NCBI GenBank assembly: GCA_963965975.1
Contig: OZ014421.1
Coordinates: 2,469,001 to 2,533,000 of the forward strand
Reading direction: 5' to 3'
Origin: Xestospongia bergquistia
Taxonomy: Eukaryota; Porifera; Demospongiae; Haplosclerida; Petrosiidae
Length of the DNA stretch: 64,000 bases
Shown: positions 1 through 64,000 of the stretch, in pieces
How the letters are laid out: the number at the start of each line of letters is the position of its first letter
Numbering within the stretch: the first letter of the stretch is position 1
Program-made: the position numbers and the translations under genes
Notes under the pieces: generated by a model
The model's input: only the letters and a program-made list of their open reading frames with translations
Databases searched by the model: none
Told to the model about the DNA's origin: nothing

Positions 1-1550
1 ATAATAATAAACAGACTTTAGAAGTTTGAGTTAGGACAGACTATTTTGTAACCACACCCATTATGACAAACCACGCCTCTAAAACCTGGGTGTTTTTTTT
101 GCATTTTTCACGGCTTTGCAATGGATGAGAAATCATTGGTGAGTACTTACGAAGTTATGAAATAGGTCCTCTGGAGTTATATTAACAGCACAAGATGGAC
201 CTGTTAGGTAGGATTGCCTAGCTTGGCCTGATGGATAAACAAGAGGAGATGTACCTTGCAGTTGACCATTTCTACTAGGTATGATATAGACTTGATGACT
301 ACCATCAGGTGCTCTTGTAACTATCCTTGTAAGGCAGGGTTCAGTAGTCCCTCTAGCTGAGCTGTAGCTCTAAAAAATGTAATATAATACATTATTATAG
401 TAAAATTAAGGCTATAATGAAATAGGTACATGTATATATAACATTAATGAAAGTCTATATGTCTGGACATGTTAGGATATTATAAGTTCATTCATGTATT
501 TAAATCAAGCAAAAAAAGTTAACATTAAAATTGAAATGTTTTAATATAGTATAACACTTAAACAATTATTGTTTTGTCAAGTATCTTTAATTATTATCAA
601 AACAAATCAATTACATAATTGTACTTGCTCTTTACAGAATAATATACTTCAGGTGTGGTCTAATATAACAGTTGTAGTTAAGACCACACCTCTCACATTG
701 TAATAATGCTTTAACTAATACATTTTCTAGTGTTAGTTTCAGTTATATAACTACACTAACAACATTGAATGTATAGAAACTTGACTCACTTACAGTTGCT
801 ATAGAAAATAGCTCACAAGTCACATATCAAACAAATTACTTTTATGCTTAACAATATAATAGCTCTTTATGAAATAAAAAGTTCAAGTGAATATGAAAGA
901 AACTCTTTAATCAAGTGTTATCAAACAAAAAGATCATGTGATGATTTCAATTATAATAAGTCAAATGGTGTGGAAATGAAGACCTAATCAGGAATGGGCA
1001 AGTAAGATTTAAATAACTTAAGAAGAGAGCATTTTTGGGAAAATTCCTATCTTATAAATATAATTGTGCATTGTGAATACAGCGAATTTTGGGAGTGATA
1101 AACTATACTACGTTACATGTGGTTTTGGACACAGAGACATAAAACAAGTACTGTAACCCTCACTACCTAAATGACCATGTGGGTTAATTCTATACAGACA
1201 CATAAGAGACAAAGAAATAAAGTACTGTAATCCTCACCCATGTAGAGAACCTTGAGGATAATTTATTCTATACTTTAATATCAATATAACTAACCAAGCA
1301 TTTTGAGCTGTTGTAATTGTTATTTGTCGAATTTAGGCCTGTCTTGCAAGTTGAACTTGTCTTCTCAGTAAGGATTATATAAATTAACAGATGACATTAT
1401 AATGACATCATACTTGTTGATAATAATGTATTCTCCACCATAACAAACAGCATTTTAATCACAAGACAACCACAGCAATAGGAATTATGAAGTGTAGGAA
1501 ACTATCACCTGGACATGTTATAAAGTGAATACCAGATATTGACATATTGC
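1..1550 (-). pseudogene. Decayed copy A of a single-pass membrane-protein gene
   Basis: This block aligns by eye along its length to 26349-27925, including introns. Three exon equivalents are visible on the minus strand: a membrane-helix exon near 1431-1525, an Arg/Gln-rich exon near 1282-1354, and a C-terminal exon near 118-366. The membrane exon has an in-frame TGA inside the helix (TTG TGA TTA, where copy B has TTG GGC TTA). The last exon has lost bases near its start and shifts frame after about five codons. Copy B has neither defect, so copy A is a dead duplicate. The left edge of the window falls inside or at the end of the repeat, so its true extent is unknown. Confidence 0.75.
370..1280. 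other. Intron-equivalent sequence of duplicated copy A
   Basis: No exon is seen here. The stretch matches 26735-27680 closely, for example the paired GTGTGGTC...GACCACACC motif at 651-694 versus 27012-27052. A further partial copy of 734-920 lies at 8370-8560. This shows that the intron sequence is itself a dispersed repeat. Confidence 0.6.
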
Positions 1551-1697
1551 TTACACATTATTGAGAGTTACTTTAAATTATAGATAGTAAGTTACTACTA
1601 CAGCAGTTAATAGTGTACAAATAATAATAAAAATACTTCAGAAGCTTGAGTTAGGAGAAATTCCTTTATGACACAATCTGCAAATGCCATTCATACA

Positions 1698-1770
1698 CCA
1701 CACCTATTATGTCATTACACGTCTCTAGAATTTAGGTGTGGCCTTCATCTTGCTCCCAGTTTTGCAATGG
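1698..1770. promoter_or_regulatory. Copy of the duplicated CACACC/GGTGTG promoter module
   Basis: The sequence has the arrangement CCACACCTATTATGTCA, then CGTCTCTAGAA, then TAGGTGTGG, then GCAATGG. This is the same order as at 28078-28140, where it sits directly upstream of the first exon of the ankyrin-ROC-COR gene. Here the ATG is followed by a different, non-homologous sequence, so the copy probably no longer drives that exon. Confidence 0.45.
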
Positions 1771-2034
1771 TACAAAGGAAATTGCAGACCTGTCAACTTC
1801 AAATTTAAAGTTGGGAGCGAAATTTTGTTTACCACCATCAACCTCCATTTGTGTTGGTAACCAGAGCCAATATACAAACATGTTAATAATTATACATATA
1901 TTGATGTTGCTGCCTTTCCAATTATTCATGCATGAAAACCCTTCAACAATGTAATTTTTAAACACATCAAAATAATACGTGTAGTTAACAGTTAGCCTAG
2001 CTCCTTTTATATTTGTCATTGTACTCTTTGGTTT

Positions 2035-2725
2035 TTAAAAAGTGTTTTCTGATGGCTTCCAATCTAATGAGTTTTCTATGTGCATTTTGGCACTTGCTGT
2101 TAACACTGCCATCTTTACCTCTGCTTCAATTTCCTTGTCATTTATAATGGCCAGCTGCGGATTAGCAAATGGTAATTTTGATTGTGATTTCATAGCTTTT
2201 GCCTTGGTTTGATGATATTTTATTTCACTGCGCTTCAGAATACCCATCTGGTCACACCTTATCTTTTAATCACAGATATAACAGCAGAATCTACCATAAA
2301 AATGTGCCAAAAATTAACACCTTAATTGTTTAATTAATATATTTATGTGTACAATTACATCACAGACATGCACAAAAAAACATGTACAACTACAATGTTA
2401 AATAGCCAATGCCACAGGTCTCTTTTCAGGTTATAATCAGTGACTAAGATACTGCCTGTCACTCTAAACTAATTGTTATATATATACCTGAATGGATCTC
2501 CCAGCACTAAAGTCACAAAACTAAATTCCTTCTTCCAATCAAGATTGAATTTAGTATCATAGAAAGCTGCTCCAGAAAACTTTCTTGTCTTGCACTTAGG
2601 AGGAGATAGCTCAGATCATGATCTGATTCAGACTCAGTTTCTTCTTGATCGTCACATGGATTGTCATCATACAAAAACTCCATGATTGATGATTCATCTG
2701 GTAGTCTAGCCTGGAATCGAGTCAC
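2035..2725 (-). pseudogene. Zinc-finger/hAT-like transposon protein remnant
   Basis: Two coding stretches are visible on the minus strand. The upstream one (about 2490-2713) is acidic (DDQEETESESDHD). With one frameshift it reads KCKTRKFSGAAFYDTKF then NLDWKKEF and GDPFR before a GT donor. The downstream one (2035-2260) reads HQTKAKAMKSQSKLPFAN, then an acidic EIEAEVK run. From memory of the family, this is the usual lead-in of BED/TTF-type zinc-finger proteins tied to hAT elements (a YKTKF..EW..F segment, a C..C..H finger, then KAMKSQS). The cysteine part is largely missing. Frameshift, missing finger residues and no catalytic region point to a dead fragment. It could also be read as downstream exons of the CCDC22-like gene, but no splice phase supports that. 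Confidence 0.45.
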
Positions 2726-3050
2726 TCAGACCCATATGGGTGCAGGCTACACCATTATTAATTTTATTCAAAATTAATTTTTATTTCAAAAATTAAGTTT
2801 CAGAGTGAGAAAATGGTCCCTTGTCCGTGGCTTGTCATGTGAGCGTGAGACTTGATTTAAAATCGTGTGTCATCTAAAGTAATCCATCAAGTCATGTATA
2901 GTTTAGGTAAAGGGAATATCTTGAATATGGTGGCATTACTGAGTGGACTGGACAAAACTGACCAATCATATTAATTGTTAGTGACTGAATTCGTCAATTT
3001 GGTATATTTAGTTTACTTTATAAGTACTCACCAATTTCAGATCTGTCAAG
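2726..3050. other. Gap between transposon remnant and CCDC22-like fragment
   Basis: This stretch is AT-rich and contains no open frame or splice-bounded segment that I trust. I see nothing definite in it. Confidence 0.4.
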
Positions 3051-4482
3051 TCACATGATTTGTGTCACATGAACACAGATTCATATCAGCTATATACTTC
3101 TTCAAATTCAGCTCCAATGTCTTAAAACGTGACGTCAATTTGGATAGTTGATTTTGTAAAACAGTCAACTGGTCCTCTCTTTGACACTGGAGGTCTTCTT
3201 CAGAGGTGGCTTTCATAGCAGATGGAGCCTCATCTTCCTATGAATTAACTAAGATCATTTAAATAGTTTATCTAACAAGTACTACTTTAGCAAACTGCAA
3301 CTTCTCAGCATGTTGGAAGCAAGAGCCTTTACCGTGTTGACCTCCAGATTGCTCAAGAAATTATGACATTATTTGATTTATATCAGACACTAATCTAAGG
3401 TGTCCTGAACCTTGTCCCATTTTATTGTAACCAAGTAACTGTTCTGATCATTTCTTTTGAAGATGTTGCTTTTACATGCTCGGTATTCCTAATGGTACAT
3501 GAGCACATGGAATAGATACATAAGTAGAACAATGGACATATATTATCCTCAATTGGTGGGTATTGTAGTTATAATTGGCTATATGTTCATACTAACTTCT
3601 TCAGAGAGACGAGATGCTAGTCCAGTTTGGTTCCATTCTGTCACCCATTCTTGCTGAGGAGCAACTTCTCCACCATTTTTGGCTAACAATGATGCCAGTA
3701 CATCCTTCCTGACCCTTGGCTGGGTCACAACATATGGCAGATTTCGTGAATAGCATAGTTTCACCTCTATTGGATCATATTGTTAAGTCATGTGATAGTC
3801 ATGTGACTACAGACCTTTAGGTATCTTGACTTGGAGGTCTCCAGTACCAGCTGGAGTTTGTACATTAGTATAGAATGGAAAGAATGTAAGCTATTTGAAC
3901 CCTACTGAAATGGATGGATAGATGAATAGATAATGGATGGATGGCTAAACAAAACGATTACTATAATACCTCAATATTCCAGGTTGTAGGTGATGACCAT
4001 TGGACCATTGTTTGGTAGCCCACTTCAGCTTGATAACCTAAGTTCTATATAGAAATATCATATTGGTCAATTCATCTAATGTCTATTTGACTATTAATTA
4101 ATTAACTTCTATCTTATCCATTCATCAGTCCAATTATCAAATCATATGTCCATTTATCTATCTATCTATCCATTTAACTAACTTTACAAGTATTGGCCAG
4201 TCCAGTACGCATATGATAATGAGCGGACATTGCCTCAGAGAGATGGGTGGAGCTTTCAAACTCTGGAATGACAACGCACAGAAGCTTCAACTACCATATC
4301 AGGTGAAAATTGAGTTAGACTTGTCGCATCTTGTTCAAACTCATTTGAAGAAAGAGAGGGAGAGGTAAAAGGGCGTGGCAATGAGTTATTAATTGTAAAG
4401 ACTATTAGTATTATTTTATGACGATATCTTACCATCCTGCATCTCTCAGTGTTGCAATAATGATGCCATCAACCTCTTCCAT
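3051..4482 (-). pseudogene. Truncated CCDC22-like gene (N-terminal region and first coiled coil)
   Basis: CCDC22 is a coiled-coil subunit of the CCC/Commander complex in endosomal recycling. Six segments follow its order on the minus strand. Exon 4433-4482 encodes MEEVDGIIIATLRDAG, like the vertebrate start MEEAD..L...LR.AG. About 4183-4350 encodes SPDMVVEASVRC and, after a frameshift, a segment with SEAMSAHYHM. 3970-4037 encodes GYQAEVGYQ (family LGYPLELGYQ). A short 38xx exon is possible. 3597-3766 has EWVTEWNQTGLASRLSEE. 3051-3237 is a predicted coiled coil beginning EDEAPSAMK, ending in a stop. Exon 1 ends in phase 2 but the next acceptor opens the frame in phase 0. There is also a frameshift after VRC, and the C-terminal coiled coils are absent. 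I read it as a partial, probably non-functional copy. The family call rests on memory of CCDC22, not on a search. Confidence 0.6.
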
Positions 4483-5140
4483 TGCTATAGTTAACTCTTT
4501 TTCTCTAATATTTGTAACAATGTCACATGAATAGCAGCAGTGTTGCCAGATTAGCACAATTAGTCCTAAATTTAGTACATTTAGCATCAAATTGTGCCCT
4601 CCACCTGAAATGATTGAACTAATGAGATCAGAGAACCTATACAACTAAGTAAACTTGATTAGTATTATTTCTAGGAAAAAAAATCATTTAGCATATTGGG
4701 TGGGGTATTTAGCATTTTTTGAATGACTAATTTTGATCACACCAGCGTTCAGCCACACCTTGTATTGATTGCGCATGTGCAATTCAAACATGGCAGTTGT
4801 AACTGGTGTTTGTTAACTTTTCAGAAACCGTCTTTTTACTTGGAGTATTGAGGAGAAACTTGTCAACAATAAGCTTTATATCTCCTTCTTTGTAGAAAAG
4901 TAAAAACTTATTACAAAAACAAGGAATTTATCTGTTATTAGCCATTCTGATCTTTTATTTGACCTTCATCAATATCTCAAGGAGTTGGTAAGTACCTGCT
5001 AACTGTCTAGTAATATTTTATACTATATATTGTGTGTATGTGTGTGTGTGTGTGTGTGGTGCTTGAAAGTATAAGAAACTCTGTTTGAATGGCCCTCATT
5101 TTTAACCCCAATTCACTCTGTTAATGTTTTTTTAATTTAA
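4483..5140. promoter_or_regulatory. Divergent region between CCDC22-like and NUP98-like fragments
   Basis: About 660 bp lie between the start codon of the minus-strand CCDC22-like copy and the first FG-type exon on the plus strand. No TATA box is clear. A coding-like segment at about 4920-4988 (HSDLLFDLHQYLKEL) ends exactly at a good GTAAGT donor, so a first exon may lie here. A (TG)n tract occupies about 5031-5059. Confidence 0.35.
5031..5059. repeat. (TG)n microsatellite
   Basis: This is an alternating TG run with one TA interruption, in the presumed first intron of the NUP98-like fragment. Confidence 0.8.
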
Positions 5141-5145
5141 TGCAG

Positions 5146-7954
5146 GAGGTGGAGGGATTGGAGGGGGCAGTCTTTTTAGTGGATAGATCCAAGGTAATCT
5201 TAGACTTGGAGGAGGAGGAAGAGTTGGAACTGGTATTGATGTTATTGCGGGCATGTTCTCAGGTGGAATTTCTTCAACATGTGGGAACCTAACCTGTTAA
5301 ATTTACAATGTAATATCTCATAATAAATATATTCATCAATTTTTTAACCGTGCGTCCATTTACTTTATCGATCAATTTTTAGGGGCAAGTTTATTTACAA
5401 GTCAACCAAGTGGTATGCTGGGTGCAGGTGTAGGTAGGAGTGGTTTTGGAGGTGGTGCTGGCATGTTTGGTCAAACCCAACAGAATCAACAAGGATCTGG
5501 ACTATTTGGATTTGGAGGTTGTTTAGGAGGTGGAGTCGGAGCTAGCTCAAGTGGTCTAGGTGGAGGTGGTCTTTTTCAAAGTCCTATTTCTAGCTCTGAG
5601 TATATACTTAATAACTAATAAATAACTAGGGGGCTTTTTTATGAACTGCTATCACTAGTGCCCTGAAAGTTAGAGTAAATTCATTTTTTACAAGAAGTTC
5701 TATTTTTTTTGGTTCCTATGAATTTAGAATGTGTCCATGAGAGGTTCTAATTTTTTTGGTTCCTATAAATTTAGAATGTGTCCATAATTTATGAGTGCTT
5801 CCAATTTTTTCATTCCTAAAATTTTGGGACAGTGATAACATTTTGTTGTCCTACAAATATTGTAATATAACATAGCAGTTGTGTCATAATAATATAGCAG
5901 TTGTCTCATCATAATTATAAACATTTAATGTTTTTCATTTTCCAGCTGGTCTTGGATTAGGAGGAGGTGGATTAACAGGAAACAGACTTGGACTTGGAGC
6001 TCGTATAGGTGCACCTAGCACTGGAGCCTTTTCTACTCCTTGAATCGAGGTGCAGTCGGAACATGTCAGGTTGGACCTTGTTTAGGAACAGGAGGACTAG
6101 GTTTAGGTGGAGGTATCAGTTTAGGTGACTTTGGAGGTGAGTGAGATCATGTGACTTTTCTGCGTGTTTGTGTAGCAAGTCTCCTCCCTTTTCTGCACAG
6201 TATAATTTATTGATTGCTCTTTCATATATTAAGTGGAGTTGGCCTTGGGGCTATGAGGATCGGTGGAGGTGGAGTTATTGGTACACCCTTAGCATATGGC
6301 GTAAGTATTGTCTTATCTTATGTATCTTGTGGTATGAATAATTACTATGTGCTGTGTATTGGGTCATTAAGTTATATTATGTAATTATATATAATAACTT
6401 GTGATTGTTGGAATTTTATTGAGTGCTTCTATATCAGCTGGTTTTAATATCTCAGACCCTCCATAATGATTTAATTATTAGTTAACCCCTACCAAAATAT
6501 TGTGTAACCATACATAATATGTAAACAACACAATATGTAAACAACATGCAATGTAGACAGCTATCTAGTTATAACTGATGTTAAAATTTTCTTTGTTTTA
6601 TAGCCCATTAAAGGAAATGATCTCATGGTTAAGTCTGGTAGATTATTTAATATTCATACTCTCCTCCATTGTATTACTGGTATGAAACAATATGAGAATA
6701 AAAGTTTAGAGGTAAGTGAGAATGAATGGATGGATTAATAAACTGATAGATGTATGATATGTATAGATACACTGTACATTTTATAGGAACTGAGATTTGA
6801 GGATTACTCATGTAATCATAAAGGCTCAGCTGGAACTGGTGGAATCTTTACTTATCAAGCTGGTGGTCTAATGAGCGGAGCCAGTGGAACTGGTCTATTT
6901 TCTGGTGGAGCAGGAGGAGCAAGTAAGAAAAGAGATCACAAACTTAACATTATTTGATATATTTTTAAAGCAGGTGGATTGTTTAATACTGGTCAACAAG
7001 GTACTGGATTGTTCGGGGGTGGAGGATTAGATGGTGGAATGACCAGGGAAGGTCTCCTTAATCCTACAAGTCAACAAAGTGGATTGTTTGGAGGCAATGC
7101 ACTAAGAGGCATGGGTACACCCGGAACATTGTTTGGGGGACAAACAAGTCTTGGTGGAACATCTGGTGATCTGTTTACTGGTGGGCTAGGAGGGATGAAT
7201 ACTAGTGGTCTGGGTGCCCAAGGACAAGTAATATATTATATGTTTTTTGTACAGTATTACTTTTAACTCATCTTGTAGTTTGACGGGGGGCTGATGACTA
7301 GTATGGGAATGGGAAAGATTAGAGGTTTGGGAACTGGACTAGGGGCAGGAGGTCTTAGAGGTCAGTTTGTAATTATAATACTTTTACTTAATCCTTTCTA
7401 ATTCTTTTTAGGTAGTATTGGAACACAAGCTGGTACCCTTGGAGGGCGAATATTCCACATACCTTTTGGAGGAGGGGGTCTGGGAACTGGTATAGGAGGA
7501 GGTGTGTGTTGAGTCTTGACTTCTATATGCACATGTACATATATTCTCATGTTTTAAGACTTGGTACTCAGACTGGTCAACTAGGAACTGGCTTCAGTAT
7601 GGGTACAGGTACTGGATTGGGGATTGGTCAGCCTGGTGGTCTTGGAAGTTGTCTCAGCCTCTCGGGAACAGGAATGGGAGTTGAAGGAGGAACAACTAGA
7701 ACATTAGGTTTAGGTGGAGGTAAGATTTCAGCTTCAAATTTGGTTGCTATGACAACACATACATGTTCATAGGAATCCTGGTGAAGGACTTGGCATGGGA
7801 TATGCAAATCCATTGTGAGCTAATTAATTGACTTGACAAGTTATGAATTTTATATATTTACAGGGCCCAGATTCCTCTTCAAAATTTTACAACGCAACAA
7901 CAACAGGCTCAAATACAACAACAGCTACAAGCATCAAGAGGCTACTTCTAGGCA
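5146..7954 (+). pseudogene. Truncated NUP98-like FG nucleoporin with GLEBS motif
   Basis: NUP98 lines the nuclear pore with GLFG repeats and binds RAE1 through its GLEBS motif. At least eleven splice-bounded, Gly-rich segments lie here, with GLFGG, GLFGF, SLFTS, GTLFGGQ and DLFTGG repeats. Exons 6604-6711 and 6787-6922 carry a clear GLEBS-type segment: NDLMVKSGRLF, then HCITGMKQYENKSLEELRFEDY, split here as CITGMKQYENKSLE and ELRFEDY. Exons 6604 to 7501 join in phase. The last exon is Gln-rich (QQQQAQIQQQLQASRG), resembling the Gln-rich stretch that follows the FG region in animal NUP98. Defects: a TAG in the first FG segment, a frameshift near 6043, and phase clashes at 6136/6234, 7501/7559 and 7720/7772. 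A stop ends the frame before any autoproteolytic domain. It may be a dead copy, or a short expressed core might survive between 6604 and 7501. Confidence 0.7.
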
Positions 7955-8369
7955 TTCTTAGCCTTCCTTCTTTGTTAAAATCTGTTCAGATCTTTAATGC
8001 AGTCATAGCTCCCTTAAGTCGCAAAAATAATACCAATAATAAATAATAATAATTGTTATAATAGAACATCTGTTCATATAATTAGAACTGTAATTTTGAA
8101 TTGCCACGTGACAGACGACTGACTTGTTGTTCGTTAATTACGAAATTTGAAGTATGTTAAAAGTATGCCATTGAAAATGTATGGAATTTTATTGTTTGTT
8201 ACTTTCTTATAACACTAGAGAGCCAAATTTTACATATAAAATGTGTGTTTGCATGCTGAATCAATTGGTGCAAGTCCAATGTGGATACCACGTAAAGCGC
8301 CAAAGTTATTTACATGTTTGGGTAGCTTTTCTCAACTCAGTCAGAGTATTATACATATCCTAGTTATTG

Positions 8370-8552
8370 TATCAATTATATAACTACACTAATAATACTG
8401 AATGTGTAGACTCTTAAGTCACTTACAGTTGCTACAAATAACAGTTCATAAGTCAAACATCAAGTCATAAATCACTTTTAGTCCCAACATAGTAATAGCT
8501 ATAAGTGAAACAAATAATGTTTAAGTGAACATAAAAGAAAACTATTCAATCA
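8370..8552. repeat. Partial copy of the duplicated membrane-gene intron
   Basis: The sequence from TTATATAACTACACTAATAA onward follows 745-920 with scattered substitutions. It then runs into the death-domain fragment that begins at about 8553. Confidence 0.65.
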
Positions 8553-9344
8553 AGTCTTATTCGTTTACTATCACCCACTGAACATAAACGGAGAGAGATT
8601 GGACAGGCTTTACAGATTGGTCATGGAGATCTCCAGAGAATATCAGATCAAAGGTGTTGAGACATAGACAGACTTGCTGATGTTGTCCAGTTTTGGCTTG
8701 ACAAGCAAACTAATAACAGAAGTGGATTTACCTCCAGTTCTTGAGCCTTCTATAGCAAATGATATTCTGGATATGTGTGTTTCCATAACTATTTTACAAG
8801 TAGGTGAATGTAATATATATACAATCTTCTCTATAGTATTTATAGTAATGTTCATACAGCTATAATTTATGTATAAATCTCACATCATTCTTTTCTAGCA
8901 ACTGATTCAGTAATTATCCCAGTAAGCTTAAATCTACCGGATGGACCTCTAAGTAAGTGTTACATTATACTAATAAATAATACTGGGATAATGATATTGT
9001 ACATTTAGATGCTCTAAATGTTGCTCTAATAAGGTTTGCAAAAGAAATAGAAGATTGGGAAATGTTAGGAACATATTTGGGTATTAAGAATGCAGTACTT
9101 AAGGACATCAAAAGTAACAACCATCACCAACCTGGACCTGCTCGTAAAGACATATTGCAAGACATGGTTACATAGAGGAGACTGAGCATCTTTGAGAAAC
9201 ACTATGTATAGTTTAATTTTATTTAATCTTAAAACTAATTATCACTTTCATGGTTAGCAGTGCTTTAATTTACAGACACTTATGGTACTACTCCACAAGT
9301 TGTAACTAAGAAGATAGAACTAGAGACAAATGTAAATGATCCTA
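8553..9344 (+). pseudogene. Broken death-domain tail of a ROC-COR-death-domain relative
   Basis: From 8553 the plus strand reads IRLLSPTEHKRREIGQALQI, then GHGDLQRISDQRC, a stop, then RLADVVQFWLDK. After a frameshift it reads VDLPPVLEPSIANDIL. This follows the last exon of the intact gene at 47226-47503 ([44 protein letters not shown]). Next come copies of the exon at 46377 (8898-8953, SVIIPVSLNLPDGPL), of the first death-domain exon at 46491 (9009-9178, with [19 protein letters not shown] then a premature stop), and of the linker exon at 46975 (about 9275-9344). In the intact gene the last-exon death domain comes after those exons, whereas here it comes before them. Stops and a frameshift make it a pseudogene of a paralogue with a different domain order, or of two fused copies. 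Confidence 0.75.
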
Positions 9345-10120
9345 GTAAGCTTTACCTTCCTTCAATGAAAATCATTGGCTAATATATGTACAATCCACTT
9401 TTCAACTATACTCTGTGGATTAAGTTAATTCTTATATCAAATGCTCTATTATTGCATTCAACATGTATGTATTTATTATTAATGCTCATTTGTGTTATTT
9501 TACATATTATGTAATCATTGCTGAAAGTATACGCTGCTTTCTTTCAAACAGTAATGATTAATAATTGTTTTTGGACTATGAATATTTATGATGTTATGTT
9601 GTGCTTTTGTTTAAAAACATTGAACTTGAATGAACACTACCAAATTCTATTGTTTAGAGTGCTATTTCTTACAAATTATTAATATTTTGTAATGCTGATC
9701 CCTTCTTTTTACTATATTAGATATGTATACTTGATCAACAATTTTAAACAAAAAAGATATCATTGTTATTAAGTCACACAGCTAGAACAGAGACGGTGCA
9801 CACCTTGGAAACTATCTTGTTCTCAAAGATGTTCTGAAGAGTTATCAGAGTAGGAAACTAGCTTGGAAATTTTTTTTATGGAAACTTCCAGGAAAGGGAT
9901 AAATGCTCACACAGTGTGTTTTTATAGTGAGCATGCTCAGTTACTACACTGATGTACGCTAGTCCACGCCATTGCTGCTCTTACCCTACTCCTTTTCTTC
10001 CAGGTTAATAATTATTGCGATTAATTAAATTAAATGTTCTCTAATTATTATTATAATGACCACCATCATTAATTTTAATAATACTGATGTAATCATAAGT
10101 TGACCCAATATATCACTGTT
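9345..10120. other. AT-rich gap with no gene recognised
   Basis: No coding segment is seen. At 9879-9895 the string GGAAACTTCCAGGAAA contains GAA-nn-TTC, an arrangement like part of a heat-shock element. It lies far from any start codon, so I do not assign a role. Confidence 0.4.
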
Positions 10121-11063
10121 AAATCTTTCACCTGATGATATAGATAACCCTCCATATTTACTCCAAATAGATGACGGGATAGGATTACCACTAATATTAG
10201 TATATAATGTAATAATGACATCATTATTAGTGTTAAAATATACTGGTCCACTCTGTACTATACCTTTAGGATCATCTATAATAAACAGACAGTTCTATTA
10301 TATCATAATATGAGACATTTGTTACTTACATTGCACATCTAGTATAAAGTATCTTGTTGAGTTACCCCCTTCATTAGATGCGATCATGCTATAATTACCA
10401 GACTGAGAACGAGACACTGATGAGAAGGTAATATATGGGTATACTGATATATTAGGGTTAGGACTATCATCACTAATGACTACTTCATTATAGAGCCAAG
10501 TAAACTGAGGTAAGAGAGGATAACCTGTTGTATTCTTAGTATAAAATGAAGAGTTAAGGCTCGCTATCACGGACTGTGAGACAGACACTTGACTAAGTAT
10601 GGGAAGTTCTGAGTATAGACATTTATAATAATAAACAAAGCAACTTACTAACAATTCATAATGTAAAATTAGCTAGCACTGTGTTACCAAATCCACACTC
10701 TAGTAATACCATATCCAGTGAACTATCACATATTAATATATTGAGATTAGAACATGATATTTCATTACCAATAGGTACACTAGTAGCTATAAAGTTCTCA
10801 CTGTTAAGAGAAGTACCTGTACCATTTATATCAAATGTTAAAGGAAATCTAAGTTGGCTAACTCTAGTAACTTACCATGTAGTAAAAGTAAGATTCCCAT
10901 TAAAAGTCACTTCACAATATACTCTAATATTCACAGCATCGTCCACTGTAGCTAGTGCAGGAGTCTGACTATCTTGTGAGACAGGATATGTTGACGATCC
11001 ATTCGAATTATGTAATAGACTTACAAGATCCCACACAGCAGCTAAAGCATGCAGATACTCCAC
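10120..11063 (-). pseudogene. Ig-domain receptor fragment (three Ig-like segments)
   Basis: Read on the minus strand there are three Ig-like pieces. The first, about 11063-10668, has VYCEVTF and FTTW as B- and C-strand motifs, then an in-frame TAA directly after the Trp, and continues open to LANFTL. The second, about 10611-10322, has FTWLYNEVV and SRSQSGNYSMIASNEGGN, the usual pattern around the F strand but with Ser where many Ig domains have Cys. It ends at a GTAAGT donor (on the minus strand) after DVQ. The third, about 10275-10120, follows an acceptor and reads VIITLYTNISGNP, then SSIWSKYGG. The TAA cannot be removed by an 18-base 'intron' (GT at the Trp, AG soon after), which is too short. 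The molecule is extracellular by type. It is probably a degraded copy of an Ig-family receptor. Confidence 0.6.
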
Positions 11064-11084
11064 AGTTTATATTATGTAAATATT

Positions 11085-11516
11085 CTCTAGGTATTATCTG
11101 TAAAAGAATTCATATAACACCATTTGATATTATCATTTACAACTGTATTATCTTGAATTATTGTCTCATTAACTGGAGGAGTAATCACTGATGATTGTTG
11201 CTCCATTGTACTATATGACATATTCCCTGTTACTTCAAATGATGACTGATCATCAGCTCCTCTAGTTATACCATATGCTTTATTTTATACTAATAAAAAC
11301 TCTTATATCACTGGACTAGTCTCACCTCTACTCTCTTTAGTATATATATACTGTGCACTAGTAGAACACAAGGACACACACATGGTACAACTTACTAGTA
11401 TATAGTATTGACCGTTATATATCAAGAATATTACAACAATTAAGATAACAACTATTAGTACTAAGAAGATAATAATACTAATAATAATACCAGCAATAAC
11501 TACATCACTTAGTATT
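11085..11516 (-). pseudogene. Transmembrane helix and cytoplasmic tail of a receptor-like gene
   Basis: About 11507-11396 on the minus strand encodes DVVIAGIIISIIIFLVLIVV followed by more hydrophobic residues and then a GTAAGT donor. That is one long membrane helix. A short exon (about 11358-11327, SAQYIYTKESR) and a tail of about 65 residues (11290-11085, with SFEVTGNMSYSTMEQQSS and VITPPVNETIIQDN) end at a TAG. Order and spacing fit the C-terminal end of a type I receptor. It lies upstream, in the minus direction, of the Ig pieces at 10.1-11.06 kb, so it is either the end of a neighbouring gene or a shuffled piece of the same family. The ectodomain that should precede the helix was not found. 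Confidence 0.5.
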
Positions 11517-11879
11517 AGTCTTCAAATAATAGTATAGTAATAAGGCAGAAAGTATATGGAGCAATAAGTAAAATGAGTACAGCTATTATGAACTGGAACA
11601 ATGGTAGATGACAATCGTTCAGATATTGTACAGTAACATAAATATTCCAGCTTGATAAGTAATATTTAATATAAGATTTGTAGTAATATGTGCGGGTGTA
11701 CTAGACCCTTTAAATAAGTGACAATAAGTTCGCTTGGATAAATGACTACCTTCTAATACTATACTTGAGTAGCCTTTTGATAGTGGAAATGAGTAATTTA
11801 GTCAGTATCTTGCTTGGCATAACTATTATCTCATACAATAAGACTCCAAACTAGTTACTAATATAAAACATAGTTGTTT
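11517..11879. other. Gap between receptor tail and COR fragment
   Basis: AT-rich sequence with no frame I can connect to a family. Confidence 0.4.
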
Positions 11880-12457
11880 TCTTATGGCAAAGCGCTAGGA
11901 ATAATGTAATATACTATGTCATCATCACGTACTTCTGCTATATTACATAAACCATTCAATAGATGTAATAGATCGATCTTTTCAAAGAGACCTGGAGCAA
12001 ATTGAATGGAAATAAGATCTAGTAAATCTTCAGTAAACAAGCCTTTTTGTCGCAGCCTACGATGAGCATCTGGAGGTATAATCTTTCCTTTTTCTAACAG
12101 CTTTTCAGGAAAGTCAACAAATAATATTCGGATTATAGAAGAGAGGCCATCTAGAAGGTACTGAGGATTTGTGAAGATAAGTTGTGAATATGTCTTAAAC
12201 TAGAGAAAGGCAGACAGTGATTTGAAAAAGAAGACAGCAGTTGATAATTGAGGCTTGTTCTTTCTTAACGTCAGTCCAATATCCTCGCATTTAGTTCTCA
12301 ATACAATAAAATGGCCTTCTATGGCTGTTTCACTTATGATATTTGACTCCATTCCAACGGATAGGGACTTTCTTCCTAATGACTGGTTTCTTATGACCCG
12401 TAACGTATGTTCTAATACATGATGACAACTCTTAAGTGTCTTCATCATCATAATCAA
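11880..12457 (-). pseudogene. COR-domain fragment of a ROC-COR-death-domain relative
   Basis: The minus strand reads KCEDIGLTLRKNKPQLS, STAVFFFKSLSAFL, stop, [23 protein letters not shown], and later IIPPDAHRRLRQKGLF, then DDDIVYYIIPSALP. This runs co-linear with the COR region of the intact gene ([43 protein letters not shown]). The in-frame TAG in the middle and another stop just after SALP break it. COR follows the ROC GTPase in ROCO proteins and mediates dimerisation, which is established family knowledge. Identity to the intact copy is only moderate, so this is an old paralogue rather than a recent duplicate. Confidence 0.75.
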
Positions 12458-13382
12458 TGATTGTGTGGCTTTAATACATTAATTAACATACAAAAGGCAT
12501 ATTGATCTAGATGTAAAAGATTGAATAGATAGAACTTAAACGATGCTCAAGTTCTGTCAAAATAGCTTTCACACTATTTGGTATAAGATGCATGATACAC
12601 TACTATTATATATATTACCAGTTTGAATAGCTATAATATTATCACTTAGTGTTGTGAGTAATGAAATTTTATGAGGTGATTAAGCTCCAATTATCATATT
12701 ATTGTCACAGGCAACTTCATTTATGCACTCCTTCCACAATGTATTTTATCATTGTTTACTATAAGCTTAAAGCTCTTCTATAGAAGTTGTATAAGCTGAT
12801 GAATGATTGTTTTCTCCAGATCATTATTCTATGTACATTATATAGTATTAAATAGAGTGTGATTATTGATATTATGATGTTTCTATATATGTTCTTTGCT
12901 AAGTGTGTATTAACATTAAATATTATTAGTTTTCATTACCTGATTGGTAATTATCCCTTCTGTTTTCTAAATTGAGTTTTATTGCTAATAGTGTGATTAA
13001 TGTTGAACCAGATAGTCTTTTTAACCAATTCATTGTCAGTTAGATTACATACATATTTATATATACTCTCTTAATTACTGAATTAATAGCTCATGTACTT
13101 TAATGTCACAAAAGCTAGTATTGTAAACAGTTGACAACATTGCAAAGATGATTATAAAGCTAGAAGATTGTATCCTTAGGAGATCAGATTTTGTCATTTG
13201 AGAGTTATGACAATGATATCAATATTATTAATAACTTAAACAAATATCATCATTCATTAATATAGCTGTTGCTTGCATGATCTGTTTGATATGTTCTGTA
13301 GAATTAAATATGACCAAGTGCCTTTTAGGTAAGAAATCAGAATCATTTTACCAAATAAGAGAGTTTGCATTGTTTTAAGAGA
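12458..13382. other. AT-rich gap, no gene recognised
   Basis: No splice-bounded open frame or family motif is seen in this stretch. Confidence 0.4.
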
Positions 13383-13695
13383 CCAACCAATGTGTTTTGG
13401 ATGCCTCTATCAAAGGAGTTGACCCGTGATGACAAGAAAACATTTGCTTCTACACGTGAGACATCGGTTTTATCATTTGAATGTTGAGTTGTACCTCAGG
13501 TATGTTGCAATTGATGGTTTAATTTGTTGTATCATTTCTTTTTACAGGGTGTGTTTCCTGCTGCTGTACTGGCTTTATTAAATAGAAAAGAGCCTCAACA
13601 CATATTTTAAACACCAATACATATTTTTTTCAGAAAAAGAAAAGGCAGAAACAATAAGTGCAAGTAAACTATTACGAGAAATACCGACACGTAAG
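13383..13695 (+). pseudogene. COR C-terminal fragment of another ROC-COR relative
   Basis: The exon-like segment 13383-13501 reads NVFWMPLSKELTRDDKKTF, then LSFEC, stop (TGA), VVPQ, and then a GTATGT donor. The next segment from 13547 reads GVFPAAVLALLNR. The intact gene has [15 protein letters not shown]...KVVPQ before the same intron position and [13 protein letters not shown] after it. So both intron position and residues are conserved. A third small exon candidate, 13634-13691, reads EKEKAETISASKLLREIP before GTAAGT. The TGA and the short second segment (stop after about 20 codons) mark it as a pseudogene on the strand opposite to the fragment at 11.9 kb. Confidence 0.65.
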
Positions 13696-13699
13696 TCAA

Positions 13700-15170
13700 A
13701 TATTTATCACATAACTCTACCTTTTAAAGTTATAATTGACAGAAGTAATTTTTTTTTATATTGTACTTGTGTTATTTCGTAAATCTAGCAGTAACAACAA
13801 TTGCTTCACTTTTATAATTCAGTTATGTAGTACCAGATATAATAATCACTTTTCTTTACAAACAGAAGAGAAATGAGAACTTTTGTATCTGTTTAATCCA
13901 GTAGCTTCTAACTGAATTTTTTGGTTTAAATTGATTAAAATAAAATTATGAAGTCAACCTGTACACCATAAAAATATGGACATACTCTACAAGTGTTGCT
14001 TTTTTGACCAAATTATATATCTGTATATCTGTCACCTGAAATCGAATCAATTTCCACAATGAAATCATTATTGAAACTTAAAGGAAATTTAAAATATAAT
14101 TATATTTTATTTTCACTTCAAATTAAATCTGCATGTGACATAGGATATGAAAAGAACAATAAAAATAGCCATTTTTAAAATTATAAAGTTTCTGTTTTAT
14201 TTGTGATAGATCTGACATGTGAAAGCTTCAGTCTGCTGTTAGCTACTTTTCCAAGGCAACAGAAATTGAGGCTCAGTCTATGCAGATACTTGTCCCAGTT
14301 GATATTCTTAACATTACAAGTACTCATCAATGTCTATAACTAGAAAGTCACTTCTTCCAAGGGAATATGAAAATTGTAACCCATACCCAAAATATAGGCC
14401 TTTTTAGAGCAAGTGCATGTTTATACTTTATTCTTCTTTCTCCATAAAATGTCACTGATGGTTAACAAAAACTAAGAAAGTTTATCCAAGATCAATATAG
14501 ATGAAGAAGGGCCTCATTTTTTTCATAAGAGTATATTTGTGCATGTAACATTACACACAGAATTAAACAATAAATATGGTACATTCGTCCATAGTTTAAA
14601 ATGTGCTGCTAAATTACGAATTCGAAGTGTACCAAGCACAAAATGGTTACATCAGAGTAGTGTCAGTAATTATAATAATATTTTATACTGTAAGCAAAGT
14701 TAGATAATTATATTAAACTCTGTGCATTGATTCTGATGCACACAAGACTTTTTGGTCTTGTTTTAATCAATATCAAAAACGTATTCAACTCCAATAAAAT
14801 CATATCCGCTATCATTATGTATAGTTTGTAACCAAGCATTCAATGGAAAAGAGACAGATTGTTAAAGTTTTGAATGATCTAACCACAAGTAGATAGTTTT
14901 GTTCTTGTGACAATAGTTTTGAGTTGTTAAAGAGTAATACTTTTTTATCAAAGATTGTTTTTTTCAGTTAATATGACAATTACTCCATTATGTTCATTGA
15001 CTTCTTATCATTTCTAATTTTACTTTCATTTTACTTACAATTTATTAATCAAACAAAATATTTTTAAGGTGCCAAAACCTCTCCGAATATTACCAATCAT
15101 AAGAATCTTCTACAATATTTTGTATTACTTTTGAGGCTCCTGATTAGGCTACAGAAAATAGAAGCTATAT
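13700..15170. other. AT-rich gap, no gene recognised
   Basis: This sequence is very AT-rich with no convincing exon. I see no repeat structure beyond general low complexity. Confidence 0.4.
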
Positions 15171-15179
15171 TAATGAACA

Positions 15180-15770
15180 GAATCACCTCTGTGTAGGAGA
15201 AATTGAGCAGCATTATCCAGATCTAAATGAAGCACTATGTAATAATATACAAGATACAACAGACACATAATATTAGTACTCAGAGAGGGATACAGTGAGA
15301 GCTATTAGTCTGAGACAGTAATTATAGTAATTAGAAAATGCTGGAAAGGAATTAGCACAAAAAAAAAACATTCAGTGTACCATAATTACAGTAGGTGCTG
15401 TTTATAAATGTGATGACATTGCGATACAATGTTTGTTAATCTGTTACTATTGTCATTTATTTCATTGTGACTTTTTAGTAAAGGTTACACTAGATAGTGG
15501 AGCAGTAAGGAAATTAACGAAATTAAGAAGAGAAAATTGCTTAATTCTTTAAGTTTGAATGTGAGTGTGGTATCTATAGAAGAAACAGTACATTCTCTTA
15601 CACCTTTACAAAAATATTAGGAGTCAATGTCAAGTATGGAATATTCAATTCTTGATTTTGTCATTTTGGGGCCAAAAATGGTAAACACTTTCATGTTTGG
15701 ATAGAAAGAGAGAGAGAAATTAAGAACACAGTTCATGCATCATCATCATACTGAAGCAATATATGTATGG
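15180..15770 (+). pseudogene. N-terminal remnant of a DUF7869-type transposon protein
   Basis: Segments at 15374-15720 align by eye to 49519-49870 (ACCATAATTA...GTTGTTTAT, the GTTACACT(A/G)GAT exon start, and AGGAGTCAATGTCAAG). Translated pieces include CHNYSRCCL-like decayed frames and a Cys-containing ECGIYRRNS stretch, equivalent to a GCGYRNGPCSRAF segment in the 49-kb copy. Multiple stops are present. It ends where the long inverted repeat begins, so the element was cut by that repeat or the repeat inserted into it. Confidence 0.5.
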
Positions 15771-15799
15771 ATTTTAACAGTTGACTAACAGAACATATC

Positions 15800-16975
15800 T
15801 TATAGATTATCAATATAATTATATCCAATGATTGTAAAATTAATGTATTAATGTTGTATCATCTATATAATTATATACAATGATTGTATTATTAATGTAT
15901 AAACATTGTATAATTAATATAATTATATACAATGATTGTATTATTAATGTATTAATGTTGTATAATTAATATAGTTATATACAATGATTGTATTATTAAT
16001 GTATTAACATTGTAAAACAGATGTAAATAATACATCGTTTTTATTTAGTAGTTCTACAGTTGTATATTTGATCATAATTAATCCTATGATTGTATTATCA
16101 ATGTATTAACGTTGTAAAACCAATATAAATAATATATCACTTTCTTTAGTAGTTCTACAATTGTATATGTGATGATAATTAATCCTATGATTGTATTATT
16201 AATATATTAACATTGTAAAACTAATATAAACCCATTTGTACCATAAATGTAATTCATTTGAGTGTATACTTGCTGTACAAATTAGGTTTAGGAATGTTTA
16301 GGCCTAGGGGTGATTGTACAATGCAATTGTCATATGTGTACATTCACATACTTTGTGATTTCTTATAAGATGTTTCTTTAATAATGAAAAATTGGCCCCT
16401 GACTGCTAAAACATAGTCAGGGATAAATATAAGAAAGCTAAAAATGATATTATAAGTGAATTGTTGCCAAAAATACCTAGCAAGACCACTTCTTAAATAC
16501 AATACTAGTCTTCTCTTCCTTGGGGGCTCAGTGACGTGTAACACTTACAATATTAATGGCTTAATCTTGTAATAATTGAATTCCAATATCAAATTGTAAG
16601 TTGCCATGGTTCCATAGGAGGGGGCGGTATTCCACAGTATATGCATATACATCATATCCAAGGGGCTTTGAATATTTAGGATTTTTTCAAGTCTAATGAA
16701 CATTATTATTACTTGGTCATTTTCACTGAAAATAGTACAGTGTTGAAATAATATTTTAAAGTAACATTCATTTATGTTTTAATTTGGAATAAATTATTTA
16801 AATAAATATTTCAATCAATTCAAATGTGACATTTATATCTGTTTAATTTGAAAAGACACTATATTGTTCCCCTATTAATTGAATACTCAACTGTATTCCT
16901 ATTCAACTTGTTAACACATCTGGTACCACTGGATACGCTGCAGGTCAATATTACAGCCAGGCGTCACACAACAAA
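15800..16975. repeat. Left arm of a 1.15-kb inverted repeat
   Basis: This arm is the reverse complement of 20143-21290 with high identity. Examples: GCGTCACACA at 16960-16970 pairs with TGTGTGACGC at 20143-20152, and CCTAGGGGTGATTGTACAAT at about 16302 pairs with its complement at about 20780. The outer part of each arm is a minisatellite of AATGATTGTATTATTAATGT-type units (15800-16230). A conserved frame points outward in both arms (GLARYFWQQFTYNI..., minus strand 16344-16544; plus strand about 20570-20734). A 6-bp indel between the arms keeps that frame. Confidence 0.8.
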
Positions 16976-16984
16976 AATGTGCCA

Positions 16985-17275
16985 TGTATTTTTTAGATGT
17001 CATATATATACATGATATATTACATATTTTGTACAATAATTGTAACATTGTTGTAATATATACATTATTAATACCACTGTCATTAATACAATGTATATAT
17101 TACAATTCTTTTTACAACAATTGTAACATTATTGTAATATATACATTGTTAATATCACTGTCGTTTATACAATGTATATATTACAACAATTGTAACATTA
17201 TTGTAATATATACATTATTAATACAATTGTTGTTTATACAATGTATATATTACAATCCTTTTGTCATGATTGTAA
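16985..17275 (+). repeat. Tandem minisatellite (about three units)
   Basis: Roughly 75-90-bp units recur here, each containing AATTGTAACATTATTGTAAT and ACAATGTATATATTACAA. They translate as a repeated hydrophobic peptide, which I take as a by-product of the repeat rather than a gene. Confidence 0.65.
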
Positions 17276-17904
17276 AATTATATTAAATATTTCATCCATA
17301 ATTATACCATTGTATTAACGTTGTAAATTTTCACATTGTGTATTTGTAAGTAATTATATAAAACAAAAATCCAACAGTTTATATACATGAATAATATGAC
17401 TATAATATAATATTGTAAAAAAACCTTGGAAATGACAACAATTTATGTAATATAATCATATTACAACATATAATAATTGTACTTAAAAACTTTGACAGCA
17501 TCCACTGGGGTTTATTTAGGGTGTGGTAAAACAGTGAAAAAATAGTATTTGAGTGATCTCTAGGGGAAAAAAGGAAGTTGGTGAAACAGTTGAATATATA
17601 CAACAATGATTATTTAGTATTCCTCTTTACCAGTAGTCTAATAACCCAATACTCAAGTACAAGTTCACAATACCAAGAAGTGTTTTAGTAAGTTGATTAA
17701 TAAGAAGTACATATTTAGTGTACATTACATTATATTGTTAATAGAAAACCTTAAATAGACTTAGTCAATTAATCCTACAAAATGACACTGTGAAATCTTT
17801 ATTGTCTGTCTTCTTTAGCCTGTTGCAAATGATGCACAGAAAAACTTTGTTTCAGCTATATGTATTAGAAAGGTAAAGGACACAATATTGATACATGTCA
17901 AGTA

Positions 17905-17972
17905 ACAATAGATCAACTGATTTTCTTCAATCTCTAAATTTAGAGATTGAAGAAAATCAGTTGATCTATTGT
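17905..17972. repeat. Perfect 68-bp palindrome
   Basis: Each half is 34 bases. The centre is AAA|TTT at 17936-17941, and every base from 17905 to 17972 pairs with no loop. Symmetry stops at 17904/17973. The half-site begins ACAATAGATCAACTGATTTT. Perfect loopless palindromes of this size are usually unstable, so this looks recent or maintained. Confidence 0.9.
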
Positions 17973-18181
17973 AGCCATGTTTGTACAACAGCAAAGGTTT
18001 TATCAAAGTACACGAAATGATTTTTGTTTCTAAGTAATGGTGTACTACATATATAGATTCTAGAAATGACCTGACACAGGCTTTGTTTTTCTCAATCTCA
18101 ATAATTGAGAGATGAAGTAGACTTTTCTTACGTTGAAACACTCCTTGTAAACCATATATATAATAACACTTCACTACTTTA

Positions 18182-18345
18182 GATTTAAATGATGTTATTA
18201 ATAATTTATTGTATTATAAGAAAGATCAACAGGAAATAGTTACACTTCAAACAAACACAACATATCAACAGTGTGTTAAGAACATCAGAAAAAAAGAACT
18301 GGATTTATGGCAAGATGAGATTCTCATGAATGGGGGTTGGGTATA
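18182..18345 (+). CDS. Unassigned exon candidate
   Basis: After a CTTTAG acceptor the frame stays open for about 54 codons. It starts DLNDVINNLLYYKKDQQ, then has TYQQCVKNIRKKELDLWQDE and ends MNGGWV before a stop. The composition (charged, Trp-containing) is more protein-like than the surrounding AT-rich noise. A further candidate at 18808-18875 (MRLITTYNNHIQQEPWFDIK) ends at a GTTAGA donor. I do not recognise the family. Confidence 0.25.
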
Positions 18346-19149
18346 ATATAACTTTGCAACATAATTAAAGTAGTTGGTTGTAGGTAGAATGGACTGAAGT
18401 GCTTTTGAATCATTTGTGGTCTTTTAATCCAAGGATCAAGTTGGGTTGTGATGTCAAAAGATGGTGGTTAGGATATAACGTCAATGAAGAATGAAATATA
18501 CATGTAAGAGATTAGATAATTGTAATTCTTATTTCTTGTGCAAGAACTTTGTTATGTATTAGATACATGTAGGTATGCAATGATAAGTTATCAAAGGTTA
18601 TTAGGTATATGGGCGTGGCTTTCTAACCTAATACTGATATTTGAAATTTTTCTAACCGTTTAATAAAGTAAATATAGTTAGCTAATACTTAAACTAATGT
18701 AGTCTTTTATTACCTATGACAAATTGGGTGTCTATAGTCTTAGTCTCTATTAATGTTACTATCTGTTGATGTATTATTTTTATATCATCTATCTGTTTGT
18801 TATAGGATCACAAATGAGATTAATTACTACTTATAACAATCATATACAACAGGAGCCATGGTTTGATATAAAAAGGTTAGAAAGTTAGTGTACCACTTAA
18901 CATGTATATATGTATTAGCTGTTAGGTACTTTGTATAATTGTATACAAATGTACATGTAGTTGATTCTTTATAATTGAGATTTCTCTCTCTCATTTCACT
19001 TGCTATGCTCTTATTGATGGTATATCAGTTGATCATAAATCATAAGTAGTACATGTACTATCACAATGAGATATTATAAGCAGTTTATAAGTATGGGCAT
19101 GGCTTACTGATGAATTGGTTCCTATCCCTTCTATATATTGTGTTCAGTA

Positions 19150-19745
19150 ATCTAGTACTTAGCCTTGTACTTAGGTGTTCACAAAAGAACAGAACGCCTG
19201 GTAACTACTGTTTGCACATGCGTTTAATTTACCGAGATTCTTTGGAAAATACTATTCTCTAGGAATCCTCTGTCAACTATGACATTAAAATTTCTTTTAC
19301 CACAATGTTAGATTATTTGTGATGGCTACTTGTAGTACTGATAGAAACTTTTCTGCTGCTCTACTCTCTGATCTAAAGCAGCTAGGAAGGCTAAATCTAT
19401 TTCTTAAAAAAGAGCAAGTCTTGTCCGTTGAGGCTATATATGATGGAAAGATGTCTTGGTGTGGTTTGTATCCCAACAATACCGAACAAGTTTGCCGCTC
19501 TTTTTGCTTCCACTAAATCTCTGCACAATTGACAAACTTGACTAGCCATGCTTAAATTCTTGTAGAGAATGAAGCATCATGAATACAAACCCAGCCCATT
19601 TAGTTGTCATTTAATTTAAAATGTTGTAATGATCCTGTCACTATATTGCATAAATTACACACGTGTGGAAGCAGTAGTTACCAAGCGTTCTTTTTTTTGC
19701 AAATGCCTGGGTACGAGCCTACCTAGTACTAGACCTGGTCTACAT
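19150..19745 (+). mobile_element. Small TIR element carrying a RecQ-like helicase start
   Basis: The ends are imperfect inverted repeats. The left end reads TCTAGTACTTAG ... AGAACGCCTGGTAACTACTG ... GCGTTTAATTTA (19150-19228). The right end, reverse complemented, reads TCTAGTACTAGG ... AGAACGCTTGGTAACTACTG ... GTGTGTAATTTA (19745-19660). About 600 bp overall. A related element sits at about 31225-31870. The element is too short to be autonomous, so it is a deletion derivative or a promoter-capturing MITE. Confidence 0.55.
19321..19540 (+). pseudogene. RecQ-like helicase N-terminal fragment
   Basis: From the ATG at 19321 the frame reads MATCSTDRNFSAALLSDLKQ, then LNLFLKKEQVLSVEAIYDGK. This is the usual lead-in to RecQ-type helicases (F.LK.EQ..A......GKD). 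The next residues should be DVLVWLPTGFGKS. Here GATGTCTTGGTGTGG reads DVLVW in the +1 frame, after which no P-loop is recognisable and a stop follows. So the Walker A motif is lost and the protein is truncated at about 60 residues. Family call from motif memory; function absent. Confidence 0.5.
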
Positions 19746-20056
19746 GAATCCCCTGTCTGTCTCTTGTATTTATTGAACAAACAGCTATTAACAACATAGA
19801 AATTGATATTTTGAGGCACATTTGAAACATTGATATTTTGTGAGTTTTAATTTATCAGTCCAAAGAGTACATAGTATCTATCTAGAGTAGACTTAAAGGA
19901 TATTTAGTTTTATTATCCCACACTTTTTATGTTACTATGTTGAGGTTTATTATATCATCTGTCTGTTATATTTAGGATCAAGAGAAGAGCTGCCAACTTG
20001 ATATGATCAACTATATAGTTTTGTGCTATCCTTTAAGCTTCATTACTGTTAATTTG

Positions 20057-20058
<2 letters not shown>

Positions 20059-20089
<31 letters not shown>
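20059..20089. repeat. (TC)n microsatellite
   Basis: An uninterrupted TC run between the helicase element and the right arm of the inverted repeat. Confidence 0.85.
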
Positions 20090-20093
<4 letters not shown>

Positions 20094-20142
20094 GGATGCT
20101 TCTTAAATAATTATATCATAACTTCAGGCACAGCTAGCTCTT

Positions 20143-21290
20143 GTGTGACGCCTGGCTGTAATATTGACCTGCAGCATATCCAGTGGCACCAGATGTGTTA
20201 GCAAGTTGAGTAGGAACACAGTTGAGTATTCAATTAATAGGGGAACAATATAGTGTCTTTTCAAATTAAACAGATATAAATGTCACATTTGAATTGATTA
20301 AAATATTTATTTAAATAATTCATTCCAAATTAAAACATAAATGAATATTACTTTAAAATATTATTTCTACACTGTACTACGGTCAGTGAAAAGGACCAAG
20401 TAATAATAATGTCCATTAGACTTCAAAATATCCTAAATATTCAAAGCCCCTTGGATATGATGTATATGCTAGAATACCTCCCCCCTATGGAACCATGGCA
20501 ACTTACAATTTGATATTGGAATTCAATTATTACATGCAAAAACAAAATTAAGCCATTAATATCGTAAGTGTCACTGAGCCCCCAAGGAAGAGAAGACTAT
20601 ATTTAAGAAATGGTCTTGCTAGGTATTTTTGGCAACAATTTACTTATAATATCATTTTTAGCTTTCTTATATTTATCCCTGACTATGTTTTAGTAGTCAG
20701 GGGCCAATTTTTTATTATTAAAGAAACATATTAAAAGAAATCACAAAGTATGTGAATGTACACATATGACAATTGCATTGTACAATCACCCCTAGGCCTA
20801 AACACTCGTAAACCTAATTTGTACAGCAAGTATACACTCAAATGAATTACATTTACAGAACAAATGGGTTTATATTGGTTTTACAATGTTAAAATATTAA
20901 TAATACAATCATGGCATTAATTATCATCGCATATACAATTGTAGAAAAGCGATGTATTATTTATAATGGTTTTACAATGTTAATGCATTGATAATACAAT
21001 CATTGGATTAATTATCATCACACATACAACTGTAGAACTACTAAAGAAAAACGATGTATTATTTACATCTGTTTTACAATGTTAATACATTAATAATACA
21101 GTCATTGTATATAATTATATTAATTATACAATGTTTATACATTAATAATACAATCATTGTATATAATTATATTGATGATACAACATTAATATATTGATAT
21201 TACAGTCATTGGATATAATTATATTGTTAATACAATGTAAATCATTGATGATACAATCATTGTATTTTATTAATATTGATTTTAACGTAA
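20143..21290. repeat. Right arm of the 1.15-kb inverted repeat
   Basis: Reverse complement of 15800-16975, separated from it by about 3.2 kb. The inner edge is TGTGTGACGCCTGGCTGTAA and the outer part is the AATACAATCATTGTATATAA-type minisatellite. The plus strand holds the counterpart of the outward-facing frame (RNGLARYFWQQFTYNI, then a hydrophobic run and a TAA). Confidence 0.8.
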
Positions 21291-21594
21291 ATATTACAAT
21301 CATAAGATTATTGTCAGATATTTTTATCACTAATATTCTGTAATTGTGAAATTTCATCCATAAAACCATCAATATTACATCCATTGGTAAATATGCTACA
21401 TAGATAGTAATACAACTGATGTAAATATATTATTTCCAAACATCGTAAACTTTTTTCCCTGTGTTAAGCAATTATCATTCAATTTGTTCAGTAACTCAGG
21501 AAGGGATAACACGTATTATGTCTGATATGCAGTATGTAAGTATATACTTATGTTGTATTGCAACACACACATGTTCTTCTTGTTGTTGTTTTAG

Positions 21595-21764
21595 GTATTC
21601 CAGACATGGACTTATCCATTGGAATGTCAAAGTAGAGGATAAAAATGACTTTGACGTCTACAACATGTGGACACTACAGATACTGATGGCAGTTTGCCTT
21701 CGCTCACACAACAATCTCCTATATATGCCTGAAGAATCCGTTAATGAAGATCAATATAGAAAGG
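21595..21764 (+). CDS. Unassigned exon candidate
   Basis: A TTTTAG acceptor and a GTATAA donor bound a frame reading SRHGLIHWNVKVEDKNDFDV, then MWTLQILMAVCLRSHNNLL and PEESVNEDQYRK. This is protein-like, but I do not recognise it, and no neighbouring exon joins it convincingly. Confidence 0.3.
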
Positions 21765-21769
21765 TATAA

Positions 21770-22978
21770 ATGACTCACTGTCAAACAATACAGATTTTAG
21801 AAAGCTAATATAATTATGATAAGCAATTACATGCTTCTTTAATTGTCATTATAGGAGTCTACCTAAGTTATGTTAAGCACCTAAATTATAAAGATTTAGT
21901 CAAGCAATTTTTATACTTAAATTTAAACGGAATTAGAACTTAAAGCTTCATCTGTGTGCAGCAAAAAAGAAACATTCAACCAAGACTATCTCCTGAGAAT
22001 GTGATGTATGTTTAGCTATTAGTACAACAAATTGTTTGGCATATTGCAGAAAAATGTTGTTTGCATATACAATTTGGGCAGTTTTGTAATAAAAAAGAAA
22101 GAGTACTACTACTTTTTTCCTTGTAAATGATAGATAACGTTCACAAAAATACCTAAGTGGATGCAAGGTATTGAAAAAAGTACATGTAAGGCTATCCTGA
22201 GCCAATTAAATGGTCATATAAGATATCAGTGTAGGTCCCAGAAAGACAAATATAAGAAAGTATTCAATTCCAATGTCTCATCAAATATTTAGCTTTCATT
22301 GAATTGATATTAAAATGAGTTAAAGAATACACAATGATTAGGAAGGTCTCACTCTCCCACTGGATCTAGAGTTATTACTGTAAAGTACTCATTCAAAGTA
22401 CTAATGCACACATATGAATATGAATATTTGCATATTTAGGTTTTTATATGTATAATTTTACGATATGTTAAACATAATGTCATTGGAAAGTTTTCATTAT
22501 TATTACTAGGTTGAAATTTGTTTTTATACTATAATATATATGGATAATTATTGTCTGCAACAACATTAAAGGTAAGGATTCAGGTGTTTGACTATTGTGT
22601 GACAAAAGAAGCTTGAAAACTCGAGATGTAACCAAATCTCCAAGTTAAACTAAGCTCACTAACAATCTGAGAATCCGCTTTCCATGCAACTATAGACTAC
22701 TTGTAATTTACAGCTTGTTAAGATGTGATAAATTTGTTTTCGCTTTCTAAAGTTTCCAGTTTACGCTATCACCACCAAACATATAGGTATTGCTTGTGTT
22801 AAGTTCACATCGATATCAGTGGATAGAATATCGCGAAGGTACTGCGAGAGTGCATTTGTTTCTTATACACTATAGTCACGTGAGTTAAAGAGCTTGGTTT
22901 GAATCTCGGTTGGTGTAACGTTTTCGCGTTATATTCCTATATATTACACATATATCGCAGTTATTAACGCACAACTGT
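21770..22978. other. Gap without a recognised gene
   Basis: AT-rich sequence. A GC-richer patch at 22820-22930 includes GGTTTGAATCTC, reminiscent of a tRNA T-arm, but no tRNA fold can be built around it. Confidence 0.4.
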
Positions 22979-23193
22979 GCTAAAGTACTGCAGACACTTT
23001 TGCCCGGTAGAGTACATTGACTACATCAGGTACAGCTTTTCCTAGTACCTTCCTTACCCACGACAACTTTCCAAAGAAGAAGAAATAGTTACATAACAGA
23101 ACAGCATATTCTTGTTCGTCTTCTCTTAACATATTAAGAAATATCTCATAATATTCAAAAAACCATGTACTCCATTCGTGTATATAACGAACC
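22979..23193 (-). CDS. Unassigned terminal exon candidate
   Basis: A TTTATAG acceptor precedes a frame of 71 residues on the minus strand: MVRYIHEWSTWFFEYYEIFL, then REDEQEYAVLLCNYFFFFGK and LSWVRKVLGKAVPDVVNVLY, ending in a stop. It is rich in aromatic residues and looks like real protein. A second minus-strand candidate upstream (23412-23545) reads SLREVSFSKLLSMFGWQNEQ and SIPGVWPIDLIELIGS. The two may be exons of one gene. Family unknown. Confidence 0.35.
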
Positions 23194-23599
23194 ATCTATA
23201 AATCTATCCATCATCCAATAAACACATTTGATGTAGCGACATATCACAATTAATAAACTTGTTGTTAACGACTCTACATGTATGTAATTAGCAGTTGTGT
23301 AATAAGTGCACATGTATGTGTAGATTATTGTATATGTAATTAAGTTAGGTGTTAATGAGTATTACTTTGAGTATTAAGCTTTTGAAGCGCATCCTTTCCT
23401 TTAAGCTATATCTATGCTTTTTGTTCTTTCTGTTTGTGATCTTTGTACTTCCAATCAGTTCAATTAAATCTATTGGCCAAACACCAGGGATAGACTGCTC
23501 ATTTTGCCAACCAAACATACTGAGTAATTTTGAAAAGGAAACTTCTCTTAATGACTTCAACCATTTCTTCCTCTTTCTAAGAGGAGAGAGTCCTCAGTA

Positions 23600-25440
23600 C
23601 TGTTAAGCTAAAATTAAATACATACAGTAATTAGGTTATCAACTTCAGTTAGGTCAATGTATTGTTGTAGTTCCCCTAATACCTAATAGATGTTCAAAAT
23701 ACAAGAATGATAAACACAAATTACAGTAACAATATAATATACTGAACTGATAGTGACATTATTGTCAAATACAATAATGGGTTAAAATGAAACCCACTCA
23801 AGACTGTGTACGTAACATTGAGAATGTCATAAATAAGGAATCCAGCCACATCTTTACAAATCTTTGATTGACATGGAACCTCTTAGTCTCTGATCTTTAC
23901 AAAATATATAAATTTCAAGCCTACACATCTATCACTCTAAGTCTACAGTCACTTTATCACAGAGATGAATTTGAAGCTCATCTAATATTTTCTGTAGTGA
24001 AGCTAGACTGAAGTCTTTGTCTGGTGGACTGAATTATATTAGACAATGAAATGATCACTATAATATACAGTAAATACACAATGGTAAAATAATCTTCTGT
24101 TCCAAAGTGGGTCTGGTCCATAATCTGAATTGGTTCCATCTTTCTCTTTGGCAAATTTTACTTTAACAAAATATTGAACAAGAGAGAGAGAGATAAACAT
24201 AAATGTTGTTATGCCTCTAACTTATCTTCACCTTCTTACTGATCTTCTCTCTAGTCCTGACACCTCCATGTATCTTCTGCAATAGATATATTAACAGCAC
24301 ATACTACTCTTACTGTCACATGACAGAGGCTCTGTGATGAACTTTCCTCTTAGGCTTTACAGAATGACAAAGACCAATGAAGAGTTTTAACACTAAACAG
24401 GAAATATACAAAAAAAGTACTAGAAACTATGAGAAACATACATATTAGCATTAGTGATGGATACATAAAGTATGAAGTATAAAATGAATTCTTAGAAAAT
24501 AAATGTGACTACAGAGATTATAAATGATTCATTATGACATAATAGATGAAATAATAAAATAATGTCTTGTGAATAGAATGGATGAACAGACAATTATGAT
24601 GTATGTATTTATCTCTTACACAATATTTGGTATAAGTTTTTAATGTATCACATTCTCTAGAATTAGTTAAGATTGAGGATGAGTCTGTCTTCATTTGAGA
24701 ACCCACACTATGTATTGTCTAGTGACATTATATGTGTATAAAATGAAGCCTCGTTATAAAACATGTATAAGTCTGTCCCTGTATAGTGTGATAAAGAAAT
24801 TTTTTATATCATGATGATGTTGAATAAAGCTTACAAATCAAAGATACATCTACATGTAACTATTGACATATCTATTTTATATTTTAAACAGGAATAAAAC
24901 ACTACATATTATGAACAGAGGAGTTTAGTACAAGGTAGCTAAAGGTAATAAAAGCTAAGAAACCTCATTTTTTTTCTGGATGAATAAATGAAGTGTTAAC
25001 TGTGTACACTACATACTATTGAATGACAGATCAGTTAGTCTTATATATCAACAGTAATGTAGGATACATTGTCATCACAATCATTTACAAAAGTCACTTT
25101 CATAATATACTGATTATGTAACCTGTAATATTGATTAGTTGTAGTCAGTGACATACGTGGGTGGAGTTTGGGTGGCTAGTTAACATACCATTTCTTATCC
25201 TTTTGAAATTCCTATGGCAACATATGAAGACATCATTGACATCATTAACAGTAAGTGCAGAATATTATGAAAGTGGGACACCTACTTTATTAGCTCCAGT
25301 CACTTTTACAACTTTTAGAGATCTATTTTGATGATTTATGACTTGATCATAAGATAGTGGCATAATAAGATCACTTAACTGACTGACAACCACATCCATA
25401 TAACTTAGAAACAATCATGTGGAGTTATAGCAATAGAATG
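23600..25440. other. Gap, no gene recognised
   Basis: AT-rich with a short (GA)n at 24181-24193. The plus strand has a small first-exon-like string, MATYEDIIDIIN followed by GTAAGT at about 25213-25250. Nothing downstream supports it. Confidence 0.35.
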
Positions 25441-26348
25441 ACATGAAGATTTCAGACGGGGCTGTCCAATTTGACCTGATAGATAAACAAGAGATAGTAT
25501 AATATGAATACATCATAAGATGTTGTTGTTACTATTCTTATAAGGTAGATTTCAGTAGTCCCTTCATATGTTATTACTTGAGTTATAGCTCTAGTAACAT
25601 GTAATATCATGTATTATTATAATCACAGTTAGTATACAATCTAATGATCATGTGATAATTATAATTACAGCATTTCATTATATGGTGTGGATAAAGTCTT
25701 ATTAAAAATACTAGTAAATTTAAATTTGAGAAGTAATCATTTTTGAGAAAGCTCCAATGTTAAAAATGCAGATAATTATGTATTGTATATAATTATAGAA
25801 ATTTTTTATTGTGAGTGATAAACTCTGTCACGTTACATGTGGTATCAAAGAAAAAAATGTCAAAATACAATGTACAAAAACAATGAACATTTGTAGGAAA
25901 AACATTAGAACTAACAGATGCATAGAAACAGAGACACAAAGTATGTACTACAACCTTCACTCACATGGACAGCTATGACGTTTTTAATTCTATACATTGA
26001 TATCAATAGAACTAACTGAGCATTTTGATCTCGTGATAGGTATTTGTTGAATCTGAGCCTGTCTAGCAATTTGAATTTTTCTTCACTGTAAGAATTATAT
26101 AAATTAACAGATGACATCATAATCACATCATACTTGTTGATAATAATGTCATTCTCCACCATTACAAACAGCATTTTAATCTCAATACAACCACAGTAAT
26201 ATGAATTATGAGATACAGGATACTATCAGCTATGAAAAGAAATATGTTACAAAGTGAACACCAGATATTGAAATATTGCTTACATGTTTCTGAGAGTTAC
26301 ATCAAATCATATATAGTAAGGTACTACTAGAGCAGTTAATAATGTACA
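25440..26348 (-). pseudogene. Decayed copy C of the membrane-protein gene
   Basis: The stretch parallels copy A from about 230 to 1620 with internal deletions. The helix exon equivalent (about 26076-26170) reads ILYLIIHITVVVLRLKCCL, then a stop. Near 25490-25580 there are traces of the last exon. It lies immediately beyond the 3' end of copy B, so A/B/C-type blocks have been tandemly and dispersedly duplicated. Confidence 0.55.
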
Positions 26349-26400
26349 TATAATAATAAACAGACTTTAGAAGTTTGAGTTAGGACAGACTACTTTGTAA

Positions 26401-26487
26401 CCACACCCATTACGACAAACCATGCCTCTAAAACTTGGGTGTGTTCTTTGCATTTTTCACGGCTTTGCAATGGATGAGAAATCATTG
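26401..26487 (+). promoter_or_regulatory. Duplicated promoter module with six-codon first exon (upstream copy)
   Basis: The order is CCACACCCATTACGACA, CTCTAAAACTTGGGTGTG, then ATG GAT GAG AAA TCA TTG followed directly by GTGAGT (ATG at 26470, donor at 26488). This mirrors exon 1 of the ankyrin-ROC-COR gene 1.67 kb downstream (MDRRRL then GTGAGT, also 18 bases, phase 0). It could serve as an alternative first exon. It overlaps the 3' end of copy B on the other strand. The same module and start (ATG at 121, donor at 139) exist in copy A. Confidence 0.45.
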
Positions 26488-27895
26488 GTGAGTACTTATG
26501 AAGTTACGATATAGGTCCTCTGAAGATATATTAACAGCATAAGATGGACCTGTTGGGCGGGATTGCCTAGCTTGACCTGATGGATAAACAAGAGGAGATG
26601 TTCCTTGTAGTTGTATATTTGTGCTAGGTATGATATAGACTTGATGACTACCATTAGGTGCTCTTGTGACTATCCTTGTAAGGCGGGGTTCAGTAGTCCT
26701 TCCAGGTGCTCTTGCTTGAGCTGCAGCTCTCAAAACATGTAATATAATATATTATTATAATAAAATTAAGGCTATAATGAAATAGGTACATGTATATATA
26801 ACATTAATGAAAGTCTATATGTCTAGACATGATAGGGATATTATAAGTTCATCATGTCTTGAAATCAACCAAAAAAAGTTGGTATTAAAATTGAAATGAT
26901 TTAATTTAGTGTAACACTTAAACAACCATGTCCTTGTCAAGGATCCTTAATTACTATCAAAACAAATCAGTTAAAGAATTGTATTTGGTCTTTACAGGAT
27001 GATATACTTCAGGTGTGGTCTAACACAACAGCTGTAGTGAAGACCACACCTCTCACATTGTAATGATGCTTTAACTATAATTAAATAATACATTTTCTAG
27101 TGTTAGTTTCAATTATATATCTAAATCAACAACACTGAATGTATAGAAACTTGACTCACTTACAGTTACCACAGAAAAAGCTCACAAGTCATATAATAAA
27201 CATAAATTACTTTTAGGCCCACAGTATAATAGCTCTTTATGAAACAATAAAGTTCAAGTGAGCATGAAAGAAAACTTCAATCAAGTCTTATCAAGTCCAA
27301 TGATCATGTGATAATTATAATTATAATAATAAAATGGTGTGGACATGAAGACCTAATCAGAAATGGACAAGTAAGATTCAACTAACTTGAAAAGGAAGCA
27401 TTTTTAGGAAAATTCATGTCTTAAAAATGTAATTGCATTGTGTATTGTGTATGCAGTAATTTTTGGGAGTAATAAACTTTACTACATTGCTTGTGATTTT
27501 GTAATAGACAGACATAGGGATATAAAACAAGTACTGTAACCCTCCCTTACATGGACGACCATGTGGGTTAATAATTCTATACAGACACATAAGAGACAGA
27601 GAAATAAAGTACCGTAACCATCACCAACATAGACAGCTGTGAGAGTAATTTATTCTATACATTAATACCAATAGTACTAACCGAGCATTTTGAGCTCTTG
27701 TAATTGCTATCTGACGAATTTGAGCCTGTCTAGCAAGTTGAGCTTGTCTTCTCTGTAAGGATTATATAAATTAACAGATGATATTATTATGACATCATAC
27801 TTGTTGATAATAATGTATTCTCCACCATAACAAACAGCATTTTAAGCCCAAGACGACCACAGCAATAGCAATTATGAAGTATAGGAAACTATCCA
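26482..27895 (-). CDS. Single-pass membrane protein with basic tail (copy B, intact, 5' end not found)
   Basis: Three exons join in phase on the minus strand: 27801-27895, 27682-27752 and 26482-26728. The first encodes DSFLYFIIAIAVVVLGLKCC, LLWWRIHYYQQ, which is one membrane helix followed by a Cys/Trp/Arg boundary. The second is a repetitive Arg/Gln/Ala stretch (RRQAQLARQAQIRQIAITRA). The third is a tail of about 80 residues with RAPGRTTEPRLTRIVTRAP and SSEDLYRNFISTHQ, then TGA. The positive charge after the helix suggests the tail is cytosolic. Upstream lie only about 180 bp before the promoter shared with the ankyrin gene. Any ectodomain or signal peptide must be very short or was missed. 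Copies A and C are broken; B has no defect. Family not recognised. Confidence 0.55.
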
Positions 27896-28077
27896 CTGGG
27901 CATGTTATAAAGTGAATACCAAATATTGATATATTACTTACACATTATTGAGAGTTTCTTTAAATCATAGATAGTAAGATACTACTACAGCAGTTAATAG
28001 TGTACGTATAATAATGAAGATAGTTCTGAGTTAGGAGATTTTGCTTTACGACACGATCAGCAGATATCATTAACTAA

Positions 28078-28137
28078 CCACACCCATTACGTCATAAGTG
28101 CGTCTCTAGAACTTGGGTGTGGCTCTTTGCTTTTGCA
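28078..28137. promoter_or_regulatory. Short divergent promoter of the ankyrin-ROC-COR gene
   Basis: Near-inverted boxes CCACACCCA (28078-28086) and TGGGTGTGG (28114-28122) flank TTACGTCA (28087-28094), a sequence that resembles an ATF/CREB site. The start codon follows 15 bases after the second box. On the other side lies the membrane-protein copy B, transcribed away. Three further copies of the module exist in the window. The binding role is inference from motif likeness. Confidence 0.5.
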
Positions 28138-31100
28138 ATGGATCGAAGGAGATTGGTGAGTAAAAAAAAGGAAGAATTTGTTCAGTACACTTAATACGAT
28201 TAATTAGTTTTGACTATTCCACTCAGTAATCCCGCCATATTCAATATATTCCCTCTATCTAAACAAAGCATGACCTGGTGGATTACTTTATGTTATCTGA
28301 TCTAATATAAGTAACGTATGTACTTGACCCTATAGTTTGTATATAGGTCATGTCCATATACTTAGTACAATGTACTATATTAGTAGTTACTGTACTCTTG
28401 TTATAGTATGTCTTCTATAATATTATGTCTACTGTATTATAAACTATGTTGTATATGATCTTGTTTATGTGTAATATTACATTTATTAACTTTAATATCT
28501 TTGTTAGGATAACTTACTGATTAAATCTGCTGAAAGAGGACAACTAAATGAAGTGAAAGAAGCTTTACAACAAGGAGCAAATGTCAATGCTCAAGATAGG
28601 GTATGTAAGTATGTGGCAATATAGTACTATTCAGAGATGATATTGTCTTATAATAAGAATTCTTGTCATTATCAAATCATCATAATTATTTACATATATG
28701 ATATGTAAGTGTTATAGTTATTATAATAATAATCACAATATATCCTTTAAATCAACCTAGTATAAATTAATGTGTGTGTGTTACAAAGTCTTTATTAAAG
28801 TTTAATCATGTAATTAAAACATTTCATATATAACATTTGAGATATGTCAATGAATGGATACATAAAGAGTTTACTCTGTTGCTGAGGGGTGTGGCTTTGT
28901 ATTTTATAATCATGTGTAATTTGTAGATTTGTTCTCTTGATTAGATGTGGTGTGCAAAATGTGCTTAAATGCTCACTCATTTTTTGTAATTAATGGGGTG
29001 TGGTCAATTCTTTCATTAATGATCCTTCACATTGTATTAGAGCCATTTTAGAAACTGATAGTTGAGTTTTAGGTTGTTTTATAAAAAAAATTAAGAAAAC
29101 ATTTTGCAATGATAATTTAGTCAATATAGTAATAACATGATTTATGAACATTTGAAGTTACCATGTAAGAACCTGTAGCTTCACAATGGAATGTGTAACT
29201 GTCAATCAATATACAAACAGCTAAATGACTGTATGACCATATTTGTAAGCTTAATGACTTGTGAAATTATGAATATGATTAACTCGGTATAAATATAATT
29301 ACATATATAGTAATTGACAATAGGTGTGTTTGATCAACATTGTCTTACATAGTTGTGTGTTCCTTCCTCCTTTGTATGTTTATTGGTTCATGGACCAGAT
29401 CATATATATTTATTGTTCACTGTGTGTACAGTCTATTTGTTGTCACTTCATATTATTTAGTTAATAATATGATAACATTACTTAATGAGATAATAATTAA
29501 ATATGTGATGTCATATTTTACATGTACATGTATAATTATTATATTACATATTAATATTATATCACTTATCATTATAGTCATATACATGTAAGTACACATG
29601 TATCAGTGTATGTGTGTATATAATGATTGTACTATTAATATAATTATTGATGAATAATTATACTATTACTATTATCATTATATGTAGGACAAATGGACTA
29701 GTATATTCTGGGCCTCATTTCGTGGACACACAGATATTGTTCAATATCTGTTAGAAGAAGGAAAAGCAGATCCTAATGTACCTACTGCAGTAAGTGTATA
29801 TTGGTATACAGTGTAAACTCACTATATATTAGACACCTTACAACCTTGTGTTCATAGTATGAAAGTGTTTCTTTAACACTTTGCTAATGAAATTGTACAT
29901 GTGTGTTATTGTAACATAATAAAATTAAGTTAGTGATCACGAAACAGCTTCCAAGTGAAAGTTTGTGTAGCCTTCTAATGCTAGATTAGGCAAGTTAATT
30001 CTATACTAAGTTCAATGAAGTTGTCTCTGTTGCAAACTGTTTTGTGTGACATCATTAGCTTTGAAAATTATAATGAGGTCTCCTTTACATAATATTTATC
30101 AGTTACAATATTAGATTTCCAGGTTGTATGACTATGACATGTACTAAAAACTGTCATAAAGTCCTACTTAGGATAATTCAAATGTTACAGTATGTACTTT
30201 CCATAAACTTTAACATTTTCTTTATTTTTTCATCTTTCATATTAACTACTGTGTGTTTGTATTTTCAGTCTTCATAAGAAATATACCAGGTTTTATTTTG
30301 GTTGTAGATTTGCAACCATCCTCGTTAATGGCTATCCACAAAATATATTAAATATGTAACCTTTTCAGTAAAGTATTAATTCACAGTCTTTTTTAATCCT
30401 TTAACTGTTTAGAGCTTAGATTAATTCAGTAGAACACTTGTATTTCTGTTTAACCCAGGAGGGAAAAAATTAAATGTAATCATGCCCATGGGTGGCTACA
30501 TTTGCAATAATGGTTAATGCTGTAAACATCTGTTATAGCCATTATGTGATGCTTACAAGTAAGTAATTTGTGTGACAGGGTTCTCATCTTTTACTGTGTG
30601 TTTATATTTTGATCATTCATAATAAATATAACACAATATATAATAGGTGACAAATGTTGAGACTGCAATGGAAAGAGAGAAATTATGTTTACGTGTATTT
30701 CTAGCTAATAATCAATCTATTCAACTCATATGACTAAACAGCAAAGATGTTTTCATGTAAATTACATATTGTTACGTAATGAACATGAAAAATTATCATA
30801 TAATCTTAACCACAAGTTAGTTAAAAAATAACTAAACACTCAACAGATCTTGATAACTGAATATATCACCTTTCAAATATCCTTTTAGGTCACATAAAAA
30901 ATACTATAAAGTAACTTTTTGCCTTCAAAACATAACACATATGACCTAAATAATCAGAAAGTTCCAATTGTCTTGTTGACCAAAAAATTTGAACTGACAG
31001 TAAATTCCCACACAATTAATTAGGCAATTAAAGGGTTAAGAGGGAATGGTAATGATTATTACTTTATTTTTCTCTCTACCTTTACTTTGTATGTGATACA

Positions 31101-34100
31101 ATCTATATCTATTGTGTAATTTTTATTACTAGTTAGTAACTCATATTATTCATTGATATATAAACACAATACATAACTACTATATTTCCAATACACAATA
31201 TATATAGACTTAGTCTCATATCCATTCATTCATGAAAGAAAAGAATGCCTGTTTGTGCATGCGTTTAATTATTCAAATATATTGACATCATAATTACAAC
31301 ATTTTAAAGAACATAACGGATCAATAGGCTGGGTTTATATTGATTACATTTTATCACTACATGAGTTCTCTCATTCCTGGTGGATCACAAACTATCTCTT
31401 GTTGTCCAGTTTGTCATGTGTGCAGAGATTTATTGCAAGTAAGGAGTGTTATACTTGTTCAGTAAAATTGGGATCCTAAATGATTAGGCTTCTTGTATAA
31501 CTGGTTGATCCATCATTAGAACTAAAAAATGATTTATTATCAAGACAGAATAGCTCTTCTTAGTGCCAACATGACCAAGATCGTGACACATCACGAATGA
31601 TTGGACTTGGAAATGCAATATCTTTCTAAAACCACTTGGTGACCACACTAAGACATCTTTTTTGTCATATACAGGTCAAAGAACAAAAGTGGTCTTTTTA
31701 AGAGATAGATTTAGTTTTCTTAGCTGCTATAGATTGTAAAGTAGAATAGCAGATAAGTTATTATCTGCACTACAGGTAGCTATTTTTGATAATACTTTCC
31801 AATAAATCTGTAGAAATAAACACATCTACACGGGCAGTAGTAACCATGTATTCTTTTATAGACTATGTAGTATGTGATATTATAGATATAACGATATATC
31901 TGTTCCATGTTGAGACATACTATCTAACCACACCCCCTATATTACATAAAATGTATGTTATCTTGTCTATAGTATATTACATGATATAGTTAACCTTACT
32001 ATGTAATAAACAGATCAGTACTACATTGTATATATCATATAACCTTTTATGATTATAACACGTTAGTGAATATAAACATTAGAATAATACTATTTGAATA
32101 GAAGCAGATTTTTAAATAAGTACACAGTTATCACAGTACTAATACACTGTGTGTCTATAGACAGACAGTTAAAGTCAAATTAGATTACTATAATTAGCTT
32201 AGATAAAATTTAGTACAAAAGATCTTTTTGATCACTTACATATACAATAGAAAATATACATAACTATGAGGTAATGAAGGATAGAAGGTCAACAGTGAAC
32301 ACATGACAGACAATACTTAATGTACTTTAGATGTCAATGGTTTTACTGAGTTTAGTACTATCAATAGAAAGTTAGAATAATAATATTGTGATGATGTTAT
32401 TTAGAATTGACTATAATATTATGTATGTGTTGAGTTACATCAATGGACTATTTTCAGTGACTTCACTGTTGTGCTTTCATGTTTATTAGTGAGTGTGTCA
32501 TATCATCCACACAAGCTATATTAATTCTGTGTCATATTACTGTCATGTGTAATCATTGTTTTATAGTAGATCAATTCTAGTACAAGTTTAGAATAATAAA
32601 GCTTTATGAGAAATAGTAAGAATTTTCGTTACTTTCTATTTTCAGTTTATTAGTGTTTATATAAGATAAGATAAATACCTCACTTAGAGGTAAGCAATGT
32701 GATTCATTATTGAAATTGAATTGGAAGTTTATTATTTTAACTACTGATACACACAACAATCAATGAATATTATTACTGTTATCACAAATGTTTTTATTTG
32801 GATATGATTTATATAATAATGTATGTTATTAGTTATTTTTTCCGCCTAGCATACTGCATGTGTTGGTAGTGCTAATATTGTTTTGGACAACATATTGTAT
32901 ACATATATTATATTGGTATGTCTATTTCATAATTACTTTTTACAGCTTTAGAGTGAAAGAAATGAAATTAATCCACATACACAACTACTAATGTACATAG
33001 CAACCAATAAATATCATTACTTTTACAGTGAGCACTATCATTTGAGTGTGAAACTTTTAAGTTCTGTAATTAAAGAAAACATAGTACTCGAAAATCTTTG
33101 TTGTAATAATAATCCAGTCCATTTCATCATCAATAGTGTCTTCAAAGAGTGTTAGAATATATTATGAAGTAACATTTTGTTTTTGTTTGTCATTAGTGTT
33201 GCATTGTATATGCTGATAACCAGTAATTTACAATATTTGAATTGTTCTACTAATACAATAATAAATTAAGGATAAGGTCAAGATAAAAGTGTCACTCTCA
33301 CTTTATTAAACAACCAGTATTGTTGATCAATACTAATTAATGAGCATTAGTTATTATTTGTATATTGTGTAATAGAAACATTATTATCACAGTTTTTATG
33401 ACATTATAAAATGACCACATGACAATTAGAGCTCATATAATGACAGTAGTCTCATTACATATGACATAACCTGGTAACTCATTACTGATTGGAGGGAATT
33501 GAAATCATTTACTGTTCCCATTATGAGTGATTAATGTATATACCTGGCAAAAATACAAATTCAACTATTCTAGAATACTTTCTACAATTCTTTGCACTTA
33601 TCGAAGCTATCATATAACACTGTTTGCTGACTTTTCTATTAATACTGTGTCTTTAAAGTACCTTTAAGGGAAAAGCTTTTCTAGTATATTGTGATGGTTG
33701 ATTAGTGATAGTGTATGTAAATTAATAATGAAATATAAGAAGTCCACAATATTCACTGAACATTGAGACAAAGAATGGAAAGTTTCTTTAGCTTTTATGA
33801 AATGATCATACCTTTTCCAAACAGAAATTACATCATATTATATATAATCATTAAATTCTATGAAAATGAAAATACCCAGTCTTTATTTGACCAGTATATT
33901 AAGTACATGTACATGTTATATACATGTACATAATGTTTAAGATGATAACATGTAATTAAATGTCCTCACTTAATGTGTATCTATAATTACATATTTTTCT
34001 TATTAATTGCAGTTCGGAGATACTCCACTAATAATAGCAGCAGCTAAAGGCCACTTAGATGTTGTTGCCATGTTAATTAAACATGGTATCAATACCCACC

Positions 34101-37100
34101 ATACTGATAAGGTTAGTAATATATGTGTGTATATTGATGTAGCCTCTAGTTTATACTCTGTTCTATTTAATGTATATAAAATGAACAATAACAGTCTAGC
34201 ACATATTATATAAATTAATAAAATGTTATGAAATGATGACTGTTCACTGTTTATTCAAAACCATTTCTCCTATCATTTCTTTGTAATATCATAAACATGT
34301 TGTAATGAAATGCACTAAAGTGCTTAACCTCGCTGCAGTCTTATCCAGAGACTTCCTTGTCCTCCTCAAGTGACGTAATCTCACTTGATGCGCAAAATGA
34401 TTATTGATGATTCAGCATTTCTCTTCAATCAAAGGGAAAAAAGCTTTGTCTTTTAGTGCATCTGCTGGGTACTTTGTACTCTAATTGACAAAAGGTCCAA
34501 TACTTTCCAACTTCTTATTAAAAGTTAGTAATTCTCCAATGGTAGCTATGGTGCTAGTATTTTTAGTTCATGCTCAATGTATTGACAAAGGTAACTGCCA
34601 AAAGTAAGTAAAACTGTCATAACTTTCCAAAGAAGTATTTTTTCAAAAATTTGCACTTTAAAAAGTTAGAAAATGTCATAAGCTGTATGCAGGAGATTTT
34701 TATTGAATTTTCAAGTCTTCACTGAAAGCTGTGCTTTTTTTCAAAGGTTTTTCAGACTTCTAAAGCTTTTTGTTCATTTGTTGCTCTTTTTGGAAGTATT
34801 CTTAATTAAGAAGTGCAGAAGTTTTGCTATCGCTCACTAGAGTTTGGTGGCTACCTGTGCCATATTTGCTGAGTTAAAGCAGTTCAAAGCCCATTTGCCC
34901 GGGTAACAAACAGAGAGAGAGACACACACACTAACAGACTACAGAAACCCTCGATATGCACCCATGCACAGCGAGGTTAATAACATTATGTTACATTGAG
35001 GTTATAAAGAGATAGAAAGTGACATTGCTAATTAAATAGAAATGAAGATATGGACACATTTGTGACCGGATTTGCAAAAAGGGACCACTTCTGTCAAAAA
35101 CAAAAATTTCAGTATGGACAGAAAAAGTGATGGTTTCAATCTTTTGGAGAATTTGAGTTAAACCAAAAAACGAAGAGAATAGTTCCTGACAGTCATTTTG
35201 AAGCGTCTAAAAAGCGAAAGTTCTTTCTAGCTTTGCACGTAGAAGCGTTCGCGTTATCAAATATTAGTGTACGGGATGCGGGGGTGGAAAATTAAATTCC
35301 ACTTTTCTCAAAATTAATTTCTGGTAGTAGCCACTCTATTTCCGTTTATATCTCGTGTCTTGAGCAACGCATGCATTTATCCAAGGTATCAAACAATTCA
35401 GAATTATCTACACTTTAAAATGGTATGAAAAAGTGAAAATGACAGAAATGACTCAAGTGGTCCCTTTTTGCATATCCGGTCACATTTTTATGTTTTGTCA
35501 CAAACAGCCCTATTTGTAAATTTATCAAGGGGGATTATTGTTTCAGTGTTGTAGTGCACAAGTTAATAAATTTCAAATGTGTCATAGTATGTGAAATAAC
35601 AATTTGAATGTAAGAAAAGTGTGGAGACAAATTCAAACAATATCAGAATTCCAAGAAAACATTGCATATCAATTGAATGCTATTGCTAGCTACATTCTAG
35701 TACTACTTAGAATAGAAAGGCTACAATCAATACACAGTACTAGTATTGTACAATATAGGACCAGAATACAATAGTAAATATAGTTGATATGTCTTGCTGA
35801 AGTGGACGTTGTGGTTCTTCTTGTGTTCTGATATAGTGTGGTGTCTAAATTATGAGTAAGAAAGAAAACAATACTAACTAGAATGGAGTCATGCTTTCAA
35901 CTATATCCTTTCTGTTTAATGTAACTTAATATTGATTTCACTTTCCAGTAGTTAAGTCTTAATGATATAGGCAGACCCACTTGAATCATTAAAACAGTTG
36001 TTGTAATAATAGATGTATTTGTTTATGTTCATTATTTGTAAATTTATGTTCTCTTTTTTGTAAGTTATGTCATTTTTTACAAACTTTTACAAGTTATGTC
36101 AGCCTTGAATCTGGTATTTCCTGTACAACTTCACTGCATCTCTATAGTGTTTTCATAAATATAATACAATCAAACAACAACTATTTTAACAATAAATGTT
36201 GAGATCAGAAACAATATACAAACATAAGAGAGAGAGACAACACAACGACAGAACAAAGGATGAACAAAAATATAATTATTATGTTTAACCACAAAACACC
36301 ACCCTATAGAAATTATAAATCTCAATGATCACATGACCCTCTATTTAAGCATGTACATAAATAACTAAATTGGAAATACAACAAAAACAATCAACTAGTA
36401 AACATAACAATACACCTTTAGCTTAAACAAACATAATAAAGTAATTTATGTCCAATTGATCAGGTTTGAATGTCATAAGGTTATTCCATTGATTAAAGAA
36501 TTCTGCTAACAACAACCAGTCGACAACTGTGTTCTAGCATCATTTGAGAATGGATACAAGAACAGATGATCTGAATTACAGACTTGACAGACATCAATTT
36601 CAATATAATAGAGTCTCATATGATTGTAATGCCTACCATGGACTTTACCTTTTTATAATTTAGTCTTTTTAGAAAGTGATCCCAACAATTCAGTGATCTT
36701 TGACAAACACTAAATTTACTCACTTTCAAGTACAATGTTTACTATACTGATCATAAACATTCTTTTGAGTTAGTTGATGTTATTCTACATAGCTCTCAAT
36801 GATAGGAAATAAAACATCTAATAGTGGTCAAGTGACATTTGGGAGATCGAAAGGTTGTAAGGTTGTTTCGTTTGCGGAAGGCTCCATACGGAGCCCCACC
36901 CAATTTCATTGCAAAACGCGGAAGGCTCTTTTAGGCACCTGGAAGTATTATAAAACATTCGCTTTTTTGGATCAATTTTACTTTTGAAATTGCTCGTTTT
37001 CTAAGCTCGAATGATCCTGAGACATTGTTACAATTGATGGAAGAAATAGATAGCGATTTTAGCTATTAATTGTGTAACATTATGTAGTATATTGAGTACA

Positions 37101-40100
37101 GCAATATTATAATATGAATAAACAATAACTAGAATAATGAAGCCTTCTCACAAACCATACAACACACTTATATATACACAACCATACAGACCACTTAGGG
37201 GTCCTGACCACAAAGGGTATAATAATATTCATAATATATAATGCTACACTACAGTACACATTACTAGTTTTGTCACTGAAGTACTGATCCATTTGATTGG
37301 GAACCCTCTGGCATTTGTTCCTGCACCAAGGGTGGGTCATTTGAAGTTGTAGACGAGTTGTTATATGGGTAAAAATATGTGTCATCTGTAAATGTTGTGC
37401 TTGACACAATTCGACTTCGCATATGTCTCTTCACCTCGATACCATTTGGTATTTTCACTAAATATGACAGTGGACCCAATATTTTAATTACAAGACCTTA
37501 AATCCATCGACCTCCATCACTAAAGTTACGAATATACCCTTTGTCCCTCTCTTTAAATGAGGGTTGAACTCGAGCATGTTGATCATGTGAGTATGTCTGT
37601 CTCTGAACACTGCTCTCTACTTTCTTTTGTAAATCAGGATGCAGTAAGTCGAGATGTGTCTTGAGCTTTCGTCCCATTAACAATTGAGCTAGAGATGTTG
37701 TTGAGGTAGAATGAGGAGTGGTCCTATAATTGAATAAAAATCTTACTAGTTTTGTCTTCAGAGTTCCAGTAGTTTGACATTCCATGTTTTAAAGATCTGT
37801 AGAGCCCTTTGTGCAAGTCCGTTAGATGACAGATGGTATGGAGCTACCTTGACATGACTGATTGCATTGCTGGCCATGAAATCTGCAAATTCCCTACTAG
37901 TGAAAACTGACCTGTTATCACTGACTATCTTCTCAGGAAGTCCAAACGTTGAAAACAATTGGAGGTAAGGTCCGGCATAATCAATGTGTAGCCTGGACCA
38001 TGGTCTTGCTGGCCACTCCCATGGGTGGAGTAAAGGTTGAGGTGGTGAACTTCTGCTCAACTGTCACACATCACAACTACTAACTTTCTTTTCTATGTCA
38101 TCATCTAGTTTCGGCCACCAAACATAACTTCGTGCTATGGCTTTCATCTTGACAATGCCAGGGTGAGATTGGTGAATTTCATCCAAGAAACGTTCCCGCA
38201 GCTTTGGTGGTATTATAACTCTGGAGCCCCACAAGACACAACCATCTATAATATTCAATTCAGAGTGTCTCCTTGAATATGGTGTAAATCTTCTCCTCTC
38301 CCAATGTTATTTTTCCAACCTTGACTGACTAAAGTGGCTACTTTGGATAGAATAGGATCAATTGGAGTACATGATTTAATATCAGATACTGTAATAGGTG
38401 ATGAATTTAGTATGTCTACCAAGTGAATAATTTCAGGGGGGATGGGAACCGACTTTAAAGTATCAGGTAATGGTGATCTACTCAGACCATCGGCATGTTG
38501 TAAATCTTTACCAGGCTTATACTGTACTCAATAAGTGTAACTACCCAAAATTAGGGCCCATCTTTGGATCCTAGCAGATGCTAATTGTGGGATACCACGA
38601 TGTTCTTCAAATAAATGCATTAATGGCTTATGATCAGTATGTATTATAAATCTCCTACCTGAAAGGTATTGATGGAATTTCCTGACTCCTATAATGATGG
38701 CTAATGCTTCTTTGTCGAGTTGTGAGTAGTTCCTCTCGGTTGTTGATAGCATCCTCGATGTAAAGGTGATCAGTTTTTCTTGTCCGTTGTCTAAACGATG
38801 AGATAGGACAGCCCTACTCCATAAGGAGAGGCGTCACAGGCAAGTACAAGTTCTTTAGAACTGTCATAGTGAGCTAACAGTCTGGGTGACTTCAATAAGT
38901 CTTTAGCTGACTCAAAAGCTTCTTGCTGTGCTGACCCCCACTTCCAAACTGAGTGGCAGTGTAACAATGAATAGAGAGGACTCAGGACTGTTGCTAGATT
39001 GGGTAGGAATTTCCCATAGTAATTAACCAATCCAATTAAAGCCTTTAATTCTGAAATATTCAGAGGAACTGGAGCTTTTGTAACAGCTCTGACCTTCTCT
39101 TCTGTTGGTTCAATGCCTTGATTACTATTTTCATGTCCTAAGTATTTGACCTCTGGTGCTAAAACATTCATTTTTCTTTCTTCAACATCATTCCAGCTGT
39201 CTGTAACCTCTTTAAAACTTCTTCTACATTTGCAATACGCTCAGCTTCAGTTGACCCAGTCAGTAACACATCATCAATATACACAATACGTGTTTCAGAC
39301 CTTGTAACAAATTCTCCATTACTCGTTAGAAAATGGATGGCGCTGAATTCACTCCAAAAGGCAGTGTAGTGTAATGATACAATACTTTCATCATGTTAAT
39401 CATCACAAACTGCTGAGACTCTGGGTCCAGTTGTACCTGTTGGTACGCTTGGCTTAGGTCCAGCTTCGTAAAGGAAGACCCTCCAGCTAATGTTGCCAAT
39501 AGATCATCGACTTTCAGTAGGGGGTACGTGTCTAATTTTGCTACACGATTGACTGTCTGTTTATAGTCCCTCGCATAATCGAATAGAGCCATTATGTTTC
39601 AACACTGGCACTACTGGAGCTGCCCAGTCAGAAAACTGGATTCTCTCGACTATGCCTTCTTGCTCCAGTCTATCTAGCTCTGCTTCGACCTTCTGTCTCC
39701 AAGCATAAGGAACAGGACGTGGGCGGTAGAACCGAGGTGTGACCACTGGGTCTATGTGTAGCTTTGCAGTTACTCCTCTCAGTGTGCTCAATCATCCTTT
39801 GAACACTTCACTGTACTTATCAATCACTACCTGAATATCTTCTCTTGCTTCAACTTGACCAATAACTTTCCAATTCAGTTTCAGTTCTGACATCCAGTTT
39901 CGTCCTAACAGGCACGGCCCTTGACCTTTAACCACTAATACTGACAACTTTCTCTCGTAATCTTCATACTTCACAGTTACTACACACAAGCCTAATACTT
40001 CTATCTGATGACCAGTATACGATTTGAGCTTAATGTCCGAAGGCATTAAATTTAGCTTGCCTTTTGCCTCACAGAGTTGATTATATGTTGACTCACTGAG

Positions 40101-43100
40101 CATTAACACTGCTGCACCAGTGTCAACCTCCATAATCACTTCCACTCCATTAAGACTCACTGTTACTCTAATTGGTTTGGCTCTCCCTGAAGTAACATTT
40201 AACAGGGTGTATGTGTCTTCTTGTTCATCTGTCTCTGGTTTATCCTCTTGAATATGATGTGCTCTCTCTGTCGATTGTCTACCTCTGTTCCCTCATTGAC
40301 AATCTTTATTTCGATATACCCGTGCTATATGTCCCTTTTACGACAGATATGACATAGTGCCTCTCTAAAACGACACTCATGATTTTTATGCTGTCCACCA
40401 CAACGATAACATGATCCTCCCTTAGATATTAGGGGTTTGGGGCAGGCATCTCCCCTTGTATGTGCTTGAACTCTCTGTACTGGAGTAAACTTCTGGTCAC
40501 CTGATTGAATGACCTTTGAACTGTGGTCAGCTACCTCCATGCCTTGACTTATTTCTAGTGCTTTTTCTAAAATGAGGTCTGACTCTGAAAGTAGCCTCTT
40601 TTGTATGCCAGGATGATTGATCCCACATACTAACCTGTCGTGAAGCATGTCGTCTAGCATGTCTCTGAAGTTACAGAACTCCGACAGCTTCCGCAGTTCT
40701 GCTATGAAGGTTGATACAGATTCTTCTTGTTTACGTGTAAGATGATTTTAATTCATCTTTAATTACCATAACTGCAGCCATACATTTAATTGGCCAAAGA
40801 AAAGCAACATTAATTAACTTTAATATTAAGATGATCAACTACTTACATAGTTTTAAAATAGAAGATAAAAACAAATGTCAACCTGTAGATATTTTCAGTG
40901 TGCTTATCATTAACTCTGTCAGTCACTTAAGGGTAGCACTGCAATGAATATATCACATCATATTAGACCAATTTATACATATATATGTTGAGTAAATGTT
41001 AAATATTCTTTAACCTACACAGTACCTTAAATTACATAGTTTAGCACAGAAGAAACAAATATAAGCATATACTTATTAATGAAAGTTTACAGAAATCACT
41101 AGGAAAAACAAACTGGTTCATTACAACTAAAAATAAGCCAAGTAGACAACTTGGCCTGTCATAAGGTACAAGTGCATTGACAAATTCTCTTATGCCAGGT
41201 TCATTTTATTTATTGTCTATTTTCTTTATTTTAGATTTCTTAGTACTAATGCACACATTTTTTGTAAATACAATCCTGTGTGCACAATACAAATCTTACA
41301 TCACAAAGCACATTTCTGTATCAAAACTAATACTGCTATATCAGTGTGTTTGTAACCTCTCCTTTTTCACAAATTGATTTTTACAAAAAAAAATAAATTA
41401 TAATAATTACCACTTTCCCTCTCATACTACATTATGACTAATAAGACAATTAATATGAAATTATCTAACGTAGTATCATATCTGACTATTGTCATGACTA
41501 TGTAACAATATCTACAATAGTTTGTCATGTAAATATATTTTATAGTTAATAAGTAAATGTAAATTGAAACACAATGACAAGATATCTGAATGGAGACAAT
41601 ATCTAATTTGACAAACACTTGTAACTTGTGTGGATATTAATTTTATATAATTGATTTAACTTTCCTACATCATTTGAATGATATTAACCCTTAGATGATC
41701 ACTGTTACAAATTAGTGACATGATCACGTTCATTAATAACCACTGTCACTAATTAGTGAACGAGGAATGTTAATTAAAAGGGACTTAGATAATGATTTCA
41801 TAGAAGTTGTTGTGTTAACATTAATGACCACTAATACAAATCAAAACTTACTGTTTACTATTTATAAAGAATGACTAGTTTAGTCACTGAAGTACTCTTT
41901 CTATTTTAAAAAATGGAAGAGGTTCTCTATTATGTTAATTATTCCTGTATTAAGACAGATTGGTTTGATAAGAGTTTTATAATGTAGTATATTAAGTCTA
42001 CAGTAGTAGCTATATATACATGAACATAACTGTATAATAATTGTACCATTGACAAAATCACATAGTGGATATTTACATGAAATCATTAAAATTATGAATG
42101 TATTATGTGTTACTAGTACATTGAGTTGAAATTCATCTATTATAGTGTGTATTGTGTATGTATTACTTCTTTGTTTTATTACTACAGGATGGCTGGACTG
42201 CATTGCATTATGCTGCATTCAATAATCATCCAGAGATCATTAAAATATTAATTACTAATGGTGCTGATATTACTACTGTCGATAAGGTATAAAAGATTAT
42301 TTTTTGATTTTATCAAATATTCAAAGATCATAGAAAATATACTAAGTATGATATTAAAATGTTATTATAGATCAATGAGAATACTCTTTGTATTATCTGT
42401 TATTGTTTGTTAAATATAAAGACTGGTATAATCACTATTTTGTATAACTATCCTATTCAGTTTTTTAGTTATAAATTACAGCTACATTGTGTTAGAATCA
42501 TAATTAATTTGGTATCTAGGAAGTACAATATTACAATTTTTTAATACAAGGTTTATATAAAATGTCTTTATACCAACTATTTGAATGAAACTAATGGCTT
42601 GACACATTTTCTCATTTTGAAGTTGCATCTCAAAAATCTCAGTTTTGTAAACATACAGTTGCTATACATGCATATCTATTCTATATGTATGCAAAACTGT
42701 TGTTTGATATATTTTAGTAGCAGTGTCTTAACAAATTAGGTCACAAATGTTTTGCAAATCAAGTCACATATATAATATTTCATATTAATAAAAATATTAT
42801 GTTTGGCTTTCTATTATTATATGTATGTTCCACTCAGAATGGTATGACTGCAGCTGAATTAGCTCAGAGTAGAAGCCTTCGAGACATTGCAAAGCTAATT
42901 ATAGATGAAGGTATTTATTTCATAATTTGGGACAACAACTTTATGAAAACTTCATTTTCCTTATATAGTTTATATTATTGTAGAACAGTTTTATGTAATG
43001 TACTAACTAGTTTATAGATTATGAGCTTCTGTAATTACTTCTTTGCATTGTTTTACTTAAATATACTATGTTAAAGACTTATTACTTATAACAACACATT

Positions 43101-46100
43101 TAGAATAATATAATTATTCTGTAAGTCTATGATATTACTTATATAGCAACTACAGTACTGCAACCAATTACACCCAATTCTTAAAATAAATGAATATCAT
43201 TAATAGTAATATGTGTTGGTTGTTACAACATGATGTTAACTTTTTGTTATTGCTTACTTTAAATGTCAATAGAGCAATGGAATCAGTATACATTTCCGTA
43301 TAATACGTTATGACTATGGTCCATGTGAGAGTAGATTGCACTAAATAAGAATTTGAAGTTATTGCAATTAACAGATTTTGCTATTACAATATAATATTTG
43401 AGACATAATTGAAGGAGGTTTCTTAATTAATAAATAGTAATGTAGTTACTTCTATAGGCTAATATTCAGTAGTTGATTTCATAAGGATCTCCAATCTTAA
43501 GACAAATATATATATATATACATATAAAACAGTACACTAGCTGATTGCATTTATTAAGTTATTAATATGATTTGTATGTTAACATATTACTAACACAATG
43601 CATTCTTCTATCATTATTCTAATATTCATTTCTTTCTTTATCACAGCATTACAACGGCTTTTCAGACGTGGCATCCACAAAGGCAATGTTCAATTAACTA
43701 ACATGAGACTTGTTTTAATGGGACCACCTTGTGTTGGTAAAACAGCATTCAAGTCACTTCTTTTCAACTGGAGTGCACCTAGATTTCACAATAGTACAGC
43801 ATTAGCGACAAGACCTGTACGAGCTTTAGAGAGGGTGACAGGACGCGATGAAGGAAAAATATGGGAAAGAGTTACCAGTCTTGACTTGCTGAGGATGCTA
43901 TCAGATGCTATTCATGCGCTAGAAGAAGATTCACAACATGAAACTGATGATCCTATTTCAGAAGATGCTAGTGAAACAATTATATCTACAGAATCACCTA
44001 AAGAGACCACTACTGGTGAATTTAGCATCACTGGATTGACAAAGCAAAATGTAAAAAGTTACAGTGCTGCTTTACCTTTGCCTACTGCAGTAATGTCAAC
44101 TGTATCAGAAAAAGATTTCAATGAATTGCATTCTGATATTAATACTACTATACAACCCAACCAACCAGAGAAGGAAACCAAGGTTGTCACTACCATTAAT
44201 ATGTCTTCAAGCAACACAACAATCTCATCAAACGAAGCTACAAGACCAGTAATTTCTAGTGCCAGTCCAGCTAAAGAGTTGTCATCTTACGATATAGACA
44301 TGAAATCTGATAAATATGCTCAGGAATTAGCAAAAGTTTTTGCACAGCACGAAAAAACCCAAAATCGCCACAAAGCCACATGGATAAATGTTCTTGATAG
44401 TGGTGGTCAACCACAATTTGCTGATGTATCACGAGCATTTATTCGTGGTAATACCATAAATGTAATCTGTACAAAGTTAACAGAAAGCCTCTTTGAAAAG
44501 CCTCAGTTTTGCTACTCACTGAATGGTAAGTTACTAAATCAACCCAGTGAGTTACAGATGAACAACCTACAACTGATAGAGCATTTTGTGCATTCAATAG
44601 TTTCTTCTAAAAATGCAATAGTTGTTAAAGGAAAAAAAAGCTTACCACTTTTTATGATCATTGGCACTTGCTATGATAAGATTAAGGGTGTTAGAAAACT
44701 ATTCTATGAGTCATTAGAATTTAAGAATGAGCAACTACTATCTACTCTTAGTGAGTTTCATGATCATTTTATATTTCCTAATGATGATCCGAAAAAGCTC
44801 ATATTTCCTGTTGATAATCTTTGCTGGTGGAACCGAAAGAAAATATCATCTTCTCTTCGACAGCATATTATGTCCTATCAGAAAGAAATTGCCATCGCTT
44901 CACCAATACCAGTACGTTGGTATATGTTTGAATTGCGTCTGAAAGAGGAAGCTTCACAAGAGGATCATGGAATAATTTCATTAGAATCATGCTGTGGTAT
45001 TGGAGTTAGTCTTGGCATGGATGGAAATGATGTCAAGAAGTCATTATCCCACTTACATACCATGGCCTTGTTCCTGTATTTTCCAATTGTTCTTTGTAAC
45101 GTAATCTTTACAAATCCTCAATATCTTCTTGACATGCTCTCAGCATTGATACGTGTGTCATTTGTAGACTCCTTGGAGGATATTTTACTTGAGGGTAAGT
45201 CTATAGCACCAGACACTCAGCGAGCATTTCGTGAATTTGGAGTATTTGAAGAATCTTTACTTGATAATGTTTGCCTACCATTTGTTTCTTCTCTTTTTAC
45301 AAAAAATGCCTTTTTAACGTTGCTTCGTTATCTGCATATTATTACTCCACTCTCAACAAATGATGGTATTAAGCGCTATTTTATGCCAGTAGTATTACCA
45401 CCTGAACAGGCAAAAGAGGAAGACGTAGTTCTTTTTCAAAAGAAATGTGATCCAATGATAATAACATTTGGAAGTAAAGTTGTTCCTCAGGTGAGTAATG
45501 TAACTGTTGTACACATCTACAATAATTGCTAATGTTTAAAGCTTCATTTATAAACTTTACCACTTCTGCATGTTTATTCTGTTCATAATAGCAACATTTT
45601 TCATTGTATAGGGTGTATTTACAGCTGTAGTGGTAGCTCTTGTTGACAGAACAGAAAGTCCACAATTTGATATAGATAGTTGTTCAATAGGATTTCCAAG
45701 ACAACTTCGTTATGCTGTTTTACTTTATTCTGAAGATTTATTTGGTTCTGTCCTATTAGTTGATAGATTCTATTGGATTGAGGTCTACTACAATGGCCCC
45801 ACAAAAAATTGTTTTAAATTGCGCAACGTGCTCTGTGATGCTGTATCAGCTTGTGCTGATATATTAGCATATGATGAAAGGGCACTTAAATCTGAAGTAA
45901 CAGTCCCGTGTAAACAGGAACACAGTGAAAGTGGGCACAAGTTACATCCAGTTATCATATCATGGGATGATGATCCACCTTTGTTAAGATGCAGTATTGA
46001 AAAAAAGCGCCCAACACTTGAATTAACTGATGAAAGACAAACCTGTTGGCTAATTGGTGAGTTTAAAGATTACCTCATCTTTATCTGAAGTTGACATTTG

Positions 46101-47503
46101 TTTGTCTTAATGTAGATACTTGCCCTGTCATTTCTGGAGACAGATCGACTGAACAAATTGGTATGTGTACTTACCAATTATTTAGCTATATTAATTGAGT
46201 TACTTTTATCTTTTACTAACAGTATCTGTGGATGAGTCAGCTAGCCCTCCAAAAATAAGAACTGTTACAAGTGTAAAATTTGGTTAGGGTGACACATGTA
46301 CAGATACGTACATAGTATTTATAATTATGCAAACAGATAACATAATAGTATCTATGAATTTAATTTCTTTTTTTAGAGGCTAATTCAGTAATTATCCCAG
46401 TGAGCTCAAATCTACCAGAGGGACCTCTTAGTAAGTGACATATTGTAATAAGAATTAACTCTAGGATGACATTTTATATATTGTCTATAGATGAATGCCA
46501 CCTTGTTGCCCTATTAAGGTTTGCAAAGGAAATTGAAGACTGGGAAATGTTAGGAGTGTATTTGGGAATTAAAAATGCATTACTTAAGGAAATCAAAAAG
46601 AACAACCATCATCAGTCTGGACCTGCTCGTAAAGACATGTTAGTGACATGGTTAGATGGAGGGGAAGCAACTAGGACAAAATTTATTGAAGCTCTAAAAG
46701 ACATGGGTCACATTCACATTGCTCAAGAAATTGAGTCACAAAATGGTAATAGTAAAAATTTATGTTTGCATTTCTAAACAGTATGGTATATATAAATGAA
46801 TGCTTGGCAATGATTGTAATATAATATAGTATTCTAATGCTCTGTGAACTTTAAATTTTTGAGAAACTGTAGCTGACATTTTTTTTAAGAATGTTGTACT
46901 TATGTCAAGTTGAAGGTGTCAAGTTGAATATCCCAACAAGACACCTTTACTGTTTGCATTATATTTCATTACAGACACTACTGGTACTACACAAGTTGAA
47001 GCTAAAAATATAGATCTAGAAAGGAGTAGTAAAGATCCTGGTAAGATTTATAGACATTCAATCAAAATTATTAATACCATATGTACAATCCATTTTCATA
47101 TATACTCTGTGGATAAAGCTAATTTTTATATCTACTTCTCATTCTATTCTTACTATTTAGTCATGTTTAATATATAAAATAAGTTATGTGACCTGTGTCA
47201 TTGCACATTTTATATATTACTGTAGAGAGTAAACCAGAGAAACTAGACCTCATGCGTCTACTTAATCCAGTTGCATATAACTGGAGACAGCTTGGAGAGG
47301 CCCTTGGTATCAAGTATGGAGATTTAGAGTCTATTTTAAACAATAGATTTCGAGATCCTGATAGACTGTCTGAGGTTCTTCAATTGTGGTTTCATAAGCA
47401 TCCATCTCAGGTGACATGGGAAGCTATAATAACAGCTGTAGAGTTACCTCCAGTCAATAATCCCTCAGTGGCTGAAAATATGCGAAAATTTCTTTCTAGT
47501 TGA
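28138..47503 (+). CDS. Ankyrin-ROC-COR-double death-domain protein (14 exons, 1,176 aa)
   Basis: Exons: 28138-28155, 28508-28600, 29688-29789, 34013-34111, 42188-42286, 42838-42910, 43647-45490, 45612-46056, 46116-46160, 46223-46282, 46377-46430, 46491-46745, 46975-47040, 47226-47503. All borders are AG/GT, phases match, and the sum is 3,531 nt with one terminal TGA. Order of parts: MDRRRL, five ankyrin repeats (one per exon), a ROC GTPase with P-loop GPPCVGKT and DSGGQ, a COR region, then two death domains. By family knowledge, ROC-COR forms a regulated GTPase dimer, death domains recruit adaptors or caspases, and ankyrin repeats bind partners. The likely setting is a cytosolic sensor or signalling scaffold. 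LRR and kinase domains are absent. The 8-kb fifth intron holds transposons. Exon choice was made by eye, so small extra exons cannot be excluded. Confidence 0.85.
29790..34012. other. Intron 3 of the main gene (4.2 kb)
   Basis: AT-rich intron. It holds a relative of the RecQ-carrying TIR element at about 31225-31870. I see no other coding segment. Confidence 0.55.
31225..31870. mobile_element. Degenerate relative of the 19-kb TIR element
   Basis: The left side has AAGAATGCC, TGTTTGTGCATGCGTTTAAT (compare AGAACGCC..., TGTTTGCACATGCGTTTAAT at 19190-19225). The right side has ACACGGGCAGTAGTAACCAT (compare ACGTGTGGAAGCAGTAGTTACCA at 19660-19685). The interior is mostly different, with traces such as GTGGATCACAAACTATCTCT that I cannot assign. 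It is probably another internally rearranged copy in the intron. Confidence 0.4.
34324..34980. mobile_element. MITE with TTAA-bounded ends (piggyBac-like)
   Basis: The ends are TTAACCTCGCTG (34324-34335) and its exact complement CAGCGAGGTTAA (34969-34980). TTAA at both borders is the hallmark target duplication of piggyBac-type elements. The remaining inverted repeat is CCTCGCTG. At 657 bp with no open frame it is non-autonomous. It lies in intron 4 of the main gene. Confidence 0.6.
35061..35484. mobile_element. Short TIR element (424 bp)
   Basis: The left end TGTGACCGGATTTGCAAAAA, GGGACCACTT pairs with the right end, whose complement reads TGTGACCGGATATGCAAAAA, GGGACCACTT. That is 29 of 30 bases. 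The inverted similarity continues more loosely (TCTGTCA...). No coding capacity. The target duplication is not clear (T-rich flanks), so I leave the superfamily open. Confidence 0.75.
35485..37067. other. Rest of intron 4 before the Gypsy element
   Basis: This holds a dispersed repeat at about 36160-36320 that recurs at 54300-54470. A GC-richer patch at 36835-36945 includes GGAAGGCTCCATACGGAGCC, which contains a small hairpin. No gene is recognised. Confidence 0.4.
37068..37265 (-). repeat. Candidate 3' LTR of the Gypsy element
   Basis: Read on the minus strand, the segment after the integrase frame starts TGTACTGTAGTGTAGC and ends near ATAATGTTACA, so it has TG...CA ends. It contains an AATAAA-like signal (TGAATAAACAATA on the plus strand is its mirror position). 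The matching 5' LTR is missing, so the call rests on position and ends only. Confidence 0.3.
37273..40740 (-). mobile_element. Decayed, 5'-truncated Ty3/Gypsy retrotransposon
   Basis: On the minus strand the order is gag end, protease, reverse transcriptase, RNase H, integrase. Gag (40325-40660) has zinc-knuckle cysteines [13 protein letters not shown] and CHIC. Protease (39792-40160) has the active-site motif DTGAA and LLGRNW. RT (39170-39791) has [25 protein letters not shown] and, in another frame, YIDD. RNase H/connection (38528-39171) has [12 protein letters not shown] and [10 protein letters not shown]. Integrase (37500-38258) has [18 protein letters not shown] and SDNRSVF. Many stops and frameshifts separate the parts. 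The integrase core appears internally deleted between DYAGPY and LQLFSTFG, and gag lacks its start. The element is therefore dead. It sits antisense in intron 4 of the main gene and explains most of that intron's extra coding potential. Confidence 0.85.
40741..42187. other. 3' part of intron 4
   Basis: AT-rich. Portions recur downstream of the gene: 41390-41520 matches about 55540-55660, and 41996-42187 matches 53634-53825. No further exon is seen. Confidence 0.5.
43647..45490 (+). other. ROC-COR exon of the main gene
   Basis: This single 1,844-bp exon holds the whole GTPase and most of COR. LRRLF-type basic lead-in [13 protein letters not shown] comes first, then [20 protein letters not shown] (G1), a long Ser/Thr/Glu-rich insert of about 150 residues, [20 protein letters not shown] (G3), and [13 protein letters not shown] in the place of the TKxD motif (G4). 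Here the G4 motif reads CYDK, an unusual but not unheard-of form in ROC domains. COR follows with [24 protein letters not shown] and [18 protein letters not shown]. The insert between G1 and G3 is odd for a small GTPase fold and is likely disordered. Confidence 0.85.
46491..46745 (+). other. First death-domain exon of the main gene
   Basis: The exon encodes a compact six-helix-type death-fold segment: [51 protein letters not shown], then [17 protein letters not shown]. The W..LG..LGI...L..I pattern and the late MLVTWL are typical of death domains. Copies of this exon, truncated, lie at 9009. Confidence 0.7.
47226..47503 (+). other. Second death-domain exon and C-terminus of the main gene
   Basis: The last exon reads [59 protein letters not shown], and ends KFLSS before TGA. 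This is a standard death-domain signature (W..LG..LG....L..I and L...L..W.......TW..L..A). AATAAA lies at 47574-47579 as a likely polyadenylation signal. Confidence 0.8.
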
Positions 47504-47573
47504 ACGTTTTTTTTCATATTAAATTCTTATTATTAATTACCATTTTGTATACAACTATTTTATAATTTAAAAA

Positions 47574-47579
47574 AATAAA
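47574..47579 (+). terminator. Likely polyadenylation signal of the main gene
   Basis: AATAAA sits 71 bases after the stop codon in an A-rich context. Confidence 0.5.
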
Positions 47580-48154
47580 AATGTCCCGTACATTTTCTTT
47601 CTCTAAACAATACCTCACACACTTCTTTGTCATATATGTGTATTGTATGCTGTTGTTTTTCTTGTGAAACAGTATCCTTTGTTAGCTTTTATCATATGCT
47701 GTTCATTTTTGTAAGTGGAATACCACCTTTTTAATTTTGAATATTGAGTAAATCCAAATAATATTGAGGGAAGATGCTGATCCATTATAACATTAATAAA
47801 AGTGATTAACAAATTTATCTATTAGAAGTACACATGTAGAAATGTTCAATATATATAATTTTTCATTTTCAAAAACTAACTATATATATATAGTTATTAA
47901 AATTTTGGAATTTTTAGTATTAATCAAGAAGAAAAAGGTATTGATTACTTTGACACAAAACATAAATCACATATATAAAGATTATATCACATGTTTACTC
48001 ATTTTATTCAAATTGTGTGTTTGTTTAATTTAGTAATAAGTAATAAACCTATGTACATATACATCATATTCTTGATTATTATATAAACATGTCAATAGTT
48101 AATCAAAACATAATATTTGTTAAGAAGTAAAATGTAAGAAAGATCTTAATCATT
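47580..48154. other. Intergenic AT-rich stretch
   Basis: No gene or clear repeat is recognised between the end of the main gene and the minus-strand membrane-protein tail. Confidence 0.45.
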
Positions 48155-48480
48155 TCATACAGCCTTCTATACCTAAGTCAGTTGAAGTCTCCTGTCACTA
48201 TTCTTCATATTGAAAAGCGTCATCATCTATTAATAATGGCATCAAATTATTTTGTAAGCTAAGTCTTCTCTTGCTAACAATTTCTTGATCCTCTTGCAGT
48301 TAGTATACCTTTTATAACACATCATGTACGCACTTTCTGATACAATAAAAATGATTCATTGATAAACAACTTTGATATAACAGGATGATAAAGAACATAA
48401 CAAAGCTGAGAACAATCTTAATTGTTGTTACTAATGATGTGGTAATAGTCTCTGATGAACTGTATGCAAACAATTTTAGC
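48155..48480 (-). pseudogene. C-terminal end of a multi-pass membrane protein (first copy)
   Basis: On the minus strand a hydrophobic segment (about 48430-48375, TIKIVLSFVMFFIILLYQS) precedes a CTGCAAG acceptor. A tail exon follows (about 48206-48295): DQEIVSKRRLSLQNNLMPLL, IDDDAFQYEE, stop. The last 82 bases (48155-48236) recur at 52673-52754 with about four differences, where they are fused to upstream membrane-helix sequence of what is evidently the same family. No further upstream exon was found here because transposon-rich DNA begins at about 48.7 kb. Confidence 0.5.
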
Positions 48481-48774
48481 ATCTTTCTATGACTTTGTTA
48501 GATTATTCTAACTAAATATATTTCTTTGAATAGTAATTTTATAATAATATAATAAAACAAAGTCTAAATTGCTTGAAAAATAGTTGTGAATTAATTAATT
48601 TAGGAACTGTAGACTAATGAAAGTTTCTTAGGTACAAAGGGTAATTTATTTTCTTAATTGGCCTCACCCTCAGGTAATATTTTTTGTGACTTAGTCTCGC
48701 GTAGCCAGCCCCTCCCTCTCGGGAAGGGTCTGGTCAACTGTGAGTATAGCTCTTGTTCAGAGAACTAACGGAAA

Positions 48775-49332
48775 TCCGGTAGTCGATAAGTGGTATTGAG
48801 GGCAAACACCTACTTTAAAATTGCTGACTCAACAGAAGCACAATGCCAGACAGTACAGGCTCCTTTGTTCTGCCCTATGCAAAGTGCCATGAAGTTTACT
48901 GGTATAAAGCAGTATGTCAGGCAGGTTCCTTAAGTGTAACTCCTAGTCTAGTAGCAGCAGCTTGAATTGCAGCTTCTCGATTATCCATGACAGTTTCGAA
49001 GGTTATAACTTATTACAACTCAATTGATGAAAGCATTGGTTATTTGTAAACCTCATGGCGCTTTGCATAGGGCAGAACAAAGGAACCTGCTGAACTCGTT
49101 TACACTAAAAAGTACCGAAAAGCTTTAGAGAACTGCTTGCGTATCTGGCATTGTGCCAGATACGCAAGCAGTTCTCTATGTTTTCTCTATGTTCTCTATG
49201 TTTTCGAGCAGTTTTCAATGCTTTCATCAATTGAGTTGTAATAAGTTATAACCTTCGAAACTGTCATGGGTCAGCAATTTTAAAGTTGGTGTTTGGCCTC
49301 CTCCCTCTTAACACCACTTATCGACTACCGGA
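48775..49332. mobile_element. Nested foldback (MITE-like) element
   Basis: The ends are 20-bp perfect inverted repeats (TCCGGTAGTCGATAAGTGGT at 48775-48794 and its complement at 49313-49332), with looser pairing further in. Inside lies a perfect 54-bp inverted pair (48985-49038 and 49216-49269), another imperfect pair containing TTTGTTCTGCCCTATGCAAA (about 48868 and its complement about 49062), and a hairpin with 24-bp perfect arms and a 3-base loop (49127-49150 and 49154-49177). No coding capacity. The 54-bp arms without mismatch imply recent formation or gene conversion. Confidence 0.8.
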
Positions 49333-49619
49333 CACTAATGAAGTAGCAGCACCTAATGATGTACAAGGTAAAACAGACAATGTCTTGTACAATTCATACA
49401 CTTTGTTTAGTTATGGAACATGATAGCACTCCTTTGGATTGGAGTACAGGTAATATTATTACTCTACCACAAAGGGAAAATGATGAAAGTAAGCTCAATG
49501 AAACAAAATCTTCAGACATACCATAATTATGGTAGATGTTGTTTATGAATCTGCTGACATAGCAGTACAAGAAAATTAGTCAATCTATTACCATAGTTGA
49601 CCATCAATTTCATTGTGAT

Positions 49620-51950
49620 ATTTCAGTTGAGGTTACGCTGGATGACAGAGGTGTAGACAAAAATTGAAAAAGAGAAAATAGATTACTTCTTTGAGACCGG
49701 ATGTGGGTGTGGGTCATATAGGAATGGTCCTTGTAGCAGAGCCTTCTCAGTAGACCACTACGAATCTATTAGGAGTCAATGTCAAGCATTGGATCATTCG
49801 ACACTTAATTTTGTTATTTTTGGACAAATAATGGCTAGCATATCGACATCTACAACAATTCAACATAGAGGACATCAGGTAAAGGACAGAGAAAAAAAAA
49901 ACACAGTTCATGCATCAAGGTGTTAAGGTAGTGTAAGCACAGCTTTCAACAATTGACTAACAGAATATATCTTATAGATTTGTAGGACAACTTTTCTATT
50001 CTTGCATAGCATCAGTAGAAAGAGGTTAGATGCCATCAGGCTAAGTTATCTCAACTACGGATTAAATACAAGAATTCACAGCAATGCTAATCGGCTACCA
50101 CACAATGCATACACAACAGAGGAACTGAAACATACAGTCACATTCATAAAAAACTATGCTGAAACTCATGGTATTTTACTACCAGGGAGAATCCCTGGTT
50201 ATAAAAGGATAGACATACAACTGCTTCCGACTCACATGACAAAAAGAGGAGTATGGAATGATTACATTCGTGCAAATGGACCATTATCAAGACGTATAGC
50301 TGGATACATGAGCTTTATCAAAATATGGAAGAAGATTGCTCCTCACGTTGTCATCACAAAACCGAGATCAGATCTCTGCTGGATATGCCAGAGAAATTTT
50401 GTTGCAATTACTCAGGCTGCTAATTCATCTGAGTCTCACAAACTACAGATAAATATGAATGATAATAACAAAGGTAATAATGATAATTTATACTAGATCA
50501 TTGATTCAGCAAAGGCTCACATTGAGCAAGCAACAATTGAGAGAAATTTCTACAAAGCTGAATGTGCTAAAAGCAAAAATAACATTGAACAAGGGTTCAC
50601 AATTGATGAACTAACTTCCTGTCTGCCTCCTTTTAGAACCTCCATTACTAACTGTACAAAAGACATAACTCTTCATCTAAGTTTTGATTTTGCACAGCAA
50701 ATGCATTATCCAAGCAACCCTTACAACCTGGACCAATTTATTTCCTAACACCAAGGAAGTGTGGGCTATTTGGTATATGCTGTGAGGGAATACCCAGACA
50801 GGTAAATATTAATCATACAATACTTACATAGCAGGCAGTCCTTTTCTAGGTTAACTACTTGATCGATAAATCTTGTGGCACTGGTAAAAGATCGAACACG
50901 GTTGTTAGCTTGTTACATGACTTTCTCACTAACTTTGGGCTCGGAGAGATGCACCAGTCTATGCATGCTGACAACTGTATAGGACAAAACAAGAATAACA
51001 CAGTTATTCAGGTAAAATAATAATTATTAAAATAATCATCATTATTAATATTAAATTTACTTAAAATAGTATCTGTGTTGGAGAGTGATGGTTGGTCTGA
51101 GCAGATCCATTATTCTCTCATTTCTGTTCAGAATCACTGAACCTTTTGACAAAGACCCTTCCTGGCTTCTCAGCAACAAAGTAAAACTGATGATATGGCT
51201 TGATGTTTGGGACCTTTTTGAAATGTCCATCCTGTGTTCCTACAAGTCTTGTTTCGTTAAGTGCTGCTGACTCGTTAATCATTTCAACAATGTCTTGCAG
51301 GCATTCGACATTTGTTTTTTTTTTGTATTTTTGTTTGATTAGTCCAAAACCTGCATCTGGTTGATCTCAGAAAGAGTGATTTATCTTGGAGCCCATCATC
51401 AGCTCAATTACCACGTGTAGTTCATCCAAAGGGATTGTCTGAGGAGAGGCAGTGGTATCTTTTCGAAAAAATCCGACCATTTTGTACTTCTTTGAGATCA
51501 AAGAATCTCACTTCTCCATGCACAACCTACTGCATTAAGACCACAAAATTGCTCTACTAAACAACACACCTCCTCTATACAACAAGATGTTGAAGCTCCT
51601 CTAGACTTACAAAGTAAAGAATCAACATCAGGTAAATCAATAATAACATATTTATGGTATTTTAGATTCCCCTCCAAGAAAGCGATTAAGAATCTGTGGT
51701 AATTGTGGTATTGCTGGCCATAATCGAAGATCCTGTCAAAAGAGCAACTAATTTCATTGCTTCATCATTACTGGACATTTCAACTTATAATATTCCTGTT
51801 AACGGCTCTTTTCAGAAGCACCACTCCCATTCTTTACAATGGTTCTTTTCAGAACCAAAAACAATTTTTAACAGTTCTTTTAAGAACCGCCATTTACAAC
51901 AAAAGATTTCAATTGTTACATTAAAAGTTAAGCAGGAATGAGAAAATGAG
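49620..51950 (+). pseudogene. DUF7869-type transposon protein, decayed
   Basis: Exon-like pieces follow the order of a family I know from sponges and cnidarians. A Cys-rich start (decayed, about 49690-49760) is followed by GQIMAS-type sequence. From about 49990 comes FLHSISRKRLDAIRLSYLNY, RLPHNAYTTEELKHTV, GILLPGRIPGYKRIDIQLLP, SDLCWICQRNFVAITQAAN. After a stop near 50495: TIERNFYKAECAKSK, LSFDFAQQMHYPSNP, a frameshift, GPIYFLTPRKCGLFGICCEG, VNYLIDKSCGTGKRSN, then MHADNCIGQNKNNTVIQ and YLCWRVMVGLSRSIILSFL. The end (about 51668-51745) has a CCHC knuckle CGNCGIAGHNRRSC. The ADNC.GQNKNN segment is the DDE-like core signature of the family. Several stops and shifts kill it. Identity from memory of the family. 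Confidence 0.65.
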
Positions 51951-52149
51951 TATTCTGGTAGAGTGTGTAAATGCAACTTTTAAAAAGTAACATTTAGAAC
52001 TATTGACATATCACCAACAATACACAACAATCTACCAAAATGATAATAGTTATAATACTTTGACTTCAAAGTCAATAATAAGATTAACAAACAATAAGGC
52101 AGAAACAGTTTTTATTGTACACTATCCAACATTTTCATTTACATGAGTT

Positions 52150-52440
52150 CTGTCACTTAGAACTAATATAAATTATCTAATAAAGTCTAACCTTTAACTA
52201 ATAAAATGTTGACACATCTCGAGATTCTTTGACTCCAATCTAAATTCATCATGAGAAGGTAGTGCAGCACCTATTGGATAGTGACAGAATAGTGTACTAA
52301 TCTATCAAATACTTCACTTACTATAATCAGACATAGTTTAGCCTTCTTCGTAGTAAAGAAGTCAAATGAGAGCATTGCATTCATCTTCCTGGTTATTTAG
52401 CCACCATGAGGTCTGGTGGTTTATCATGTGACATTATTCA
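52150..52440. repeat. Dispersed repeat shared with 60779-61020
   Basis: Both places read GTCACTT..., then TCTAACCTTTAACTAATAA, GTGTAGCACCTAT or GTGCAGCACCTAT, TAGCCTTC, and TCACGTGACAT or TCATGTGACAT in the same order. Both lie just downstream of DUF7869-type remnants, so this may be that element's terminal region. A short minus-strand first-exon-like string with a GTGAGT donor is visible in the 60.9-kb copy. Confidence 0.45.
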
Positions 52441-52672
52441 ATACGGAGTAACATTACAGAAACATTTAAAAATAGCTAAAAATGCATTTTTTCTCAATAA
52501 AATGATTTACAAACGAAGCGTGTTCCTCCTCGCGTATCTTGGAAACGGAACGTGTGATTCCAAAAAGACAAAAAACATTTTGTAGCCAAAAACAAACTTA
52601 ACCATGTCGCATGACTATCTCAAATTCTTCAAATTGCGCGTTAGGTACCATTTTCGTATTTACGGTCACTAA

Positions 52673-53200
52673 TCATACAGCCTTCTATACCTAAGTCAGT
52701 TGAAGTCTCCTGTTACTATTCTTCATATTGAAAAGCGTCATCGTCTACTAATAAGAATATAACTATTAACCATAAACCAAATTAGTATCATAAATTGTCT
52801 TTGTAATGTCCATGAATAGTATTAATAAAAGGATGAAAATATTTGGCAATAAATGGACTTCTTAACATTTTAATTTCATACAATCCAATAAATGTAAAAG
52901 GTACAATGAACAGAGATAGAACTGGAATATTAACACATAATAAAACAATGTGGTAAGGAATTTGACCATAAATGACACTGCAATCATTAAACCAAACAAA
53001 TAACTTACCAGAACTCTTAGTACAATTAAAATGGATATGCACTGGAGTGAGGCACACAATGATATGGAGAAAAGATCTGAGTAGTAGATGTACATCAGTG
53101 TTACAAGTACTTGTACAGAGGCCCCAACAATGAGGCTAGCAATCATGATTGAACATTAACTTAAGATTATAATGACAGCAACCATCATGCAAAACTAAAA
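52673..53200 (-). pseudogene. Multi-pass membrane-protein fragment fused to its own C-terminal tail
   Basis: On the minus strand several hydrophobic segments occur (SLIVGASVQVLVTLMYIYY; YHIVLLCVNIPVLSLFIVPF). They are followed by SPFIAKYFHPFINTIHGHYK, DNL, stop, Y, stop, FGLWLIVIF, then directly LLVDDDAFQYEE and a stop. From memory, sponge and cnidarian multi-pass proteins carry F.P..D..HGPYKD..R.WFG.RL at this place. So two codons became stops, and all sequence between WFGLWL and the tail was deleted. The tail matches the separate copy at 48155-48236. More fragments may lie at 53244-53574 (hydrophobic frames split by a GT donor at about 53491). Confidence 0.5.
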
Positions 53201-53633
53201 TGGGAGAAAGTATATTAAATCAGTTTTTACTAGCTTGCTAAGATCATTTGTCATACATAATGGCATATTCCATTGACATTTGATGGAAGGAAGACATACA
53301 CCATATACTGAAATGAATGTTTAATATGCCCACTTCAGTAGATTGTGTGGCTATCAAATACTTAACCAAAATATATATTTCTGCCAACAACATTTCCCTG
53401 TTCACAGTAGTAAGCAATGATACAAACTTTGCTATTGTGGAGAGTACAAGAGCAGATGATGGGAAATAGTGTGATACTATAAGGATTGTAACAAATACCT
53501 TTGCCACTAAGAAATAAGGATAATATCTTCAGAGTAACATTTCGACTTTCTACACGTTTAAAATAAAGTTGCACAAGTTTAACGAGGATATGGAAGTCAT
53601 GTGATCTTCAACTATATAATAACATTCATAGTT

Positions 53634-54050
53634 GTCTACAATAGTAGCTATATATACATGAACATAGCTTTAGAATAATTGTATCATCTTCATGACATCA
53701 AATGGTGGATGTTTACATGAAATCATTAAAATAATGAATGTATTATGTGTTACTAGTACATTGAGTTGAAATTTACCGTATAGTGTACATTGTGTATGTA
53801 TTGGTTCCTTGTTTTATTACTACAGTATGGCCGGACTGCATTACATTGTGCAGCCATGTCTAATAATCCAGAGATCATCAAAATATTAATTCCTAATGAT
53901 GCTGACATTACTGCTGTAAATAAGGTATGAAAGATTATTGTATGTCAAGTAGTCAAGGATCATAGATAATATGGTAACTATGATATTAATAGGGTATTAT
54001 AGATCAATGAAAATACTGTTTTGTCCTTTTATTATTATTTGTTAACTGTG
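53634..54050 (+). pseudogene. Duplicate of main-gene intron 4 end, ankyrin exon and intron 5 start
   Basis: The segment is a diverged copy of 41996-42420. Its exon, 53826-53924, is 99 bp with intact AG and GT borders and an open frame, [32 protein letters not shown]. The source exon at 42188 reads [32 protein letters not shown]. No other exon of a second gene is seen around it, so it is an orphan exon, probably not expressed on its own. Confidence 0.7.
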
Positions 54051-57000
54051 GACACTAGCAACATCACTTTACTTATGTATCAGGAATACTCAGTATAACC
54101 AATTTAACATACAGTTAGGACAGTACTTTTAACATGTTCTGTTGTGATATCATTGGCTTTGAAGTATAGTGTTATAGATGTTCAATATCGGCAGAACAAT
54201 CTTCAACTGCTTGGTTGAAAGACTCTATTTTGCTGTGGACTGACATCAGATATATGAAAAGTTTATAACCTTATCATCAAATATAGTATGATTGTAAATG
54301 TTATGCCATCAAACAACAATTCATTTAACAAGTTAACAAACATGAAGATTAGACATGATACAAGTATAAAAGAGAGATAGGCAACACAAGAGCAAAGTCA
54401 AGTATAACACCCAAAAATATTTCTTTAACTACAGTAAAAACTCCACCCCATTCAATTATAAAGCTCAATAATTACCTCTGTGTCAGACAGTAATAATAAA
54501 GAATCAGAAAAAAAGTAGTGATACACGTATGTAGAGTATAACTTGAGAGATATTTTTTAAACCAGCACCTTAGATTACCTGTCATAATGATTTTCAGTAG
54601 TAGTTACAGTAACTTGGAAGGTTATTTTAGTACTTGGACTCTCATTAATACAATACTAATAATAAAGATAATTCCCTAAAACAGAAGAAATATGGCTGAG
54701 AGCTCTCATAGAACTTAATTCACTGGTGGATATTTTTATAGATATTCTGATGGGATGATGATGAGGTATTTCTGAACCAGTTTTACTTTGAAAGTAGTAA
54801 TGATGAATTTTTAGATTATGATGAATAGGTCTGGCATGAGATAAACAGTGATATGATTTAAAACAGTTATAAAATAGAATTACAAATTGATAAGCTATCT
54901 GATTTTTGAGAAAATCTGATAGACATAAGATAGGACAGGTAGCATTCACAAAACATGAAACCACTTTTATCTATTACATAATGGTCATCATTTATAATCA
55001 GCATTGTTTAATCATGTCGTATTGTGAAACATAAATTATTGCCATCTGACTATAATTATTTTTACATTTTGTCAGATTTTTTAAATTCCTTATATTAGCT
55101 GGATAGTCGCAGTACTATTTTCTTATTAAATGTGTTATTATTCATTTACAAAGAACTTGATGACACATTAATTAATCATTTGAGTCATAATGACGATACT
55201 TTTGTAATTACGATGAAGGAAATATGGAAGTTCTTAGATGAAAACAGGGATCACTCTCTTTTTGTTTGAATACCAATCACTAAAAAAAAGAATTGGTGGA
55301 TTAGTAAATTGTTGTTGTATTAGTAATTGTTGTTGTGAGGTATTTTTTTAGAAATAACTTCATTTTGAACTAATAATTTGTAATTACGAAACTTTAGATG
55401 TGTACAATAGCATAATCTCTTAAAAATTACATATTTCTTTTTTAGCTATGGATACATGCATGTCCTCATAACATTTAGATTGCACAGTTTACATACATGC
55501 AATGCAATCAAAATTATTCTTGTAAATATAATAAAATTAAAATAATTATCATATCTTCCTCTCATTCTACATGACTAAAAGGACAGATAATAAGAAATCA
55601 TGTAACATAGTGTCATATCTGACTATTATATGACTATGTAACAATTTCTGTAATACCTTTGTCTTTAATTAAGGCATTATATTATAAATGAGTAACTATA
55701 ACTTGAAATATGTGTGCACAATTACAAGTCTTTTTAACAGACACAGTATCTAATTTGATTAACTGTTATACTTATTTGTGGACATAATTATTATTTGTCT
55801 TTCCTACACACACTTGTAGAATTATTATGTCTTCCTTACATCATTTACTATTTTAAAAAAAGTAATAGTACATGATTTCACATACTCAATCAGACACTTG
55901 CAATGTTAATTGATTTGTCTATTCTTTAAAAGATCTTAGCCATGATTACAAGTACATTAAAAGCAGACAAACAAAATACATGTATATAAATAACAAATCA
56001 ACACAATCATTATATTTATAGGCAAATTCCATGCATTTTAACAATGCTATATTGTTAATAATTTGGAATAAGAAACTAAAGGGAACAAATTTGTTACTAT
56101 TAAAAGAATTATGGAATTTTGTAATGTGAAGAAGCTATTATCATTAGTTTCAAAAATCCTTAAAGAGGGGAATATACTAGGAATAGATTATATAATCATT
56201 AAATCTGATTAAATATCATTAGAGATATGTTTGATGTCTACTGCTTTATACTTTTAATTTAATGCTTGCCATTTATCAGATTTTTTTCTACATGACTCGT
56301 TAGTAGTATGTGAGTGTTGATTTTACAAGAAAAGAATAAAAATGTTTAGAGGTATATTGTCGCAATGCAAAATCAGACCTGAACTCTGAGATGTCAGCCC
56401 AAGATGAGGCTGACAGCTTAGATTAAACTAAGGATGAAGATGTGATACTTCTATACATCAAGATGTCATACTATATATGATATATTCTCTACAGTTTACA
56501 ACAGAAGCCCATATGAAAAACAAGGCAGGTCATACACCTGGTTATTACTCACAAACTATGTAGCACTGTGTGAATGTTTTGTACTTTATCGCATATAAAA
56601 TCTGAGATGAGCACACTTTGAGTGATTAAAATAAATTTTTGTTGCTATATTGTAAATATGATATATTGTTTATAGTTTACAACAGGAGATCATAATATTT
56701 GCAAGATGGGAGCATGCAGATCCTACTCAAATTATTACTTCTCATGCTTCTGTTATTTCAGAGTTATTACTATTTTTAAACCATACAAAAGTCATGTCCA
56801 CACATATAAACATGTCCACTGCTAGATCTTCCATCATAGCTGCCAAATTCTGTAGCTTGACTCTGTTTCAGTATATCAGTAAATATATATTAATTTTTTT
56901 TCTTGTCAATAAAAAGTTTAGTTCAGAATAGTCCATGGACAACAATTGTGTGGATGAAAATTCACGAGTCATCTAAAACTACTAACAGCTCTAAATGTGC

Positions 57001-57990
57001 AAAAATTCAATTTATAAAACGGAATTGTTAGTGTGGGCGTTATGAGCTGCATTATTGTATATGATATGATGGAATACCAACAAACTAATACACTATTGAT
57101 CTAGTTTTAACAAGATTACTTGTTGGCTACTAAAATTATTAATAAATTCCAACGTGCATTTATAAATATCTGTTATTATTATTTATTATAGCATTACAAA
57201 TCGTAAGCACAAATTAAATATGCATAAACTTGTTAGTTTTGACACAAACGGCTCCCTATAATCTGTACGTATAATTATGATGTACATTTCACACATTTCA
57301 TTGTTAATATTATCAATATTCACACTATTACTATATAGTATTGTCTATTCGTCTGATAACTTATATCACACTACCACTATGTAAACTGACATAGAATTAG
57401 GAAGGATGTGGTTGACAATATAATTGTTCTAATATAATAGAATGACTCATTTTGATTTGTTTTTTCAGCTGCTCCAATAATAAAAATACAGCACATGTAG
57501 TATGTGGAGCTTTTTATACCAAGACATACATAAACATATGAGTAAATAACAAATTAAAAAGCAGAACTTTATGAATTTATAGTATAATGACATAATAAAA
57601 TACAATATGAATTTTAATAATAGCTTCTACTTATATTGCAGCATAGAGGAGAATAATAGTTCATCTTAAAAAATTAAAATTAATAACAAAGATGGCAGAG
57701 TGTGCTGACAGAATTAAAGAGTCAAGTCACTTAAAAGAATGTGAAGTTGAACTGTCACCATTATCTAACTAAGTGTTGATGCTTTCATGTACATCCTCAC
57801 AGAACCACTTATAGATCAATTCCTCCAAATACAGCTATAAATACCAGTCCACCTGAGAAAAAAAAGATTAACTGATGAAAGAGAACATATTATTAATAAA
57901 AACATTTATAGTAACAGCTATGAATGTAAAGTACTACAAAAACTTTAGCTGAAATTACATTGATAATATCAATGTATGATAATATCAGAG
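54050..57990. other. AT-rich region with scattered copies of main-gene intron sequence
   Basis: 54300-54470 resembles 36160-36320, and 55540-55660 resembles 41390-41520. A decayed frame on the plus strand at about 55120-55268 reads YKELDDTLINHLSHNDDTFV, ITMKEIWKFLDENR, then stops. I cannot name it. Nothing else is seen. Confidence 0.4.
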
Positions 57991-58640
57991 AAAAATAAGG
58001 AATACAGAGGAAAATAATGAACACAGTTCACACATCAAGGTATTAAGGTAGTGTATGTACAGATTTTAAACAGTTGACTAACAAAATATACATTATAGAT
58101 TTGTAGGAAAACTGTTCTAGCACAACTAGTATTAGTAGAGATAGAATGTTATTACGCGAAAATACCTCAATTATGGATTAAGTGCAAAAATTCATGGTAC
58201 TGTTAATGAGCTTCCTCATAACACATATACCACTGAATAGTTAAGGATATTGTCACTTTTATAAGAAACTATGCTGAGACTCATGGCATACTACTAGGGA
58301 GAATTCCTGGTTACAAAAAGAATAGATATACAAATTCTATCCACTTACATGAGAGAGAACAGCACCGAATGATCTCATTTGTGCTAACGAACCATCAACA
58401 AGAGACATAGCTGGGTATGTGGCTTCCTCATCATCACTTGGAAACCTTTGTTCATCATATCAGTATTACTAAACTGAGATTTGGTCTCTTGTTAGGTATG
58501 TTGGAGAAATTCACTTGTTATTAGTCAGGATATAAATTCATCCAATCTCATAAACTATAGACAAAGTCAAAAGATAATATAATAACAGTAATAATGAATA
58601 ATTTACTGTAGATCATTGATTAATATAGTAGTACTGTCAC
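57990..58640 (+). pseudogene. Second DUF7869-type remnant
   Basis: The segment follows 49895-50500 base by base with many changes: ACACAGTTCA(C/T)(A/G)CATCAAGG, then GATTTGTAGGA, GGGAGAATTCCTGGTTACAA (compare GGGAGAATCCCTGGTTATAA), and TAGATCATTGATT. Frames are closed by numerous stops. It ends shortly before the TIR element at 58662, which may have inserted next to or into it. Confidence 0.6.
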
Positions 58641-58871
58641 TTAAAGCTATTATATTTTACAAAGTGACTATTTTTACAGGTCCATAAACTGTTATTTTTA
58701 TGGCGAACTGAAACCACGCCTCTAACACACCCAGAAACAATTATTGATGACTGACGGGTCAAGAATTTTATTTGTTAGACGACCTAAGTAGTGCTCTAAA
58801 GCTAAGGGAGGAACATACTTGTGTTACTTTATATACTAGAAGTTCGAAAACTGTAGCAGCTACTCGTAAAC

Positions 58872-60551
58872 ATGCTCTTAAGTGCCAATTTTAGGATAGC
58901 CAGAATTGAATTATGTCTGTCTACATGGTGGTCGACAATATGTGTCGCAGTCCAAGGGCAAAAGGAAGTTCTTAGAGGTATGACAAGGACCAAATGCTAT
59001 TATAGTGCACTTATACTATTGATCAACATAGTTTGTAGTTCATATAAATGTGTATGTATGTATGTATGTACATGTATGTATTAATATTATTTTTTTATTG
59101 TTTTTAGTACGTTTTTGAAAGATTGCCCATTTGTCATTAAAGTGAGAATGTCACCTGATGAAATTTTTTTTTATTTAAGAAATTTGTGTGGAGCATAATC
59201 ATAGCTTGTCAAGGTAAGTACTATGCAAATTATTCAATGATTATAGTTATTATTTAGGAAGCATTTAGGTATACCAAAGCAAAGACACTTGGATTTAGAA
59301 ATGATAAAGAGTGCTGAATATGTTCTAAACTTAAAACCAAATAAGAAAATTGTTCAGAATCATTTTCTCAGTAGTACTGGAAAGGGAACTACAATGAAGA
59401 TATGCACAATATAACTGCAAAGTTAAAGGTTCAGATTAAAAATAATTTTCAGGAATTAGTTGAAGAGATGAAAAAGTTAAAGGTACTTAATGCCTACGGT
59501 TAATAAAACTGATAAAATAACTAAGGCATGCACACTGGCACAAGATTTAGATCAACTACTATCAACTTGTGGTATAAAGGATTTTGAGGATGGTGTTAAG
59601 AAATTTCAATTTTTGAAAAGTATTTGTAAAATCAAGGGAAGAGAGTAAGGATTATAGAAATGCAAATAATAAAAGATAAGATACAATATAAGCATGTGGT
59701 AATAATTTACTGATTTGTATAGATGTTGATGTATGGGATAATGAGAATGACTATGATAGTGAGAATGTGTCTGAATCACCTATTCAAGATGAATTTGAAG
59801 ATGAGTTGCGTGATCAAAGTATTAATACAGATACAAATAGAGCTGATAATATGTTGAATAAAATGTGATTTATTATGTATGTACACGTATATTAATGTAT
59901 GCTATGTATGTATGTATGTATGTCCACTAGCATTTATTGTTATGCTTCTTTATCTTACTTTTGCCAGATATAGGAAACATTACTTTAGTGAAAATCCTAC
60001 CCAAGAGGCATAAAAGAGGATGGCCAAAAGGTGCTGGATTAACTAGAATTGGACTGCCAAAGAAAAAGAAAACTACTAAGTTAACTCCATTTATTAAGAA
60101 ATCTGAATGGGAAAAAATAAAAGGTATTTGTGCTGTGTGTTAACATTTTGATTCTCTGATATAAAGTGATGCTTTGTTGGCTAGTGGATGAAAATGTAGC
60201 AACTCAAGCATTGAACAAGGAGATCATTATCAAGGAGGATAAAGTGGAAGTTCAACCAGAAAAAGTGTCTATGAAGTGTTTATAAGATAATGTGTGTATT
60301 AATTTGATTAGAAAGTATTTTACATATGATGCTTGGAACCAAGCAGAAACACTGATGGATGTTATAAGAGAGAAAGGTTGTTGCATATGTTTATATGTTC
60401 TAAACCACTCAGTGATGGCAAAAGCATAGGATGTGATTGTTGCCTTGAATGGTATCACCTTGCTTGCATTGGATTGAAGAATCCTCCCAAGAAAAAGACT
60501 TGGTTTTGTAGACCATGTCATGTTAATGAACTTGAATTAAATAAAAACTAA
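58872..60551 (+). pseudogene. Transposon protein pieces ending in an AT-hook-like segment and partial PHD finger
   Basis: Pieces in order: about 59258-59395, LGIPKQRHLDLEMIKSAEYV then a stop; about 59722-59865, acidic, DVDVWDNENDYDSENVSESP; about 59969-60120, LPKRHKRGWPKGAGLTRIGL, then PKKKKTTKLTPF; and 60405-60551, SIGCDCCLEWYHLACIGLKN, KTWFCRPCH. The KRGWPKGAG part resembles an AT-hook (RGRP core changed to RGWP). The last is the C-terminal half of a PHD finger (CD.C..WYH..C....WFC..C). The first cysteines (FICSKP preceded by CCIC in another frame) lie across a frame break. I know this basic segment plus PHD finger order from transposon-derived proteins. The catalytic domain is not visible, so the superfamily stays open. 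Confidence 0.5.
59047..59077. repeat. (TATG)n microsatellite
   Basis: A short GTAT tetranucleotide run inside the TIR element. A similar one lies at about 59893-59925. Confidence 0.75.
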
Positions 60552-60785
60552 TATTGTGTATTTGAACTAAATAAGAACTAATATTTGAAATTTAAATTAG
60601 TCATGTTTAAAGCTATCCATTGTAAATTAATTTGCAATTCCCATGCATGCACTGTGTGCCATGAAGATACTGTGGCAACATTAGTACTGGCGGTCATGTT
60701 CCTAGGCATGTTAGAGGCGTGGTTTCCGTTTGCTATAAAAATAGCTAATGATTAATAGTTTATGAGCTTGTAAAAATAGTCACTT

Positions 60786-61702
60786 CATATACTTTATCTA
60801 GTAAACTCTAACCTTTAACTAATAAGACGTTTAAATTTATCAATAATGAGGTTGTTATTGTCGTGTAGCACCTATCTAATAAAGAGAGAATAGTACACAT
60901 AACCTTTGAATAATTTACTCACCACTCAGGCGTTGCTTAGTCATCTTTATCAATATGTCCCGAGGAGACCGTCTTTTTCTCAGTTAGCCTTCACGAGGCT
61001 TGTGGTTTAATCACGTGACATATGTCACATTATGCGGACATAGATTAGCCTCCGTGGTTACTTCGTGAGTTTAAAATCTTTTACATGTACAAGGGATACA
61101 TTATCTAGATATTAAAAAATGGATTGCACTGCTTAATCACTCTTATTTACATGAGATATGCAGTAATAATATCTGCTAACTTGAAGGTTGTGGTATTGAA
61201 CATTAATCACACAATTTCTATTGTGTCAGTAGTATAATTCTTTTTTGTCTACTCTGGTGTGGTCTACTAATCTGCATACTACTCCCAATTAGTTCAACAA
61301 TTAAATAAGTTTACACCAATTAAATATAGATGTTACATCTTGCATCATTTAACAGGTATAGATTGTTGTATCTTGCAAGTGTTTTTACTTATAGTACTTC
61401 AGAAAAAAAAATACATTGAAAAACTGGGAAGCATAAACAGGGTGCTGCTAATGTTGACCCCTACAAACATGATATGAGAGGAATTACTGACAAGTAATGT
61501 GACAGTGACTTTCATCAAAATATAAAGTTGTATCATTAAGATATTGATCAGTACTAGTTGATGGCAGGGTCATCCAGTACTCTGTGTTATATTTATATTT
61601 TCAATCATTAGCTCAATGAGATTATAAAAATCAAGGCCAACAGATTCATAACTATAGTATTATAATGTCTGCTCATGTCTGTCTATTTAGATGTAAGTAT
61701 AG

Positions 61703-61781
<79 letters not shown>

Positions 61782-64000
61782 ATTATTGTGTATATAAGTT
61801 GGATATTATAACAAAAGTCCCAAGATATCAAACAATGTACAAACTTTAACAGATTGCATCTACAGAATGCTTAGACATAATCATTACTACTTGGCAACTG
61901 TTCTTGTTTGTCATTCAATGTTGTTGATGTTTCTCACTTAATTAATAACACACATTATAACAAGTACTAGTAAATATATTATGTCTTTATTAATAAAAGG
62001 AACTTCTAGTCAATCTCTGTTTGATATTTGGAAAAATGAAGCAATTATAACAACTATAAAATCTATATGAACAATATATATATGTGCTTACCAGCAGCAA
62101 TCTATAGACATTGCAGTAGTGCTTAAGCCTTAAAGAGTTAATATGTAAAATGTAGTTTGTTTGTAGAAAGATGATTGCATATCGTGTATTACAAATGATG
62201 GCTTAAAACTCTCAAAGTAATAAACTGAAAAAAGAATTACACCTTTTAAATGTTATCAAAAGAGTAAAAAATATTTTATTAGTCTGTATAAGAACTTATT
62301 TGTAATGTTTTTAATGTTCATTATGTTGTAGCGATTGATAAAAAATGAAATAATGCTACTTTGCATGTCCTTTTACATCCTAGGAAGTTGGTTTTTTTTA
62401 AAAAGTAACCATCAAATAATGCTTAATACCCATATTGTTCATTACTTGGTAGTACAGCATTGTTAAGAAGATGAGTTATTATCTCCTCTGTACTGCTGGC
62501 AGTAGAAGCTACAGTAACATTCAAAATTCGTGGCTTTGCACATCATGTCATCACCCTATTAAATCGTAAATTCTCGTCCCAAATTGTCATTTACTCTGTA
62601 TGGCAATGTATGTTTTGGAAACTCCATGAAATACATGTACTGTTAGAACAACTGCTAAAAAATTCATATTTATGTTTAAATCACATTAGCACAATTACAT
62701 TGTTAACCATATCCTTCCTAGACATATATTAGTAGAAGTTGTTTAATTTTTATCAACAGACTAATAGGCAATACTAGTAGTGGGAGTGTTTGTACATTAA
62801 CAATATAAGACATATATCAAATATACATCATACTTGTAGTTTGAGTTTCAGGATCAAGTGAATATGTCTCTCAATATTAGTAGAATATAAGTTTATTTAT
62901 TTATTGTCCTGAATTTGAGTTTCAATGAGAAACACAATTGTTAAACATTTAGCTGACAATGCATTATTAGGTAAAGGCAAACAAATCCCACTCATTACCC
63001 AATATATAGTAATATTGTTTCAGTTAATTTTCCAGTTTTACACTTATCCATTCATTAATTCATAAATTCATCATACATTATCATATTTATGAACATTCAT
63101 CTGTATCCACTTATATCTAGTTATATTCAGTATAAAGAGACTACCTTTATAACTATCAATTATAATAATTATAGGATACTGTACACTGTCACTACTAAAA
63201 TAATGCAATGACTGAACTAACAGTTAGAGGTTCTATTAAGAGTAATCTCTGTCAAGGCAAACACTATATTTAATTCCTCAAACTTAAAATATACATATAC
63301 ATGTATAAGGGACTGTTGTAAGGTTCAACATACTACATACAATGTATTTTATATTACAAATATGTACATGTATTGATACTTAGTACACCAATAGCAATAT
63401 ACCATTTACAAATTGTATTGTTCTTGTATATACATACATGTATGGTAGTGTTATAGCTTTGCTAATATATGGTACCTTGATTATCTTCAGATTGGATATC
63501 ATCAATGATTACATAATATACTTTATCTCCATGTAAAAATAATAAAATTTAAAAGGTTATACATAATCATATGTAGGAGATACTGCATTATTATAAGTTA
63601 TTTGTAAAGGTTTGAAGTTGATGGTTGGCAAAAAACAACCTCACTAAAAAAAATTAAGCGTAAATCATATTAGACTAAGCTGTGTCTAATACAATTAGTA
63701 ATGAAGTTGGAAAATAAAGGATATGAAGGCCTTGACTGATGTATTTTTATCAGGTTATTATCTTGTGTTTTGGTTATCAAAAGTCCAAAAGAAGTTATGT
63801 TTGACCTTATGCATGTTGAAATAATAATGAGTTATATATGACAATTTCAAAAATTTATAATATACTCATATGGTACAAAACATAGTTATGCTACCAAACA
63901 TTTACCATGTACAGATTTCACTCATAGAGTATCTGTGCACAAGTACAGAATTTCCTGTCTAGTAATGAAGCTATTATTATGTACTGTACCAACATAGCAG
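60786..64000. other. AT-rich terminal region without a recognised gene
   Basis: 60786-61020 belongs to the repeat shared with 52150-52440. The rest is AT-rich intergenic or intronic sequence. I found no exon with family likeness on either strand. Confidence 0.45.
61708..61776. repeat. Compound (CT)n(TA)n microsatellite
   Basis: About 39 bases of CT repeat pass directly into about 30 bases of TA repeat. Confidence 0.9.

Follow-up and report, generated by a model that had tools for sequence, protein, structure and literature searches.

The locus and its gene model

The window, by which we mean the whole stretch of 64,000 nucleotides analysed here (C11:2469001-2533000, in a genome of 146.5 Mb and 21 contigs), carries on its forward strand, at positions 28138-47503, a gene of 14 exons that add up to 3,531 bases, or 1,176 codons with one terminal stop (Table 1). 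The exons were found by eye and then checked by script: all 13 introns have an AG acceptor and a GT donor, the exon phases agree, each of the five ankyrin repeats occupies an exon of its own that is entered in phase 0, and exons 9-13 have phase 1 at both ends. An earlier note on this DNA, which had joined the same 14 exons into one 1,176-codon frame without a phase clash, is borne out by this rebuilding and by the paralogs. The short exon 1 (six codons from ATG to the GT donor) recurs in all 11 of the other array units examined, there being 12 others on the map described below; exons 2-4 of seven other genes have AG and GT at the aligned borders in 20 of 21 exons, and the remaining one, a class-B exon 2, has its aligned donor shifted by one base and an in-phase GTAAGT three bases further along; the other copies of exon 5 are open with AG/GT borders in 39 of 39 cases; and exons 5-14 align with the paralog C11:2844316. 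Because the start exon, the borders and the open exon 5 recur in paralogs, the 14-exon model is not a product of chance, and the same exon order across array units supports it independently of RNA data. As read from the DNA, the gene looks intact and appears to encode one ankyrin-GTPase-death-death protein.

Table 1. Features of the gene and of the retrotransposon in its intron 4, in window coordinates
Feature	Position	Strand	Evidence
Exon 1: start codon, MDRRRL	28138..28155	+	Six-codon counterpart in array units
Exon 2: ankyrin repeat 1	28508..28600	+	28 other genomic DNA matches
Exon 3: ankyrin repeat 2	29688..29789	+	14 other genomic DNA matches
Exon 4: ankyrin repeat 3	34013..34111	+	12 other genomic DNA matches
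Broken, probably Gypsy-type retrotransposon in intron 4	37107..40747	-	Separate open pieces
Exon 5: ankyrin repeat 4	42188..42286	+	Sister genes have up to six detected copies of this type
Exon 6: ankyrin repeat 5, short	42838..42910	+	Exon model, Pfam, paralog alignment
Exon 7: split ROC-type G domain and COR-A	43647..45490	+	hhalign to Pfam-certified ROC-COR protein
G1 (P-loop) motif GPPCVGKT	43721..43744	+	G25, P27, G30 and K31 at least 90% conserved in 22 sequences
Linker in G domain, about 143 aa, poorly conserved	43934..44362	+	22-sequence alignment, step counts
G3 motif DSGGQ	44396..44410	+	Invariant in 22 sequences
Presumed G4 motif GTCYDK (assignment inferred)	44663..44680	+	G339, T340 and D343 invariant in 22 sequences
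Exon 8: end of GTPase-COR module, expected place of COR-B	45612..46056	+	Exon model, paralog alignment
Exon 9: linker	46116..46160	+	Exon model
Exon 10: linker	46223..46282	+	Exon model
Exon 11: linker	46377..46430	+	Exon model
Exon 12: death domain 1	46491..46745	+	Pfam Death 37.5 bits; 57 other genomic matches
Exon 13: linker	46975..47040	+	Exon model
Exon 14: death domain 2 and stop codon	47226..47503	+	Pfam Death 32.7 bits; structure model

The DNA around the gene fits the earlier description of an intact gene amid decayed DNA, since two stretches of it, 8556-9157 and 11879-12331, are remnants of sister genes. The former, on the forward strand, comprises three pieces in scrambled order (8556-8766, 8901-8951 and 9020-9157), namely a death-domain-2-like piece with a stop followed by an exon-11-like and a death-domain-1-like piece, the last of which is 85% identical over 46 aa; the latter, on the reverse strand, is a decayed piece of the COR region with stops, whose residues are closer to class B. 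The retrotransposon in intron 4 contains an RT/RNase H piece that exceeds its Pfam cut-off and an aspartyl protease piece near its own. The window also holds a 172-aa open frame at 49978-50493 (+), with no Pfam match at E 0.05, and an open frame at 10325-10672 (-) with a sub-threshold immunoglobulin-like domain.

Domain organization and membership of the ROCO proteins

In a Pfam search of the window protein, the ankyrin region reaches 106.4 bits with Ank_2 and 96.1 bits with Ank, and each death domain, taken by itself, exceeds the Pfam Death cut-off of 22.6 bits, exactly where the earlier note had placed it. That note had proposed a profile search for Ank, Roc, COR and Death; Ank and the two death domains are recovered, whereas Roc remains sub-threshold (15.8-17.9 bits against a cut-off of 27) and neither COR nor NACHT has a Pfam match in the window protein. 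LRR and kinase families are likewise absent from the 1,176 aa at Pfam E values up to 10, as had been claimed.

The evidence for the GTPase module comes from relatives. Among 22 sequences of the exon-7 family, matches at E<=1 are found to Ras in 18, to Roc in 17 and to COR-A in 10, and their alignment conserves the G1 and G3 motifs; one family member, L043 (31% identity to the window gene), scores 36.6 bits for COR-A, above the cut-off of 35.3. Another protein of the same genome, L034 (C5:2276128), exceeds the cut-offs of both Roc (42.8 bits against 27) and COR-A, and the 22-sequence profile aligns with it by hhalign at a probability of 99.5% (E 1.4e-22) over 337 columns that run through its COR-A. 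The corresponding comparison with the LRRK-like L029, an LRR-ROC-COR-kinase frame elsewhere in the genome, is collinear, yet reaches no more than 2.6% (E 0.018), which, like the low Roc score of the window copy, speaks against membership. The window protein is assigned to the ROC-COR proteins because these relatives (L034, L043 and the 22-sequence profile) match. COR-B has no Pfam match in exon 8, and hhalign gives it probabilities of 0.7% and 2.1%.

A phmmer search of the GTPase-COR region against PDB gave 0 matches and the corresponding profile 7 weak ones (small GTPases and LRRK1, best E 0.19), and a single-sequence AlphaFold prediction of exon 7 has a pLDDT of 32.6 and no usable fold. The single-sequence model of death domain 2 has the six helices that befit the earlier assignment of a death domain to 47226-47503 (pTM 0.65), and its best PDB match by Foldseek is a chain of a Fas/FADD death-domain assembly (TM 0.74, E 0.03); ankyrin death domains are also among the best matches, none of which has an E value below 0.001.

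Exon model, Pfam and hhalign together yield the domain order ankyrin-ROC-COR-death, and the conserved start exon sits just before the ankyrin exons, with no N-terminal Ser/Thr kinase. Judged by its sequence and its relatives, the window protein is a ROCO protein of DAPK1-like order, without the kinase and with two death domains. Of the architecture proposed earlier (ANK x5-ROC-COR-death-death), the order and the exon ends stand, as does COR-A by way of relatives, and COR-B was not found. Three other readings were rejected: that COR is absent, as the negative Pfam result in the window copy is set against COR-A in relatives and the alignment with L034; that the protein is a relative of LRRK, which the missing LRRs and kinase contradict; and that the ankyrin exons are part of a different gene, given the shared exon order of the array units and their conserved first exon. 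The LRRK proteins, with which the earlier note had compared the product, give way to DAPK1 as the nearest domain order. A PADLOC search returned one weak Csx3 match (E 0.0019), judged irrelevant.

A large family and a tandem array

The earlier note treated the gene as single; it is in fact one of about 90 GTPase places. A search of the genome with the GTPase-COR region, in which 91 of 565 candidates were scored, returned at least 107 pieces that merge into at least 90 places, several of them with stops, and the idea of a single unusual gene was rejected on this ground. The GTPase family is a large repertoire with a conserved switch. By comparison, COR-A occurs at no fewer than 146 places of the genome (150 of 171 candidates scored) and NACHT at 95 or more (103 of 156 scored). 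Together with a low GC content and the size of the genome, the abundance of death, ROC-COR and NACHT domains suggests an early animal, probably a demosponge. DNA searches, counting the window gene, place exon 2 at 29 sites, exon 3 at 15, exon 4 at 13 and exon 5 at 40 at least (40 of 43 candidates scored).

When all DNA matches to exons 2-5 are mapped together with a choice of 32 GTPase places, of which 31 belong to the 90 and one is a P-loop place, 13 tandem units appear on the forward strand of C11 between 2.357 and 3.183 Mb. Their order is exon 2-3-4-(5)n-GTPase, with n ranging from none to six detected copies and with some exons undetected in some units; the DNA search missed some ankyrin exons that are visible to a protein search (C11:3070499). 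A GTPase is present in 12 of the 13 units, eight of class A, including the window gene, and four of class B; the other seven class-A GTPases are 77-94% identical to that of the window gene and those of class B 46-47%. A single exon 5 is present in the window gene, whereas the two units that end at 2776024 and at 2937944 have six copies each. A GTPase follows within 70 kb downstream on the same strand at 22 of the 29 exon-2 places, compared with 1 of 29 for the opposite strand and 15 of 29 upstream on the same strand, the latter control being high because the units stand in tandem.

The pattern is broken by an extra, decayed GTPase with stops at C11:2783814 and by an extra intact exon-5-like exon in the window, at 53827-53924 (+), 3' of the gene. 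Beyond the window, at C11:2540084, lies a relative of death domain 2 with a stop, which possibly belongs with the latter exon to another, broken unit. At C11:3094699-3128801 a unit has ankyrin exons 2-5 and no GTPase detected downstream. Within 6 kb downstream of the 90 listed GTPase places, both death domains were found at 15, only the first at 20, only the second at 17 and neither at 38; these counts are rough, as they use 46 of 58 matches to domain 1 and 51 of 150 to domain 2, some of the latter chosen for their nearness to GTPases.

Mosaic construction of ankyrin, GTPase and death-domain modules

The segments of these genes differ in apparent age. In all 15 class A-class B pairs examined, dS in exons 2-4 is 0.03-0.20, compared with 0.06-0.19 in 10 pairs within class A, and exon 7 of the same A-B pairs is saturated at a dS of at least 1.93 (two of the three class-B exon-7 sequences being partial); similar ankyrin fronts are therefore joined to two old GTPase classes. 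A class-B clade of three genes is not rejected by the tree of exons 2-4, which lacks resolution (p 0.13).

The segments of the window gene were also compared with those of its 14 most similar paralogs, by pairwise dN/dS values that ignore shared ancestry and with death-domain dS values above 1 taken as near saturation. Against C11:2408857, dS is 0.15 in exon 7, 1.88 in death domain 1 and 1.83 in death domain 2; against C11:3182482 the values are 0.19, 1.63 and 0.97, and against C11:4512741 they are 0.41, 0.29 and 0.95. At least one death domain is far older than its own GTPase in 10 of the 14 paralogs; C11:2844316, C11:3070499 and C11:2364507 are concordant across segments, and C1:26663005 is distant throughout. 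More than one breakpoint is needed because the two death domains of C11:4512741 disagree. Judged by the dN/dS ranges of exon 7 (0.28-0.46), exon 8 (0.15-0.29), death domain 1 (0.13-0.36) and, for 11 of the 14 paralogs, death domain 2 (0.12-0.37), the death-domain tails look like old, constrained alternatives, and fast replacement change as the source of their differences was rejected on the death-domain values (0.12-0.37, with dS above 1 near saturation).

Introns and trees point the same way. C11:3182482 matches the window gene over the full length of intron 6 (84% identity) and of intron 7 (94%), whereas introns 8-13 hardly align; the alignment is lost within intron 8 in four of the 12 genes compared (C11:3182482, C11:2776024, C11:2408857 and C6:7345518). 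The grouping of five genes seen for death domain 1 is incompatible with the exon 7+8 data (15 genes, p 1e-46), and the seven-gene GTPase grouping with the death-domain-1 data (15 genes, p 0.018); the death-domain-2 data (12 genes) reject both (3e-5 and 4e-106), the groups having been chosen after the segment comparisons were seen and the five-gene group having a support of 86/93, not starred, in the death-domain-1 tree. On these comparisons of sequence segments, the family is one of mosaics, in which similar GTPase-COR exons are followed by death-domain tails that are old and unlike one another.

Variation and possible positive selection in the ankyrin repeats

The number of ankyrin exons varies among copies and the GTPase is conserved. 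For the surface of the repeats we used positions 2, 3, 5, 13, 14 and 33, which we take, from designed ankyrin proteins, to be the ligand face; the positions were fixed before the exon-5 copies were fetched and after the alignment of exons 2-4 had been seen. Of this choice, PMC8683736 confirms no more than that defined surface positions form the binding site. Among 38 distinct exon-5 sequences, dN is 0.266 on the ligand face and 0.108 at other positions, with a dS of 0.200, so that ligand-face dN exceeds that of other positions (P 0.022) and is not significantly above dS (P 0.26); entropy is 1.24 bits on the predicted face and 0.56 bits elsewhere (p 0.019), and position 10, outside the ligand-face list, is highly variable at 2.15 bits.

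For exons 2-4, in up to eight genes, dN is 0.319 on the ligand face and 0.085 elsewhere, with a dS of 0.104, and in a codon bootstrap the ligand-face value exceeds both that of other positions (P 0.0002) and dS (P 0.001); taken exon by exon, the comparison with dS gives P 0.18 for exon 2, 0.002 for exon 3 and 0.049 for exon 4, and whole-exon dN over exons 2-4 is 0.115 (P 0.34 against dS). Replacement and silent steps number 52:11 on the ligand face and 103:47 in the rest of the ankyrin region (Fisher p 0.026), and in five class-A genes 81:94 in the GTPase core (exon 7 without the linker) and 73:32 in the G-domain linker, codons read as stops being left out of the counts. Positive selection on the predicted ligand face is suggested, and not proven, by these values.

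Interpretation and alternative explanations

We judge it somewhat probable (roughly 55%) that the window gene encodes a ROCO-type intracellular receptor, DAPK1-like in order and without the kinase, with a variable sensor and an exchanged output. In such a receptor the ankyrin solenoid would bind a variable ligand, which might come from microbes, be a host protein under guard or mark self; this would alter the nucleotide or dimer state of ROC-COR, and the change would free or cluster both death domains, which as a pair could nucleate a death-domain assembly with adaptors and so set off inflammation or cell death. Valency would come from the serial arrangement of two death domains, and a change of tail would redirect the output, so that copies would differ in ligand (ankyrin number and surface) and in recruits (death-domain tails), with the switch kept alike. 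GTP-dependent switching is established for other ROCO proteins (PMC6337361). The receptor reading is weakened by the sub-threshold Roc score of the window copy, by Ras matching as many relatives as Roc does, by the failure to find COR-B, by a ligand-face dN in exon 5 that does not significantly exceed dS, and by the decay of several family members. The earlier suggestion of a sensor parallel to NLRs draws indirect support from the large family, the ligand-face replacements, the conserved GTPase and the mosaic tails, and the patchwork family may be a little-known repertoire with which an early animal senses, from within, infection or foreign tissue.

The mosaic pattern could alternatively reflect gene conversion, by which old genes would have come to share a homogenised version of the large GTPase exon, rather than an exchange of death-domain tails, and we put this a little short of even odds. 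The GTPase-COR region is a long and highly similar tract, and the similarity of introns 6 and 7 in C11:3182482, lost from intron 8 onwards, is what conversion would leave; conversion of the GTPase alone is nevertheless insufficient for C11:4512741, whose death domains disagree with each other, and it does not account for ankyrin fronts that are common to different GTPase classes. Relaxed constraint on the ankyrin exons, with positive selection playing no part, is in our judgement unlikely: the similarity of whole-exon dN and dS in exons 2-4 and the non-significant excess over dS in exon 5 speak for it, yet every other exon-5 copy is open with intact borders, and the changes concentrate on the ligand face in exons 2-4 and in exon 5, in the latter by entropy as well as by dN.

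Two further alternatives concern the function. A receptor for self and non-self rather than for pathogens, whose ankyrin face would read self markers and whose death-domain output would kill or wall off foreign tissue, would leave the same signatures in family, mosaic and ligand face, and sponges are among the organisms with allo-incompatibility (PMC8195603); one assembly does not separate allorecognition from pathogen sensing, and we hold this variant to be distinctly unlikely. Smaller still, in our estimate, is the chance of a DAPK1-like signalling scaffold with a conserved developmental or stress role, its copy number being a by-product of duplication in a repeat-rich region: it agrees with a domain order that is that of DAPK1 minus the kinase, with the constraint on GTPase and death domains, and with the retrotransposon in intron 4 and the relics nearby, but the excess of ligand-face replacements, at least 90 places and mosaic modules are unexpected for a fixed function.

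Comparison with known systems

Most knowledge of ROCO GTPases comes from LRRK2 and DAPK1, and in the latter ankyrin repeats precede ROC. DAPK1 represents the third ROCO group, with ROC-COR, a C-terminal death domain and no LRR (PMC6337361). The window protein shares its ankyrin-ROC-COR-death order, and the family differs from it in having no kinase found, two death domains, its 90 or more places, a long G-domain linker and a variable number of ankyrin repeats; from LRRK the window protein is set apart by the lack of LRRs and of a kinase after COR. The LRR-ROC-COR genes of brown algae, proposed immune receptors, combine one repeat per exon with shuffling of LRR exons and diversifying selection (PMC11378527); they resemble the window family in the ROCO core and the exon-wise repeats, whereas the latter is animal, has ankyrin repeats in place of LRRs and carries mosaic death-domain tails.

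Among early animals, Trichoplax has at least 17 ROCO genes with LRR, TPR, CARD and death domains (PMC11378527), which likewise unite ROC-COR with death-fold domains, and that source, as far as its text was accessible, describes no array, mosaic or ankyrin diversification for them. Sponge NLRs (NACHT-LRR with death or CARD domains) parallel the window family in repeat sensor, nucleotide switch, death-fold output and family size, in contrast to which the window family has a ROC-type GTPase instead of NACHT, a C-terminal output and ankyrin repeats. The 357 TRADD-N proteins of Amphimedon, mostly with N-terminal death-like domains and often with ankyrin repeats (PMC8195603), are similar as an expanded group with death-fold domains, which stand at the N-terminus, and they have TRADD-N where the window family has ROC-COR. 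A 2026 study of sponge NLRs has COR in a figure legend, and the main text in its accessible form is without the whole words 'ROC' or 'ankyrin' (PMC12909245). A search by title and abstract, with most subscription journals outside its coverage, found no account of such an array or of a sponge ROCO expansion.

The protein itself is a kinase-less form of a DAPK1-like ROCO protein with two death domains, and the surprising part is the array and the mosaic build; mosaic change at the signalling end, and not just at the sensing end, would to our knowledge be unusual among known receptor families. We propose tentatively, with the odds against it, that early animals have a further large class of intracellular receptors, of ankyrin-GTPase type, besides NLRs and TRADD-N proteins, whose repertoire would be built in the germline from three exchangeable cassettes, the ankyrin sensor, the GTPase class and the death-domain output. 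If this is true, recombination would drive the evolution of sensing and of the choice of death adaptor, with the switch held constant. That ROCO and death domains form a mosaic family whose ankyrin front varies points to an ancestral part in recognition and cell death, and the family supplies ready-made material, similar switches coupled to unlike sensors and outputs, for studying how ROC-COR relays binding to a death domain.

Related loci elsewhere in the genome

Two trios of GTPases, at C2:13602253, 13905706 and 13989814 and at C6:1256331, 1260493 and 1265207, have near-equal scores within each trio, the latter with the same kinds of stop and a spacing of about 4-5 kb, and would be very recent duplicates or assembly artefacts. 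A second ROC-COR group consists of L034 and L052, which are 45% identical, and of 14 COR-A places at C10:1.40-1.70 Mb; for at least four of these 14, a Death match is listed no more than 3 kb downstream.
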